Positions 1 to 55,390 of a DNA stretch of 55,390 bases are shown piece after piece. Where the stretch lies: contig JAJFLC010000014.1 in the NCBI GenBank assembly GCA_021772895.1, positions 1 through 55,390 on the forward strand, read 5' to 3'. How positions within the stretch are numbered: position 1 is the first letter of the stretch; each line of letters opens with the position of its first letter. Under the pieces are notes generated by a model. That model was not told the DNA's origin. It saw only the letters and a list, made by a program, of their open reading frames with translations, and did no database searches. The stretch is from Mariprofundaceae bacterium. GTDB taxonomy: Bacteria > Pseudomonadota > Zetaproteobacteria > Mariprofundales > Mariprofundaceae. Both the position numbers and the translations under genes were made by a program.

Positions 1-3000
1 AGGCAAAGGTTGTGACCACGCCGTTGGCAGCCGTGCTTTGAATCAGATGATCTGCATCATCATAGGCGTAGGTGACAATCTCGGCATTGGCATTGGTGAC
101 AGCAATCAGGCGTCCCAGTGCATCATAGGTATTGGTGCTGAGCTTGCCCGACTCATCGGTTGTGGTCAGAAGCCTGCCCACCATGTCATAAGTGCTGGAT
201 GTGGCCGTGGCATCGGCATGCGTGGTTGAGGTCAGGCGACCATCGGCATCGTAGGCCATTGTTTCCGAGGTGGCTGAAACACCGGCTGCATCGAGAATAT
301 CACGCGCTGTCAGATTGCCCTTGGCATCAAAGGTGGAGCTTACAGTCGTACCATCCGGCCGGGTGACCGTCAGTGGGCGGTGTTCAACATCATAGGTGTA
401 AGTAGTGACCAGACCCGCTGCATCGGTGGTCGAGACCAGATCACCGGCTGCGTCATAGCTGTTCGTGGTGGTCGTACCATCGGCATAGGCAACGAAGAGA
501 ACACGATCTCTGGTATCATACGTGTAAGTCGTGGTGCTGCCCGATTCATCAGTCAGTGAAACCAGTCGTCCTGCACCATCATAGAGCATCGAACGCGTAG
601 AACCATCAGGATTGGTAATCGAGGCCACCTGACCAAACAGATCATAGCTGTACGAAGTCACGCCGCCATCAGCAGCCGTGACAGATGCCAGCGTGCCATT
701 GATGTTCCATGTATTGCCGGTGATGTTACCCAGCGCATCGGTAGCAGTGATACGACGCCCGGAAACATCATAGCTGTAGCTGCTGGTATTAAGCAGTGCA
801 TCGGTCACGCTCGCAACATGGCCAGCGCCATCATACGTGTAAGCCGTCGTGCGCTGCACGGCCGTACCAACCGCCTCCGTGTTTGTCAGAAGACGACCGT
901 TGGCATCGTAGGTGTAGCTGTTGGCTTTGCCCTGTTTATCGGTGTCGCCAATAAGAAGGCCTGTTACCGGATCAAGGGTGAAATCTGTCGCTGTGCCACA
1001 GGCGCAAGCGCCACCTGAAACCGAGGTGACAGACGGAATACCATTATCATTTGTGATTATATAGGTACGAACTGTGCCATCGGATTCTGTTACAGAGACC
1101 GTGCCATCAACATTGTAGGTAATCGTATCGCTATAACCGATTAACGGTAATGCAGAGACCGTGGCGCGGTCCTGAGCATCATACGTCACCTGTTTATAGA
1201 CACGGCCAGCCTCATCGATCACCTGAGTCAGGTTGTGGATGTCGTTTACATCAGCATAAACATATTGGCGTGACGTGCCATCAGGATACGTCACAGAGAC
1301 CAGGTTGTTGTTCACATCGTAAGCATAGCTCCATACACGACCCGTTGGGCCAGTGATGGATGCGATATGACCACCCGCATCTACAGCCACAGCCACACTG
1401 CGTCCATGCGGATCGGTGATGCTGACAGGGTTACCCGACACATCATAAGCAACAGAAGTTGCCTGGCCGTCTTCACTGTTCAATGAAATAAGCTTGCCAG
1501 CCAAATCAAAATCAGCGTAAGAACCATTGTGATGGGTATAACGCCAACCGGTGGCCGTAGCCACCACCATCTCATCCATGCGTTCCAACTGACGAACATA
1601 CGTGCCCGTGCCATCATCATTAAACACCATCAGCTTACCATCTGCACGACGGATGGTGACTTGGCCCGCTACAGGCGGTGTTAATGTCCAGCCATAACTA
1701 TAAGTCCAGCCATAACCCATGCGGCCATTGTGATTGGATTGCGAGTGATAGTTGCGTTCAATATTCAGACCACCGATCGAAAGATCATTTTCTGAATGCT
1801 CTTTGTTACCCGTAGCCAGACGGATCGGGTTCGGTGTCGTCTGGTTACTACTAAGCGAACAGCCTCCACCCGCACTAGGTTCACCTGATGAACCACCTGG
1901 CGCACCACTACCGGAGTTCGTATCCGGCCCACCCGGGGTGGATTGTGGAATATCCACAGCTGGCGGTGGTGGTGCCACGACTGTGATTGTAACTGGTGAA
2001 ATACTGGCAAGCTGTTCTGCTATACTACCGGAAGCTGTAAGCTGATAGCTTCCGAGGCCCAACCCGATTGTTGGAAATGAAAAAACATAGTTTCCTGACC
2101 CATTGATGGAGATCGCTTGCGTCTGACCACCCATATGAACAATCACACTGCCTGTGAAAGGACATGTCGATGTGTTACTTACTTTGAGTGTGCCCGTAAC
2201 GGGCATACCCGACTCAACCGAGACAGGGTTGACTGCAAGTGTAGCTGTCTGATTAGCTGCTAATACTTGTACCGTTGCCGAACCTACCCCTGTTTTGCCA
2301 CTATTGTTAGAAATTGCTGTTGCACTGAAAACCAGACTCTTCCCCTCATATCCTGCAGCAGAGAACCCCTGTGACAAACCAAATGAAGCTTGAAATTCGT
2401 AACCGACAGTACTCCTTCCTGATGAGAGTGAATAACCACGCGAAAGCACCCTTCCATCAGGTAGTGTTAATGCGACTGTTCCACCTGTACCTGCAGGTTC
2501 CACAATAGTAACACTACCTGTAATTATCTCACAGCTACCAATAACTGTCTTATTAAGATTTATGGTAACTCTAGGTGCAAATTTCCACTTACAAACAGGG
2601 GATACGCCACCCTGAAAGTTGTTTGGATGTATACTTGTTCCACAATACCGGGCCCAATTAGTTTGTTCGTATGAAACTCCAGCAGTCATGGTCCCAGATT
2701 GACCAACCTGGATGTCTTCTGTGGCCACACCATTATAGCCAGGATCACAATAACCATTGCGTATACGTGTCTGACCTTCAAGAAGAGTAGTATGTGGCTT
2801 GGATACAGTACCTTTAAAATACGACTTATAAGAAGCCGTTTCATATATCACTTCAGCAGGAGACCATGTCCCATAATTGGTAATCTTGCATTCTGCTGCG
2901 TATAGAGAACTTATTGAGCTAAAAACAACCATCAAACTAAAAAGAAAAAGAGAAAGAGAGAACACCATCCTTTCATCCAGCTTACTGCGATACTGATTAT

Positions 3001-3025
3001 TTAAATATGAATTAGCTTGATTCAA
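1..3025 (-). CDS. RHS/YD-repeat protein, secreted (C-terminus beyond left edge)
   Basis: One open minus-strand frame, about 1,008 codons, leaves the window at base 1, so the variable C-terminus (often a toxin in RHS proteins) is not seen. The TTG at 3025 has a strong purine-rich ribosome site (GGAGAGGGGG) about 6 nt upstream; an in-frame ATG lies at 2968. The N-terminus carries a hydrophobic signal sequence ending near LYAAEC. Next come Ig-like beta segments, a Pro/Gly/Ser-rich linker (about 1,880-1,970), an RHS N-terminal (DUF6531-like) block containing GGLNIERNYHSQ and GYGWTYSYGW, and many YD repeats such as YAYDDADHL down to the edge. RHS proteins form large beta shells, often around a C-terminal effector. 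The Ig-like domains suggest surface display, which is inference. No immunity gene can be assessed. Confidence 0.88.
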   Translation of the reverse strand, partial: MNQANSYLNNQYRSKLDERMVFSLSLFLFSLMVVFSSISSLYAAECKITNYGTWSPAEVIYETASYKSYFKGTVSKPHTTLLEGQTRIRNGYCDPGYNGVATEDIQVGQSGTMTAGVSYEQTNWARYCGTSIHPNNFQGGVSPVCKWKFAPRVTINLNKTVIGSCEIITGSVTIVEPAGTGGTVALTLPDGRVLSRGYSLSSGRSTVGYEFQASFGLSQGFSAAGYEGKSLVFSATAISNNSGKTGVGSATVQVLAANQTATLAVNPVSVESGMPVTGTLKVSNTSTCPFTGSVIVHMGGQTQAISINGSGNYVFSFPTIGLGLGSYQLTASGSIAEQLASISPVTITVVAPPPPAVDIPQSTPGGPDTNSGSGAPGGSSGEPSAGGGCSLSSNQTTPNPIRLATGNKEHSENDLSIGGLNIERNYHSQSNHNGRMGYGWTYSYGWTLTPPVAGQVTIRRADGKLMVFNDDGTGTYVRQLERMDEMVVATATGWRYTHHNGSYADFDLAGKLISLNSEDGQATSVAYDVSGNPVSITDPHGRSVAVAVDAGGHIASITGPTGRVWSYAYDVNNNLVSVTYPDGTSRQYVYADVNDIHNLTQVIDEAGRVYKQVTYDAQDRATVSALPLIGYSDTITYNVDGTVSVTESDGTVRTYIITNDNGIPSVTSVSGGACACGTATDFTLDPVTGLLIGDTDKQGKANSYTYDANGRLLTNTEAVGTAVQRTTAYTYDGAGHVASVTDALLNTSSYSYDVSGRRITATDALGNITGNTWNINGTLASVTAADGGVTSYSYDLFGQVASITNPDGSTRSMLYDGAGRLVSLTDESGSTTTYTYDTRDRVLFVAYADGTTTTNSYDAAGDLVSTTDAAGLVTTYTYDVEHRPLTVTRPDGTTVSSTFDAKGNLTARDILDAAGVSATSETMAYDADGRLTSTTHADATATSSTYDMVGRLLTTTDESGKLSTNTYDALGRLIAVTNANAEIVTYAYDDADHLIQSTAANGVVTTFA

Positions 3026-3210
3026 AATGCTATCCCCCTCTCCCAAGAGTTATTTTAGATGAATCAGTAAAAAGAAAAGGGAGGGGAATGTCAAATGACA
3101 ATATTACGCATGAGAGAGAAACAGCAATAAAAGGGCTATACATTCCCTGCATTTATTACGTTCATGACACTATCCACACATGTTATTTATGTTTGGGAAA
3201 ATGCTGATAC

Positions 3211-4026
3211 ATGCAACCTGAAACAACCCAACGCTTCCCATATGTAAACCCGACATGCAATCCCCATTTGTGCCAAACATGCCTGCCCCGTATCATCGGC
3301 GGCATGCGACTTACCAAAGAATTTCGAGATCAATTCTCCCAACATGAAATGCGTACCCATGGCCGCAAAAATGGCTTTGTCACAACCGGACAGGAGGCAC
3401 GCCTGAGCAAATGGCTGCCTATCATTGGCCTGAGTAAAACTATGACACTCAACGATGCCAGAATTCCAGATGACTCCCCCATTGTGATGGAGATTGGTTT
3501 TGGCAATGGTGATTTTCTGGTTCAACTGGCAACCCGCCACCCGGACTGGACATTGATTGGCGTAGAAATTTACCTGCCCGGTGTCGCCAAGGCTGTCGGG
3601 CGACTTGAAGATGCAGAGGTGATTGAACGCACCCGAATCACCCAGCTCCCTGCCCAGTTTGTTTTACAAAATCAGGTACAGGAAGCACAGCTTGATGGTA
3701 TCGTGGTGAATCACCCTGACCCGTGGCCCAAAGCCCGCCACCATAAACGTCGAATCATTCAAAAAGATTTTGCCCAATTGATGGTCAGCCGGCTGAAACC
3801 GGGTGGTTTTATCAAACTGGCCTCAGATGTTCAGGAACTGGCCGAATGGATGCGTACCATTCTTGATGCAACACCGGGACTTCGTAACATCGCCGGAAAA
3901 TCCGGTTATATTGATCGGGATGAAAACCGGGTATTTACCAAATTTGAACAACGTGGCATCCGTGAAGGTCGCACAAGTCAATTTTTGCACTATATTAAAG
4001 AGACAAACACAGGGAAGAAAACATGA
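3211..4026 (+). CDS. trmB: tRNA (guanine-N7-)-methyltransferase
   Basis: TrmB methylates G46 of tRNA using S-adenosylmethionine. Visible marks, numbering from 3211: the SAM-binding loop MEIGFGNGD at about 93-101, the tRNA/substrate segment HPDPWPKARHHKRR at 158-171 (usual form FPDPWPK) and the C-terminal TKFEQRG at 223-229. The frame opens at 3211, but family members usually begin close to the MRTHGRKNG segment, so ATG 3304 or 3349 may be the real start; none has a convincing ribosome site. It is the first gene of a plus operon and overlaps the next gene by 4 bp (ATGA). Function is secure; only the start is in doubt. Confidence 0.93.
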   Translation: MQPETTQRFPYVNPTCNPHLCQTCLPRIIGGMRLTKEFRDQFSQHEMRTHGRKNGFVTTGQEARLSKWLPIIGLSKTMTLNDARIPDDSPIVMEIGFGNGDFLVQLATRHPDWTLIGVEIYLPGVAKAVGRLEDAEVIERTRITQLPAQFVLQNQVQEAQLDGIVVNHPDPWPKARHHKRRIIQKDFAQLMVSRLKPGGFIKLASDVQELAEWMRTILDATPGLRNIAGKSGYIDRDENRVFTKFEQRGIREGRTSQFLHYIKETNTGKKT

Positions 4027-4934
4027 GCCTTAAAACCAATCGAGATCAACTTGTGATGACTGCTGTACAGGGCGGCGTTGCTGCTGCCCATCAGTGGGCA
4101 CCATTTGAAGTCGGCGCAGCAGGTGAAATCTTCTCCTGGCCTTCTACCGGTGGCATCACCTACAACGTTAAAATCGGCGATTCAGTCTTTGGCTGGGCCG
4201 GTGAACATATTGAATCCGGCGTTTCAAGCAAGCTGGATCATAAAAACAATAAATGTGCGTCGGGATACCAGTTCATGTCCTGCTGTGGCAATCAGGTGCG
4301 GGTAATCTCCGGTGAAGCCAAAGGCGAGATTGGTACCGTATTGGGGCATCACGGGGGTGTGGATCATCTGATGCTCGATTTCCCTGATGAGACATTGGAA
4401 AAACTGACCTGCGATGACAAGTTTCTTGTCAAAGGCCATGGTCAGGGTATGAAACTCATCGATCACGATGAGGTGTTTATCTACAACCTTGATCCTGACC
4501 TGCTTGGAAAATGGGGTCTTAAAGAACGCAAAGACGGCAAAATTGAAGTGCCTGTGCATGTGATGGTGCCGGGTTATGCCATGGGCAGCGGCATTGGTGC
4601 GCTTTCGATGACAACCGGAGACTATGACATCCTCTGCCATGATGATACGGTGGTGAAAGAGTATCATCTCGACAAACTCCGCTTTGGTGATTTTGTTGCT
4701 GTGCTTGATCATGACAATCGTTATGGACGTACCTATCGCAAGGGCTCGATTACCATTGGTGTGGTGATCCATTCCGATTCTCCGCTGGGAGGCCATGGCC
4801 CCGGCATGATGACACTGATGACGTGCACGACAGATAAGTTGGTGCCTGTGCTCAGCGATAAAGCCAATGTTGGTGCAGTGTTAAATATCGGACGCTACGC
4901 ATCACCAGATGCTGCATCCAAACACGGTGTATAA
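4023..4934 (+). CDS. DUF4438 domain-containing protein
   Basis: A 303-residue soluble protein without signal peptide or membrane segment. It matches the DUF4438 family as I know it, notably the C-terminal HSDSPLGGHGPGM at 250-262 and long runs of short beta strands. No biochemical function is established for the family to my knowledge. The protein is rich in His and Asp (KGHGQGMKLIDHDE, LDHDNRYGRTY), which could bind metal; that is inference. It starts inside the end of trmB (ATGA overlap), so its translation is probably coupled to that gene. Confidence 0.8.
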   Translation: MSLKTNRDQLVMTAVQGGVAAAHQWAPFEVGAAGEIFSWPSTGGITYNVKIGDSVFGWAGEHIESGVSSKLDHKNNKCASGYQFMSCCGNQVRVISGEAKGEIGTVLGHHGGVDHLMLDFPDETLEKLTCDDKFLVKGHGQGMKLIDHDEVFIYNLDPDLLGKWGLKERKDGKIEVPVHVMVPGYAMGSGIGALSMTTGDYDILCHDDTVVKEYHLDKLRFGDFVAVLDHDNRYGRTYRKGSITIGVVIHSDSPLGGHGPGMMTLMTCTTDKLVPVLSDKANVGAVLNIGRYASPDAASKHGV

Positions 4935-4939
4935 CGCCT

Positions 4940-5509
4940 ATGTATAAACCCGTCACATGCCTGTTTCTCCTGATGTCGCTGTTATGGAGCAGTATCGCAG
5001 CGGCAGAAATCTATAAATGGGTGGATGCGTCTGGAAAGACCCACTACACAGACAAGCCAGTGAGTGGATCAAAACAGCAAAACTCGGGAAGCATCAATGC
5101 AATATCCAATCCGGCATTTAATCTTGAAAAGACAAAAATGCAGATGAAGTACATCGAGCGCAACGGTAATATGTTTGTATCAGGTCGGGTAAATGGCATT
5201 GCAATGCAATTTGTGGTTGATACAGGCGCGACTTATGTGGCGATCCCACCTGCCATTGCCAAACGTGCCCGACTTGATACACGCAATGCACAGAAAGTCA
5301 CCCTACAGACTGCCAATGGAAAAATCCTTGCGCCCTTGATATCCGTATCCAATGTTGAAGCAGGTGGCATCAAACAACAAAACATTCTTTCCACCGTGCA
5401 GAAGCTCTCACCGGACGGCACCACAGGCCTGCTTGGCATGAGTTTTCTCTCAGGCTTTCGCATGACCATTGATCAGGACAGGAAAATGATCCTGCTTGAG
5501 AAAAAATAA
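4940..5509 (+). CDS. Periplasmic retropepsin-like aspartic protease with DUF4124 N-domain
   Basis: A 189-residue exported protein. Residues 1-22 form a signal peptide (cleavage likely after SIAAA). Residues 25-40 are a DUF4124 motif (YKWVDASGKTHYTDKP). The rest is a TIGR02281-type clan AA protease: FVVDTGAT at 91-98 with the catalytic Asp at 94, and LLGMSFL near 155-162. Retropepsin-like enzymes have one Asp per chain and act as dimers, so a homodimer in the periplasm is expected. The substrate is unknown. It lies 5 bp after the DUF4438 gene and 2 bp before the next gene. Confidence 0.87.
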   Translation: MYKPVTCLFLLMSLLWSSIAAAEIYKWVDASGKTHYTDKPVSGSKQQNSGSINAISNPAFNLEKTKMQMKYIERNGNMFVSGRVNGIAMQFVVDTGATYVAIPPAIAKRARLDTRNAQKVTLQTANGKILAPLISVSNVEAGGIKQQNILSTVQKLSPDGTTGLLGMSFLSGFRMTIDQDRKMILLEKK

Positions 5510-5511
5510 AC

Positions 5512-6342
5512 ATGCCTGATCAAACATTGATTCGCGCGGCCTGCATCCAGCTCAATTCAGGTGCAGATCAAAACATCAATCTTGCGCGGGTTGCCTCGTT
5601 GATAGAAGAAGCTTCAGAACAGGATTGTGAACTTCTGCTTCTACCTGAAAATTTCTCTTTCATGGGCGCCGATGAAGCTGATAAATTGGCCATTGCTGAA
5701 AAACAAAAGGATTCGACTGTATTGGCCTTTCTTGCAGATCAGGCACGTGAACATAGAATCGTTATCGTTGGTGGAAGTGTTCCCTTAAAAAGTGAGCACA
5801 GCGATAAAATACGCAACAGTTGCCCTGTTTTTTCATCCGCAGGCGAATGCATTGCTTGTTATGATAAAATACATCTTTTTGATGTGGATCTGCCGGATGA
5901 GCATTATTGCGAATCAGAGAGCATTAAAGCAGGCCGATTGCCTGAACATGTCAGCTTTGATGGCTGGAACATTGGCCTGAGCATCTGTTACGACCTGCGT
6001 TTCCCTGAGCTTTATCGTCATTACAGCAATTTAGGGTGTAATATTCTCACCGTGCCTGCCGCATTTACTGTGCCAACAGGTCAAGTACACTGGGAAACAT
6101 TATTGCGAGCCCGAGCGATTGAAAATCAGGCCTATGTGCTTGCAGCGGGGCAATGTGGTACACATCCAGGTGAAAGAAAAACATGGGGGCATTCCATGAT
6201 GATTAACCCTTGGGGCGAAGTCATTGCCTCTTTTGAAAATGAAGCCGAAAACAGAGAAGGCATCATTGTTGCAGATTTTTCACTCAACAATTTGAATAAA
6301 ATACGCCAAACTATGCCAGTGTTGAACCATCGGAGGCTTTAA
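5512..6342 (+). CDS. Carbon-nitrogen hydrolase, Nit1/Nit2 type
   Basis: A 276-residue nitrilase-superfamily amidase. The full catalytic triad is visible: Glu46 (LLLPENF), Lys119 (CYDKIHLFDVDLPD) and Cys159 (SICYDLRFPELYR). The segment HLFDVDLPD and the overall length are typical of the Nit branch, whose members hydrolyse deaminated glutathione or act as omega-amidases on alpha-ketoglutaramate. Sequence alone does not separate these roles here. The protein is cytoplasmic. The gene is in the trmB operon with 2- and 7-bp gaps on either side. In many proteobacteria this gene neighbours tldD or rng; neither is present here. Confidence 0.92.
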   Translation: MPDQTLIRAACIQLNSGADQNINLARVASLIEEASEQDCELLLLPENFSFMGADEADKLAIAEKQKDSTVLAFLADQAREHRIVIVGGSVPLKSEHSDKIRNSCPVFSSAGECIACYDKIHLFDVDLPDEHYCESESIKAGRLPEHVSFDGWNIGLSICYDLRFPELYRHYSNLGCNILTVPAAFTVPTGQVHWETLLRARAIENQAYVLAAGQCGTHPGERKTWGHSMMINPWGEVIASFENEAENREGIIVADFSLNNLNKIRQTMPVLNHRRL

Positions 6343-6349
6343 TCTTAAT

Positions 6350-6814
6350 ATGAATCATGCCAAAACAGAGCCGCGCAATGAACCGGACAGGGAACAATTA
6401 CGTGCCCATCGCCAGGTTTTATGGGATGCGTGGCAGCGTGCAAAAGATCATTTACCACTTGATGCCATGCAGATTCGCATTGCGCGTGTGATTGAAATGC
6501 ATCCTGAACATCATCATTTTTTTGATGATATGGAGTCTTTCCTCGATCGCGATTTTCATGTCGATGATGGTATGAATCCTTACCTGCATCTTTCTCTGCA
6601 TCTGGCACTGGAAGAGCAGGTTGCCACCAAACAACCGCCGGAAGTTGGTACCGCTCTTGAACATATGATGACACATAAAGGTATCAGTCGTCATGATGCA
6701 TTGCACCGGGTTTTGGAAATACTGGCCGAATCAGTCTATTACGCGCAGCGTGAGGGGCGAGATCCCGATGTTTTGCAATACCTCACTCGGGTAAAGGAGT
6801 TAATGCAGAAATGA
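6350..6814 (+). CDS. DUF1841 family protein
   Basis: A 154-residue soluble, mostly helical protein. The diagnostic segment NPYLHLSLHLALEEQ sits near residues 76-90, followed by a helical tail (HDALHRVLEILAESVYYAQ). DUF1841 proteins have no assigned function that I know of; the conserved HLSLHLA segment with flanking acidic residues might be a metal or ligand site, which is inference. A GGAGG lies about 13 nt upstream of the ATG. The stop overlaps the next start (ATGA), so the two are probably co-translated. Confidence 0.85.
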   Translation: MNHAKTEPRNEPDREQLRAHRQVLWDAWQRAKDHLPLDAMQIRIARVIEMHPEHHHFFDDMESFLDRDFHVDDGMNPYLHLSLHLALEEQVATKQPPEVGTALEHMMTHKGISRHDALHRVLEILAESVYYAQREGRDPDVLQYLTRVKELMQK

Positions 6815-7164
6815 TCCGTAGTATTTTTGTATCCATGCTCTTCTTTTTTGGGCCGGCAATGCTGATGTTTATGCTCAGAAACCTTTTTCTCTTTTCAAGA
6901 GCATGGTTTCGTCTTAAGCAGGCACAAAAAAAACAGGAAGCAGAAATCATCGATGTCACACCGCAAAAACATGGCTCACCTTCGGTTTTGTTTAATATTT
7001 CAGCCATCATCATTGGTTTGACCTGTGCTATTTTAGCCTGGCAGAAAATGACCAGCGCCCCCGAAGAGAAACAATATTATGTTCCTGCACATGTGAATGA
7101 AGAGGGGAAGGTAATCCCCGGAAAACTGGTGCCGATTAAAAAGTTTACAGCACCAGACCAGTAA
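6811..7164 (+). CDS. Small membrane protein of unknown function
   Basis: A 117-residue protein with two likely transmembrane helices, at about 4-28 and 56-76, joined by a basic and acidic loop (RLKQAQKKQEAEIID). The C-terminal tail of about 40 residues is hydrophilic. I do not recognise a family. It overlaps the DUF1841 gene by 4 bp and ends the trmB operon. Its stop codon (7162-7164) directly abuts the stop of the convergent zinc-ribbon gene at 7165. Confidence 0.65.
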   Translation: MIRSIFVSMLFFFGPAMLMFMLRNLFLFSRAWFRLKQAQKKQEAEIIDVTPQKHGSPSVLFNISAIIIGLTCAILAWQKMTSAPEEKQYYVPAHVNEEGKVIPGKLVPIKKFTAPDQ

Positions 7165-7314
7165 TCAAATTTGAAATTTTTGTGTTGCCTCAAGATCAAC
7201 TTTTGTTTTTTTAGGACGGATATTGGTGCCACACTTGGGGCACTCATAGATATCTGCTTTTTCCGCCTGAAATTTTTCCTGACATTTTGGGCATGTCATT
7301 TTAACCTGACTCAT
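7165..7314 (-). CDS. 49-residue zinc-ribbon protein
   Basis: A short minus-strand gene with an excellent ribosome site (AAGGAGAGG, about 4 nt before the ATG at 7314). The product has two CPxC knuckles, C8-P-K-C11 and C25-P-K-C28, spaced as in a zinc ribbon, then a basic stretch (RPKKTK). It resembles small FmdB-like or MJ0042-like zinc ribbons, but I cannot place it in one family. A role in regulation or RNA/DNA binding is only a guess. The facing plus-strand frame over the same bases (7171-7425) has no features of a real protein. Confidence 0.8.
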   Translation of the reverse strand: MSQVKMTCPKCQEKFQAEKADIYECPKCGTNIRPKKTKVDLEATQKFQI

Positions 7315-7421
7315 AACCTCTCCTTGTTAAACGATCAAGTGCTTATGCCATCAACATCAGCTATTGAAATCGTAATGCTCAATAAAATCAAGTTCCAATC
7401 TGAAAACACGTTCAAAACAGA

Positions 7422-10097
7422 TTGAAAACGAATGACAAAACAGATTATATGAGTTTTATTAAAGCCTTTCACGTTCTTTCAGCTTTGAACAAAGATACGC
7501 TACTTATCACTGCCACTCCACAACTGGTTACAGAGTGGAAACGAAGGCTATTGCTTGATGCAAACAAAGAAGTCATCGCGACGCCTCCCATTTTATTCTG
7601 GGATGAATGGCTCAAAAAACTGCTTGAACAGGATCCTCAGTCTCCGATTCCGCTCTCAAAATTACAAGCGCAGCTTTTATGGGAAAAAGTCATACGGGAT
7701 GACCTGCGTGCAAGCGAATACAACCGAAGTTTATCGCTGAAAGGTCTCGCTCTTCGTGCTTCAGAGGCTTATACATATATGCAGGCGTACAAAATCAATC
7801 TCACTGAACTTGCATTCAATGGTGAGGAGAGTGATGCGTTGACCCGATGGATCAAAGCCATCAAATTGGAGCTAAAAAACGAACAGTTTCAACAAAGAGC
7901 ATTGGCCGCAGACCTTACTTCTCTGATCAATCCAGCGATACAAAACTTAACCCTCCCTAAATCCATTATACTGGATGGTTTTGAAACCTTCACGTCTGCT
8001 CAACAGGCTCTACTTGCCCAACTCAAAGAAAAAAACTGTGAAATTTTGACAGTTCAATCCGACCTGGAACCTGCTACACCCACAGTGACAGCTTGCCTCG
8101 ATGAATCATCTGAATTGCACCAGCTTGTTTCCCGCATTCAAGACCTGATAAGTCAAACACCCACACTTAGAATTGCTATTTTGACCAGTAACTCTTTTTC
8201 CGACATCGATTCTCTTCGCCGCGAACTGGACAGTGCTCTCATCCCTGAAACCTGTACCAATCCTTTTTATGAGCAGCAAGCAGTCACCATGCAGGGCAGG
8301 CCACTGTCTGACTGGCCGATGATTCAACAAACCCTGCATTTACTTTCACTGGCGGGAAAAAAGAGTATCGCTTTTAGTGATTTTTCAACCTTGTTGTTCT
8401 CTCCATGGTTAAAGGGGTTCGAAAAAGAAAAGATGGGCCGTGCTTCGCTCGACGCTATGTTTCGCAGACAAAATCGGCACCATATCTCCCTGAAACACTT
8501 ACTTACATCAATAGATGTTGAAACCTTGCCGGCACTCCACAGCATCATCAAAACGCTGGAGAGCTGGGCAACTCCCGCCAGGTCAGTAAGCCAATGGGTG
8601 AAAGAGGTTCATACACTTCTGCAAAGCACCGGCATCGTTCAGACAGGTTTTGATGACGAAGTCGTGCGCAGTAATATAGAAATCAGGCAGGTCAACAGCT
8701 TTAAAGATGTATTAACATCACTGGTTAGCGCCGATGCCATACACGCCAGCATGAACTGGACACAATTTCTTTCCCTGTTACATGCTACCTGTTCGGAAAC
8801 ACAGATGATCCGGATAGCAAAACACCCTAACATTACAGTGATGCCTCTTGCTCAGATTGCAGGATTGGCGTTTGACCATGTTTTTGTTTTGGCCATGGAT
8901 GAACAGGCCTTTCCACCTGCTGCACATCCACAACCTCTGCTGCCAATCGCGCTACAAAAAAAATATCGCATACCGATGAGCCACGGATCACTTCAATTTG
9001 AATCTTCCCAATGGCTTTGGCAGCAGCTTTTATGGGCATCACCCAACATCGAAATCAGCTATGCAAAACAAAAAACTGAACAGGAAATGAAACCTTCAGC
9101 CTTCCTTAAAGATCTTGTCATACGTACAGCAAATGAAAAAATCAACCATCAACAGGCAGCAGAACTTGAGACCTATGATGATTCAACCAACATCCCTTTA
9201 TTCGCAGATGAAAAAATCCGTGGTGGCACCGCAATTATCAGAAACCAGTCTGCCTGCCCTTTTCGTGCATTTGTAGCACATCGCCTCTCAGTCTCTGCAC
9301 TTGGTGATACCGAGCCGGGCATTGAGCCCAGCACCAAGGGATCATTGATTCATGTGGCACTCGAATTCATATGGCATCAACTGAAATCACAATCGGCTCT
9401 GCTTGCGCTTAATGAACAGGAACGTGACAAACTCATTCAAGCTGCGATCGAGCATGCCTGGCAAAAGAACAGATCTTCTCACAATTTTTCTGTTCAACAA
9501 TTTGAAAAGAAACGCATGTTCCGATTATTAACCGAATGGCTACAGCTCGAATGTATGCGTCCTGCATTTCAAGTGATCGAAACCGAAAAAGAATTTTCAT
9601 TGCAGCTCCCTGAGCACAGCGCTCAACAGCTGCCGCTTCGTATCAATGCAGATCGAATCGATCAGGATGCTACTGGCCGAAAAATTCTCATTGACTACAA
9701 AACGGGGGCAAAACAGTCCGTTTCCAAATGGCTGGGTGAGAGAATAGAAGAACCACAACTGCCACTCTATGCATTGGCAAGTGGATTGACTGAACATGAT
9801 GCGGTTACATTTGCAACGGTTCGAAGCGGCCACGAAATGGGCTTTGAAGGTTTGTCCGGCGAAGAGACAGAGATTGATGGCGTTGCTGTATGTGATGGCA
9901 AAAGGAACCGTCCTGAAAACTGGCAGCGACTGTTAGATGAGTGGAAAACAAGTCTGGATATGCTTGCAGAAGAATTTATCAACGGCAGAAGCGATGTATC
10001 TCCGAGAAATAAGGCAGCATGTACCTATTGTGGTATGGAAGCGCTTTGCAGAATTGAAGAGACCGGGTTTGATATGGAAAACAGATCTGAATCATGA
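7422..10097 (+). CDS. addB: AddB-like repair nuclease (PD-(D/E)XK, 4Fe-4S)
   Basis: An 891-residue partner of AddA in double-strand-break end processing, closest to the TIGR03623 "probable DNA repair protein" type. The C-terminal RecB-type nuclease shows ILIDYKTG with Asp758 and Lys760. Four cysteines match the AddB/Cas4 iron-sulfur cluster: Cys612 (SACPFRAF), then Cys867, Cys870 and Cys876 in the C-x2-C-x5-C arrangement near the end. The N-terminal half looks like the degenerate helicase-like fold of AddB; no Walker A is visible. The open frame begins with TTG 7422; ATG 7449 is an alternative and neither has a strong ribosome site. It overlaps addA by 4 bp. Confidence 0.88.
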   Translation: MKTNDKTDYMSFIKAFHVLSALNKDTLLITATPQLVTEWKRRLLLDANKEVIATPPILFWDEWLKKLLEQDPQSPIPLSKLQAQLLWEKVIRDDLRASEYNRSLSLKGLALRASEAYTYMQAYKINLTELAFNGEESDALTRWIKAIKLELKNEQFQQRALAADLTSLINPAIQNLTLPKSIILDGFETFTSAQQALLAQLKEKNCEILTVQSDLEPATPTVTACLDESSELHQLVSRIQDLISQTPTLRIAILTSNSFSDIDSLRRELDSALIPETCTNPFYEQQAVTMQGRPLSDWPMIQQTLHLLSLAGKKSIAFSDFSTLLFSPWLKGFEKEKMGRASLDAMFRRQNRHHISLKHLLTSIDVETLPALHSIIKTLESWATPARSVSQWVKEVHTLLQSTGIVQTGFDDEVVRSNIEIRQVNSFKDVLTSLVSADAIHASMNWTQFLSLLHATCSETQMIRIAKHPNITVMPLAQIAGLAFDHVFVLAMDEQAFPPAAHPQPLLPIALQKKYRIPMSHGSLQFESSQWLWQQLLWASPNIEISYAKQKTEQEMKPSAFLKDLVIRTANEKINHQQAAELETYDDSTNIPLFADEKIRGGTAIIRNQSACPFRAFVAHRLSVSALGDTEPGIEPSTKGSLIHVALEFIWHQLKSQSALLALNEQERDKLIQAAIEHAWQKNRSSHNFSVQQFEKKRMFRLLTEWLQLECMRPAFQVIETEKEFSLQLPEHSAQQLPLRINADRIDQDATGRKILIDYKTGAKQSVSKWLGERIEEPQLPLYALASGLTEHDAVTFATVRSGHEMGFEGLSGEETEIDGVAVCDGKRNRPENWQRLLDEWKTSLDMLAEEFINGRSDVSPRNKAACTYCGMEALCRIEETGFDMENRSES

Positions 10098-13000
10098 GTG
10101 AAATAATTCGTAAACGGGCCATAGATCCAGCTCACTCATATCTGGTACAGGCTCCGGCAGGTTCTGGAAAAACGGAACTTCTGACTCAGCGAATTCTGGC
10201 GCTTCTGGCAACCGTCGATGAACCGGAAGAAATACTGGCGCTCACCTTCACACGCAAAGCCGCTGCGGAGATGGCCAACCGGGTGATTGAAGCCCTGTCT
10301 ATAAAAAAACCGGACGATGAAAATTCCCACAGGATGGTGACGTGGGAGCTTGCTCACAAAGCACTCGCACGTTCTGATGAACGTGGCTGGAATCTATCTG
10401 AACATCCTGCTCGATTAAGAATCATGACCCTGGATAGCCTGACCGGAGCACTGGCGCGCCAGCTACCTCTGTTATCAGGGCTTGGTGACATGCCAACACC
10501 GAACGAACATAGCGGAGCCGTATACAGAGAGGCCGCCGAACAAACACTGCATCGGGCAATGCAGCAGGATTCTGTTGCTGTTGAGGCGTTACTCCTGCAT
10601 CAGGATCATAATACCGTTGCTGTGATCGATTTGATGGCAAAGATGCTGGGGAATCGAGAGCAGTGGTTAAAATATATAGCCAGCCATGGTCGAAACACCA
10701 AAACATTCAAGCAAATAATTGAATCAAATCTGAGTGAGTTCATCATCAATCAACTTCAGCAATGTGATGCATTGATACCGCTGGAGGTTAAAACAACATT
10801 GTCCTCACTGCTTCATTTTGCAGGAAAAGAGCTTAACAACACCATCTTAACAGATATCACGATGTGGCCAGCCAGTTGTGATACGAACCATCTAACTCAC
10901 TGGAAAATACTAGCGAACTTCCTTCTTACCAGTAAAGAGCCTCAATTCAGAAAAAGTATGAGTAAAACCCAGGGTTTTCCGACATCTGCAAAAGATGAGA
11001 AACAGCAGATGCTGGCGATATTATCCCTGCTTACTGACATTTCCGGATTGGCCGATGCCATGCATCAGCTTCGTGGTCTGCCTGACACACCCACATTTAC
11101 GCCGACACAATGGCAAATGGTTGAGTCTTTGTTTGCACTTTTGCCGCTGGCGGTTGTTGATCTGCAATCCATATTCAGCAGACAGGGTAAAGCTGATTTT
11201 ACTGAGATCGCTCTGCGTGCGCTTGATGCCCTGAGTGATACACATGGTCATCCCTCCGACCTGCTGCTGAAAATGGATTACCGCATTCATCATATTCTGA
11301 TTGATGAGTTTCAGGATACCTCGGAGTTACAGATGAACCTGTTACGCTGTCTCACCTCCGGCTGGCAGGAGGATGATGCGCGAACGCTGTTCATGGTGGG
11401 CGATCCCATGCAGTCCATTTATCGCTTTCGCAAAGCAGAGGTCGGGCTTTTCCTTCAGGCTGCAAACAATTCAGCAGGCCTGCCAAAGGTCACAGGTTTA
11501 CAGCTGGAACAGAATTTCCGTTCCTCACCTGTCATTGTAGAATGGGTAAATCAGGCATTCAGCCATATTTTTCCTAAAAAACAGGATGCAATCAGTGGGG
11601 CCATTGAACACGCTCATGCTGTTGCGGGGTTATCGCATCCGGGTCGTGTCCAGCTACATCGACTGGAGCATTCCGGTGATCTTGAAAATGATGATGAAAC
11701 AGAGGCCAGTGCCGTTACAATACTTGTTAAGCAGGCCATAAGCAGAGGTCAGCGTGTTGGCATTTTATCCCGAACACGTAAACATCTTCACGCCATTATG
11801 CCTTCGCTTAGCGAAGCACATATTCCTTTTCGTGCGATTAAAATTCTGCCGTTGAATACAAGACCTGAGGTACGGGCACTGCGCGCGCTGCTGCGTGCGT
11901 TATTGCACCCGGCAGACAAGGAATCATGGCTGGCAATATTACGCTCTGTGTGTTGCGGGCTTAGCACAGCGGATATGTTCGCATTGCTACATGATGACCA
12001 CAGAAATATCTGGGAGATTATCGAAGATGAACAAAGCATCTCGAAACTTGGGCCTGATGCAAAGCTCCGGGTTAGTCATGTAAAACAGGCACTGAGACCA
12101 TGCATGGCAGTCAGTGGAAAGATAAAGGCGCGGGAACTGGTCACATCTGCATGGCTACGTCTGGGCATGCCATCCATGCTGGACGAGACGGCGCATACCA
12201 ACGTGGAAACACTGCTCGCACTGATCAACTCCCTTGATGAAAATGCCCGGGTTGATTTCACATTACTGGATGAACGAATTGATACTCTTTATGCCGCACC
12301 CAATGCATGTAAAGAAGCCGAACAGGTTGAGCTGATGACCATGCACGGAGCCAAGGGACTACAGTGGGACATGGTGATACTTCCAGGACTGGGCAAGCAA
12401 CCCAAGGGCAATGATCAACCCTTATTGGCATTCACTGATGTGCCCATGCAGGGAAAATCTCTGTTTTTAATGTCACCCAAAGCAGAAACACGCAGCAAAG
12501 ACGAGCTTTTTTCACTGATACAATCTGTTGAAAATCGCAAAGAGACCAACGAACTCGCTCGTCTTCTCTATGTTGCCTGTACACGGGCTGAAACCGAACT
12601 GCATATGTTTGGCGGTATATCGAAAAAAAGTGGAGAGGCCCAAAAGGGCTCATTGCTGGAATTGCTTTCACCATCGCTTTCACAAGGAACTGACAGCTGT
12701 TTTGGTGCAGAAATATCGATGCTTGAAACAGATGAAGTGATAAAACCCAACCGGAAAAAATCACTGCAACGCATTAAAACGATACCCCGGCCACTGCCTG
12801 AGCTGGTTGCCGAAATCAATCAAGAGCCTGAATATGGTTGGGCAGGGCCGGAGGCCACACCGATTGGAAACACTCTGCATATGATGCTTCAACAAGTAGC
12901 TGAACATGGCATCGAAACATGGGGGGAGCAACATACAACGCAAGCGATCCATGTTATGCAACGTATGCTGATCGCAGAAGGTCTCTCAGGTGAGCTACTG

Positions 13001-13369
13001 CAATCAGCCCTGCTACGCTGCAAAGAAGGGTTGAAAAGAACACGCAATAGCAAACTCGGAAAGTGGATACTCTCCAATCAACATGAAGATGCTCACTGTG
13101 AATGGACACTTAGCTTCATGCAAAATGGACAGGCTTGCCAGCGCATCATTGATCGAAGTTTTATTGATGAGCAAGGCACGCGCTGGATTATCGATTATAA
13201 AACCGGCGCACATGAAGGAGGTGATTTGAATACATTCCTTGATAGTGAACAGCAGCGCTATGCACCGCAACTTGAGGGGTACAAAGAGCTGTTACATACC
13301 ATGGACCCTGAGCGACCTATTAAAATGGCCCTCTACTTTCCAGCTTTTGATGGCTGGAGAGAGCTTTGA
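10094..13369 (+). CDS. addA: AddA-type helicase-nuclease
   Basis: A 1,091-residue UvrD/Rep-type superfamily 1 helicase fused to a RecB-like nuclease. Walker A is APAGSGKT at 20-27; Walker B is ILIDEFQD with Asp404 and Glu405; helicase motif VI is LLYVACTRAETEL. The C-terminal nuclease has WIIDYKTG with Asp1034. With the preceding AddB-like protein it should resect DNA ends to load RecA, the job of RecBCD in enterics. Translation is coupled to addB through an ATGA overlap. It ends 7 bp before a convergent response-regulator gene, with no hairpin terminator that I can see between them. Confidence 0.93.
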   Translation: MSEIIRKRAIDPAHSYLVQAPAGSGKTELLTQRILALLATVDEPEEILALTFTRKAAAEMANRVIEALSIKKPDDENSHRMVTWELAHKALARSDERGWNLSEHPARLRIMTLDSLTGALARQLPLLSGLGDMPTPNEHSGAVYREAAEQTLHRAMQQDSVAVEALLLHQDHNTVAVIDLMAKMLGNREQWLKYIASHGRNTKTFKQIIESNLSEFIINQLQQCDALIPLEVKTTLSSLLHFAGKELNNTILTDITMWPASCDTNHLTHWKILANFLLTSKEPQFRKSMSKTQGFPTSAKDEKQQMLAILSLLTDISGLADAMHQLRGLPDTPTFTPTQWQMVESLFALLPLAVVDLQSIFSRQGKADFTEIALRALDALSDTHGHPSDLLLKMDYRIHHILIDEFQDTSELQMNLLRCLTSGWQEDDARTLFMVGDPMQSIYRFRKAEVGLFLQAANNSAGLPKVTGLQLEQNFRSSPVIVEWVNQAFSHIFPKKQDAISGAIEHAHAVAGLSHPGRVQLHRLEHSGDLENDDETEASAVTILVKQAISRGQRVGILSRTRKHLHAIMPSLSEAHIPFRAIKILPLNTRPEVRALRALLRALLHPADKESWLAILRSVCCGLSTADMFALLHDDHRNIWEIIEDEQSISKLGPDAKLRVSHVKQALRPCMAVSGKIKARELVTSAWLRLGMPSMLDETAHTNVETLLALINSLDENARVDFTLLDERIDTLYAAPNACKEAEQVELMTMHGAKGLQWDMVILPGLGKQPKGNDQPLLAFTDVPMQGKSLFLMSPKAETRSKDELFSLIQSVENRKETNELARLLYVACTRAETELHMFGGISKKSGEAQKGSLLELLSPSLSQGTDSCFGAEISMLETDEVIKPNRKKSLQRIKTIPRPLPELVAEINQEPEYGWAGPEATPIGNTLHMMLQQVAEHGIETWGEQHTTQAIHVMQRMLIAEGLSGELLQSALLRCKEGLKRTRNSKLGKWILSNQHEDAHCEWTLSFMQNGQACQRIIDRSFIDEQGTRWIIDYKTGAHEGGDLNTFLDSEQQRYAPQLEGYKELLHTMDPERPIKMALYFPAFDGWREL

Positions 13370-13376
13370 CTCTTAC

Positions 13377-13838
13377 TTATTTTTTACCGCGATTCATAAG
13401 TGGGCAACGCCATTGATCCGTTCCAGATAACGCCTGATCACTAATTGCAGCGCAACCAAAACGTTCCGAATCACAACCATCTTTGTGACAAAGTGTAAAG
13501 GCTTTCAGCATGGATTCCAAAGCAGGAATTAAAAACGGTTTTCGCAAATACACACAAACATGTTCTTTCGACGCATTCATTGAATCAATATATCCCGAAA
13601 TAATTGCAGTTCGAATTTCCGGATGATGTTGATGAACTGTCTCTAACAGTTGAAATCCATCCATGTCTGGCATGGTTGCATCTGACAAAAGCGCAATTGG
13701 AGGCTGATAATCCGAACTTTGCATGTATTTCAGATAAGCAACAGGAGAAGAAAACGTTTTGCACTCATAACCCAGCGTATTCACAATCGAAGATAGTGCC
13801 TCCAAAACAAGCTCATCATCATCAACCATATGAAACAT
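13377..13838 (-). CDS. Single-domain response regulator with Cys-rich tail
   Basis: A receiver domain with no output domain. Starting at the ATG at 13838 (ribosome site GGTGAGGA just upstream) gives 153 residues. The acidic pocket is VDDDE at 5-9, the phospho-acceptor Asp53 (LSDATMPDMDGF), and the conserved lysine Lys100 (RKPF). After the domain comes a tail of about 40 residues with cysteines at 117, 122, 129 and 145 (LCHKDGC, RFGC, WRC), unusual for a CheY-like protein and able in principle to bind a metal. No histidine kinase is nearby. The next gene upstream is a clear paralog. Confidence 0.85.
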   Translation of the reverse strand: MFHMVDDDELVLEALSSIVNTLGYECKTFSSPVAYLKYMQSSDYQPPIALLSDATMPDMDGFQLLETVHQHHPEIRTAIISGYIDSMNASKEHVCVYLRKPFLIPALESMLKAFTLCHKDGCDSERFGCAAISDQALSGTDQWRCPLMNRGKK

Positions 13839-13928
13839 ACGTACATCCTCACCAGGCAATAAACATATCAATCATTTATAGTATTAATTATAGCTGAGTC
13901 AGATTGTGAATGGTGATGGCAAGCTGTA

Positions 13929-14294
13929 TTACGCAGCCTCTTGAAGGCCCAGTGACTCAATAACCTCTTCAAGATCTTCTACAGCAAAAGGTTTATTAAG
14001 AAACATACAGGCATAGTTTCGATATTCATCCTGTATCTCCGGTTTTCCGCTGATGACAATGAATTTCTGATCAGGATGCTCGATCATTACCCTTCTGATC
14101 ATTTCATAACCACTCATCAATGGCATCGAAACATCACTGAAAACAGCAGCCGGAGCTGTATATTCATCGCTTCCCAGAAAGTTCAAATACTCAACAGGTG
14201 AGTTAAACACACGTGTTTCGTGACCCATATCATGAAAGATGCTACTCATAAATTCGCAAATAATTGGCTGGTCATCAATAACGTGAAAAAGCAT
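13929..14294 (-). CDS. Single-domain response regulator
   Basis: A CheY-like receiver of 121 residues from the ATG at 14294; the frame opens earlier at 14327, and no ribosome site decides between them. Key residues: VIDDQ at 5-9, phospho-acceptor Asp54 (FSDVSMPLMSGYE), Ser82 (ISGK) and Lys101 (NKPF). It shares the layout and many residues (FHV.DD, F.SPV.YL, MP.M.G) with the regulator downstream, so the pair arose by duplication. It lacks the other copy's cysteine tail. No kinase or output protein lies beside it. Confidence 0.83.
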   Translation of the reverse strand: MLFHVIDDQPIICEFMSSIFHDMGHETRVFNSPVEYLNFLGSDEYTAPAAVFSDVSMPLMSGYEMIRRVMIEHPDQKFIVISGKPEIQDEYRNYACMFLNKPFAVEDLEEVIESLGLQEAA

Positions 14295-14359
14295 GGCGAA
14301 GTTATCGCATACATTAAAAAAACGCACAATCCCGCAAAGAAGGTATATTTTTTAAGGTT

Positions 14360-14785
14360 TTAGACCAAACAAACATCTCGAAATGAATCAACAAGTCCGG
14401 CCAGCTGTTTTTTTTTGTAAGGTCTGGCATCGGCATGTCCCCAAACAGGCGCAGGCCATGCCAGATCATCGGTAAAACGGGCAATATGATGAACATGAAG
14501 TTGAGGAACCATATTTCCTAACGCAGCCACATTGATTTTATCTGCTTTAAAATACGCTGCAATCACTTTGGATAAGTGTGAGGATTCCCAAAGCAGCTGT
14601 TTTTGATCATCTTCGCTAAGTTCAAATATCTCACGAATGCCATCTCTTTGCGGCACAAGAATGAACCATGGATAGTTGGCGTCATTCATTAAAAGCAGTT
14701 GGCATAATGGAAAATTTCCGATATGAATGCAATCAGTTTTTAGGCGCGTATGTAACTCAAACATGGCATCATCATAGCCTTTCAT
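14360..14785 (-). CDS. HIT-family protein
   Basis: A 141-residue histidine-triad protein, a nucleotide hydrolase or transferase superfamily. The active-site block is QLHVHHIAR at 95-103 (His97, His99, His100), followed by the AWPAPVWG segment (109-116) typical of one bacterial HIT subgroup with this slightly altered triad. The exact substrate is unknown. The ATG at 14785 (upstream CAGGATC) or the one at 14764 could be the start. It diverges from ribE, with only about 58 bp between the two starts. Confidence 0.88.
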   Translation of the reverse strand: MKGYDDAMFELHTRLKTDCIHIGNFPLCQLLLMNDANYPWFILVPQRDGIREIFELSEDDQKQLLWESSHLSKVIAAYFKADKINVAALGNMVPQLHVHHIARFTDDLAWPAPVWGHADARPYKKKQLAGLVDSFRDVCLV

Positions 14786-14843
14786 GATCCTGAAACAAAA
14801 GCTTTCAGTGAATTGCCGAATGACTATAGGTATAGTGCGCCCA

Positions 14844-15479
14844 ATGTTTACAGGTATTATTATGGATGTGGGTCAGGTTCTTTCGATTGATCGGGAACCT
14901 GAACAGACTCATATGCACTTCTCCACATCCCTTGCTACAAACAATTGGGCACAGGGTGATTCAATCGCCGTGGATGGATGCTGCCTGACCATCACCGGTT
15001 TTCCGGCTCAGGGCGGCTTTTCGGCAACGCTTTCACAAGAGACACTCAAGCTCACACATCATTCAGATATTAAAGTCGGTGATAAGGTCAACCTTGAACC
15101 CGCCTTATGTGTCGGGGATCCTCTCGGTGGCCATATTGTAACCGGTCATATAGATGGGCTGGCAAAGATTGAAGAGGTTACAAACGTGGGTGAACACAGA
15201 GTATTTCGTTTTTCTGTTCCACTTGAACTTGCCATGTATGTTGTAAAAAAAGGTTCTGTTGCGATAAACGGTGTTAGTCTGACGGTCAATGAAGTGGATC
15301 ACTGCTGCTTTACCGTCAACCTGATTCCCCATACATTAACCCACACAAACCTTGGTAATTTATCCACAGGACAGCGTGTTAACTTTGAAAGCGATATGCT
15401 GGGTCGCTATGTGGAACGGATCATGGACTTTCAAAACATGCAAAACACACAAAATACAAATCAGCAGGAGAACAGATGA
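14844..15479 (+). CDS. ribE: Riboflavin synthase, alpha chain
   Basis: RibE converts two 6,7-dimethyl-8-ribityllumazine molecules into riboflavin. The start at 14844 gives the canonical N-terminus MFTGII and 211 residues. The two tandem lumazine-binding barrels are visible: GCCLTI and SQETL in the first, GVSLTVN and IPHTL in the second, with the linking GHIVTGHIDG. A TATAGT lies 7 nt before the ATG and no ribosome site is visible, so the transcript may have almost no leader (inference). There is no room for an FMN riboswitch upstream. The gene overlaps ribBA by 4 bp and leads the ribE-ribBA-ribH-nusB operon. Confidence 0.96.
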   Translation: MFTGIIMDVGQVLSIDREPEQTHMHFSTSLATNNWAQGDSIAVDGCCLTITGFPAQGGFSATLSQETLKLTHHSDIKVGDKVNLEPALCVGDPLGGHIVTGHIDGLAKIEEVTNVGEHRVFRFSVPLELAMYVVKKGSVAINGVSLTVNEVDHCCFTVNLIPHTLTHTNLGNLSTGQRVNFESDMLGRYVERIMDFQNMQNTQNTNQQENR

Positions 15480-16690
15480 GCCTAGCCAGTTGTGAAGAAT
15501 TAATTGATGAACTTCGTGCTGGACGCATGATTATTCTGGCCGATGATGAAGATCGCGAAAACGAAGGTGATCTTGTCATGGCCGCCGAATGGGTGACCCC
15601 TGAAGCGATCAACTTTATGGCAACACATGGTCGTGGTCTGATCTGTCTTGCCATGACGCAGGAGCAAACAGAAAAGCTCAACATTCCATTGATGGTCGCC
15701 AATACCAATTCGAAATTCAAAACCAATTTCACTGTATCGATTGAAGCCGCAGAAGGTGTTACCACTGGCATTTCAGCCTATGACCGTGCCCACACCATTC
15801 GTACAGCGATCCATGAAAATGCTACGGCAGCAGATATCCACACACCGGGTCATGTGTTCCCACTGGTGGGTCGTGATGGTGGTCTTCTTGTTCGCGCAGG
15901 CCATACAGAAGCAAGTATCGATCTGGCACGCATGGCGGGATTGAAACCGAGCGGCGTGATTTGCGAAATCATGAATGATGATGGTTCCATGGCACGTATG
16001 CCGGAACTGAAAAAATTCGCAAAAAAACACAATTTAAAAGTAGGCTGTATTGCTGATGTGATCAGCCATCAACTAAAACATGATTCACTGGTCAAACGTG
16101 AAGTTGAAGTACGGATGCCCACAGAGTTCGGTGATTTTCGTATGCTTGGATATAGCAATGTTGTGGATAAGGCCGAACATGTCGCACTGGTGATGGGCGA
16201 GCTTGATGCAGAACAACCATGTCTGGTCCGTGTCCATTCCGAATGTTTGACCGGAGATGTCTTTACATCCCGTCGTTGTGATTGTGGTTCTCAATTGCAT
16301 GCTGCCATGCGTCAGGTTGCTGAAGCAGGTGCAGGTGTGATTCTTTACCTACGACAGGAAGGACGTGGTATCGGCCTGCTGAACAAACTGCGTGCCTATG
16401 AGCTACAGGATGTGGGCCATGACACGGTTGAAGCCAATAAGAAACTCGGGTTCAAAGCAGACCTCAGAGACTATGGCATCGGCGCACAGATTTTACGCGA
16501 TATTGGCTTAAGAAGGTTGAAGCTTCTTACCAATAATCCTAAAAAAATCATTGCGTTAGATGGTTATGGTCTTGAAGTCGTTGAACGTGTGCAATTGCAA
16601 ACAAGTCCACATGATGAAAATATCACCTATCTGACAACCAAACGGGATAAGATGGGACACATGTTAAATGTTAAAGGGGATGTCGAGTGA
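15476..16690 (+). CDS. ribBA: Bifunctional DHBP synthase / GTP cyclohydrolase II
   Basis: A 404-residue fusion supplying both precursors of riboflavin. The N-terminal half is 3,4-dihydroxy-2-butanone-4-phosphate synthase (DDEDRENEGDL at 23-33; THGRGLICLAM at 50-60). The C-terminal half is GTP cyclohydrolase II with the zinc cysteines Cys257, Cys268 and Cys270 (CLTGDVFTSRRCDC), the catalytic LRQEGRGIGL at 282-291 and TNNPKK. All expected active-site residues seem present in both halves, so both activities are likely. It overlaps ribE upstream (ATGA) and ribH downstream (GTGA). Confidence 0.96.
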   Translation: MSLASCEELIDELRAGRMIILADDEDRENEGDLVMAAEWVTPEAINFMATHGRGLICLAMTQEQTEKLNIPLMVANTNSKFKTNFTVSIEAAEGVTTGISAYDRAHTIRTAIHENATAADIHTPGHVFPLVGRDGGLLVRAGHTEASIDLARMAGLKPSGVICEIMNDDGSMARMPELKKFAKKHNLKVGCIADVISHQLKHDSLVKREVEVRMPTEFGDFRMLGYSNVVDKAEHVALVMGELDAEQPCLVRVHSECLTGDVFTSRRCDCGSQLHAAMRQVAEAGAGVILYLRQEGRGIGLLNKLRAYELQDVGHDTVEANKKLGFKADLRDYGIGAQILRDIGLRRLKLLTNNPKKIIALDGYGLEVVERVQLQTSPHDENITYLTTKRDKMGHMLNVKGDVE

Positions 16691-17169
16691 GTCTCGATGC
16701 GCCTCATCTGGCCGGAAGTGTTGATGCAACGGGTATGAAAATCGGTATTATCGTCAGTCGTTTTAATGAAAATATCACGTCTGCACTTCGTGATGGTGCG
16801 GTGACTGCTTTAAAAGAACATGGAAGCCATGATGCTGATTTGAAAATTGTCCATGTGCCCGGTGCTTTGGAAATCCCAACCATTGCCGCAAACATGGCAG
16901 ATTCCGGCAACTATGATGCATTGATATGTTTAGGTTGCGTGATTCAAGGCGGAACCGCTCATTTTGAGCATGTTTGCCGTGTCGCGATGGATAGCATTGG
17001 TGCAATTGCAGAACGCGGAACCATCGCCATTGCCAATGGCATTCTCACAGTAGATACCTTGGAACAGGCTCTGGATCGAGTGGGTGGAGCCCATGGCCAT
17101 AAAGGTGCCGAAGCAGCGCTGACTGCCGTTGAAATCGCCACAACATTAAAGGAATTAAAAAACTCGTGA
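16687..17169 (+). CDS. ribH: 6,7-dimethyl-8-ribityllumazine synthase
   Basis: RibH condenses the two ribBA-derived precursors into lumazine, the substrate of RibE. The 160 residues include IGIIVSRFNENI near the N-terminus, HVPGALEIP, and the phosphate/catalytic segment GCVIQGGTAHFEHVC. The start is GTG at 16687, overlapping the ribBA stop as GTGA; the nusB start repeats this arrangement at the other end. Coupled translation of the pathway is therefore likely. Confidence 0.95.
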   Translation: MSLDAPHLAGSVDATGMKIGIIVSRFNENITSALRDGAVTALKEHGSHDADLKIVHVPGALEIPTIAANMADSGNYDALICLGCVIQGGTAHFEHVCRVAMDSIGAIAERGTIAIANGILTVDTLEQALDRVGGAHGHKGAEAALTAVEIATTLKELKNS

Positions 17170-17615
17170 GCAATAGAAAAAAAACAAACAGCCCGAACCG
17201 TCATCAGGCACGCGAATCAGCGATTGAAACGCTTTATGCATGGCACAGTGGTGGCAACGACAATGCCGACCTCCCCCATCTGTTGAGCGGACGTATTCAG
17301 GAAGAAGAACGGGGTGCTCAGGATGAAACCTACCTTCGTGAAATGGTTTACGGCATCACCGAACAAAAAGATGAACTCGATGAACTCATCAAACCTGCCG
17401 TAAAACGCAGCCTCAAAAGTGTTGCCAATGTGGAACTGAACGTTCTTCGTTTGGCCGTTTGGGAAATGAAAAACCGGCTGGAGATTCCCTACCGTGTTAT
17501 CATCAACGAAGCGCTTGAACTTACCCGCGCCTATGCCGATGAATCGGCACGTGGCTTTATCAACGGTGTATTGGATAAACTCGCAAAAAGCATTCGCTCT
17601 GCTGAAATGAAATAG
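17166..17615 (+). CDS. nusB: Transcription antitermination factor NusB
   Basis: A 149-residue all-helical NusB. It begins with a basic leader (NRKKTNSPNRHQARESAIETLYAW), where RHQAR and A-x-x-TLYAW are the family's N-terminal RNA/NusE-binding region, and ends with AYADESARGFINGVLDKLA. NusB with NusE (S10) binds boxA in rRNA operons. The GTG start at 17166 overlaps the ribH stop. The ribH-nusB pairing is common in proteobacteria. Confidence 0.94.
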   Translation: MSNRKKTNSPNRHQARESAIETLYAWHSGGNDNADLPHLLSGRIQEEERGAQDETYLREMVYGITEQKDELDELIKPAVKRSLKSVANVELNVLRLAVWEMKNRLEIPYRVIINEALELTRAYADESARGFINGVLDKLAKSIRSAEMK

Positions 17616-17837
17616 TAAAATTTTATTAAAAAAGAGTGTTTATACCTATTTTCATTCAATTTCATCAAAAATATTATGTTAAAAATGTATATTCAGACAC
17701 TTTTTAGTAAATATTTCTTCTAAATATTATAAAAACTTAAGTCTGATTTCATTATTATAGAATCAACTCGAAACGAATAAAGATCAAGACTATGTAGATG
17801 AAAGGCTGTGAAGATTAATTTAAAGTGTTGCCAGATA
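17616..17837. other. AT-rich gap between convergent nusB and dsbA
   Basis: About 220 bp, very AT-rich, with several short A/T runs. No credible reading frame, no strong GC-rich hairpin and no known RNA were seen. It may hold weak terminators for the two facing operons. Confidence 0.5.
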
Positions 17838-18488
17838 TTAATAGTTTTTCGCGATTTCACTATCAATGAGCGCCCGTAGTTCATCATAACCAAAAACAGC
17901 GAGAGGTATGCCATTGACGAAGTATGATGGGGTTTTACTGACACCCAACTGCTTCGCATCGGCCAGGTCCTGGGCAATGTTCCTGGCAATCATCGGATCG
18001 TTCATCTCCTGCTTTAAGCGAGCCACATCAAATTTATAATGCTCAAGATATTTCCACAGTACCTCGGGTTGAGCCTTGTGATGTGAGGTCCAGTGCGGCT
18101 GCGATGCAAACATCAGATCCAGCACTGGCCAGTAAGTACCCATTTTTCTAGAGGCTTCAAGAATTTGCAGGATGTGATCGGAACCATCGTGAAGGGGTGC
18201 ATAACGAATCACGTGATTCACTTTGCCTTTGTGTTCAATCAGTAGCTCTTTGACCGCTGGATAAAAAGCCCTGCAGGTTTCACAAGCCGGATCCATAAAC
18301 TCAACAATGGTTACTTTGGCATCAGGGCTTCCCGCTCTGGGCGAATACGGCTTAATCAGGAGTTCATGGTTTTGTCTGGCAAGTTCAGCCTGAGATTGTG
18401 TCTGCTGAGATTTGTAGAGGTAACCCCCTGCGATAAAGGTAAGTACCAGCAACAGAGCTGTCATCATGACAAGGTTATTTTTTTTCAT
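17838..18488 (-). CDS. dsbA: DsbA-family thiol oxidoreductase
   Basis: A 216-residue membrane-anchored or exported thioredoxin-fold protein. Residues 1-25 are a single N-terminal hydrophobic helix after MKKNN. The active site is Cys69-Glu-Thr-Cys72 (DPACETC) and the cis-proline loop is KTPSYFVNG near 185-193. CETC differs from the CPHC of E. coli DsbA and is closer to proteins paired with BdbC/DsbB-like partners. The gene overlaps the upstream dsbB-like gene by 4 bp, so the two should form a periplasmic disulfide-forming pair. Confidence 0.9.
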   Translation of the reverse strand: MKKNNLVMMTALLLVLTFIAGGYLYKSQQTQSQAELARQNHELLIKPYSPRAGSPDAKVTIVEFMDPACETCRAFYPAVKELLIEHKGKVNHVIRYAPLHDGSDHILQILEASRKMGTYWPVLDLMFASQPHWTSHHKAQPEVLWKYLEHYKFDVARLKQEMNDPMIARNIAQDLADAKQLGVSKTPSYFVNGIPLAVFGYDELRALIDSEIAKNY

Positions 18489-18931
18489 TGATCTATCCTG
18501 GCTCGAATAATGAGCAATAAAATTATGATGGCTGAAAACGAGGCAAGTGAAAGAAGCGGGATGGGAAGAACATCAAACAGCACCATATTGGCATCCTTGC
18601 AGGATACGCCCTGACTGCATGGTTGGAGGCTTTCAGGTATGACGCCAAAAAACAGCAGGCAATGGTACACAGTGAACAGCAAACCGATGGTCGCAACAGG
18701 CAGCGCATAGCGAACCACCTGTTTGTCTACAGGGTAAAAGCCAATGAAAAGTATGATGGGCAGGGGGAACATAAATATCCGCTGATACCAGCATAAAACG
18801 CATGGTGTCAGCTCCATAACCTCACTGAAAAAAAGACTGCCAAGCGTTGATATGGTCGCAATGAACCAGCAACTAAAGATCAATAGCCAGTCTGTAGAAC
18901 TATTTGCCATTTGTGCCGTTTCTGCATTCAT
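18485..18931 (-). CDS. dsbB: DsbB/BdbC-type disulfide bond formation protein
   Basis: A 148-residue inner-membrane protein with four predicted helices. Redox cysteines are Cys44 and Cys47 (TPCVLCWYQR) and Cys105 and Cys111 (PCSQGVSC), the two pairs used to reoxidise DsbA and pass electrons to quinone. I start it at ATG 18931; a TTG at 18940 and an ATG at 18910 are in frame. It overlaps dsbA by ATGA. The short second loop, with its cysteines only 6 apart, is BdbC-like. Confidence 0.9.
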   Translation of the reverse strand: MNAETAQMANSSTDWLLIFSCWFIATISTLGSLFFSEVMELTPCVLCWYQRIFMFPLPIILFIGFYPVDKQVVRYALPVATIGLLFTVYHCLLFFGVIPESLQPCSQGVSCKDANMVLFDVLPIPLLSLASFSAIIILLLIIRARIDQ

Positions 18932-18941
18932 TCCGCACAAG

Positions 18942-19232
18942 CTAAATCAGTTGCCTGTTAAAATCCCGTTTTAAGAACAAAAGGGGCCAAGTCTTGTTTC
19001 GCGCATTCCAACCCTCTCCTTGATTAACCGACTCACCGTAGCGTGATCTAATCCAACATATGTAGCAACCGCCTACATCGTGTAACCGGTATACTTCGCC
19101 CATCCAATCGCTGCGCTCCATGCCAGACAATGCAATTTCATTTAATGGCAAATGTCGTATCGGAGCAGACATGGCCTCGCAGGCCACATGCCCCCCTTCA
19201 AACTCAATGCGCAACGCTCTTGCCATCGCCAC
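18942..19232 (-). pseudogene. Decayed REP-associated tyrosine transposase (RAYT) remnant
   Basis: A 96-codon frame that opens with ARALRIEFEGG, like the start of RAYT (Y1_Tnp) proteins (typically ARPLRIEFPGA). It then loses family similarity and skips the catalytic HUH and Tyr motifs, so an internal deletion has probably joined the two ends of the gene. The C-terminal codons run into the left inverted terminus. Flanking inverted copies (18981-18997 and 19276-19292) support a dead mobile unit. I do not think this is a functional protein. Confidence 0.55.
18981..18997. repeat. Left inverted terminus of RAYT remnant
   Basis: The plus strand reads AAGGGGCCAAGTCTTGTTT from about 18981. Its reverse complement matches the right copy near 19276 except at two or three positions around the GG. 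CAAGACTTG-CCCC-like ends recall sequences flanking RAYT elements. Confidence 0.55.
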
Positions 19233-19275
19233 TTCTCATAACAGAAAAGTGTAATCTTTTCCCAACAAAATCCGC

Positions 19276-19292
19276 AAAACAAGACTTACCCC
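19276..19292. repeat. Right inverted terminus of RAYT remnant
   Basis: AAAACAAGACTTACCCC, opposite in orientation to the copy at 18981. Together they bound a unit of about 310 bp containing the decayed transposase frame. Confidence 0.55.
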
Positions 19293-19494
19293 GTATTATA
19301 TGACCCCCAATGCTTTGCAACAATCTGTAATATCGGCCATCCTTTTCTATAGACCAAAGCATAGACAGGAAAAAGGTTGTTGAAAAATTTTGAATAAAAT
19401 GGTCATTTCAGTAAATGTTTTACATATTTATCAAATAAACTTATAAAAAATGTTTTAAAAAGCAGCTTTAAGATAAAATAACTTTAAAATTTTG
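19293..19494. other. AT-rich non-coding gap downstream of crcB
   Basis: About 200 bp with long A/T runs, between the 3' end of crcB and the RAYT remnant. No gene, clear terminator or known RNA seen. Confidence 0.45.
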
Positions 19495-19872
19495 TTAAAT
19501 AAAACGGGCTAATTGAATCCCTAACCACGTCAGAATCAGGCAAATCACAACCTGCCCGATCACATTGGCAGCAGCCATGCCCAACGCACCTTCCTGAAGC
19601 AAACGAATTGATTCCAGTGAATAGGTTGAAAATGTTGTAAAGGCTCCCAACAAACCCACCGTGAGAGCCAAGCGCACCAGTTCACTGGCGGTTGAACGCT
19701 CAATCAACCAGACAAACAGAAAACCAAGCAAAAAACTACCCAGTGCATTAACCGCCAGTGTACCCCATGGAAATGCTCCACCTGCCAAACGTTGCACTGA
19801 ACCTGCCATCAGCCAGCGCAGCACTGCACCTGCCGCTCCACCGATTGCCACGGCTGTGATCTGTTGAATCAC
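19495..19872 (-). CDS. crcB: Fluoride exporter CrcB/FluC
   Basis: A 125-residue protein with four transmembrane helices. Family marks are GGAAGAVLRW near the N-terminus, FPWGTLAVNALGSF (34-47) and the fluoride-lining TTFSTYSLE near 79-87. FluC channels are dual-topology dimers that expel fluoride. The start is a GTG 18 bp after the rarA stop, so it is the last gene of the pyrE-to-crcB operon. There is no space for its own fluoride riboswitch, so expression should follow the operon. Confidence 0.93.
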   Translation of the reverse strand: MIQQITAVAIGGAAGAVLRWLMAGSVQRLAGGAFPWGTLAVNALGSFLLGFLFVWLIERSTASELVRLALTVGLLGAFTTFSTYSLESIRLLQEGALGMAAANVIGQVVICLILTWLGIQLARFI

Positions 19873-19890
19873 TGGGCTTTTTTCCCAATG

Positions 19891-21210
19891 CTAAACATCG
19901 CTTTCCTGTGCCTTTTTTCTGCGTTCATTCAACCACTGCATACGCTCATTCAACGTTTTTTCAAAACCGCGCCTTGTGGGCTGGTAAAGAGAAACGGCAT
20001 CCATCGCATCAGGAAAATGTGATTGTGCGACAACGGCATCATCAGAATTGTGAGCATATTGATAACCCTGCCCATGCCCCAGCTCTTTCATCAGTTTGGT
20101 GGGTGCATTTTTTAAGTGTTTCGGCACATCCAGATGCTGGCTCTCTTTTGCCAGCTTTCGTGCAGCCTTTTCTGCCATATAGGTTGCATTACTTTTTGCT
20201 GCCAGCGCGAGATAAATGGCCGTTTCAAACAAGCCCTGCTCCCCTTCAGGTGAGCCCAGAATCTGATACATCCGCTGTGCATCCAGTGCTAACGTCAATG
20301 CTTTAGGATCGGCCAGACCAACATCCTCAGTTGCCATGCGGATCATCCGGCGTGCCAGATAAAGCGGCTCTTCACCGGACTGAAGCATGCGAGCCAGCCA
20401 GTAGCATGCTGCATCGGCATCAGAATCACGAATCGACTTATGCAGCGCAGAGATCAGATCATAATGAGCGTCGCCATCGCGATCATACTGACCTTGTCTG
20501 CGTGTCCACTGCTGTGCAGTTGCTTTTTCATCCCATGTTCTGGATGCATCCGCCTCAAACAGGCTTTGTAAGGCATTTAATGCATAACGCGCATCGCCAT
20601 CACTGGCTGCTGCCAGCCATTTAAGTGCATCATCATTGACACTAAATGCCATGGATTCTTTGTTCAGAAGTGCAATGCCCCGTTTTAAAATGTGTTGAAT
20701 GGATGCTTGATCCAGAGGTTTTAAAACAATCACACGACAACGGGACAAAAGTGCATTGTTTAATGAAAAGGAAGGGTTTTCCGTCGTCGCACCCACCAGC
20801 ACCAATGTGCCATCTTCCATATAAGGGAGTAACACATCCTGCTGAGCTTTATTAAAACGGTGAATCTCATCCAGAAAGAGGAGGTAACTACGCCCTTCAC
20901 GTCGGGCCTGATCAACCACGCCCTGCACCTCTTTTTTACCTGCAGACACTGCTGATAACTGCTCAAAGGGCATATCCGCTGACTGCGCCATGATACGGGC
21001 CAGCGTTGTCTTACCTACACCTGGCGGCCCCCAAAAAATAGCTGAGACCGCCCTGCCTTCACTCAGCGCAACGGAAAACCATGAATTTTCATCTGTTAAC
21101 TCATTCTGACCGGCAACATCACTCAATACATCTGGCCGTAATCGATAAGCCAGCGGCACAGCACTGTTTACAGCCGCAGCTGTATCAAACAGTTCAGGTG
21201 AAGACAGAAT
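19891..21210 (-). CDS. rarA: Replication-associated recombination protein A (non-AUG start proposed)
   Basis: RarA/MgsA is an AAA+ ATPase of the clamp-loader family acting at stalled forks. Walker A is WGPPGVGKTT, Walker B is FLDEIHRF, sensor 1 is GATTENPSF. The first conventional start is GTG at 21159, but the frame stays open upstream and encodes ELFDTAAAVNSAVPLAYRLRP; an LFD-type segment before P-L-A-x-R-x-R-P is usual in RarA. The only start-like codons there are ATT 21210 and CTG 21207, with AAAGG about 6-9 nt upstream, overlapping the stop of the fadL-like gene. I therefore propose an ATT or CTG start giving about 439 residues, near the normal family length. Confidence 0.85.
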   Translation of the reverse strand: MLSSPELFDTAAAVNSAVPLAYRLRPDVLSDVAGQNELTDENSWFSVALSEGRAVSAIFWGPPGVGKTTLARIMAQSADMPFEQLSAVSAGKKEVQGVVDQARREGRSYLLFLDEIHRFNKAQQDVLLPYMEDGTLVLVGATTENPSFSLNNALLSRCRVIVLKPLDQASIQHILKRGIALLNKESMAFSVNDDALKWLAAASDGDARYALNALQSLFEADASRTWDEKATAQQWTRRQGQYDRDGDAHYDLISALHKSIRDSDADAACYWLARMLQSGEEPLYLARRMIRMATEDVGLADPKALTLALDAQRMYQILGSPEGEQGLFETAIYLALAAKSNATYMAEKAARKLAKESQHLDVPKHLKNAPTKLMKELGHGQGYQYAHNSDDAVVAQSHFPDAMDAVSLYQPTRRGFEKTLNERMQWLNERRKKAQESDV

Positions 21211-22319
21211 CAGAAACCTTTGGAAACCGACAATGCAAGTGAATGCCGACGATCGCGATACGTACCCGCAAAGGCCCCGCTCACCTTACTTTGAGGATAG
21301 AGTGTATAAATATATGCAAGGTCAAGATGAAGGCCAAACATATCGCCACCCGCACCCAGACTTATTTTGTGTGCGGTCTGATCCGCAACTGCCGGATGGA
21401 ATCCCTGATCACTGTTTGCTCCCTGATCATAAGCATAACCAAAACGAAACTGACTGTTTTCTCTCCAAAACCATGTCACACCTGCCATCAAAGTCAGGCT
21501 ATCTTTCAAATCCAGTACATTCGATTGCACAACCGTGCTTCCCGAAAGAACATTCAAATCGTTGAGCTTGGACCAACGGCTCCAATTGGCATCGAGCTCC
21601 AAACGAACCGCATCTGCCACATCATAAGAAACACCAACGATAAACTCATCTGGAAGTTTCACCTTCAAGCTCTGATTAGCCGAATCTGAAAGTTTAATGT
21701 TTGAACCCAGTCGTGCCAGCATACCCACCGACCACATCGGCGCAGGTTTCCACTTCATGGAAACATGGCCTCCAAAAGCGGCTTTATCATTTCCAGAGAA
21801 TGAAGATCCACCTTGCGTTAATGTGGCGGAAGTCAAATACCAGTCTACACCCGCTGCAAAAGCCATGGAGCTGCTCAATCTGTAAATCGTATCCAATGAA
21901 AGGCGGCTCATCTTAATCGATGTCCTCCCAGCACTACCGGGAAATGCAAGACTCCAATCATTTTCCAACATATAAGGCTGATTATAGGCGAGAGAAAAAC
22001 CCAAATTTCCATCCCGTGGCATCCATGAAGCGTACAAATGATTCACGTTACTCGTATTTCCTTCATTAGGTCCGGTACTTGTACCAAGATCAACAGAGCT
22101 ATTCCGATATCGTAAATTCATACCAATCATGCCCTGAATACCATCCTGCCAGGCAAGTCCTGATGGGTTATAAGCCGCAGCTGAAACATCATCAGCACCC
22201 GCCACAACCGCATTCGCCACGCCCATACCTGAGGCAGACATATCTGAAGTTGCAAAACCTCCCGCTTCAGCCACCGTTGCAAACATACAACACAGCACAA
22301 GTGCACTTATCTTTTTCAT
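21210..22319 (-). CDS. FadL/OmpP1 (TodX)-family outer membrane transporter
   Basis: A 369-residue outer-membrane beta-barrel. Residues 1-19 are a signal peptide (ATVAEA|GG). The mature N-terminus GGFATSDMSASGMGVANA is the FadL hatch-like region with the usual alternating small residues, followed by AAYNPSGLAW. The chain ends in Phe (VSKGF), the expected BAM signal. FadL proteins take up hydrophobic compounds such as long-chain fatty acids; the actual substrate is not visible. It lies 50 bp downstream of lolA, and its stop overlaps the proposed rarA start. Confidence 0.88.
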   Translation of the reverse strand: MKKISALVLCCMFATVAEAGGFATSDMSASGMGVANAVVAGADDVSAAAYNPSGLAWQDGIQGMIGMNLRYRNSSVDLGTSTGPNEGNTSNVNHLYASWMPRDGNLGFSLAYNQPYMLENDWSLAFPGSAGRTSIKMSRLSLDTIYRLSSSMAFAAGVDWYLTSATLTQGGSSFSGNDKAAFGGHVSMKWKPAPMWSVGMLARLGSNIKLSDSANQSLKVKLPDEFIVGVSYDVADAVRLELDANWSRWSKLNDLNVLSGSTVVQSNVLDLKDSLTLMAGVTWFWRENSQFRFGYAYDQGANSDQGFHPAVADQTAHKISLGAGGDMFGLHLDLAYIYTLYPQSKVSGAFAGTYRDRRHSLALSVSKGF

Positions 22320-22369
22320 ACTCAGTATACCCCACCAATAAATTTCATTCCGTTATTTTGACCTATCAC

Positions 22370-23050
22370 TCAACCATCTACTGAACCGGCAATATCAATC
22401 ACCTCAACACCCTCAGGCGGTGTAAATGAAAAAATACTTTTGGGTGGCGTTTGTCTATCCACATCTGAAAGAATCATTCGGTTTCGGTTACCCAGCATAT
22501 CTTCACTTTCAAGCCAATGAAGATCGCCAGATGCTAAAAATGTCAAAATCAACTCAGGACCGTCCGCAATCTGAATACGATATGCAATATCACCGGATTC
22601 AAGTTTTTCTGTGGCGAGCAACTTTATATCTTTTACACCGACCCGGCCATCGAGTAATTTCATCGCAACCGGATCAACCGCATCAAGGCTTTCCATACGT
22701 TCAGCTTGCATCAAATCAGCTTCATAATGCCAAACCACACCACCATCACTTATATAGAGTTGTTCATACGGCACAACATATTGCCAGCGAAAATGTCCAG
22801 GTCGCCTGATCGCCAGCGTACCGGAATAGTGCTGCTCTCCACCCTCAGAAAAATAGACAACCTGCCGAAACAGACATGAAAAACCTGCGTTTTCTGCCAT
22901 TTTTGAAAGTGCCCGTGTTAGTTTTTTAACATCCTCACCCTCAACACTCGCTGTAGCTCCTGTTTGCGCATATCCATGTGATATCGGCACAAAGAGAAAC
23001 ATCAAACACAATAAATGGATACGAAACAGGTCCATTCGCAACAGATTCAT
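22370..23050 (-). CDS. lolA: Outer-membrane lipoprotein carrier LolA
   Basis: A 226-residue periplasmic chaperone that shuttles lipoproteins from LolCDE to LolB. It has a signal peptide ending near HGYAQ, then the LolA pattern: QVVYFSEGGEQHYSGTLAIR, RPGHFRWQYVVPYEQLYISDG, and a C-terminal FTPPEGVEVID. The overlap with the ftsK stop is ATGA. ftsK-lolA adjacency is common in proteobacteria, which supports the call. Confidence 0.93.
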   Translation of the reverse strand: MNLLRMDLFRIHLLCLMFLFVPISHGYAQTGATASVEGEDVKKLTRALSKMAENAGFSCLFRQVVYFSEGGEQHYSGTLAIRRPGHFRWQYVVPYEQLYISDGGVVWHYEADLMQAERMESLDAVDPVAMKLLDGRVGVKDIKLLATEKLESGDIAYRIQIADGPELILTFLASGDLHWLESEDMLGNRNRMILSDVDRQTPPKSIFSFTPPEGVEVIDIAGSVDG

Positions 23051-25245
23051 TCGATCACGCCCCCACCATCAGCAGAAGACCTTGCAAGTACCTTACGTGT
23101 GCCGCCGGAACCCGGCGGTGTAACCAGACCATCCTGCTCCATCTGTTCAACGATACGACTTGCACGGTTATAACCAATACGAAGATAACGCTGCACCATC
23201 GAGACTGAACATTGCCCCTTCTCAATCACCAGTTCGGCGGCTTCATCATATTTGGAATCTTTCTCTTCATCAGCGCCCTGTATCTGTTCATCCGGGCTTT
23301 TCACTTCAAACACTTCATGGCGATATTCCGGTTCACCCTGCTCTTTCAAATGTTCTACCAAACCAAGCACTTCACTATCTGAAATATATGCACCATGCAC
23401 ACGGGTAAGATCGCGGCCAGCATTTAAAAACAGTGAATCACCATGCCCAAGCAACTGTTCTGCACCCATCTGATCCAGAATTGTTCTGGAATCAATCTTG
23501 GAAGAGACTTGAAAAGAGAGCCGACTTGGTAAATTCGCTTTAATCAAGCCTGTGATCACATCAACACTCGGGCGCTGCGTTGCCAAAATCAGATGCAGCC
23601 CGGCCGCACGTGCCTTCTGAGCGATTCTGCATATAGCCTGCTCCACCTCTTTGCCAGCCACCATCATCAAATCGGCCAATTCATCAATCACAATCACAAT
23701 AAAAGGAAGACGGCTCAGTTCACCACTTGCATCTTCATCAACAGCCTTATTATAACCTTCAAGATTTCTCACCTTGGCTTCACTCATCAACTGATAACGC
23801 CGCTCCATCTCGTACACGGCCCATGCCAGCGCTTTGGCGGCTTTATGTGGGCTTGTCACCACAGGCACCAGAAGATGTGGAATATCGTCATACATCGAAA
23901 GTTCCAACATCTTCGGATCCACCATAATCAAGCGAAGATCCTTGGGAGAATGCGTCATCAACATGGAACAAATCATGGTGTTAATTGAGACGGATTTACC
24001 TGAACCTGTTGTGCCTGCAACCAGAAGATGTGGCATTTTTACAAGATCGGTTACCACAGGACGCCCTGCAATATCAACACCGAGCGCCAAAGGAAGTTTT
24101 TTCTTTTTATCTGAAAAAGCCTTACTCGCCAGTACATCATGCATGAGTACCATCTCGCGTTCTTCGTTAGGTATTTCAATGCCAATCGCGTTTCTACCCG
24201 GAATATTTCCCGCAATACGAACGCTGACTGCCGCCATCGACCTCGCCAAATCGTCCTGTAGTGCCGTGATGCGGTTCACTTTGGTTCCCGGCACAGGCTC
24301 AAACTCAAACTGAATCACCACAGGGCCTGGCTGCACTGCCACCACATGGCCTTCAACCCGATAATCCAGAAGTTTCTTTTCCAGCATTCTGGCCATTGCC
24401 TGCAATGTTTCTGCGCTGTAAGCATGGCCATCTTCATGTTTTGCAGTAAATAAAGAGAGGCTCGGAAGAGAAAAGCCTGCTATTGAAGGTGTGCCAAGAG
24501 AGAGCTCACCCTGCTGTTGTTCTTTGGCCTTTCTTGAAACTGTCACCTTAGCAGGTTTCATAACCTCCGGCTCAGATTCAGCAATATGTACAGGTCGCGA
24601 AACTTTCTTTTCACGCCGCTTTTCCCGGCCTTCGATACGATCACGACGCACATCAATTTTACCTTGCCAACGCTCAAAAAGAGACAGTACAAATGCTGTA
24701 CAGGCCATAGTGAGCAACCCCATACGTTGTATGGCTGCTAAAAGTGAAAAATGTGATGCAGCAATGAAGCTGCTCAGGGTCAGTGTAATCAAAATAAGAT
24801 CTCTTCCCATGGCATGCAGGGATGTGGTCAACCCTTGAGAAAGCAGCACTCCGAATACACCGCCCTGACCCGCAGGAAGCAACTCAAGCAGGCCCTCAGG
24901 CATCATCCCCTCATGTGCATCAATGAGTCCTGAAACACCCAACAGGCATGGCAACCAGAATAATGACGTCCAACCACCTGCATACGGCAGCCTTCCAAAC
25001 GCAATACGCAGTGTCAGCACAAAACCCAGCACAACCAATAGCCAGCTACCATAACCAAACAGTTGATAGAAAAAATCAGCGATATATGCACCCACCACGC
25101 CAACCAGGTTCATCGCCTGAGCCGTTGTTTCATGATTAAAGGAAGGATCCTGTGCCGAAAAGCTATAGAGTGAAAGTGAAGTCACCAGCACCACTGCCAG
25201 AATGGCAAAGGCTAAAGCCTCGCGAAGGATTGCACCTGCATTCAT
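23047..25245 (-). CDS. ftsK: DNA translocase FtsK
   Basis: A 732-residue FtsK/SpoIIIE translocase that pumps chromosome ends across the septum and activates XerCD. The N-terminus has about four membrane helices in the first ~180 residues. A short basic linker follows (REKRREKK), much shorter than in E. coli FtsK (1,329 aa). The motor has Walker A GTTGSGKS near 405-412 and Walker B FIVIVIDELADLM. The C-terminal gamma winged helix (YNRASRIVEQMEQDGLV) reads KOPS-type polar sequences. It sits 6 bp after the RNase J gene. Confidence 0.96.
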   Translation of the reverse strand: MNAGAILREALAFAILAVVLVTSLSLYSFSAQDPSFNHETTAQAMNLVGVVGAYIADFFYQLFGYGSWLLVVLGFVLTLRIAFGRLPYAGGWTSLFWLPCLLGVSGLIDAHEGMMPEGLLELLPAGQGGVFGVLLSQGLTTSLHAMGRDLILITLTLSSFIAASHFSLLAAIQRMGLLTMACTAFVLSLFERWQGKIDVRRDRIEGREKRREKKVSRPVHIAESEPEVMKPAKVTVSRKAKEQQQGELSLGTPSIAGFSLPSLSLFTAKHEDGHAYSAETLQAMARMLEKKLLDYRVEGHVVAVQPGPVVIQFEFEPVPGTKVNRITALQDDLARSMAAVSVRIAGNIPGRNAIGIEIPNEEREMVLMHDVLASKAFSDKKKKLPLALGVDIAGRPVVTDLVKMPHLLVAGTTGSGKSVSINTMICSMLMTHSPKDLRLIMVDPKMLELSMYDDIPHLLVPVVTSPHKAAKALAWAVYEMERRYQLMSEAKVRNLEGYNKAVDEDASGELSRLPFIVIVIDELADLMMVAGKEVEQAICRIAQKARAAGLHLILATQRPSVDVITGLIKANLPSRLSFQVSSKIDSRTILDQMGAEQLLGHGDSLFLNAGRDLTRVHGAYISDSEVLGLVEHLKEQGEPEYRHEVFEVKSPDEQIQGADEEKDSKYDEAAELVIEKGQCSVSMVQRYLRIGYNRASRIVEQMEQDGLVTPPGSGGTRKVLARSSADGGGVIE

Positions 25246-25251
25246 AAAATC

Positions 25252-26907
25252 TTAAACCTCAATCACCACAGGCAAAACCATCGGTCTGCGCCCAATGCGT
25301 TTTTTACACCAACGGCGAAGCCACAAACGAATTTCTTCTTTGGCTTCCTCGATATCTGCCAACATTTCCTGGCTCATACTATTGAGATAAATATGTAAAT
25401 CTTTTGCCGCATCCGATAATACAGCTTCGCTTACTTCCTGATGCAAAAAGCCACGGGCTGATAATTCAGGTTCGCCGAGCAAACTGCCCTCATGCTGACT
25501 GATCAATACCGTGACCGAGAGCATGCCCTCATCTGCAAGCACGCGCCGATCACGCAGAACCATATCGTCTACCTCATCACGCCCTGAACCATCCACAAAC
25601 ACAGCGCCTGCATGAAACTTCTCACCCAATGAAATGCCATGTTCATCAACCAGCACTTCCTGACCATTTTCAGCAATAATGGTGTTTTCATATGGAATAC
25701 CTGTCGCAACACCAAGATCCTGATGCTCGATCAAATTGCGGTACTCACCATGAACAGGATAAAGATATTTGGGTCGGGTCAACTGCATCATGGTTTTCAA
25801 TTCATGCGCCTGTGCATGGCCTGAAACATGCAGTGCTGCTTTACCTGCATGCAGTACTCGCGCACCCCGGCGATAAATATGATTGTAAAGCCCTGCAATC
25901 ACCCGCTCATTACCCGGAATATTGGATGAAGAAAAAATAACCAGATCACCAACACCCAAACGGATACCGGTAAAACGATCCTGTGCAATTCGAGCCAGCG
26001 CTGCGCGCCACTCACCCTGCGAGCCGGTTGCGATAATCAAAAGTTCACGATCCGCAACATCAGATATTTGTTTAATATCTACAAATGTGCCCGCCGGAAT
26101 AGAAAGACGATCCAGATCACGTGTAATACCAACATTCTTCTCAAGGCTACGCCCTGCCAAGGCAATTTTTCGGCCACAGGCAACGGCAGCATCGATAATC
26201 TGCTGAATGCGAAACATGTTTGATGAAAATGTCGTCACCACAACTTTGCCTGTGCATTGTGAAATACCCAGTTTCAGCGCTGGACCAACCGTTCGCTCAC
26301 TCGGCGTGCTACCCGGGCGCGTGGCATTGGTCGAATCCGATGCCAGAAGCAGCACACCCTGATCACCAAGCAGTGAAAAACGATGCAATGCGGTAGCCTT
26401 GCCATCAATCGGAGCGGGATCAAACTTAAAATCCCCCGTATGTATAATGGCTCCCAAAGGGGTATGAATCGCAATGGAGACCGCATCCATAATTGAATGT
26501 GTCACTGGAATTGCTTCAACCTCAAACGGGCCAACCTTTATCGTGCTTTCGTCAGGAAGCGGCCTTAAATCACCTTTATATTCACGCTCTTCAAGTTTAC
26601 CGGCTATCAGTGCCAACGTGATCGGTGTGCCATACATCGGCAGCTTCAATTGAGGAAAAAGAAACGCCAGCGCACCTATATGATCTTCATGCCCATGTGT
26701 TAATAAAATAGCATGAATGTTCAGATTCAGTTCTTCAAGCGCTGAAATGTCCGGAATCACCAAATCAACACCATGCTGACCCGGATCTGGAAAACCCATG
26801 CCACAATCGACAATCACAGCATCCTGACCCATGGCATAAACCATCATGTTTTTGCCAAATTCACCCACCCCACCAAAAGGGTAACAACGGATAGAAGTAT
26901 TACGCAT
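25252..26907 (-). CDS. rnj: Ribonuclease J
   Basis: A metallo-beta-lactamase/beta-CASP ribonuclease of 551 residues from the ATG at 26907. The metal site is THGHEDHIGAL with His71, His73, Asp75 and His76; further ligands lie in HTGDFKFD and the beta-CASP segment VSGHAQ. RNase J is an exo/endonuclease of mRNA decay and rRNA maturation, usual in Firmicutes and present in some proteobacteria. The ATG overlaps the pyrE stop by one base (TAATG), which fixes this start over the longer open frame. Confidence 0.92.
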   Translation of the reverse strand: MRNTSIRCYPFGGVGEFGKNMMVYAMGQDAVIVDCGMGFPDPGQHGVDLVIPDISALEELNLNIHAILLTHGHEDHIGALAFLFPQLKLPMYGTPITLALIAGKLEEREYKGDLRPLPDESTIKVGPFEVEAIPVTHSIMDAVSIAIHTPLGAIIHTGDFKFDPAPIDGKATALHRFSLLGDQGVLLLASDSTNATRPGSTPSERTVGPALKLGISQCTGKVVVTTFSSNMFRIQQIIDAAVACGRKIALAGRSLEKNVGITRDLDRLSIPAGTFVDIKQISDVADRELLIIATGSQGEWRAALARIAQDRFTGIRLGVGDLVIFSSSNIPGNERVIAGLYNHIYRRGARVLHAGKAALHVSGHAQAHELKTMMQLTRPKYLYPVHGEYRNLIEHQDLGVATGIPYENTIIAENGQEVLVDEHGISLGEKFHAGAVFVDGSGRDEVDDMVLRDRRVLADEGMLSVTVLISQHEGSLLGEPELSARGFLHQEVSEAVLSDAAKDLHIYLNSMSQEMLADIEEAKEEIRLWLRRWCKKRIGRRPMVLPVVIEV

Positions 26908-27488
26908 TAAGCAACACCACGACTTCCGGGCTTCACTACAGGAATGATTCCTTCGCGACACAAAGGGCAATCATCAACAGCGTACGTCTCCACATTCAAT
27001 GCAATCGCCGTCTCATGTGGCACATCAAAGCGACCTTCCGCATTGGGTGCACGATCCACAACCGCCAGCACCTTCACAGGTTTTCCACCATGTTCACGCA
27101 CCACAGCCATACATTCACAAACAGAGCCACCCGTGGTGATCACATCTTCTACTACCAGAAGACGTGTACCTTCAGGAATCGTGAAACCGCGGCGAAGCTG
27201 CATCTCACCCTCTTTACGTTCGGTAAAGATAAAAGGTTTATTCAGTTGGCGGGCTGCCTCCTGACCAATGACCAGACCGCCAATCGCAGGTGAGACCACC
27301 ATATCAATTTCAGCCGCATTCACTTTTTTGATCAGCTCACCCGCAAGCGCAACAGCGTTTGCCGGAGACATCAGCACCAATGCCGACTGCAAATAACGTG
27401 ATGAATGTCTACCACTTGAGAGTACAAAGTGTCCGTTTAACAACGCACCTGCATCTTCATACATACTCAGCATTTCCTGTTCGTTCAT
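26907..27488 (-). CDS. pyrE: Orotate phosphoribosyltransferase
   Basis: A 193-residue PRTase that makes OMP from orotate and PRPP in pyrimidine synthesis. The PRPP loop is LLVVEDVITTGGS (about 109-121); FTERKEG and SGRHSSRY are also conserved. The Cys pair CPLCREG near the C-terminus is typical of this subclass. The ribosome site is AAGGAAAGAAAGGAACC. It is the first gene of a seven-gene minus operon; a sigma-70-like promoter is marked upstream. Confidence 0.95.
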   Translation of the reverse strand: MNEQEMLSMYEDAGALLNGHFVLSSGRHSSRYLQSALVLMSPANAVALAGELIKKVNAAEIDMVVSPAIGGLVIGQEAARQLNKPFIFTERKEGEMQLRRGFTIPEGTRLLVVEDVITTGGSVCECMAVVREHGGKPVKVLAVVDRAPNAEGRFDVPHETAIALNVETYAVDDCPLCREGIIPVVKPGSRGVA

Positions 27489-27511
27489 GAATGGTTCCTT
27501 TCTTTCCTTTA

Positions 27512-27540
27512 ATTACAAGGGGGCACACTAGCCAATTCAA
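27512..27540 (-). promoter_or_regulatory. Predicted promoter of the pyrE-to-crcB operon
   Basis: On the minus strand TTGAAT (27540-27535) and TGTAAT (27517-27512) are separated by 17 bp and lie about 24 bp before the pyrE ATG. It is back to back with the promoter of the divergent HAD gene. Confidence 0.5.
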
Positions 27541-27591
27541 AATTTTCGGGAGTGTAACAGTTTCCCCCTCCACACTAAACCTTCCACCTTT

Positions 27592-27600
27592 TGCTATAAT
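27592..27600 (+). promoter_or_regulatory. Extended -10 promoter (TGCTATAAT) of the HAD gene
   Basis: A perfect TGnTATAAT. Transcription would start about 6-8 nt downstream, at 27606-27608, which coincides with the ATG at 27608. No ribosome site lies between. Confidence 0.65.
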
Positions 27601-27607
27601 GTTGTGC

Positions 27608-28402
27608 ATGCATGCAAAGCAGAAAAACAATCTTCAGGCCATTCTTTTTGATCTCGATGGTGTCCTGTATATTGGTGAGCATATCATCGATGGCGCTGCT
27701 GAAGCGGTCAGAGAAGTACAGCAACTCGGCTACCACATCGCTGGCGTTACCAATACCACCACCCAACCCCGTCGAATCATCGCTAAAAAACTTCAAAGTA
27801 TGGGCATTGAAATTCCTGAGTCTTCCATTTACACCCCTGCAGCCCTCGCCAATCGCCTTATTGGCAACAAAAAAGCGGCTCTATTTGTTCGCGATTCGCT
27901 GCACGAAGATTTTCAGGATATTCAACAAAGTTTATCTCATCCCGATTATGTGGTGATGGGTGATATTGGCGGTGAAGGTTATCCACCTGAAACACTGCGT
28001 ACGATTTTTCAAATGGTCATGGATGGGGCTCAGGTTCTGGCTCTGCACAAAAATCGTTTCTGGCAAAAACCGGACGGACTGCATCTTGATCTGGGTGTAT
28101 TTGTAGCTGCCATTGAATATGCCACCGGGAAAGATGCTGTCATTCTCGGCAAACCATCAACGCAGTTCTTCCATGCCATCTGCAAAGAACTCAATACACT
28201 GCCTGAACACGCTTTGATGATTGGTGACGATATCGAATCAGATATTGGTGGTGCTCAAAACTCAGGACTTAAAACGGCTTTGGTTCAAACAGGTAAATAC
28301 CGTGAAGCATTCGTAAAACAAATTTCCCAACAACAAGGCATCAAAGCTGATCTGGTGATTCCCGGCATTGCTGATCTTCCCGATGCACTCTCTCTGCTCT
28401 AA
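27608..28402 (+). CDS. HAD-superfamily IIA phosphatase
   Basis: A 264-residue HAD hydrolase with a C2-type cap (NagD/HDHD2-like). Motif I is ILFDLDGVLYIG with Asp15 and Asp17; motif II NTTTQPRR; motif III lysine in ILGKPS; motif IV MIGDDIESDIGGAQ. The substrate of this branch is uncertain; small phosphorylated metabolites are expected. I choose ATG 27608 although the frame is open from 27491, because an extended -10 box sits just before it and the upstream translation looks like non-coding sequence. The mRNA is predicted to be leaderless. Confidence 0.87.
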   Translation: MHAKQKNNLQAILFDLDGVLYIGEHIIDGAAEAVREVQQLGYHIAGVTNTTTQPRRIIAKKLQSMGIEIPESSIYTPAALANRLIGNKKAALFVRDSLHEDFQDIQQSLSHPDYVVMGDIGGEGYPPETLRTIFQMVMDGAQVLALHKNRFWQKPDGLHLDLGVFVAAIEYATGKDAVILGKPSTQFFHAICKELNTLPEHALMIGDDIESDIGGAQNSGLKTALVQTGKYREAFVKQISQQQGIKADLVIPGIADLPDALSLL

Positions 28403-28540
28403 CCTGCATTTAACTATGGGATTATTGAACCAGCCCTATTTTCACCAGTTCACGACCGATTATTGATGACATTCTCTCAATCAAACTCTCAACACCCAAT
28501 GCTTTCGCAGACAGCTTTGTTATGTCGCAGCAACTGGTTG

Positions 28541-29623
28541 CTACCCTTGGTTGCCTTCAAATTCCTGCATGTAAGCAACCAGCGCATCCACGCCCTCTTC
28601 CGGCATGGCGTTGTAGATGCTGGCACGCATGCCGCCAACGGAGCGATGGCCCTTCAAGGTCACCAATCCCCGTTCTGTAGCACCTGCGAGGAAAGCAGCA
28701 TCCAGATCGGGGTTAGCCAGCGTGAATGGTACGTTCATCCAGGAACGTGCATTGATTGCCACGGGGCTACCGTAAAAATCGCTGCTATCGATTACAGAGT
28801 ACAATTTATCCGCCTTGCGCTTGTTGACCTCAGCCATCGCCTCAAGTCCACCCCGCTCTTTAATCCACTCGAAAACGAGACCCGCCATATACCAACTATA
28901 GGTCGCCGGCGTGTTGTACATCGAATCATTTTCGGCATGGATCGCGTAGTTGAACATGGTCGGGCAGTTCTCAGCCGCCTTGCCCAATAGATCTTCATGG
29001 ATAATCACAATAGTCAGACCGGCGGGGCCGATATTTTTCTGTGCACCGGCATAGATCATCGCAAATTTGGACACATCAATCGGGCGCGAAAGAATGCTGG
29101 AAGACAAGTCTGCTATGAGAGGTACACCACCTGTCTCCGGGATGTAATCAAACTCAACGCCACCGATGGTCTCGTTCGACGTATAGTGCACATAGGCAGC
29201 ATCTGGATTGAGTTTCAGCTGCGCTTGTGTGGGAACAGTGGTAAAACCGTTATCAGAAGTATCCGCAGCAATATTCACAGTACAGTAGCGCTTGGCTTCG
29301 GCAATCGCCTTCTTCGACCACATGCCGGTATTGATATAATCCGCACTCGCTTTATCGCCCAGAAGATTCAACGGAATCGCTGCAAACTGGGAAGAGGCAC
29401 CGCCCTGAAGAAAGAGTACCTTGTAGTGATCAGGGATTCCCATCACCTCGCGCAAATCCTTCTCTGCTTTTGCAGCAATGGACATGTACTCTTTACCGCG
29501 ATGGCTCATTTCCATGACGGACATGCCTGAGCCATTCCAATCCAGCATCTCCTGCTGCGCGCGCTCGATCACGGCTGTCGGCAACATTGCCGGGCCAGCA
29601 CTGAAATTAAACTTTCTAGCCAT
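28541..29623 (-). CDS. serC: Phosphoserine aminotransferase
   Basis: A 360-residue fold-type I PLP enzyme acting in serine and PLP biosynthesis. Marks: FSAGPAMLP at the N-terminus, GGASSQFAAIP (PLP phosphate contacts), the Schiff-base Lys196 in AGAQKNIGPAG, and GGMRASIYNAMP near the end. Length and residues are as expected for SerC. The ribosome site is AAAGGATAGG. Its upstream neighbour in the same direction is the truncated kinase fragment at 29768-29868, so serC probably once followed the kinase gene directly. Confidence 0.97.
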   Translation of the reverse strand: MARKFNFSAGPAMLPTAVIERAQQEMLDWNGSGMSVMEMSHRGKEYMSIAAKAEKDLREVMGIPDHYKVLFLQGGASSQFAAIPLNLLGDKASADYINTGMWSKKAIAEAKRYCTVNIAADTSDNGFTTVPTQAQLKLNPDAAYVHYTSNETIGGVEFDYIPETGGVPLIADLSSSILSRPIDVSKFAMIYAGAQKNIGPAGLTIVIIHEDLLGKAAENCPTMFNYAIHAENDSMYNTPATYSWYMAGLVFEWIKERGGLEAMAEVNKRKADKLYSVIDSSDFYGSPVAINARSWMNVPFTLANPDLDAAFLAGATERGLVTLKGHRSVGGMRASIYNAMPEEGVDALVAYMQEFEGNQG

Positions 29624-29650
29624 GATTACCTATCCTTTTCCTGGGTTTGT

Positions 29651-29679
29651 CCGGGGAGAGATGATCTGAATCCCTCCGG
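29651..29679 (-). promoter_or_regulatory. Hairpin in the serC leader
   Basis: CCGGAGGGA and TCTCCCCGG on the minus strand can pair (one mismatch, one wobble) across about 11 nt, roughly 30-55 nt before the serC ATG. It could be a leader hairpin or the terminator of an upstream transcript; no U-tract follows. Confidence 0.3.
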
Positions 29680-29767
29680 TTTTCTCAACGGCGAGGAAGA
29701 TAGCCCAGCCATGACGATTCCTCAATGAACGAATAAAACCCGGGCAAAAGCAGTCATTCACAAAAAG

Positions 29768-29868
29768 TCAGCGTTCAGCCAGCAGTTGATCCATCATGCT
29801 CTCTGCCTGCACGGCGTAGCCATCATCAAAGAGATTGGCGTGATTGAGGATATGATAGAGATTGAAGC
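29768..29868 (-). pseudogene. 3'-terminal fragment of a fructosamine-kinase-family gene (direct repeat, left copy)
   Basis: The minus strand encodes NLYHILNHANLF, then GYAVQAESMMDQLLAE and a stop, almost the same as the last ~33 residues of the intact kinase at 52469-53389. The DNA copies are roughly 80% identical over about 100 bp, counted by eye, and lie in the same orientation 22.7 kb apart. No N-terminal part of the gene is present here. Either an element inserted into the kinase's 3' end, displacing the original end to this position, or this is the leftover of a duplicated gene. Confidence 0.85.
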
Positions 29869-29986
29869 CTTTTAGACGATTGAACAAAAAACATAGGCTC
29901 CCTGACATTGTCCATATTTATCATGCACTTCAGTATCATCTCCACGATATAAGTTTTATATCTTAAATAAAACAAAGGAGTTTGTG

Positions 29987-30835
29987 ATGAAAATATTTTT
30001 TCATGTATTGTTAGTATTGTTCACTTCTGTTCTCATCTCATGTTCAGATAAACATCTAGAAAAACACAGTGCAATTTACGTGCCTTCGGGAACCTTTATT
30101 TCGGCCAGTGAATTGAAATGGGTCAGCCCTTTTGGAAAAGCTCCCATTCAATTTGCCACGGCTTATGGCGACACATTTAAGACCCCTCATGGAACTTTTG
30201 GAAAGTTCCCAGGTAATTTCATCACCCCTGCGCATGTCCATTCGCATCCTTACCATGGCATTGTCATCTCCGGAACCATGACCAACCCTATGAAAGGAGA
30301 ATCCGGTAAACCCAAAGAGATGGATCCCGGCTCGTACTGGTATGTTCCAGCCAATGCTGTTCATCAAACCGCTTGTATTTCAAAAGAGCCCTGTGAATTT
30401 TATATGCATCAAAGCACAAACTTTGATTTCACCCCTGCAAATACAGAAACACCTATGGATCACACGGCTCAGTCTGCTGGTGTGTTTACGCCTGCCAGTG
30501 CGTTGAACTGGATCAACCCTTTTGGAAAGGCTCCCATTCAGTTTGCTGTTGCTTATGGTGATACGTTTAAAAAATCTCATGGAACCTTTGGCAAATTCCC
30601 GGGTGATTTCATTACGCCTGAGCACACCCATTCTCACAGTTATCATGCCATCGTTATTTCAGGAACCATCACAAATCCAATGACCGGGGATCCACATCAA
30701 CCTAAAAAAATGGGTCCGGGTTCTTATTGGTATGTTCCGGCCAATGCTGCACATAAAACCGCATGTATTTCAAAAGAACCTTGTGAATTTTATATGTATC
30801 AAGACACCAAGTTTGATTTTCTGCCTGTGAAGTGA
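29987..30835 (+). CDS. Lipoprotein with two tandem DUF4437-like cupin domains
   Basis: About 282 residues from ATG 29987 (ribosome site AAAGGAG, 6 nt away). A lipoprotein signal ends in VLISC. Two nearly identical domains follow (about 35-150 and 165-280), each with FGKAPIQFA.AYGDTFK, HGTFGKFPG, FITP.H.HSH.YH.IVISGT, PGSYWYVPANA.H.TACISKEPCEFYM. The HSH...H pattern is a cupin metal site like that of DUF4437. The recent internal duplication is obvious even at DNA level. The role is unknown; a periplasmic metal-dependent sensor or enzyme is possible. A hairpin terminator follows. Confidence 0.82.
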   Translation: MKIFFHVLLVLFTSVLISCSDKHLEKHSAIYVPSGTFISASELKWVSPFGKAPIQFATAYGDTFKTPHGTFGKFPGNFITPAHVHSHPYHGIVISGTMTNPMKGESGKPKEMDPGSYWYVPANAVHQTACISKEPCEFYMHQSTNFDFTPANTETPMDHTAQSAGVFTPASALNWINPFGKAPIQFAVAYGDTFKKSHGTFGKFPGDFITPEHTHSHSYHAIVISGTITNPMTGDPHQPKKMGPGSYWYVPANAAHKTACISKEPCEFYMYQDTKFDFLPVK

Positions 30836-30850
30836 TTTTATCTTGAAGCA

Positions 30851-30887
30851 AAGGCAAGTCTGGATATTCACTGTCCAGCCTTGCCTT
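30851..30887. terminator. Hairpin terminator between convergent genes
   Basis: AAGGCAAG-T-CTGGA pairs with TCCAG-C-CTTGCCTT across a 9-nt loop, giving 13 pairs with one mismatch, followed on the plus strand by GTTTCC. It lies 16 bp after the cupin lipoprotein stop and could serve both the lipoprotein and the facing AraC gene. Confidence 0.75.
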
Positions 30888-30959
30888 GTTTCCATAAGAC
30901 GTATGAACACCTCATTCAAGGATATTCAACGCAATATTTATTCGACTGGAAAGAAAAGG

Positions 30960-31886
30960 TTAAATCATAACCGATTTTCTTACCACCCCAGGCGTCAGCC
31001 CTGTCATTTTCTTAAACGCTTTAGAGAAAGAAAACTCTGACTGATAACCAACTTTTTCAGAAATCAGGCTAATCGGCATCGCAGTATTGGTGAGCATCTC
31101 CCGGGCTTTTAACATACGCCACCGTGCCAAGTATAAAATGGGTGGCTCACCCACCATGCTGTGAAACCTCGCCGAGAATAACGATCTCGACATCAAAGCA
31201 ATGTTTGCAAGCTCTGCGATATTCCAATCATGTGCGATATCACCATGCATTGCTTTTAGCGCCATCCCAATATTTCTATCCAATATCGCCGCTAAAAAGC
31301 TGGATGAGTCATCCATAGAGTCTACGTAAACACCAAGGGTCTGAATAAAAAGTGATTCAGCCAACCTGTTAATGACAGCATCTTTACCCATGCCGTTCCC
31401 GGCTGAAATTTGTGCAGCCAGCTCTGAGACCGCAGCAAACCAGGTTGCATCGGAGCAATCATTGGTAGAAATGTGAATGAGTGGTGGCAACGTTTCAAAT
31501 AACGGGTGTGGACATTGCCTATTGTATTCAAAGTGACCGCATATCAAAGCGGTTGATTCCGAGCCACCGCCACCAAAAACAATTTCATTTGAACTGGTTT
31601 TTCGAGCGTTATTGAGCAATTCATTGGCAGCAACAGCATTTGACTGCGGTGAGTCTACCAGAGCATGTGCATCACCTCTGGGAAAAAGCACCATATCCCC
31701 TTTCTGTAACAGGATACGTTCTTGTACGGCATCCGTTTCAAGCCAACAAGCTCCGCTTGTCACAATGTGGTAGTTAGCATGTTCCCCCGTTGGGATTTTC
31801 ATCCCCCACGGAGATTGGAATCGAGCGTGGAAATAAACGGTTCCATGCAATTTTACAGTTTGAAGAACTTCCGACAGTAAATCCAT
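30960..31886 (-). CDS. AraC-family regulator with cupin sensor domain
   Basis: A 308-residue transcription factor. Residues 1-190 are an AraC cupin_6-type ligand domain (GEHANYHIVTSGACWLE, LQKGDMVLFPRGDAH). Residues about 205-305 are the paired AraC helix-turn-helix (WNIAELANIALMSRSLFSARF; ISEKVGYQSEFSFSKAFKKMTG). The effector is unknown. A perfect inverted repeat just upstream suggests autoregulation or control of neighbours, and the adjacent cupin lipoprotein is a natural candidate target, but that link is inference. Confidence 0.9.
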   Translation of the reverse strand: MDLLSEVLQTVKLHGTVYFHARFQSPWGMKIPTGEHANYHIVTSGACWLETDAVQERILLQKGDMVLFPRGDAHALVDSPQSNAVAANELLNNARKTSSNEIVFGGGGSESTALICGHFEYNRQCPHPLFETLPPLIHISTNDCSDATWFAAVSELAAQISAGNGMGKDAVINRLAESLFIQTLGVYVDSMDDSSSFLAAILDRNIGMALKAMHGDIAHDWNIAELANIALMSRSLFSARFHSMVGEPPILYLARWRMLKAREMLTNTAMPISLISEKVGYQSEFSFSKAFKKMTGLTPGVVRKSVMI

Positions 31887-31911
31887 TCAGTTACACCCAG
31901 TGCTTTCACAC

Positions 31912-31930
31912 GTATGAAACCAGTTCATAC
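31912..31930. promoter_or_regulatory. Operator-like dyad upstream of the AraC gene
   Basis: GTATGAA-ACCAG-TTCATAC, a perfect 7-bp inverted repeat with a 5-bp spacer, 26 bp upstream of the AraC-family start. The position suits binding by a dimeric regulator. Confidence 0.5.
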
Positions 31931-32144
31931 CCATAATCAATACCTTTCATTTAAACATTCATATGATATGCAATGCTTATGATTGAAAAAATAGCGGGAT
32001 GCACTCTTTTTTTGTCCAATCGTCCAGATTTATCCACTGCAACTCAACCATTCGCCTACAATAGCCGCCTGTAAATATCACTAAAAAACAGTTCGTAATG
32101 GTCAAATCAAATTCAAAATCTCCATCATAAACTGTCGATTAAAA
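31931..32144. other. Non-coding stretch between AraC dyad and oxidase remnant
   Basis: About 210 bp without a credible gene. It may hold the AraC promoter and decayed sequence from the insertion region; nothing specific recognised. Confidence 0.4.
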
Positions 32145-32320
32145 TCATGGCCCGACAGATACAACTGGCATATTCATATGTTCCGAATGACCCAAATCAT
32201 CACGAGTAACGATAAACTGATGCATCGTATCGTGATCTTCATGTTCAAGCAGACGGCAGTGATATACATATCGGCTGGTGTATGTATCCATCAAAGCGGA
32301 CGTCAACCTCTACCATCTCA
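32145..32320 (-). pseudogene. C-terminal remnant of a multicopper oxidase
   Basis: The minus strand ends with TSRYVYHCRLLEHEDHDTM then QFIV and a stop at 32145, clearly the C-terminal copper-binding block of multicopper oxidases (normally YVYHCHLLEHED). Just upstream VEVDVRFDGY is in a different frame, so a frameshift near 32285-32300 breaks the gene. The first His of the HCH motif has become Arg. More decayed coding sequence may extend to about 32633 (a 72-codon minus frame). The gene is dead. Confidence 0.7.
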
Positions 32321-32618
32321 TACAAGGCATCTTCCATCGCACGGTCTGAATAGTTGTAGATCAGTTGAAGGCAGTGAACATTCCAGTCTCTTCCATGGAA
32401 TCAGTACCTCAATCTCACCCGGAAATAACTCCCGGCGTGTTTTCCAACGCTTGTTTATCATGCTCCGCTTCAGCAAAACTCACTTGGCCCATCGCAACCT
32501 TCGTATTGGCTTTAGAATACATAAATCGGGAGTTATTCAAAGGACCTTTAAAAATATTTTCCTTGTAAACCACTTCATAACCGTCTACAAATACGATGGG
32601 AATAAAGGAGAGGAAATA
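32321..32618. other. Region of probable decayed coding sequence
   Basis: About 300 bp upstream of the LuxR-type gene. The minus strand holds a 72-residue frame (32415-32633, with KENIFKGPLNNSRFMYSKAN) I cannot assign; it may belong to the broken oxidase or another lost gene. The plus-strand frame here is not protein-like. Confidence 0.35.
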
Positions 32619-33074
32619 ATGGTTCAACAGCACCCATTACGAAAATTAACAGTAATCAATGCAACATGTCAGTCGATTCAACAACATTTACAGAGCTACA
32701 AAAAAAAAGCCTATCACGCTTCAAATAATAGCGCTGTGTGTTTGGATCATGATGAATTGTTAAAAGCTCATAAGTTATTACATTCTCTATATCTCACAGT
32801 AGCAAACAAATCACTTAACTTGAATCTACACCAAGAAACCAATAAAAAGGGTACTCATCATGCTTTACAATCTTTTATGAAATTAACAAAAATGGAAACT
32901 GACATCCTTGTCGTGCTTTCCAAAGGTTACAGCTATAATGAAGCATCCAAAATCATCGGCTGCAAGATTTCCACACTTCAAACACATATCAAACACATCT
33001 ATAAAAAATTGAATGTGCACTCTCGTTCAGAGGCAATATATGAAGCACATCAGCAATGCATAATTGATCTATAG
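32619..33074 (+). CDS. LuxR-type helix-turn-helix protein
   Basis: A 151-residue protein starting at ATG 32619, chosen for its strong ribosome site (AAAGGAGAGG); the longer open frame upstream is non-coding. The last ~65 residues are a GerE/LuxR DNA-binding domain (LTKMETDILVVLSKGYSYNEASKIIGCKISTLQTHIKHIYKKLNVHS in order). The first ~85 residues are helical and basic with no recognised sensor. It faces the 12-gene operon, ending 56 bp from that operon's last gene, and is a candidate regulator of it (inference from position only). Confidence 0.82.
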   Translation: MVQQHPLRKLTVINATCQSIQQHLQSYKKKAYHASNNSAVCLDHDELLKAHKLLHSLYLTVANKSLNLNLHQETNKKGTHHALQSFMKLTKMETDILVVLSKGYSYNEASKIIGCKISTLQTHIKHIYKKLNVHSRSEAIYEAHQQCIIDL

Positions 33075-33130
33075 GGAATAAAAAATTAGCAGTCTTCCCT
33101 GTAAATTTCTGTTTTAAAATTCAGCACAGA

Positions 33131-33646
33131 TTACGCTATAGCTTCCACCTTATCTTTAAGGTCGTTCATTGTGCTCTTCGCAATTTTCACAGCATTTACA
33201 ATATCTATGATACTTTCCACATTCAGATCATCTATAGCCTCCAGATCACTTTGCAGCTTCTCGACTCCGGCCTGAAACTCCGTAAAAAGTTCAAGTGTTT
33301 TGGCTGCATTCGCTGCCAACATTGGCAATAACAGCTCCTTCTGCCCAGTTTCAGCCAGCTCAGCGGCCTGTTTAAAGGTTTCTCCCGCCACATCAAGCTT
33401 GCCAACTAACGTGCCTAGCTTACCAATTCCATCATCGATTAAGTCATCAGTTGCAGTATCCAATACCTCGCCAGCACGCGAAACAAGGTCAGCAAAGGTG
33501 CTATCTGAGCGGAAATCATCGACTTTTTGCAATGCTGAGTTGACTGCATTAATATTATTCCTACGCATAGCACCCATGACACCTGTGATCAGCAGCTCAA
33601 GCTCTGCGCTCTCTTTCATTTTTCGTTGTGTATCTGTTAATGCCAT
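33131..33646 (-). CDS. Helical protein of unknown function, last gene of the 12-gene operon
   Basis: A 171-residue soluble protein that is almost wholly helical, with heptad-like runs (AELELLITGVMGAMRRNN; AETFKQAAELAETGQKELLLPML; EKLQSDLEAIDDLNVESIID). No signal peptide and no family recognised. Its ATG follows the stop of the lipoprotein gene with no gap, and both share an amphipathic helical character, so they may form one helical complex at the membrane (inference). Confidence 0.75.
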   Translation of the reverse strand: MALTDTQRKMKESAELELLITGVMGAMRRNNINAVNSALQKVDDFRSDSTFADLVSRAGEVLDTATDDLIDDGIGKLGTLVGKLDVAGETFKQAAELAETGQKELLLPMLAANAAKTLELFTEFQAGVEKLQSDLEAIDDLNVESIIDIVNAVKIAKSTMNDLKDKVEAIA

Positions 33647-34906
33647 TTATTTATCCTCCGCCTTAAGTTTTTCCCGAAGCTCACTTACAAGCGTTTTAAG
33701 GTTACCAACGCTCATGCTCTGACATTGTTGAAATTTCATGCCACCACATTTTTCTAATATCCCGGCGATCTTCTGATGCTCCACACGCCACTGTTTCACA
33801 GCCTTTACTATCATGCGTGCATGACTCATTCTTCGAGAAAAGCGCCGCTTTATTTCTTTTTTATCCGCTTCAAACTTCAACGCAACAGGCTCCACCTGCT
33901 GCATCATTCTGTTCAAATCTGCCACCGTCTGTATATCTCTGGCAGCAAAACAGCTCTTTTGCTGTTTACCGCCCCCATCTACACAAAAACCTTTTTTGGC
34001 ATCAAAGCGAGCCATATGTTTTTTAACCTTGAAAAAAAGTTCGTCACGCATGATGTCGATTTTATTATAAAATCCGATGGTGTGTATGCCTGCATCATCT
34101 CTTAAATATGCAATCGCTTTCACTTCAAGCCCTGTGACAATTTTGTAGTAAGGGCCATTAATGTCATAGATAGCAATCACCACATCTGCCAACGCATTGA
34201 CAGCCGGTTGTGCTGCCCTTGTGGCTGTTTCGAGTGAATCCTGCGCTTCTTTTCTTACATGTAGCTCACCCACTAACTTCAAAGCTTGCGCCACACTGCC
34301 GGTAACCAGCCCGGTTCCAAGACCACCCAACGAGGCAAATTCGTTAACCGTGCCAATCAATGCACCTGCAGCATCGCTTCCGTTTTCACCCGCCTCAGCA
34401 AGACTCGCCAACTGATCTGAATACTCTACCGCCTTTTGCAGTGTGCTTTTAACAATCTGATCATAGGCTGTTATTTTTTGTTTTTGTTTGTCCAGCTTAT
34501 CTTTCTTTTCAAGCAGTGCCGTCTTCAGGTCTTTCTTTTTGGCTCGGTGTGCTTCGTTCGCCAGCTTTTTCAAACGCGTTGAAATACTGACAAACTCAGA
34601 TGCAGCCGCCTTTTGTTCCATTGAAATTGACGTAGCTAATTTTGCTGTTTGCTCAGCAAAAGGTTTAACATTGGGTGTCGCACAACCGAACAATAGAAAC
34701 ACTAAACCAACCATGAGACAGTGTTGCAACAAACGCTGTTGATACAAAGGGCATAGAGAATGCCCCGGATGCACAGGCACACTCACAGGAACGATGGAAA
34801 TACCGGCAGAGTCGAATTCTTCTGCGTCTACTTTCGTAAACAGACTTGATTTAAAACCGATTTCACGCAGTTTTTTAGATATACTTAAAATGCTATACGA
34901 TATCAT
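33647..34906 (-). CDS. Putative lipoprotein with helical body and unusual N-terminal extension
   Basis: 419 residues. A hydrophobic segment CLMVGLVFLLFGC (63-75) ends in a lipobox-like LFGC with Cys75, but 60-plus residues precede it, far longer than a normal lipoprotein n-region. The ATG at 34906 has an excellent ribosome site (AGGAGGAAG), while the internal Met65 has none, so the long form looks intended. The body is helical with charged coiled-coil-like stretches (AHRAKKKDLKTALLEKKDKL) and a small-residue segment ASLGGLGTGLVTGSVA. Three later cysteine-containing loops (FCVDGGG, SCFAAR, KCGGMKFQQC) could be disulfide-bonded. No family recognised. Confidence 0.75.
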   Translation of the reverse strand: MISYSILSISKKLREIGFKSSLFTKVDAEEFDSAGISIVPVSVPVHPGHSLCPLYQQRLLQHCLMVGLVFLLFGCATPNVKPFAEQTAKLATSISMEQKAAASEFVSISTRLKKLANEAHRAKKKDLKTALLEKKDKLDKQKQKITAYDQIVKSTLQKAVEYSDQLASLAEAGENGSDAAGALIGTVNEFASLGGLGTGLVTGSVAQALKLVGELHVRKEAQDSLETATRAAQPAVNALADVVIAIYDINGPYYKIVTGLEVKAIAYLRDDAGIHTIGFYNKIDIMRDELFFKVKKHMARFDAKKGFCVDGGGKQQKSCFAARDIQTVADLNRMMQQVEPVALKFEADKKEIKRRFSRRMSHARMIVKAVKQWRVEHQKIAGILEKCGGMKFQQCQSMSVGNLKTLVSELREKLKAEDK

Positions 34907-34924
34907 TATCTTCCTCCTATTTTT

Positions 34925-35623
34925 CTACCCACTAATACTGCCAAGCTGTAAAACACCCAGAACCGGATCCCAGGTTACACTCGTATCCGCATCAATTGTG
35001 TGAGCCCACAAAAGATCAGTTCCCTGCAATACACGAACCTCACGCTTTGTCTGAACCTCAGAGACTGACTCCAACAAAATTTTAGCTTTATTGAGCACAA
35101 TCTCTGCATAATCAGCTTCTGTTCCTCCGCCATAGACTGAAGCACCGCGATCATTTGGATTTGACTCTTTGTATTTATGTCCAACGCTGAACCCAACCAC
35201 ACCACCTTGTGGAAAAAAGCGTTGTATACTTTCACTTAAAATACCGGCCAGTTGTGCTTGACTGTTTTCATCCCTGATTCGAGTCGCATGCCATGGATTA
35301 CTGGCAAACAGCGGTTCAAGAAGAACCGCCGGCATATCAGTATAACGAAGGTTATAGTCCCCAAGACCATTGTAGCCGCCTACCACCACACCCCGGTCAC
35401 CGCCAAGAGAAACATCCAAACCTCTTGAGACTGCACCTGCATACCAACGTCCCCAATTGATACTTGTTTGTGAAGCATTTGCTCCGGTTACAACCATTGA
35501 ATAACCTGCTTCGACATTGGAACTGCTATTAAAATGGTGTTCCACATAAGCAATGCATTGATCTTCATTTGCTTTCGCCTGACGATCATTATAATCACCC
35601 TGATAAAATCGCACTTCGTACAT
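34925..35623 (-). CDS. N-acetylmuramoyl-L-alanine amidase (amidase_3)-like protein, short N-terminus
   Basis: 232 residues with the central and C-terminal signatures of zinc amidase_3 enzymes: YVEHHFNSSSN at 26-36 (family: SIHxN), and MPAVLLEPLFASNP at 97-110, with Glu103 at the catalytic position. The usual first strand with DPGHGG, carrying the first zinc His, is missing, and the ribosome site GGGGGAG fixes the start, so the zinc site looks incomplete. Residues 140-232 add a beta-rich tail unlike amidases. No signal peptide. It may bind or cut peptidoglycan or act in another way. Confidence 0.7.
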   Translation of the reverse strand: MYEVRFYQGDYNDRQAKANEDQCIAYVEHHFNSSSNVEAGYSMVVTGANASQTSINWGRWYAGAVSRGLDVSLGGDRGVVVGGYNGLGDYNLRYTDMPAVLLEPLFASNPWHATRIRDENSQAQLAGILSESIQRFFPQGGVVGFSVGHKYKESNPNDRGASVYGGGTEADYAEIVLNKAKILLESVSEVQTKREVRVLQGTDLLWAHTIDADTSVTWDPVLGVLQLGSISG

Positions 35624-35634
35624 GCCGACTCCCC

Positions 35635-36678
35635 CTATTCAGTTACAAGATCAATATTCAACAGATTGAGAACCCGCGAGAGCGAAATACCGTAAGTCCA
35701 GTTTTCCTGCGCACTACCTGTACGTAACTTCTCTTGCCAGCCACCCCACAGCAGGCCTATCGGTTGATGTTTGTTGTCATGGGTCACAATCAAACTGCCA
35801 CTATCACCATGGGTAGAAAAAGGAATACCATCATCGCCCAGAATGAGCAGGTCTGAATAGACAGAAAAATCAGCGCCATCACGATGTTCATAGCCGAAAC
35901 CAACGACCGTCCCATACCTCAATCCGGTTGTGCGGCCAACACGAAGCACCTTCTGCCCCAGAATCGACATATCATTTAGTGATATCTCTTTAACCGATCC
36001 CAGCTTGCCTACGCCCATCATCTCTGGATTGATATCATTCACATCGAAGCTGCTCTCCAACTCCACAAATGCGCAATCGACTCGAACCCAGCTGTTTTCT
36101 TCATCAACACCTGTATACCAATTTTCATCCAGCACAAACTCATGAACTGTTGTGGTTGTACCCAGATGTGTGCCCCATGGAACCGGATGATACAGTTTCT
36201 GCCCGGCTTCAATCGCCACATGTTTATTGGTCAGAAAGCCGAGCTTGTCATCACTTCTTCTTTTGGCAAAAGCGCCAAGTGTACCCATACTATAACTGCC
36301 CTCTTCACCCACCCAGTGAGCAACCTGTGAACCGGACCAGACCTGTGCATCCCAGCCACGAAGCCGCTCAGCCAGTTCCGAAGGTGAATCAGGAACCGGA
36401 TCTTCAGCTTCGGCCTTTCCCCCTTCAACCACATCCAGAGGGCACCAAAGACCACTTGGGCCTTCCAGCCGGTCAGGAATCAAGTTTGTACCTGGAATCC
36501 ATTTCGGGTTAATTTTTCTTGGCACAAACACGATAATGGCCGGTTCATTTGAAACACCAAAACCGCTTTTCTTTTTATACCCCAACGCCGTTCCTAACGT
36601 GCCGTTGATTGATTCAAGATAATCTCTGTTATGCGCACGTATTTGCATGAGATCCAATAATGATTTTGCCTGTGACAT
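35635..36678 (-). CDS. Trypsin-like serine peptidase
   Basis: 347 residues. The catalytic triad is visible: His153 (LTNKHVA), Asp201 (VDCAFVEL) and Ser293 (HGDSGSLIV). The N-terminal part (NGTLGTALGYKKK, PAIIVFVPRKI) resembles cytosolic Nal1-type trypsin-fold peptidases rather than secreted trypsins, in line with the absence of a signal peptide. It lies inside the 12-gene operon (11 and 32 bp from its neighbours), suggesting that it processes one of the large operon proteins; the target is unknown. Confidence 0.87.
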   Translation of the reverse strand: MSQAKSLLDLMQIRAHNRDYLESINGTLGTALGYKKKSGFGVSNEPAIIVFVPRKINPKWIPGTNLIPDRLEGPSGLWCPLDVVEGGKAEAEDPVPDSPSELAERLRGWDAQVWSGSQVAHWVGEEGSYSMGTLGAFAKRRSDDKLGFLTNKHVAIEAGQKLYHPVPWGTHLGTTTTVHEFVLDENWYTGVDEENSWVRVDCAFVELESSFDVNDINPEMMGVGKLGSVKEISLNDMSILGQKVLRVGRTTGLRYGTVVGFGYEHRDGADFSVYSDLLILGDDGIPFSTHGDSGSLIVTHDNKHQPIGLLWGGWQEKLRTGSAQENWTYGISLSRVLNLLNIDLVTE

Positions 36679-36710
36679 TTTGTCCTCCGTTAGCTTTTAT
36701 TCATACACTG

Positions 36711-37820
36711 TTACCAAATTGGATTGAAATAGGCAGAGACTGTACGCTCTCCACCCGGTTTTTCAGCCAGCCCTAACAGCGTAAGTGTTGGCACCTGTGT
36801 TGTTTGATGCGCCCTGCCTTTGGCCAGTTTCCATGTCCTGTCCAATGTCTTCTGATCACCACCCCACGCCTGCCAAAGTGCCATGATGGCCTCCTTTTTT
36901 TTCGGAGTTCTGGCCCATCTTGAAGGTGCCATGGAGTAAAAGCCGACTGCGCCCTGAGCAGCCCATGGCCATGCATGAACAAACCCTGCTGTCGGCATCC
37001 GGTCGCTATAGAATCCACCTGAAGATATGCGAAAGGCATCGCTTACATCCATGCCAAACTGAGGGTCAGCAGAAAGCATGTTACAAACACGCTCCGGTGA
37101 TACTCTCCCATTCAAAAAACGCCAATAAAGTTTGAAACTAAAATTCTTCTTCTGTGTACTCCACTCCATGGAGAGCATGCGTGGAATGGCGATCTCAAAC
37201 AGTTGCTCCATAACATCCATTGAAGCCGATGAGAATAACGCCCCCTCACGTTCTTCATCCTGCCCGTACATCGCCATAAGCCGCTGTGCATGATGCAACC
37301 CCAGTCTGGCGTTACCGGAAGAGAAAAGATCAATGTATAATTTCACCCTTGAACCTGCCGGAGCGTGACACCCACCCAGGTAGCAACCAAATCGGCCACG
37401 TGCGGCATCAAGCTGCTGACGCCATAGTTTTAGTGGTGTGATAAAATCCTGAGCCTGTTCAACCCCTGCAATATAGCAGTTCAGACAGGATTCAAACGCA
37501 TCAATCCCAAGCTGCAATCGATGCATGGGCGATAACTCCGGCAACCCGACACAACTGGCATAGCGCAGTGTACCCGGTGAATCCGAGCGCACCGATATCT
37601 CTAACGGCCCACCACCATTGATACCGGAACCATCGCTTCGTTTTGAAACCTGCCATGCGCCGCTACTGGCATGACAGATCGAATCTACAATGCGCTTACC
37701 TTCACCACCCAGCCCATTGGCAAGCGCAAGATGATAAAGATGCCGTCTTGTCCTCTCTTCTGACAACACAGCCAGCGTCTGTTTCTGATCATCTGCAAGA
37801 GAGGGTGATGACATCTGCAT
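36711..37820 (-). CDS. Unknown enzyme-like protein, possible ABBA-fold prenyltransferase
   Basis: About 369 residues, no signal peptide. I know no firm family, but several features recall ABBA aromatic prenyltransferases of the DMATS/cyanobactin type: an N-terminal GPLEISVRS (near 72-80) followed by TLRYASCVGLPE, like the P-x-E-F-S...R-x-x-x-E-P pattern; and three strand motifs with paired basic/aromatic residues, SRVKLYI (158-164), FSFKLYW (218-224) and VSAYFNP (362-368), spaced like the diphosphate-binding repeats. This is pattern-based inference. GTG 37823 and ATG 37814 are other possible starts. It begins 4-7 bp after the 855-residue protein. Confidence 0.6.
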   Translation of the reverse strand: MQMSSPSLADDQKQTLAVLSEERTRRHLYHLALANGLGGEGKRIVDSICHASSGAWQVSKRSDGSGINGGGPLEISVRSDSPGTLRYASCVGLPELSPMHRLQLGIDAFESCLNCYIAGVEQAQDFITPLKLWRQQLDAARGRFGCYLGGCHAPAGSRVKLYIDLFSSGNARLGLHHAQRLMAMYGQDEEREGALFSSASMDVMEQLFEIAIPRMLSMEWSTQKKNFSFKLYWRFLNGRVSPERVCNMLSADPQFGMDVSDAFRISSGGFYSDRMPTAGFVHAWPWAAQGAVGFYSMAPSRWARTPKKKEAIMALWQAWGGDQKTLDRTWKLAKGRAHQTTQVPTLTLLGLAEKPGGERTVSAYFNPIW

Positions 37821-37827
37821 CACACTG

Positions 37828-40395
37828 CTAGCTCAAAGGAACCACTAGATTTCGGTCACTTTCGGTTACAAATTCGGTCTCGGTTTTGGTGCCATCCCTG
37901 AAATAAGAGACCAAACGCCACTGATATTCCAGAGATGCATCGACAGAAAGACCGATGATATGCGTTCGATCTCCAGCCTGACTCTCCGTAAACAACAGTG
38001 AATCTGTGACACCTTCACTTTCCTGAATGATCACCTCAACAGCATGCAACGTTGACCAATGTGATGCCTCAGCTAGCAGTTTGACGTTAAGCGATATCTC
38101 CTGCCCCTCTTTATCATCAACAATAATGACCCCTTTATCACTCTCGATTCGGTCAGAAAAATAGTCGCTTCCATCGGCGCGAATCACTATGATCTCATAG
38201 GTGTAGCTGGCAGGGTCTTTCAGCAGCGTACCAAATCTGATGGTTCTGCCGCGCATATCATCGGGTGTGAACACCTCCTGAAAATTCTTCCGATATCCGC
38301 TTTCACCCCTGTATTCAAGATCTACAACGGCTTCAATGATATCTTCAGCCTTCAGCGTGGGTGTCAGGCGAATACGTTTGCTGCCTTCAAACGGACTGCC
38401 CACAATCACCATGGTATCTTCTGTTTCCGTCCAGTCGCTGGTGGTCTCTACATTATCGGTCAATGAGTAGATCGCCCGCCAGCGGAATGAACGCTTCTGT
38501 CGGTCCGAAAGACGGACCTTCCAGACATCGGTTTTATGATCACCGGTGAGAAGAAATGAGTGTTCGATACTGAAATCATTGCCGGGATCATCATACTGAA
38601 TTTCAACTTCAACCTGCTGAACCACCTGAAAATCAATCGTGTTATCCGCTGCAACATTTACCGTTAACAGACCAATTTTATCCAAAGGGTTAAACACCAG
38701 CTGACGCACTCGTGTGGATTCCCACTCGCCATGTAGCACCGCATCCTTGCCCACCCACGGGCTACTGTTTTTGAAGTGTACATCCGCTTTATAACGGTAG
38801 CTCATATCCTTGCTATCATTCAGCCAGGTTGTGAACTCTTTCCGCTCCTCTGCTTCAGGTTTGAAAATATACCCGTCCACATGGTCAGGATCTTCGCCAT
38901 CAGCAAGATTGCCGGGGTATTCGGTATTAATATTAACCAGCTCAATGCCATCGTTCTCCCAGTCGCAGACCACGCCCACATCGGAGACAAGACGTTTGAA
39001 GAAATCATCATCCAGATTAATCTCAAGAATACGGCTTGAAAGGTCGTGTCCTTCAATCAGTGTGGTAAACAGACCTTGAGGCGCAGCTATTCGCTCTTCA
39101 GCAGCCTGTTTATTGTATTCAAACACACGCGTTTTCAACTCTTCCTGACGATAATACTTAAGTGAAAGTGCCACTTTAAACGGCATGACACTGCCAGTGC
39201 GCGTGTTCTCACCTCCACCTGCTGCATTGCTGCTTCCACCTGAAGGGGCTGCCTCAGGACGATCCACACTGTTACCTCCGGTTGAAGAGGTTCTGGAAGG
39301 TGCAAGACCCAGACCTCCCCTTGCTGGTGCACTTCCTGTAGCCGCTGGCGCAGTTCCTGTCGCAGGTACCGCAGGCGTGGCTGGTGGTGACCCCCCTGAT
39401 GTTGCCGGTGGCGTAGGGGTGGGTGGTCTGTTAACCGGTGTGGCTGGTGCCGGCGCCCGAGGATTTGGCGCCACATTGCTGACAGCTCCACCCATCGCAC
39501 TGGAGAGCGATGTCATCATCGCGGTAAGCGGATCAACCGTACGCGCCATGAACCCCGGTGGAGTCAACGAAGATTTGAAAAGATCTTCTGTGATTTTCGC
39601 CTTAGCCCACTCCAGTGCTGCATCAGCCTGGTTTTTTAGATCTTCATCATTGGTGAACGTGGTCACTTCAATCTTGATGGAACCATCATCCACCAGTTTC
39701 TGAAAACCAACACCCACCTCGGCGGCAAGCTGAACTGCCTTAATCTGTGCCTGCACCCCAACCTCTGCCTCAAAGTGATTGTAAATACGGGAATAGTTGG
39801 CTGTCACCTTCACATTAAATGATGGGCGCATACCCAAAAATTTCAGATCATAAATCACACCGATGAAACCAACGCCATACTTGAGTGCTTCCTCCAGAAG
39901 CGTGGCACCCTCCTGACTTAAACCCACGCCGAATGTAGCTCTGTTATTACCATAGAGAGAAGGTTTGCTCGCGCCCCATGTTGTCTCAATAATCTGCAGC
40001 CTTCCCGAAGTGGCAGTCGTCTCACCATCTTCGGACTGACTCACCATACTTAGCCTAACGGTTCCATCCTCGAACATGATCGGTGACAGTGTAACCGAGC
40101 CACCACCGGAATATTGAGCCAGCTCATTCTTAATCGCGTCCAGCTCATCCTGATCAATCGAGAGATCAACAGTAAAAGCCAGCAGGCCACCGCCAAGACT
40201 CGCCTTATCATCATCAGAGAATGCAGGATTATCGGTGATGTCGCGCGCATATTTCAGGTATACAAATTCCGGCACGCCATCGTTCATTGCCAGGCGTGGC
40301 CGTTCGGATACATAGTAAAACATATTAGGGTCAGCATGATCCCGGTAGATTTGGAGGCCTCTAAGCGGGCCGATTGGTCGATCTAAATATAACAT
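37828..40395 (-). CDS. Large beta-rich operon protein G (855 aa) with internal Pro/Ala/Gly linker
   Basis: Member of a family shared within this operon. The N-terminal module (1-300) has YRDHADPNMFYYV at 17-29, FVYLKYARD, GGGLLAFTVDL, PSLYGNNRATFGVGL at 145-159 and VIYDLKFLGMRPSF from 180. A low-complexity Pro/Ala/Gly/Ser/Thr linker spans about 317-403. After it come tandem beta-sandwich modules of about 85-100 residues with the pattern W.V.L.D...R.F.WR (for example VWKVRLSDRQKRSFRWR), each ending in a strand before the next. No signal peptide or membrane segment. The ribosome site GGGAGGAGAAGAG is strong. Function unknown; extended shape likely. Confidence 0.8.
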   Translation of the reverse strand: MLYLDRPIGPLRGLQIYRDHADPNMFYYVSERPRLAMNDGVPEFVYLKYARDITDNPAFSDDDKASLGGGLLAFTVDLSIDQDELDAIKNELAQYSGGGSVTLSPIMFEDGTVRLSMVSQSEDGETTATSGRLQIIETTWGASKPSLYGNNRATFGVGLSQEGATLLEEALKYGVGFIGVIYDLKFLGMRPSFNVKVTANYSRIYNHFEAEVGVQAQIKAVQLAAEVGVGFQKLVDDGSIKIEVTTFTNDEDLKNQADAALEWAKAKITEDLFKSSLTPPGFMARTVDPLTAMMTSLSSAMGGAVSNVAPNPRAPAPATPVNRPPTPTPPATSGGSPPATPAVPATGTAPAATGSAPARGGLGLAPSRTSSTGGNSVDRPEAAPSGGSSNAAGGGENTRTGSVMPFKVALSLKYYRQEELKTRVFEYNKQAAEERIAAPQGLFTTLIEGHDLSSRILEINLDDDFFKRLVSDVGVVCDWENDGIELVNINTEYPGNLADGEDPDHVDGYIFKPEAEERKEFTTWLNDSKDMSYRYKADVHFKNSSPWVGKDAVLHGEWESTRVRQLVFNPLDKIGLLTVNVAADNTIDFQVVQQVEVEIQYDDPGNDFSIEHSFLLTGDHKTDVWKVRLSDRQKRSFRWRAIYSLTDNVETTSDWTETEDTMVIVGSPFEGSKRIRLTPTLKAEDIIEAVVDLEYRGESGYRKNFQEVFTPDDMRGRTIRFGTLLKDPASYTYEIIVIRADGSDYFSDRIESDKGVIIVDDKEGQEISLNVKLLAEASHWSTLHAVEVIIQESEGVTDSLLFTESQAGDRTHIIGLSVDASLEYQWRLVSYFRDGTKTETEFVTESDRNLVVPLS

Positions 40396-40440
40396 TCTCT
40401 TCTCCTCCCAATTTCAAACTGGAATGACGTGACCTCAAAA

Positions 40441-42051
40441 TCACTCATGGCAGAACCCCCGGATAGCTGCCTGAAGCCCTGCCAAATCCATCGACTCTTC
40501 AGATCGACTGACGTTATGAATCGTACGTGTCGGGCTCACCATCGCAGCGCCATTAACATGTGCTGCTGATGGTGGATAACTGCCACGATATTGTGGATTG
40601 CGAAAAATAAGACGATTATTCTCTACACGAAGTCCGAGTACGCCATGCCCGCCGGTACCCCAAAGAATGCTGATATAAACAGGCAAGCCATGATTCTGAA
40701 AGTGCGACATAACATTGGTTGCAGCACCTGCGTTAGGAGCTGATGCTGAAGTTCCTCCACCAAAGTCCCACGTCCATGACTGATTGAAAATAGCATCAAG
40801 AGCCCGTTTAACTTCCGGCAGTTGCAAGCCACTACCAAGCGCTGTACCGAGCCATGTAACAAAACTGTCCCGTTCCGGGTCGTAACTTCCCGCACCGGTA
40901 TGTGCATACTGCATGAGCGCAGCCTGAATACCGCGCTCACTGTATGTACGGCCAATGACCAGTTGCCAGTTGGCTCCTGCCGCAGGCTGAGTTGTACGCC
41001 ATGTCGCCACATCAAAGGCTTCCGGATTAGCACGCATCGTGCCTCCATTGGCAAGCGTAACCGTGTGGTTCTGTCGTCGATCCAGAATATAACGACACCA
41101 GCGGGCATACTCAGCTGGATTACGCAGTGCTGTATAGGTCTGAATTGAAGTGGCAGCGCAGGTTCCCGCAGCGCCCTGATTGATCTGGCCCGGTGGATCG
41201 ATAAGCTCAACGATGGCTTCAAAAATAACTTTACTTGGCAGAAGCGGCACACGCGGGTCAAGCTGCACATCCCATAGTGCCAGAAGATGATCCAGTGTTG
41301 TTCCTTCGCTTCTCTCATCACGCCAGAAAAGTGCAGGCTCGGTCATATGTCCACCACCGGCACTTGAACCCACCGCCACGCGCAGATCGAGCAACCGTTC
41401 AAAAAGCTGCCTGCCCTCACCACCGGATCGGATAAAGAGCTGCAACATCTTGGCGCGTATCCGCGAAGAGGACTGATCCCGATAGACAGGGTGTGCTACC
41501 ATCGTCTGTAGCGCACGATGTTCGGGATCATCTCCCATCAGAGGGAAGAGAAAAATAAACATCTGCTCCCAACTGGTAAGGTGTCCCAATGCCTCACTGT
41601 CATCAAAGGCTGCTGTTGGCGTTCCGGCAACAGGTGTAATCTCAATCGATGGAACATTACGATCCTGACACGCTGTATCGGTATGACTGGTATACCCTTC
41701 CGAGCTGGAGCCGGTTGGCCTCGCTTTCACCCGGTAATAGAGAGCCCCTCTGGTGCTCTCTCCGGCAACATTTTTCATCTGTGCCCAGACCGCATCAGGC
41801 AAGGTATACTCAGCATGCCCGCCCGTAATGGTGATCGTAGTCGCAGCCACTGAGCCATCATTCGAGCCTGTGTGTGTGAAAAAACAGTTCCACATGTCAC
41901 TCGGATCACTCACCGGCCTGAACAACAGCTCGGGATATTTGGCAATCTCAAGGAATGCCTCTCCATCATTATCACTGGTAATACAGAATGTTGGTGCCGG
42001 CCCATTGGATGCCCAGACATCAAAATGTGAATGTACTCTTACCCATCTCAT
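40441..42051 (-). CDS. Papain-like cysteine peptidase-domain protein
   Basis: 536 residues. The C-terminal half shows a papain-like active site: Gln292 and Cys298 in INQGAAGTCAATS (oxyanion Gln, nucleophile Cys), His469 in TGGHGVLGL, and Asn485 in FRNPQYRG. This order (Q...C...H...N) fits clan CA peptidases such as C39-like or C58-like enzymes. The first ~130 residues are beta-rich (FEV-like strands, SDNDGEAFLEI), perhaps a recognition domain. No signal peptide. It lies between the two large paralogs E and G, so it may mature them or be an effector; neither is shown. Confidence 0.78.
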   Translation of the reverse strand: MRWVRVHSHFDVWASNGPAPTFCITSDNDGEAFLEIAKYPELLFRPVSDPSDMWNCFFTHTGSNDGSVAATTITITGGHAEYTLPDAVWAQMKNVAGESTRGALYYRVKARPTGSSSEGYTSHTDTACQDRNVPSIEITPVAGTPTAAFDDSEALGHLTSWEQMFIFLFPLMGDDPEHRALQTMVAHPVYRDQSSSRIRAKMLQLFIRSGGEGRQLFERLLDLRVAVGSSAGGGHMTEPALFWRDERSEGTTLDHLLALWDVQLDPRVPLLPSKVIFEAIVELIDPPGQINQGAAGTCAATSIQTYTALRNPAEYARWCRYILDRRQNHTVTLANGGTMRANPEAFDVATWRTTQPAAGANWQLVIGRTYSERGIQAALMQYAHTGAGSYDPERDSFVTWLGTALGSGLQLPEVKRALDAIFNQSWTWDFGGGTSASAPNAGAATNVMSHFQNHGLPVYISILWGTGGHGVLGLRVENNRLIFRNPQYRGSYPPSAAHVNGAAMVSPTRTIHNVSRSEESMDLAGLQAAIRGFCHE

Positions 42052-42104
42052 AATTTCATTCCCCTCTTCACTCTTAATTTAACGCTCTTTTTATCCATCT
42101 TCGT

Positions 42105-44480
42105 TCACTCAGGCACATTGCTTGTAATGTGCAGTTCGCTGCTACGCGCTGTGAATGGCCCTGAACTGTGTTCAAATCCGTCCTGCATCTCATAAACAAC
42201 GTCATAGCTATATTCACGTTTGGCAGGATCTTTGAGTTCAACATACCAGGTGTATCTGTCGCCCAGAGATGAGAACGTCGCGGTATCCTCTTTCAAAACG
42301 CCATTCTCTTCGTCCTGATAGCGCAGATTGACCAATATTTTTGCCAAATTGTTTTCAGCAAAGGCTTCACCAAATGTGGCGACATTCACCTCCATCTTCA
42401 TGGCAAAGGTTTTACCCACGACCAGTGTTGATTTATCACTGCGCTGCCAGTCAGTTTCCATCACATTGCCATCCTGAAAAATAAGCGTCTGCCTGTAGCG
42501 ATAACGCCGCAATTCAGGATCAGCCAGTTTTAGAGACCATGTTTGTGGCTTGCGCATTTCCGCTTCATCAAAATAGAAATTAGCGAATTCATGGATATCA
42601 TTACTGACATCTTCATATTCAAGATCAACAAATGCACTTGAGAGCTCACTGGTATTACCGGCGACCACCACCCTTATATTCATCCGGGTTGAAAAGGGAT
42701 CAGAAACAACCAAAAGATCGCTGTCGGTCTCATCCCATTCACCTGAATCAGGATCCGGTATAACAAATTCACCACCACTGCTTTTAAAGTACCGAGTTCG
42801 ATAATAGATCGTATCCGACCAACCTTTTTGCAACCGTAATCGATAATTTTCTCTGGCTTCAGGCGCTTTCAAAAGCACGGTGTGTGTATCAGCAAAACCG
42901 CTGTCAGCATCAATGTACATCAGCTCAACCTGAGCTTCAGCAAAGCTGTCAAAATCCAGATTTCTTGATGGTACAATTTCAAGATTCCTGTCACTGTAAA
43001 GTTCACGCGGATTCAGAACCAGTGGCCCACCACGTTGACTTTTTTCATCAACTTTCAGAAAGGGCACACTGCCGGGCAGATCATCATCGGGTTTGAATTG
43101 TACTTCCCATTTATAACGATAATCAAAGCCTGCATCCGTTTCAAAATTGGTTTCATAAATATCAGAGATATGATCTTTTTTGAGCGTAAAATCCTCCCGA
43201 TGATCGCTCTCATCACCATTCGGGCCGTAAATCACGGATGCGCCAAGCAGTTCAATGCCATCACCATCCCAATCCACGTTACTGGTAAGATCCAGTTTAA
43301 ATGCCTGAAAGAACGGATCATTCAGATCAATCGGTTCACCCACAACATTTCCCTTCTCCAACCCTGCTTTACCAAAGAGAAGACTCAGGTGAGCCTGAGG
43401 TGCAATCGTTCTCTCGACTGCCTTAACCACCGACATCTCGGCATCAAAGCTTCGAACCTCTGATTGCGTCAAATCTTTTCGGGAATATCCCGCATGCGGG
43501 TAGAGCGAGGTATGGATAGCCATGAGCACATCTTCAACATCACCGGCTGTGCCTTTACCTGCCGGATCTGTAGGACTCAGGGCTGACTCAAAAAAGTTAT
43601 CCAGCACAAGTTTCTTCAACTCATTGAGCGCCTGCGTCATCTGACTGCCACCGCCCTCATCACCCACACCGTAATCAACCGCCTCGATCTTAATCACCTG
43701 ATTCTGAACAAGTTCATCAACAACCGTTGAGACATCAGATGAGAAGAAGAGCAGATCGACTGAGAACTGCTCACTGAAATGGTGGTACACCTCTTCCCAG
43801 TTGGCAGTGACCTTCACATTGAAAGCGGGTCTTAACGCAGCAAACTTCAAATTATAGATCACGCCAATCGGCGTAATATTCTGATCATCGGCTTCAAAAG
43901 ATTTCTCCAGCAGTGTTGTCGCTTTTTTGGTAAGCCCAACTGAAAAAATCGCGCGATTATCGCCATAGAGTGAGGGCATGCCTGCGCCCAGCACTTCAGT
44001 GACCCATTCCCTGGACGGTTCGGGCTGGTCTGTAGTGGTGGTCGTTGTTCCATCATCATCGAGTGGCTGCACATCACTACGACGATCAAGCAGCATCAGT
44101 TGTACATTCCCCTCTTTCCATTGTGGTGGACTCAGCTTGACCTCTGCCATCGGATCAGTGAGCCGTCCTGTCGTACGCAACTCCTGTTCAAGTTTCTGTT
44201 TCACCTTGTCCAGAAAATCCGACTCATAACCCAGATCCACATCAAAGGCTAAAAAGCCACCGCCGGTTGGATGGTCGGCCTGACCATCGTAATCATCCAG
44301 GTCTTCCCGATACTTGATGAAGAGAAGCGCAGGTTTTTTGACCACCTCACCATCAACTTCATGTTCAACCATCGAAAATTCCGGTGCATCCGGCATGTAG
44401 TAGTATTGCAGTGGATCATTATAATCCGAATAGATTGAGACCCCTTCTATCTCATAAAAGGGTGCTTCCAGATACATCAT
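42105..44480 (-). CDS. Large beta-rich operon protein E (791 aa)
   Basis: Paralog of G and D. N-terminal module: [17 protein letters not shown] at 17-33, [36 protein letters not shown] at 169-183, then [18 protein letters not shown] from 207. A Thr-run (TTTTTT) sits in a loop near 135-140. The middle has [11 protein letters not shown], an acidic loop that could bind calcium and is matched by DWENDGIEL in G. Four or so C-terminal beta modules follow, each with a W.L.L.D...R.Y.YR core ([34 protein letters not shown]). No signal peptide. Function unknown. Confidence 0.8.
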
Positions 44481-44516
44481 AGCTTCACTCTCCTTCCCCT
44501 TATTGAATCAACCACC

Positions 44517-46769
44517 CTATGCCGCCGGTGTTCTGGCAATCAGGAATGTGGACTTGTCGCTGGTTCCGCTCACCACAATAGGATCGCCATCAATCACGTA
44601 ATAGGTGACTTCCCAGTCATAATCCTTGACCTCGTCATCTTCGACCCGAAGCGACCATGTCTGTTTTTTCTTCTCTTCAAAGATAAAGGTGGCGGGTGAT
44701 TCCCCTTCGATTACGCTGCCCTTATAGGTCAGGTTCACCTCAACAACCGGTGCACGATCAAATTTGAGCAGTGCAGGGTTCACCGAAACATCCAGCGACG
44801 GCGGACTATCCCAGGCGACAGCAAGCGTCTGGCTGCCATCAAGCTGTTGCCAGCTGCTCTCAGCTTTGGTGCCATCTTTGTAAAGCACCAGCTTCTTCCA
44901 CTCCCACTCGCGCTTATCAGGATTGATCAGAGGCACCTTCCAGCTCCCCAGAAAGCTCTGTTTGCTAATTGAAAAATGTTTAACGGAGGTGAAATCATTG
45001 GCATCATCGGTGTAGCGGCAATCAACCACCACCTGATTAACCGAATCTATTTTTCCAGCTGCTACAATAAGCACATCGAGCAGGTCAACAAAGCTGTCAT
45101 TGACCACAATTTCACGCCCGGTGGTCTGCTCGGCATCACCCTCGACTTCACTACCGTTTTTCAGGAAGTAGGTTGCCTGATAGTCAATGGGCTGTTCGAT
45201 ATCCGTATAGAGCCAGCGTGAATAGTTACCACTGGGATTCTCTTTGGTGAGAATAATCGTAGCCGACTCTTCATCAATATCGTTCCTTCTATCTGAATAT
45301 GTAACAGTAACCTGTACCTGTTCAACAGTATCTTCCCAATCAATCTGGCCCGCCAGAACATCAACATTGAGTTCACCGGGACGTCCAACGTTGAGATTCA
45401 GGCTACGGGTTGTCTCCGGCTCCCAATCGGTGCTGATAGTAGCATCAGGTTTACTTTTAAAACCGACCTCATAACGCCAGCGATACTCCCTGCTTGCATT
45501 ATTAAGCCGGGGATTCCAATAGCCGGCGGGATCATCATCGCTTTTGAAGGTGAAACTATCATTTTTAAGTCCACCCTCACCATCATACTCCACATCCACC
45601 TTCACATACTGAACCTCGGAGAAATCGGCATATGCCTTGGCAGAGAGATCAAGTGTCTTGAAGAAATCATCTTCCAAATCCACTTCACGGACATGTTCAG
45701 CGATCTCTTCGGGTGTCATCTCACCAAAGAAACTCTCCAGCGTTGCCTGCGGGTGGATGGTCATCTCCGTTAGTCCCGTAGTCGTAATAACAAGATTTAG
45801 ATTGTTTGAGGTAATCTGATCAACCGTTTTCAGGCGGTAGACATCGGCCTCTTTCCCATAAATATCTTCCATATCAGGATAGCCGACATCCTGCGGTGTG
45901 AAACGATCAAACAGATTCTCCTGAAGCCAGCTCTGCACCGTACCCATGGCAAAGGACTCAAGCTCTTCCACATCCTCTGACTCATACTCACCACGGTCGA
46001 AATCGATATGAATATACTCCGATTTCACCAGTGTTTCAGTGTAGGTCTCATTGGTACTGAAATCATCTTCCGACCAGCCATTCTCATCATGCTCATGCTC
46101 AAGCGAAGACATGGCGTGATAGACTTCACTCACATGTCCCCAAATACGGATCGTTGCCGGTGGCAGGCGACGCATAAAGGTCAGATCATAGACCACCTGA
46201 ATGGGTGTCAGATCAATGCCACTGCCATCGGTGTTGGTCAGAGTTTTCTCAAAAAAGGTGGCGCCCGCCGGTGTAAGCGTTGCATTAAAGATCGCATTAT
46301 TGGCGCCAAACAGGCTTGGCTTGCCTTCACTTAGGGTTCCCTGAACCAGATTCGCATCATTGACCACCTGAAAATTGACTGCGCCATCCGTCCACTGCGG
46401 TGCTGCAAACTCAGCATCCGGCCCCTGATAGCTGTAGTCCGCGTCTTCAGGGTTAAGATTACGGCTCTGATTCCACTCTTTTTCGAGCATCGCCTGCAGA
46501 CGTGTCCTGGCCTCCTCTTCCTGTGTTGAAGTCATGGCAAAGACAGTATCAAGATTCACATAACCGCCGCCCATTGGCAGTTCGGGATCATCCTCCCTGT
46601 CCTGATCGGAGAATGCATATTTGGTGAGCAGAAAGATCGGACGTCCCTCTTCATTGGTGCGCACATGGGGTGCATCAGGAAAACCATAGAATTTGTATTT
46701 TACGGTGTCATCCCGGTAGACGGTAACACCGATATCCCGGTAATCGATTGAATTGGACAGTACTAACAT
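44517..46769 (-). CDS. Large beta-rich operon protein D (750 aa)
   Basis: Paralog of E and G, more diverged. N-terminal module: YRDDTVKYKFYGFPDAP at 18-34, FLLTKYAF, GGGYVNLD, PSLFGANNAIFNATL at 151-165, VVYDLTFMRRLPPATIRI from 192. A strongly acidic stretch follows (HEHDENGWSEDDFS; EYESEDVEELE). Residues ~400-750 hold at least three tandem beta modules (YWNPRLNNASREYRWR; SWKVPLINPDKREWEWK; TWSLRVEDDEVKDYDWE). No signal peptide. Preceded by ribosome site AAAAGGGGTAAG. Function unknown. Confidence 0.8.
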   Translation of the reverse strand: MLVLSNSIDYRDIGVTVYRDDTVKYKFYGFPDAPHVRTNEEGRPIFLLTKYAFSDQDREDDPELPMGGGYVNLDTVFAMTSTQEEEARTRLQAMLEKEWNQSRNLNPEDADYSYQGPDAEFAAPQWTDGAVNFQVVNDANLVQGTLSEGKPSLFGANNAIFNATLTPAGATFFEKTLTNTDGSGIDLTPIQVVYDLTFMRRLPPATIRIWGHVSEVYHAMSSLEHEHDENGWSEDDFSTNETYTETLVKSEYIHIDFDRGEYESEDVEELESFAMGTVQSWLQENLFDRFTPQDVGYPDMEDIYGKEADVYRLKTVDQITSNNLNLVITTTGLTEMTIHPQATLESFFGEMTPEEIAEHVREVDLEDDFFKTLDLSAKAYADFSEVQYVKVDVEYDGEGGLKNDSFTFKSDDDPAGYWNPRLNNASREYRWRYEVGFKSKPDATISTDWEPETTRSLNLNVGRPGELNVDVLAGQIDWEDTVEQVQVTVTYSDRRNDIDEESATIILTKENPSGNYSRWLYTDIEQPIDYQATYFLKNGSEVEGDAEQTTGREIVVNDSFVDLLDVLIVAAGKIDSVNQVVVDCRYTDDANDFTSVKHFSISKQSFLGSWKVPLINPDKREWEWKKLVLYKDGTKAESSWQQLDGSQTLAVAWDSPPSLDVSVNPALLKFDRAPVVEVNLTYKGSVIEGESPATFIFEEKKKQTWSLRVEDDEVKDYDWEVTYYVIDGDPIVVSGTSDKSTFLIARTPAA

Positions 46770-46841
46770 AATCTTACCCCTTTTCTCTTATTAATAAAAC
46801 ATAATTGATCAAACAACAAACATGATTCCATTCAAAAACAT

Positions 46842-47678
46842 TCAACTTAAACCACTGACTTTGTTTTCCATCACCTTACCTAACCTGAAAAGTATCGGAT
46901 GCCGATATTTCAGCGGTGATGAGGTAATTTTTTCCAGGTTTGGAATGACCGGCGTCAGACACTTCACCTGTAGATCGGGTCCTGCCGGCTCCCAACATTC
47001 ACAACTGCCCATATAGGCGATTTCAACCCATGCTGATGCGAGCTGAATCATCAGTTGTTGATCCAGACATTTGGCACCTAAACCTTTTATTTGCAGACTT
47101 AACAACTTTTTTTTCCGCATGTTTTCCAATACCTTCAGTGCAACACTGTGTGGTGTAAAAACCTCACCACTATCCAGAGCCCGCTGAGTCATCCGGGTTG
47201 TTTCAGCTATCAGTTCCGGAAATATCTGCTCCGCATTGGCACTCCATTCGAATCTGTTTATTGAGGCATGGGAGCTGCATCTGCACGCAAGCTCTGTGGT
47301 CAGATATATATCACCTGGAAGAAAATCAGGGGAAGCCCTGTGCACCGAGTTGTGTGAGCCATAACCTGAGGTGCTGCCTTCTGATAATAGCTTCACCCCA
47401 TCTTCAGAGACGCTCCATATATTCACTCTGGCACTCTCCCATGGAATCAGCATGGTATTGCCCGTGCTGAACAGAGGCCCATGGAGACTCTTCTCTTGCT
47501 CTGCAAGTGAAAGGTTGATCTCACAAACAAACTGATGTGGAGCATCAGAGCCTTTTTTAAAAGCCAGTCTGGAGACATTGATGCCGCCAGCCGTCTCAAA
47601 ATAGTGGCGTTCATCTTTTTGATCATCGGGGAAAAGTCTTGACCCATTGGAGAGAGTTTCAGGCTCCAGCAGAAGCAT
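46842..47678 (-). CDS. Operon protein C (279 aa), unknown
   Basis: About 278 residues from the ATG at 47678, which overlaps the stop of gene B (TGATG), so translation is coupled. The start of the protein (SRLFPDDQKDERHYF) faintly resembles the opening of the large paralogs (D.....R.YY), suggesting a shortened relative. A Cys/Ser segment ELACRCSSHAS near 125-135 and a helical stretch (FPELIAETTRMTQRALDSGE) follow, then CLDQQ and GSCECWEPAGPD with further cysteines. No signal peptide. I cannot assign a function. Confidence 0.7.
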   Translation of the reverse strand: MLLLEPETLSNGSRLFPDDQKDERHYFETAGGINVSRLAFKKGSDAPHQFVCEINLSLAEQEKSLHGPLFSTGNTMLIPWESARVNIWSVSEDGVKLLSEGSTSGYGSHNSVHRASPDFLPGDIYLTTELACRCSSHASINRFEWSANAEQIFPELIAETTRMTQRALDSGEVFTPHSVALKVLENMRKKKLLSLQIKGLGAKCLDQQLMIQLASAWVEIAYMGSCECWEPAGPDLQVKCLTPVIPNLEKITSSPLKYRHPILFRLGKVMENKVSGLS

Positions 47679-49582
47679 CACGCATCCTCCTCAAATGAAT
47701 CAAAAAGAAGCCGCTCTTCACTGCTGAGCTTCCAATCCGAAAGAGCTGCAGGGAGTCCTGCATCACTGCTGAAATAGATTTCGGATTTCCACCTGTAAGA
47801 GAGTCCGGAAAAGAGTGTCTCCCGCCATAGTGCCCAGGATGACTCTGTTGTCTCCTGATCAAGCTTGATCAGTTCACCCTCAAATGAGTCTGTCGCATCT
47901 GATGCTTTAAGGTAAAGCAGAACAATATCTGCCGGATAAGCCTCGGAAGGTGATAATTTCAGCTCGATAAAATCGGGTGCGATCACTTGCGTCTGGTACG
48001 ATGTGATCAATATTCGTTCTTCCGGAACAGATAGCCACTGCTCGCTGCCGACAGATTCTGCTTCGAGCCCTGTGGGGGGATGAATCAAAATTCGGTAAAA
48101 ATGGTAGTAGGCCACATCCCCTTTCCGGGTGGTGATCTCCCGTTTAGGCGTCTCTCTGCTTAATATAACGGTTGTCTGATGACCCTGATCATTCGGATCG
48201 GTTCTTTCACATAGCTGAACCTCAACATCTCCGATTGAATCAAACGCACTCTCCTGCACCTGAATCGATAGCTGTTGAATGCCAAGCAGAGATGGCGAAA
48301 TATGGATAAAAGGATCTTTACTCTCTTTTATACCTGTTCTTATCGGCTGCGGCGGCCAGCCACCCCCGGCTGGCGCATGATAAAACGCCTCAATGGCGTA
48401 ATAGTAGAAAAAGGGTGAACCATCCGGTAAAACAGCAATATTCCTTGCGCCTATACCCTCAATATCATTAAGGCAGAGTTCATGGTCCTCCCACTCCTGG
48501 GATGCGCCGTAGTAGTGGAGTTTGAGAATGACTTTTTTAAACTCGCCACTCTCAAAAGAGAAACTGTTAACCACGTCGATGGGTATCAGAGAAAACGGCT
48601 CAGGCACTGGAACTTTTGAAAACAGATCGGATTTCACATCATCACTTAAACCACGCCAGAATGCTGAAAAGTTCCAGATGGAGTGCCATGACCTGTGATC
48701 AATCCTGGGTGCCCGCAGATTCCAGCTGACAGTGACGTCCAGAGAGATATCTTCACCATCAACGGAGAGTTGCTCCAGCCCTTGCCACAATGCAACCGGC
48801 TGAAGCTCATACATAGCACCACCATTCTGTTTCCAGGCCATGCTGGAGAGGCGTAACAGAAGCTCATCGATCACATGACTATCTGTAGCCTGCTCAATCG
48901 GTCTGATCTCTGTTTCTGATTCAGCCTGAGTGATCCAGCGATGATGTATCTCATCGACTGTTTCAACAGGCAGAGCTGGAACATCAATAGCATTCAAATC
49001 CATCATGGCATCACCAGGCAGGCCAAGCTCTGTCATGTAGTGTTGAAAAAGATCGTACGGTTTGAAACTGAACGTTGCGGGAAAAGCTCCCCGAAAACCA
49101 CTGTATCGAACCTCAACCTCAACCTGTAGCGGCTCAACGGCTGTGTCACTATTGTTAAGCAGCTCTTCGAGGATAAGAGAACTGTTTCTGTCCAGCTCTA
49201 TGGTTACTTTTGAAAGTAAATCATCATCAATCTGAAAATCCGCCCACTCCGTTTCAACAGTCCGGTTATCATCCACGTCTGGAACTGTCATGCTGATACG
49301 AACTGAGCCCGACTCAAATGGAACATGACTGACCACACTCTGATCTGAGATCAGCTCCGACAACGCATCTGTTTCAGGGTATTGAAAAGCCAGCTGTAGT
49401 GTTAAAAAACTCCGCTCTCTCTCTTCGCCTGCATAGAGAAGCAGCATAAATTGCGGATTCTCATCTGCATCGGTTTTCAGTTCAACAGCACTCGGCAGAA
49501 GATATAGCCTGTCTAACTGCTGATGAGCCCGAAAGCCAATCAGCTTATCATCCAGCAGAAGCGTATCTTGCAGGCTCAGCAC
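47678..49582 (-). CDS. Large beta-rich operon protein B (634 aa)
   Basis: A diverged member of the same family. LDRLYLLPSAVEL and FMLLLYAGEE (23-53) correspond to the FYYxPxxPxL and LLKY blocks of the paralogs; VTIELDRNSSLILEELL and LQVEVEVRYSGFRGAFP (126-168) correspond to the FxVGLxxxGATLLE and VIYDLxFLxxRP blocks. Only two or three C-terminal beta modules follow, ending with RYRWKS-like SYRWKSEIYFS. The GTG start at 49582 lies 5 bp after the stop of gene A without a clear ribosome site, consistent with coupling. No signal peptide. Function unknown. Confidence 0.75.
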   Translation of the reverse strand: MLSLQDTLLLDDKLIGFRAHQQLDRLYLLPSAVELKTDADENPQFMLLLYAGEERERSFLTLQLAFQYPETDALSELISDQSVVSHVPFESGSVRISMTVPDVDDNRTVETEWADFQIDDDLLSKVTIELDRNSSLILEELLNNSDTAVEPLQVEVEVRYSGFRGAFPATFSFKPYDLFQHYMTELGLPGDAMMDLNAIDVPALPVETVDEIHHRWITQAESETEIRPIEQATDSHVIDELLLRLSSMAWKQNGGAMYELQPVALWQGLEQLSVDGEDISLDVTVSWNLRAPRIDHRSWHSIWNFSAFWRGLSDDVKSDLFSKVPVPEPFSLIPIDVVNSFSFESGEFKKVILKLHYYGASQEWEDHELCLNDIEGIGARNIAVLPDGSPFFYYYAIEAFYHAPAGGGWPPQPIRTGIKESKDPFIHISPSLLGIQQLSIQVQESAFDSIGDVEVQLCERTDPNDQGHQTTVILSRETPKREITTRKGDVAYYHFYRILIHPPTGLEAESVGSEQWLSVPEERILITSYQTQVIAPDFIELKLSPSEAYPADIVLLYLKASDATDSFEGELIKLDQETTESSWALWRETLFSGLSYRWKSEIYFSSDAGLPAALSDWKLSSEERLLFDSFEEDA

Positions 49583-49587
49583 TACAA

Positions 49588-52209
49588 CTAACTCGACACG
49601 GGTGTGACCGGATAAGCATGCAGTGTGCCCTGCGCTTCGATCCAGTTACCACGTGCCCCCTCCTCTTCACCATGCATGTTAATGATACGGTAGTTATAAA
49701 TTTCAGTCAGTGGCTTGTCCTGTAAATCTGCCAAAATCGATTTATATAAAATGGCTCTGGTTGTAGATGTTTCAGCACTGATAAGGGCATCTGCACCCTC
49801 TTTAAACTCAATCTTCAATGCCGTTAATGGTCCAACACTCTCCGAAGGTGCGGTCCCAAACAGCGATGCATCCGCTGCTGTCACCTCAATTTCATAGGCA
49901 TAAAAAGAGAGACCATTATTGATGGTCAAAAGATTCCACAACACTTCATCATCAGAAACAACGCTGTGCTCGGTATCAATCTCGATGGCACTAACCAGAG
50001 CATCTGAGGGGGTAACCTGCACGATCATGTCCTGGGAAGAGCCTGATGGCACATCAAAGGAGCCTGATTGAATTGTTCCAGTCACCCCGCTGCCATCTGA
50101 TGAAATAATCCACGGCCTGGCACTTTTAACAGAGACTTCGCTTTCAATTTCATTGGTTAACAAGACACGATATGTGCCTGCCGCATCGGTTTCATTCCGA
50201 TAAAACTGCTGACTAAATATTGCGCCAACCGTATCATGCAGTGAGACGTTTAACGCAACATCCACACTGCCACCACTCGACAGATTACTGCGCACGTAAC
50301 CATGAATGCCGGGCGCTGTTTTTGGTAACAACTCAGCATATAACTTATCCATATTTTCTGAGCCGATCTCGAAAGAGACCATAATACCTGCGTCCGTGGA
50401 TACATCCTGTGCCGTGATCTCCGCATTATAATCGGCGATAAAAGCGTCAAGGTTGAGTGTGGCTGAACCGGTATTTAAAGGTGCAAGCACAATACCTCCG
50501 CCAGCAATTTCACTAAGCAACGGGTCTGTGCGGGCGGCTTCATAGAGACCCTGTTCGATATCCGGTAGCGCTGTGAAACTTACCTCCACACGGTAATCGA
50601 TATTGGCACTCTCACCCTCACTTTCGAGCAACAGTTCTTTAAAACCGATCTTCATCAGTGGCTCGTATGGTGGACTATCGGCACGTCCCAATTTGAATGT
50701 CTCAGGTGTGAAATAGAAAAGATTTTGCTGTTGAGGGCTTTGATAAAGAACCTTCAATTCATTGCCCACAGTCAGGTTATAGGCCAATAAAACCGTTGGA
50801 TCCTGATCCACACCCAATATCGAATCCATAATATGGTCAGGAATATCTTCGTAAATCTGTCCGTAATTCTGAGTGGAATAAAACGCTTTTATTTTTTTAC
50901 TCGCACTCAGCTTTTTAACCACTGACATCTTTCTACCACTTAAATCCTTATAGTGGATCAGTTGCAGCGCTTTTTTACCTGCGACCAAGTAGTTTGAGCT
51001 TTTAAATGCTTCAGTAATGTCTTTTTGATCAAGCCCTTCTTCTGACAAGGCTGATGCTTTCAAAAAGCTTCCATAATCAATTGAATTGATTGCACTTAAT
51101 CCACTGACTGCTATTTGAGGTGTCGAGATTAAACTGGGGAACATCACGATCGGTTTAACGATCATCACTGGCTGCACGACTGCGACAGGTTCAGCAGTAA
51201 TCGCCGGTTCAACGGTCGTAACAGGCTGCGTAGTCACAACCGTTGGAATAAAAACAGGCCGACTCACCAGCAACGGCGTGCTCACCAGCCGTGAATCATA
51301 AATCCTGTGAACACCATTGCCATCCCGGCGTAACCCGCGACCACCGGTATCTAACGTGCTAGCCGGGTTAATGGATGAAACTCTGGAAATGGTCGTTAAC
51401 GGAACCTTGATCGGCTCCCGTCTGTTGATGGGTTCAGCTTTGATTTTTCGAAACTTTGCGTTGTTGACAATACTCTCAGCGACAAGCCCTTTGTTCACCA
51501 GTTTTTTATGTAACTCTGGGGCATAGTAGGTGTTCAAGTCCACGCTATACTGCACGTTTGGAAGCAGCATCTTCGCCTCAGCAGTAATCTTAATGTTTGC
51601 ACTGCACTCTTTTTTTGTCATAGCAGTCACGATCAATCCAAGGTTTTCTGTGCCGTAGATCGTCATGCTGGCCTGATAGGTACCATTTTCAAAATCAATC
51701 AACTGATCGAATGGTATGGAGACTTCACTGATTGCTGTTTCGGTATCTTCCGCAATCACAGAATAAACAAAATCACACGACAAATCATGCTGAAGTGTTT
51801 TATATCCCTCTTTATCATGTGACTCAATCGTCACTTCAAGGGTCGCCACTTCCTGACTTTCATCAATGACTGCAATATCTCCAGCCTTCCATCGTAATCT
51901 GATGTCAGGCACATTTATATTATTAATCCTCTCCTTTTTTATTCTATAGTTTGGAGAAAAATAGACGGTCTTTTCACTTTCAGTTTGGTAGACTTTACTA
52001 AATTCGAGTGTTCCATTTTCACTCAGCGGATAATTTTTTGCAGAGAAGAAATTAATAAGTTTGGCTGTGTTTTTAATATTTCGACTGGATTCATAATAAT
52101 GAGAGCGCTCTGAAAGCATCTCCAAAGCAGAGTTGATACCCATTTTTTTATCTGCGAAATAGAAAGGTTTCATCACACCCCATGTATCACCACGATACTT
52201 TTTAATCAT
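49588..52209 (-). CDS. Large operon protein A (873 aa), first gene of the 12-gene operon
   Basis: 873 residues from ATG 52209 (AGAAAG upstream); the frame opens at 52245 but that ATG has no ribosome site. The N-terminus has YRGDTWGVMKPFYF and then a beta-rich domain (TVYFSPNYRI). Residues about 255-380 form a low-complexity Val/Pro/Thr-rich linker (TTQPVTTVEPAITAEPVAVV). The C-terminal half includes NLFYFTPETFKLGRADSP, LMKIGFKEL and GIMVSFEIGSENMDKLY, which mirror the FYYxP, LLKY and FxVGLxxxGATLLE blocks of B, D, E and G, so A seems to carry the same module internally. No signal peptide. Function unknown. Confidence 0.78.
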   Translation of the reverse strand: MIKKYRGDTWGVMKPFYFADKKMGINSALEMLSERSHYYESSRNIKNTAKLINFFSAKNYPLSENGTLEFSKVYQTESEKTVYFSPNYRIKKERINNINVPDIRLRWKAGDIAVIDESQEVATLEVTIESHDKEGYKTLQHDLSCDFVYSVIAEDTETAISEVSIPFDQLIDFENGTYQASMTIYGTENLGLIVTAMTKKECSANIKITAEAKMLLPNVQYSVDLNTYYAPELHKKLVNKGLVAESIVNNAKFRKIKAEPINRREPIKVPLTTISRVSSINPASTLDTGGRGLRRDGNGVHRIYDSRLVSTPLLVSRPVFIPTVVTTQPVTTVEPAITAEPVAVVQPVMIVKPIVMFPSLISTPQIAVSGLSAINSIDYGSFLKASALSEEGLDQKDITEAFKSSNYLVAGKKALQLIHYKDLSGRKMSVVKKLSASKKIKAFYSTQNYGQIYEDIPDHIMDSILGVDQDPTVLLAYNLTVGNELKVLYQSPQQQNLFYFTPETFKLGRADSPPYEPLMKIGFKELLLESEGESANIDYRVEVSFTALPDIEQGLYEAARTDPLLSEIAGGGIVLAPLNTGSATLNLDAFIADYNAEITAQDVSTDAGIMVSFEIGSENMDKLYAELLPKTAPGIHGYVRSNLSSGGSVDVALNVSLHDTVGAIFSQQFYRNETDAAGTYRVLLTNEIESEVSVKSARPWIISSDGSGVTGTIQSGSFDVPSGSSQDMIVQVTPSDALVSAIEIDTEHSVVSDDEVLWNLLTINNGLSFYAYEIEVTAADASLFGTAPSESVGPLTALKIEFKEGADALISAETSTTRAILYKSILADLQDKPLTEIYNYRIINMHGEEEGARGNWIEAQGTLHAYPVTPVSS

Positions 52210-52468
52210 ATTGTAAATTCTTTCTAAACATGAGACCCCTCCCATGTGTAGACAAAGATTAAACCTTCACATCATAAACAAACATCCCATAAATATGGGA
52301 TGCAAAAACAGGCGTGATAATCTAAGCAGGTCACGTCAATAGCTTTGAAATTAAGTTTTTTTGTTTTTCAGACAATATAAACGGCTTTATGAATCTAAGT
52401 TCAAAAGTCAAAGTTCGATTTGGAAAAAAGATGCTTTACCTATCTCAGAACGCCATCTTTTAACTAAC
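52210..52468. promoter_or_regulatory. Probable promoter region of the 12-gene operon
   Basis: This 259-bp AT-rich gap separates the operon start from the kinase stop. It should hold the operon promoter. On the minus strand a TATGAT lies just downstream of a 20-bp palindrome, with no good -35 box; TTGACG and TTGACT occur further upstream without well-spaced partners. No gene was seen. Confidence 0.5.
52283..52302. promoter_or_regulatory. 20-bp palindrome, operator or terminator
   Basis: CATCCCATAAATATGGGATG: a perfect 9-bp inverted repeat around AA, about 75 bp upstream of the first operon gene. It could be the operator of a dimeric regulator. On the minus strand it is followed by TTTGTTTATG, so a weak terminator for the kinase transcript is the alternative. 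Confidence 0.5.
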
Positions 52469-52569
52469 TCAGCACTCCGCTAAAAGTTGATCCAGCATAG
52501 ATTCAGCCTGCATAGCGTAGCCGCCGCCAAAAAGATTGGCGTGATTGAGGATGTGATAGAGATTATAAA
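52469..52569 (-). repeat. Direct repeat, right copy (3' end of the kinase gene)
   Basis: Same-orientation partner of 29768-29868, roughly 80% identical by eye. The most similar stretch encodes NLYHILNHANLF. The two copies bracket about 22.6 kb. Confidence 0.8.
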
Positions 52570-53389
52570 GAGTTTTACGGACGGTATAACCAGCATCCAG
52601 CGGCCATGTTTCATGATAGGCATCATAAAAAGTAGTTGAAAAACCACCAAACAGACCCGTCATAGCAAGATCGGCCTCCCGATCACCGTAATAGACTGCC
52701 GGATCAAATATCACCGGGTTACCTGCATCATCAACACTTTGATTTCCACCCCACAAATCTCCGTGCATGAGAGATGGGATAGGTGTGTATGAAATGAAAA
52801 ACTTCTCCAGATCAGCCATTAAGTGCTCACCCTTGCTTTGTAACGAACCTTTAAAGCCATTTTCGGCTGCAAGTTTGAGTTGGAAACCAAGCCTGTGTTG
52901 GCGATAAAATTCAATCCAGTTATCACGCCATCTATTGATTTGAGGCGTAGAGCCAATGGTATTATTTCGATGCCAGCCAAAATATTTAGTAGTAAATCGA
53001 TGCATCCGGGCAAACTGATGGCCAAATGTTTCCTGTGTTTGGGGATTAGCTTTGCCGAAGGCGATATATTCCGTGACAATCCATGCATAACCTTGCCCTG
53101 CACCGACACATACGGGCTCCGGCACACGAATCGCATTCGCCTTGCGAAGCTCTTGCAAACCTTCGGCTTCAGCTTCAAACATCGAAAGCTGATTTTCCTG
53201 ATGAAGTTTGATAAAAAAAGAGTCGCCCTGTTCGGTTTCAACACAGAAAGCGGAATTAATACTGCCCCCGCTCAATGGGCGTTTATGTGTGATTTTATTG
53301 CCGACACCCGTGGCTGTTACCAGCGAGTCTGAAATCTCCTGCCATGCACCTTCCTTGCCGACTGATTCAGGCGTGTTTTGAAAGAACAT
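52469..53389 (-). CDS. Fructosamine kinase family protein
   Basis: 306 residues, a protein-kinase-like fold enzyme that phosphorylates ketosamines for deglycation. Visible: LSGGSINSAF (glycine-rich loop, 39-48), Lys61 in FFIKLH, the catalytic HGDLWGGN at 209-216 with Asp211, and the metal-binding FDP with Asp229. The start overlaps the upstream DUF2062 gene by 23 bp. Its last ~100 bp (52469-52569) match the fragment at 29768-29868 and may have been supplied by the inserted element. Confidence 0.92.
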   Translation of the reverse strand: MFFQNTPESVGKEGAWQEISDSLVTATGVGNKITHKRPLSGGSINSAFCVETEQGDSFFIKLHQENQLSMFEAEAEGLQELRKANAIRVPEPVCVGAGQGYAWIVTEYIAFGKANPQTQETFGHQFARMHRFTTKYFGWHRNNTIGSTPQINRWRDNWIEFYRQHRLGFQLKLAAENGFKGSLQSKGEHLMADLEKFFISYTPIPSLMHGDLWGGNQSVDDAGNPVIFDPAVYYGDREADLAMTGLFGGFSTTFYDAYHETWPLDAGYTVRKTLYNLYHILNHANLFGGGYAMQAESMLDQLLAEC

Positions 53390-53888
53390 GACGCTTTCGC
53401 CATTTGCGCAATACCATTAAGCGCCATACAAACTGAATCATAAGGTAACTTAATAGCGCTGAGCATGTGCCAATGATGAAACAGCCAAGTAAAAAAGGCT
53501 GCCAGGCTGCCGACATGCCATGCAGCAACCACTCGACTGAAAGTTCAGGCTCAAACCCGCTTTCACTTTTGCCAACCACCATGCTACCCAGCAAATATGC
53601 CCCATAAAAGAATGGCGGAATCGTAAAAGGGTTGGTGATCCAGACCAATGTTGCAGCGATCGGAATATTGGCATGAAAAAGAATCGCCCCACCCACAGCC
53701 AAAACCATCTGGAATGGTAAAGGTACCCATGCAAAAAACAGGCCCACCGCAAATGCTTTGGCCACCGAATGGCGGTTCAAATGCCAAAGTGCAGGATTAT
53801 GCAACAACTTACCAAAACATTTTAAACACTTGTGTTCCCGAATCTTTTTATGATCCGGCATGAGTTTTTTAAGTAGCTTTTTTGGCAT
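53367..53888 (-). CDS. DUF2062 membrane protein
   Basis: 173 residues with about three membrane helices (FAVGLFFAWVPLPFQMVLAVGGAILF; FYGAYLLGSMVVG; FLLGCFIIGTCSALLSYLMIQF in pieces) and the DUF2062 signature NIPIAATLVWITNPFTIPP near 80-98. N- and C-termini are strongly basic. The function of the family is not settled. It starts 9 bp after the metG stop and its end overlaps the kinase start, so metG, this gene and the kinase form one transcript. Confidence 0.9.
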   Translation of the reverse strand: MPKKLLKKLMPDHKKIREHKCLKCFGKLLHNPALWHLNRHSVAKAFAVGLFFAWVPLPFQMVLAVGGAILFHANIPIAATLVWITNPFTIPPFFYGAYLLGSMVVGKSESGFEPELSVEWLLHGMSAAWQPFLLGCFIIGTCSALLSYLMIQFVWRLMVLRKWRKRHVLSKHA

Positions 53889-53897
53889 GTTTTTAGT

Positions 53898-55390
53898 TTA
53901 GTCCATTCGCGGAAAAACAGGTTCAGGTTTACGGCATGGGTGTCCTGCTTTTAATAGTCCCCAGCCACCAAGATCATGGAACATCAATTCAGAGGCATTC
54001 ACATCTGCCGACATGATTTGTGCAAGCATGGCTTCTACTTTTACAGGCATGAATGGTGCCAGTTGCAATGCAACCAGTCGCAGTGTTTCCACCAAATGAT
54101 AAAGCACTGTATTCAGACGTGCTGTATCCCCTGCTTTCGCCAACGCCCATGGGGCATTATCTTCTACATAGCGATTTCCATGACGTACAACCAAAGAGAT
54201 TCTCTCCAGTGTCAAATGAAATGCCTGACGATTCAACAATGCATCAACATCCCGTTGCATGCCTTCAACATCGGCAATCAACGCTCTATCGCAAGCCTCT
54301 TCTTCACCCGGTTCACCCAGCACACCGTCATTGTATTTATTCAACATCGCCAGACTTCGGTTTAGCAGATTGCCAATATCATTGGCAAGCTCACTGTTAT
54401 AACGAAGTTTCAGCGCATCGAAGGAAAAATCACCATCTTGTCCGAATGGCACCTCACGCAACAGAAAGTAGCGAATCACATCGGCATCATAATCAGCCAG
54501 AAGATCTGCCGGGCGCAACGCATTACCCAGTGATTTACTCATTTTCTCACCTTCAACCGTCCACCAGCCATGGGCAAAAATACGCTTGGGCAAGGGGAGA
54601 TCAGCAGCCATCAACATCGCAGGCCAGTAGATAGCATGAAAACGCAGAATATCTTTACCAATCAGATGCACGTCGGCAGGCCAATGTTTAGGAGTTTCCT
54701 GATCCGGGAAACCCAGCGCACTCAGATAGTTAGTCAGCGCATCAATCCAGACATAAATCACATGATCTTCATCACCCGGCACAGGCACACCCCATGAGAA
54801 TGTCGTTCGGGATACAGACAGATCATGCAGACCTGATTCAATGAACCGAAGCACCTCATTTTTACGTGATTCAGGGGCAATAAAGTCCGGGTTGGCCTTG
54901 ATATATTCAATCAGACGATCCTGAAAACCGCTCAGACGGAAAAAGTAGGACTCCTCCTGCACCTTTTCCACAGTACGTTTGCAATCAGGACATGTTTTGG
55001 ATTCCCAACATTCAGCCTCTTTAAGCTGTGTCTCTTTCCAATAGGTTTCACATGGCACACAATACCAGTCTTCATAAAAACCTTTATAAATCGCGCCAGC
55101 ATTTTCAAGTCTGCGCCACATCGCCTGTGCAGCTTTTTTATGGCGTTCGGAACTGGTGCGGATAAAATCATCGTTGCTAATCTCAAGCTGTGGCCAGAGG
55201 CTTTCATAACGCGCCACAACCGTATCGGCCAGTTCAATCGGCTCAATGCCACGTGTTTCGGCAGCCTGTTGAACCTTCTGCCCATGTTCATCCACGCCCG
55301 TCAGGAAAAAGGTATCAAAGCTCGACATACGCTTATGTCTCGCCAATACATCCGCAGCGATGGTGGTGTAAATATGGCCCAGATGCGGCT
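53898..55390 (-). CDS. metG: Methionyl-tRNA synthetase (N-terminus beyond right edge)
   Basis: About 498 codons visible; the frame is open to the right edge, and only the first residues are missing because the HIGH motif (PHLGHIYTT) is the first thing seen. Other marks: TGVDEHGQK, the zinc knuckle CVPC...CPDC in the connective insert, WIDALTNYLS, and EKMSKSLGN. It ends soon after the anticodon-binding helices, so it is the short form without a C-terminal tRNA-binding (Trbp111-like) domain. It charges tRNA-Met and initiator tRNA. Confidence 0.96.
   Translation of the reverse strand, partial: PHLGHIYTTIAADVLARHKRMSSFDTFFLTGVDEHGQKVQQAAETRGIEPIELADTVVARYESLWPQLEISNDDFIRTSSERHKKAAQAMWRRLENAGAIYKGFYEDWYCVPCETYWKETQLKEAECWESKTCPDCKRTVEKVQEESYFFRLSGFQDRLIEYIKANPDFIAPESRKNEVLRFIESGLHDLSVSRTTFSWGVPVPGDEDHVIYVWIDALTNYLSALGFPDQETPKHWPADVHLIGKDILRFHAIYWPAMLMAADLPLPKRIFAHGWWTVEGEKMSKSLGNALRPADLLADYDADVIRYFLLREVPFGQDGDFSFDALKLRYNSELANDIGNLLNRSLAMLNKYNDGVLGEPGEEEACDRALIADVEGMQRDVDALLNRQAFHLTLERISLVVRHGNRYVEDNAPWALAKAGDTARLNTVLYHLVETLRLVALQLAPFMPVKVEAMLAQIMSADVNASELMFHDLGGWGLLKAGHPCRKPEPVFPRMD

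Follow-up and report, generated by a model that had tools for sequence, protein, structure and literature searches.

We find that the gene at 36711-37823 on the minus strand of the window (the whole 55,390-nucleotide stretch of Mariprofundaceae DNA analysed here) very probably encodes an ABBA-type prenyltransferase that is a regular member of a repeat-protein operon. Enzymes of this kind are already known; the branch to which the encoded protein (hereafter called P0001) belongs, its operon and a fusion of a relative to a cyclase are undescribed in the family libraries and papers that we searched. Fold, family, residues and synteny of P0001 were computed, and the fusion, which is from Paracoccus, was likewise established by computation; we infer the catalytic activity, prenyl donor and acceptor of P0001. 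The DMATS-like aromatic prenyltransferases gain an unannotated branch beyond the recognised natural-product clusters, one that travels with large repeat proteins in distant bacteria and an archaeon. Moreover, the recurrent pairing of this branch with a cyclase-like enzyme, and one natural fusion of the two, lead to a specific biochemical prediction.

The gene and its operon

The original prediction placed a possible ABBA-type prenyltransferase here. The open reading frame is real, but its strand has to be specified as minus: the plus strand across 36711-37823 is crowded with stops. From a GTG start the frame covers 36711-37823 and encodes 370 residues; from an ATG start it covers 36711-37820 and encodes 369. 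The motifs quoted in support of the prediction are all present (GPLEIS at 71-76; LRY, within LRYA at 85-88; VKLYI with K160-Y162; FKLYW with K230-Y232; VSAYF with Y364), although the last reads S-A-Y and not K/A-x-Y. We dropped the count of K/A-x-Y motifs as evidence, as three or more [KA]xY occur in 14% of shuffled copies of P0001. The assignment goes beyond chance because of homology, fold and synteny, not because of these motifs. Read directly, the sequence lacks the NDxxD/DDxxD Mg-diphosphate motif, a difference from UbiA-type enzymes.

P0001 is encoded in an operon of twelve minus-strand genes running from 52245 down to 33131:

49588-52245, minus: F1, an 885-residue conserved protein, first gene of the operon; its homologs head related loci
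47678-49582, minus: R4, 634 residues, a shorter, diverged paralog of R1-R3 (alignment A1; blastp clustering across loci)
46842-47681, minus: a 279-residue operon protein, listed by position only, without Pfam match or cluster partner
44517-46769, minus: R3, 750 residues, paralog of R1 and R2 (alignment A2); homologs lie upstream of R2 in related loci
42105-44480, minus: R2, 791 residues, with an N-terminal alpha/beta domain and tandem immunoglobulin/FN3-like domains (AlphaFold2 model)
40441-42051, minus: a 536-residue protein with a putative papain-like C-terminal half (GTCAATS, then GGHG, then RNPQY)
37828-40395, minus: R1, an 855-residue repeat protein, paralog of R2 and R3; same-position homologs in related loci
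36711-37823, minus: P0001, predicted DMATS-like ABBA (PT-barrel) aromatic prenyltransferase (profile, AlphaFold2, Foldseek and residue alignment)
35635-36678, minus: NAL1-like serine peptidase, 347 residues (Pfam PF25819, E = 2e-57; PF25608, E = 2.3e-27)
34925-35623, minus: N-acetylmuramoyl-L-alanine amidase (Amidase_3), 232 residues (Pfam PF01520, E = 7.1e-12)
33647-34906, minus: a 419-residue helical protein without curated family; it has a lipoprotein-like signal (LVFLLFGC) at an internal position, and a hydrophobic stretch or hairpin rich in Gly and Ala
33131-33646, minus: a 171-residue helical protein without curated family, last gene of the operon (sequence as read)

R1 lies directly upstream of P0001 with a gap of 4 bp. 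Several other neighbours overlap or are at most 5 bp apart, and the largest intergenic gap is 72 bp, so that there is no room between the operon genes for a precursor gene of the cyanobactin type. The operon has no NRPS genes either, in agreement with the original prediction, and its description as non-biosynthetic is correct for the window: PKS, NRPS, oxidase and transporter genes are all missing from it.

The repeat proteins R1-R3 share 27-31% mutual identity (alignment A2). The AlphaFold2 model of R2 (pLDDT 78, pTM 0.40) retrieved only generic Ig/FN3 proteins in a Foldseek search. The C-terminal half of the 536-residue protein appears to resemble a papain-fold cysteine peptidase; since it has no Pfam or PDB match, this label is one that we infer from its motifs. 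In Nannocystis (L018:12221-16228) R1 is fused to a papain-like segment that corresponds to this separate gene of the window (phmmer E = 5.9e-37). In the 419-residue helical protein the lipoprotein-like signal falls inside the called open reading frame, and the true start may lie further in. Elsewhere in the window, on the plus strand at 29984-30835, a lipoprotein consists of two near-identical cupin-like halves, an internal duplication.

Family and fold

As a single sequence P0001 matches nothing in Pfam, NCBIfam or the PDB, even at E = 10; for sequence similarity to the cyanobactin prenyltransferases (LynF/TruF), the comparison covered was this single-sequence NCBIfam search (E ≤ 10). Single-sequence searches likewise gave no relatives among 78 genomes of its own class, nor in genome contigs, viral contigs and plasmids. 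Short matches in 398 genomes of the phylum (E about 0.001-0.01) were treated as chance.

The neighbouring repeat proteins led further. No homologs of R1-R3 were found elsewhere in the class, and an alignment search with these proteins gave 16 genome loci with homologs, in an archaeon, Alphaproteobacteria, Nitrotoga, Hydrogenophaga, Lysobacter, Nannocystis, Nonomuraea, Acidobacteria, Kuenenia and Bacteroidota. In L009, L010, L011, L014, L015, L017, L022 and L024, the genes directly 3' of the last repeat protein are all of one family, and plasmid searches added Calothrix (L028) and Azospirillum (L036), where a gene of this family again adjoins a repeat protein. A profile of the family built without P0001 recovers P0001 at E = 1.6e-8 among 1134 open reading frames, the next unrelated frame scoring 1.1. 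Because the profile of its relatives finds it and it holds the same operon position, P0001 is a diverged member of the family, and in related repeat-protein operons a P0001 homolog is the usual occupant of the slot after the last repeat protein. We set aside a 304-residue protein that follows a repeat gene in Pararhizobium (L029), in which no prenyltransferase was detectable.

Among PDB entries, a nine-member profile of the P0001 family (A3) matches aromatic prenyltransferases of the DMATS type (6zrx, 1.1e-5; 6zry, 1.3e-5; 4yl7, which is MpnD, 1.2e-3), with NphB a weak, non-significant match. Six of the nine members also match Pfam Trp_DMAT (PF11991) weakly, at best with E = 0.005; a PF11991 search of two genomes was uninformative because its control signal was absent.

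The same alignment served as input for an AlphaFold2 model of P0001 (pTM 0.71, mean pLDDT 66, residues 1-70 poorly modelled). In the model, ten strands follow one another as five pairs with helices between them, which is the order of the ABBA barrel. Foldseek returned 70 PDB matches at E ≤ 0.001, and all 50 of those listed are ABBA prenyltransferases. TM-scores were 0.5-0.6; the best match, the S. coelicolor 5-DMATS complex, had E = 5.8e-10, probability 1.0 and TM-scores of 0.59-0.61. A predicted fold other than an alpha-beta-beta-alpha barrel had been named as grounds for abandoning the prenyltransferase call; the predicted fold is such a barrel, and the call is now supported by profile, model, structural matches and residue alignment together.

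Predicted active site

The original prediction also hinged on basic diphosphate-binding residues in the barrel, and the alignment places these in P0001. FgaPT2 binds diphosphate through Arg100, Lys187 and Lys259 (PMC11443524), and R86, K160 and K230 of P0001 align with this Arg/Lys/Lys set in the alignment to MpnD and S. coelicolor DMATS (for the roles see also PMC4786772). DMATS enzymes carry a catalytic Glu near the first strand (Glu89 in both FgaPT2 and MpnD, Glu106 in TleC), and its counterpart in P0001 is E74. This residue is the same in all family members and, by position counted along the profile alignment, corresponds to MpnD Glu89, which has itself been paired with Glu106, the catalytic residue of TleC (PMC4786772). 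The tyrosines of the KxY strands and the shield in MpnD are matched in the alignment by Y162, Y232, Y295 and Y364. For R378 of TleC, a fourth Arg that binds phosphate, P0001 has no exact equivalent: R359 lies one residue off. By sequence the active site of P0001 is apparently complete. In its operon relatives K230 is replaced by Glu, and Y364 by Gly or another residue; because P0001 has kept both, its site is more canonical than theirs.

These losses raise the question of whether P0001 might be a non-catalytic ABBA-fold protein, a structural or regulatory member of its operon. PatF sets a precedent, having the ABBA fold and being thought inactive as a prenyltransferase after loss of a key Lys (PMC3668578), and in the operon relatives neither the second Lys nor the last shield Tyr remains. 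However, the Lys lost in PatF is invariant in the P0001 family, and P0001 itself retains the catalytic Glu, three basic residues and four tyrosines. We consider a non-catalytic role unlikely.

A cyclase-like partner in related loci

Seven loci (L009, L010, L011, L022, L024, L028 and L036) have, after the prenyltransferase gene, a gene whose family is marked by an invariant DADDT motif. Class II terpene cyclases carry a DxDD motif, which DADDT resembles. The cyclase label on these proteins rests on the motif, because the family has no match in the PDB and compares with the cyclase half of the Paracoccus fusion at an hhalign probability of 1.9%. At one of the seven, L036:8222-16026 (plasmid AZO_p5 of Azospirillum lipoferum 4B), three helical proteins, one of them annotated as HBL/NHE enterotoxin family, directly precede the repeat protein, the prenyltransferase and the DADDT gene.

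The Paracoccus fusion is encoded on a plasmid of Paracoccus sp. SMMA_5 (L030:26704-28797), next to a tyrosinase gene, and has 698 residues. Its N-terminal half matches squalene-hopene-type cyclases in the PDB (8pak, 3.4e-6; 6ij1, 1e-5; MstE, 0.005), and its C-terminal half matches the prenyltransferase profile, with the motifs KLY, KIYW and VYL. A Deinococcus sp. QL22 plasmid (L035:14737-16902) has a cyclase-prenyltransferase pair, the prenyltransferase part split over two annotated genes, with no visible repeat proteins nearby. The Paracoccus fusion suggests prenylation followed by ring closure as the simplest reading. No member of either cyclase type was detected in the window genome, in searches of which the first lacked a positive control.

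A variable enzyme slot

Which enzymes accompany the repeat proteins differs from locus to locus. Caspase-domain (C14) genes occupy the slot after R1 in three loci, as a tandem pair in L020 (12567-14447) and in L021 (14695-16593) and singly in L022 (14587-15492). The Paracoccus cluster includes phospholipase D-like and tyrosinase genes, and is immediately preceded by EAD1-trypsin, EAD1 and STAND-like NTPase genes (L030:5411-10295). Such variation resembles, by analogy, that of conflict systems with exchangeable effectors (PMC7159879). An operon in which the peptidase, caspase-domain, tyrosinase and prenyltransferase genes vary appears to be undescribed in the papers that we searched.

The prenyltransferase might be an effector with targets outside the operon, in a host, a rival or a phage, and belong to a set of interchangeable enzymes (caspase-like, NAL1/trypsin-like, amidase, phospholipase D-like and tyrosinase). 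The changing occupants of the slot would fit, as would the NAL1 peptidase and amidase of the window operon and the EAD1-trypsin and STAND-like NTPase neighbours of the Paracoccus cluster. P0001 has no visible secretion signal, however, and we know of no effector with an ABBA fold, which also counts against such a role. Prenyltransferases are likewise not mentioned in the 2020 survey of conflict systems (PMC7159879). On balance we regard an effector function as unlikely.

Proposed mechanism and acceptor

For P0001 as an active prenyltransferase, a prenyl diphosphate (DMAPP, GPP or FPP) most likely sits inside the barrel, bound by R86, K160 and K230. Ionisation would give a prenyl cation shielded by Y162, Y232, Y295 and Y364, and E74 would assist the attack on this cation by the aromatic ring of the acceptor, an indole or a phenol. 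The relatives usually have a cyclase-like enzyme, encoded by the 3' gene or in one case fused, which could then turn the prenyl chain, once transferred, into rings; the window operon would operate without this ring-closure step.

With biosynthetic and precursor genes missing from the operon, we expect the acceptor to be one of the operon's own proteins, an aromatic metabolite of common occurrence or a foreign target. An operon of Ig-like repeat proteins that recurs in distant bacteria and an archaeon likely points to a target other than a classical natural product. That the acceptor is a Tyr or Trp side chain of an operon-encoded protein is a tentative proposal, to which we give somewhat less than an even chance; if it is right, P0001 would carry out a form of protein lipidation that is new. 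We rate a small aromatic metabolite about as probable.

One candidate site on the repeat proteins was rejected. R1 of the window has a Pro/Ala/Ser/Thr/Gly-rich linker, and long low-complexity linkers rich in Gly, Thr, Pro and Ser are frequent in R1 proteins adjoining prenyltransferase genes (the window, L010, L014 and L015; L017 and L024 are exceptions). These linkers are almost free of Tyr and Trp, and the extension is missing in two loci.

P0001 may instead make a small, meroterpenoid-like molecule by prenylating Trp, Tyr, indole or 4-hydroxybenzoate; the relatives' partner would cyclise the chain, and the repeat proteins would bind, export or sense the product. The solved enzymes among the Foldseek matches listed act on small molecules, judging by their titles; the Paracoccus cyclase domain is like MstE and other small squalene-hopene-type cyclases; and the Deinococcus pair occurs apart from visible repeat proteins. 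Against this, the window operon has no other biosynthetic gene and the association with large repeat proteins is conserved. We hold a small-molecule product to be a credible but minority outcome; it would represent a compact two-gene route to meroterpenoids.

Protein prenylation could take a more elaborate form, in which the ABBA prenyltransferase, joined in many relatives by a class-II-type cyclase, would attach isoprenoids to Tyr or Trp residues of the immunoglobulin-repeat proteins encoded alongside it in the operon, and the isoprenoids would then be cyclised. We think this full scheme rather improbable. If true, it would be a post-translational, meroterpenoid-like modification of a sort not known for large proteins.

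Comparison with known systems

MstE and its single-domain relatives among the squalene-hopene-type cyclases are similar to the Paracoccus fusion over its N-terminal half. No homolog of these cyclases was detected in the window genome, and only the motif links them to the DADDT proteins found at other loci. The cyanobactin prenyltransferases (LynF, TruF and PatF), a family that modifies peptide side chains, share the ABBA fold with P0001. Their systems differ from the P0001 operon, which has neither a precursor nor other cyanobactin genes, and none of the three is among the 50 Foldseek matches listed. The phenol and phenazine prenyltransferases (NphB, CloQ and EpzP) also have the fold in common with P0001, but their similarity to it is below that of the DMATS group, EpzP coming lower down among the matches listed.

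Closest are the bacterial DMATS-type indole prenyltransferases (S. coelicolor 5-DMATS, 6zrx/6zrz; MpnD, 4yl7; TleC; IptA; PriB; CymD), which share with P0001 the ten-stranded ABBA barrel, the Glu, the basic residues and the Tyr shield. Identity to them is about 15%, and P0001 itself has no Pfam-level match. P0001 belongs to a repeat-protein operon and not to a natural-product cluster.
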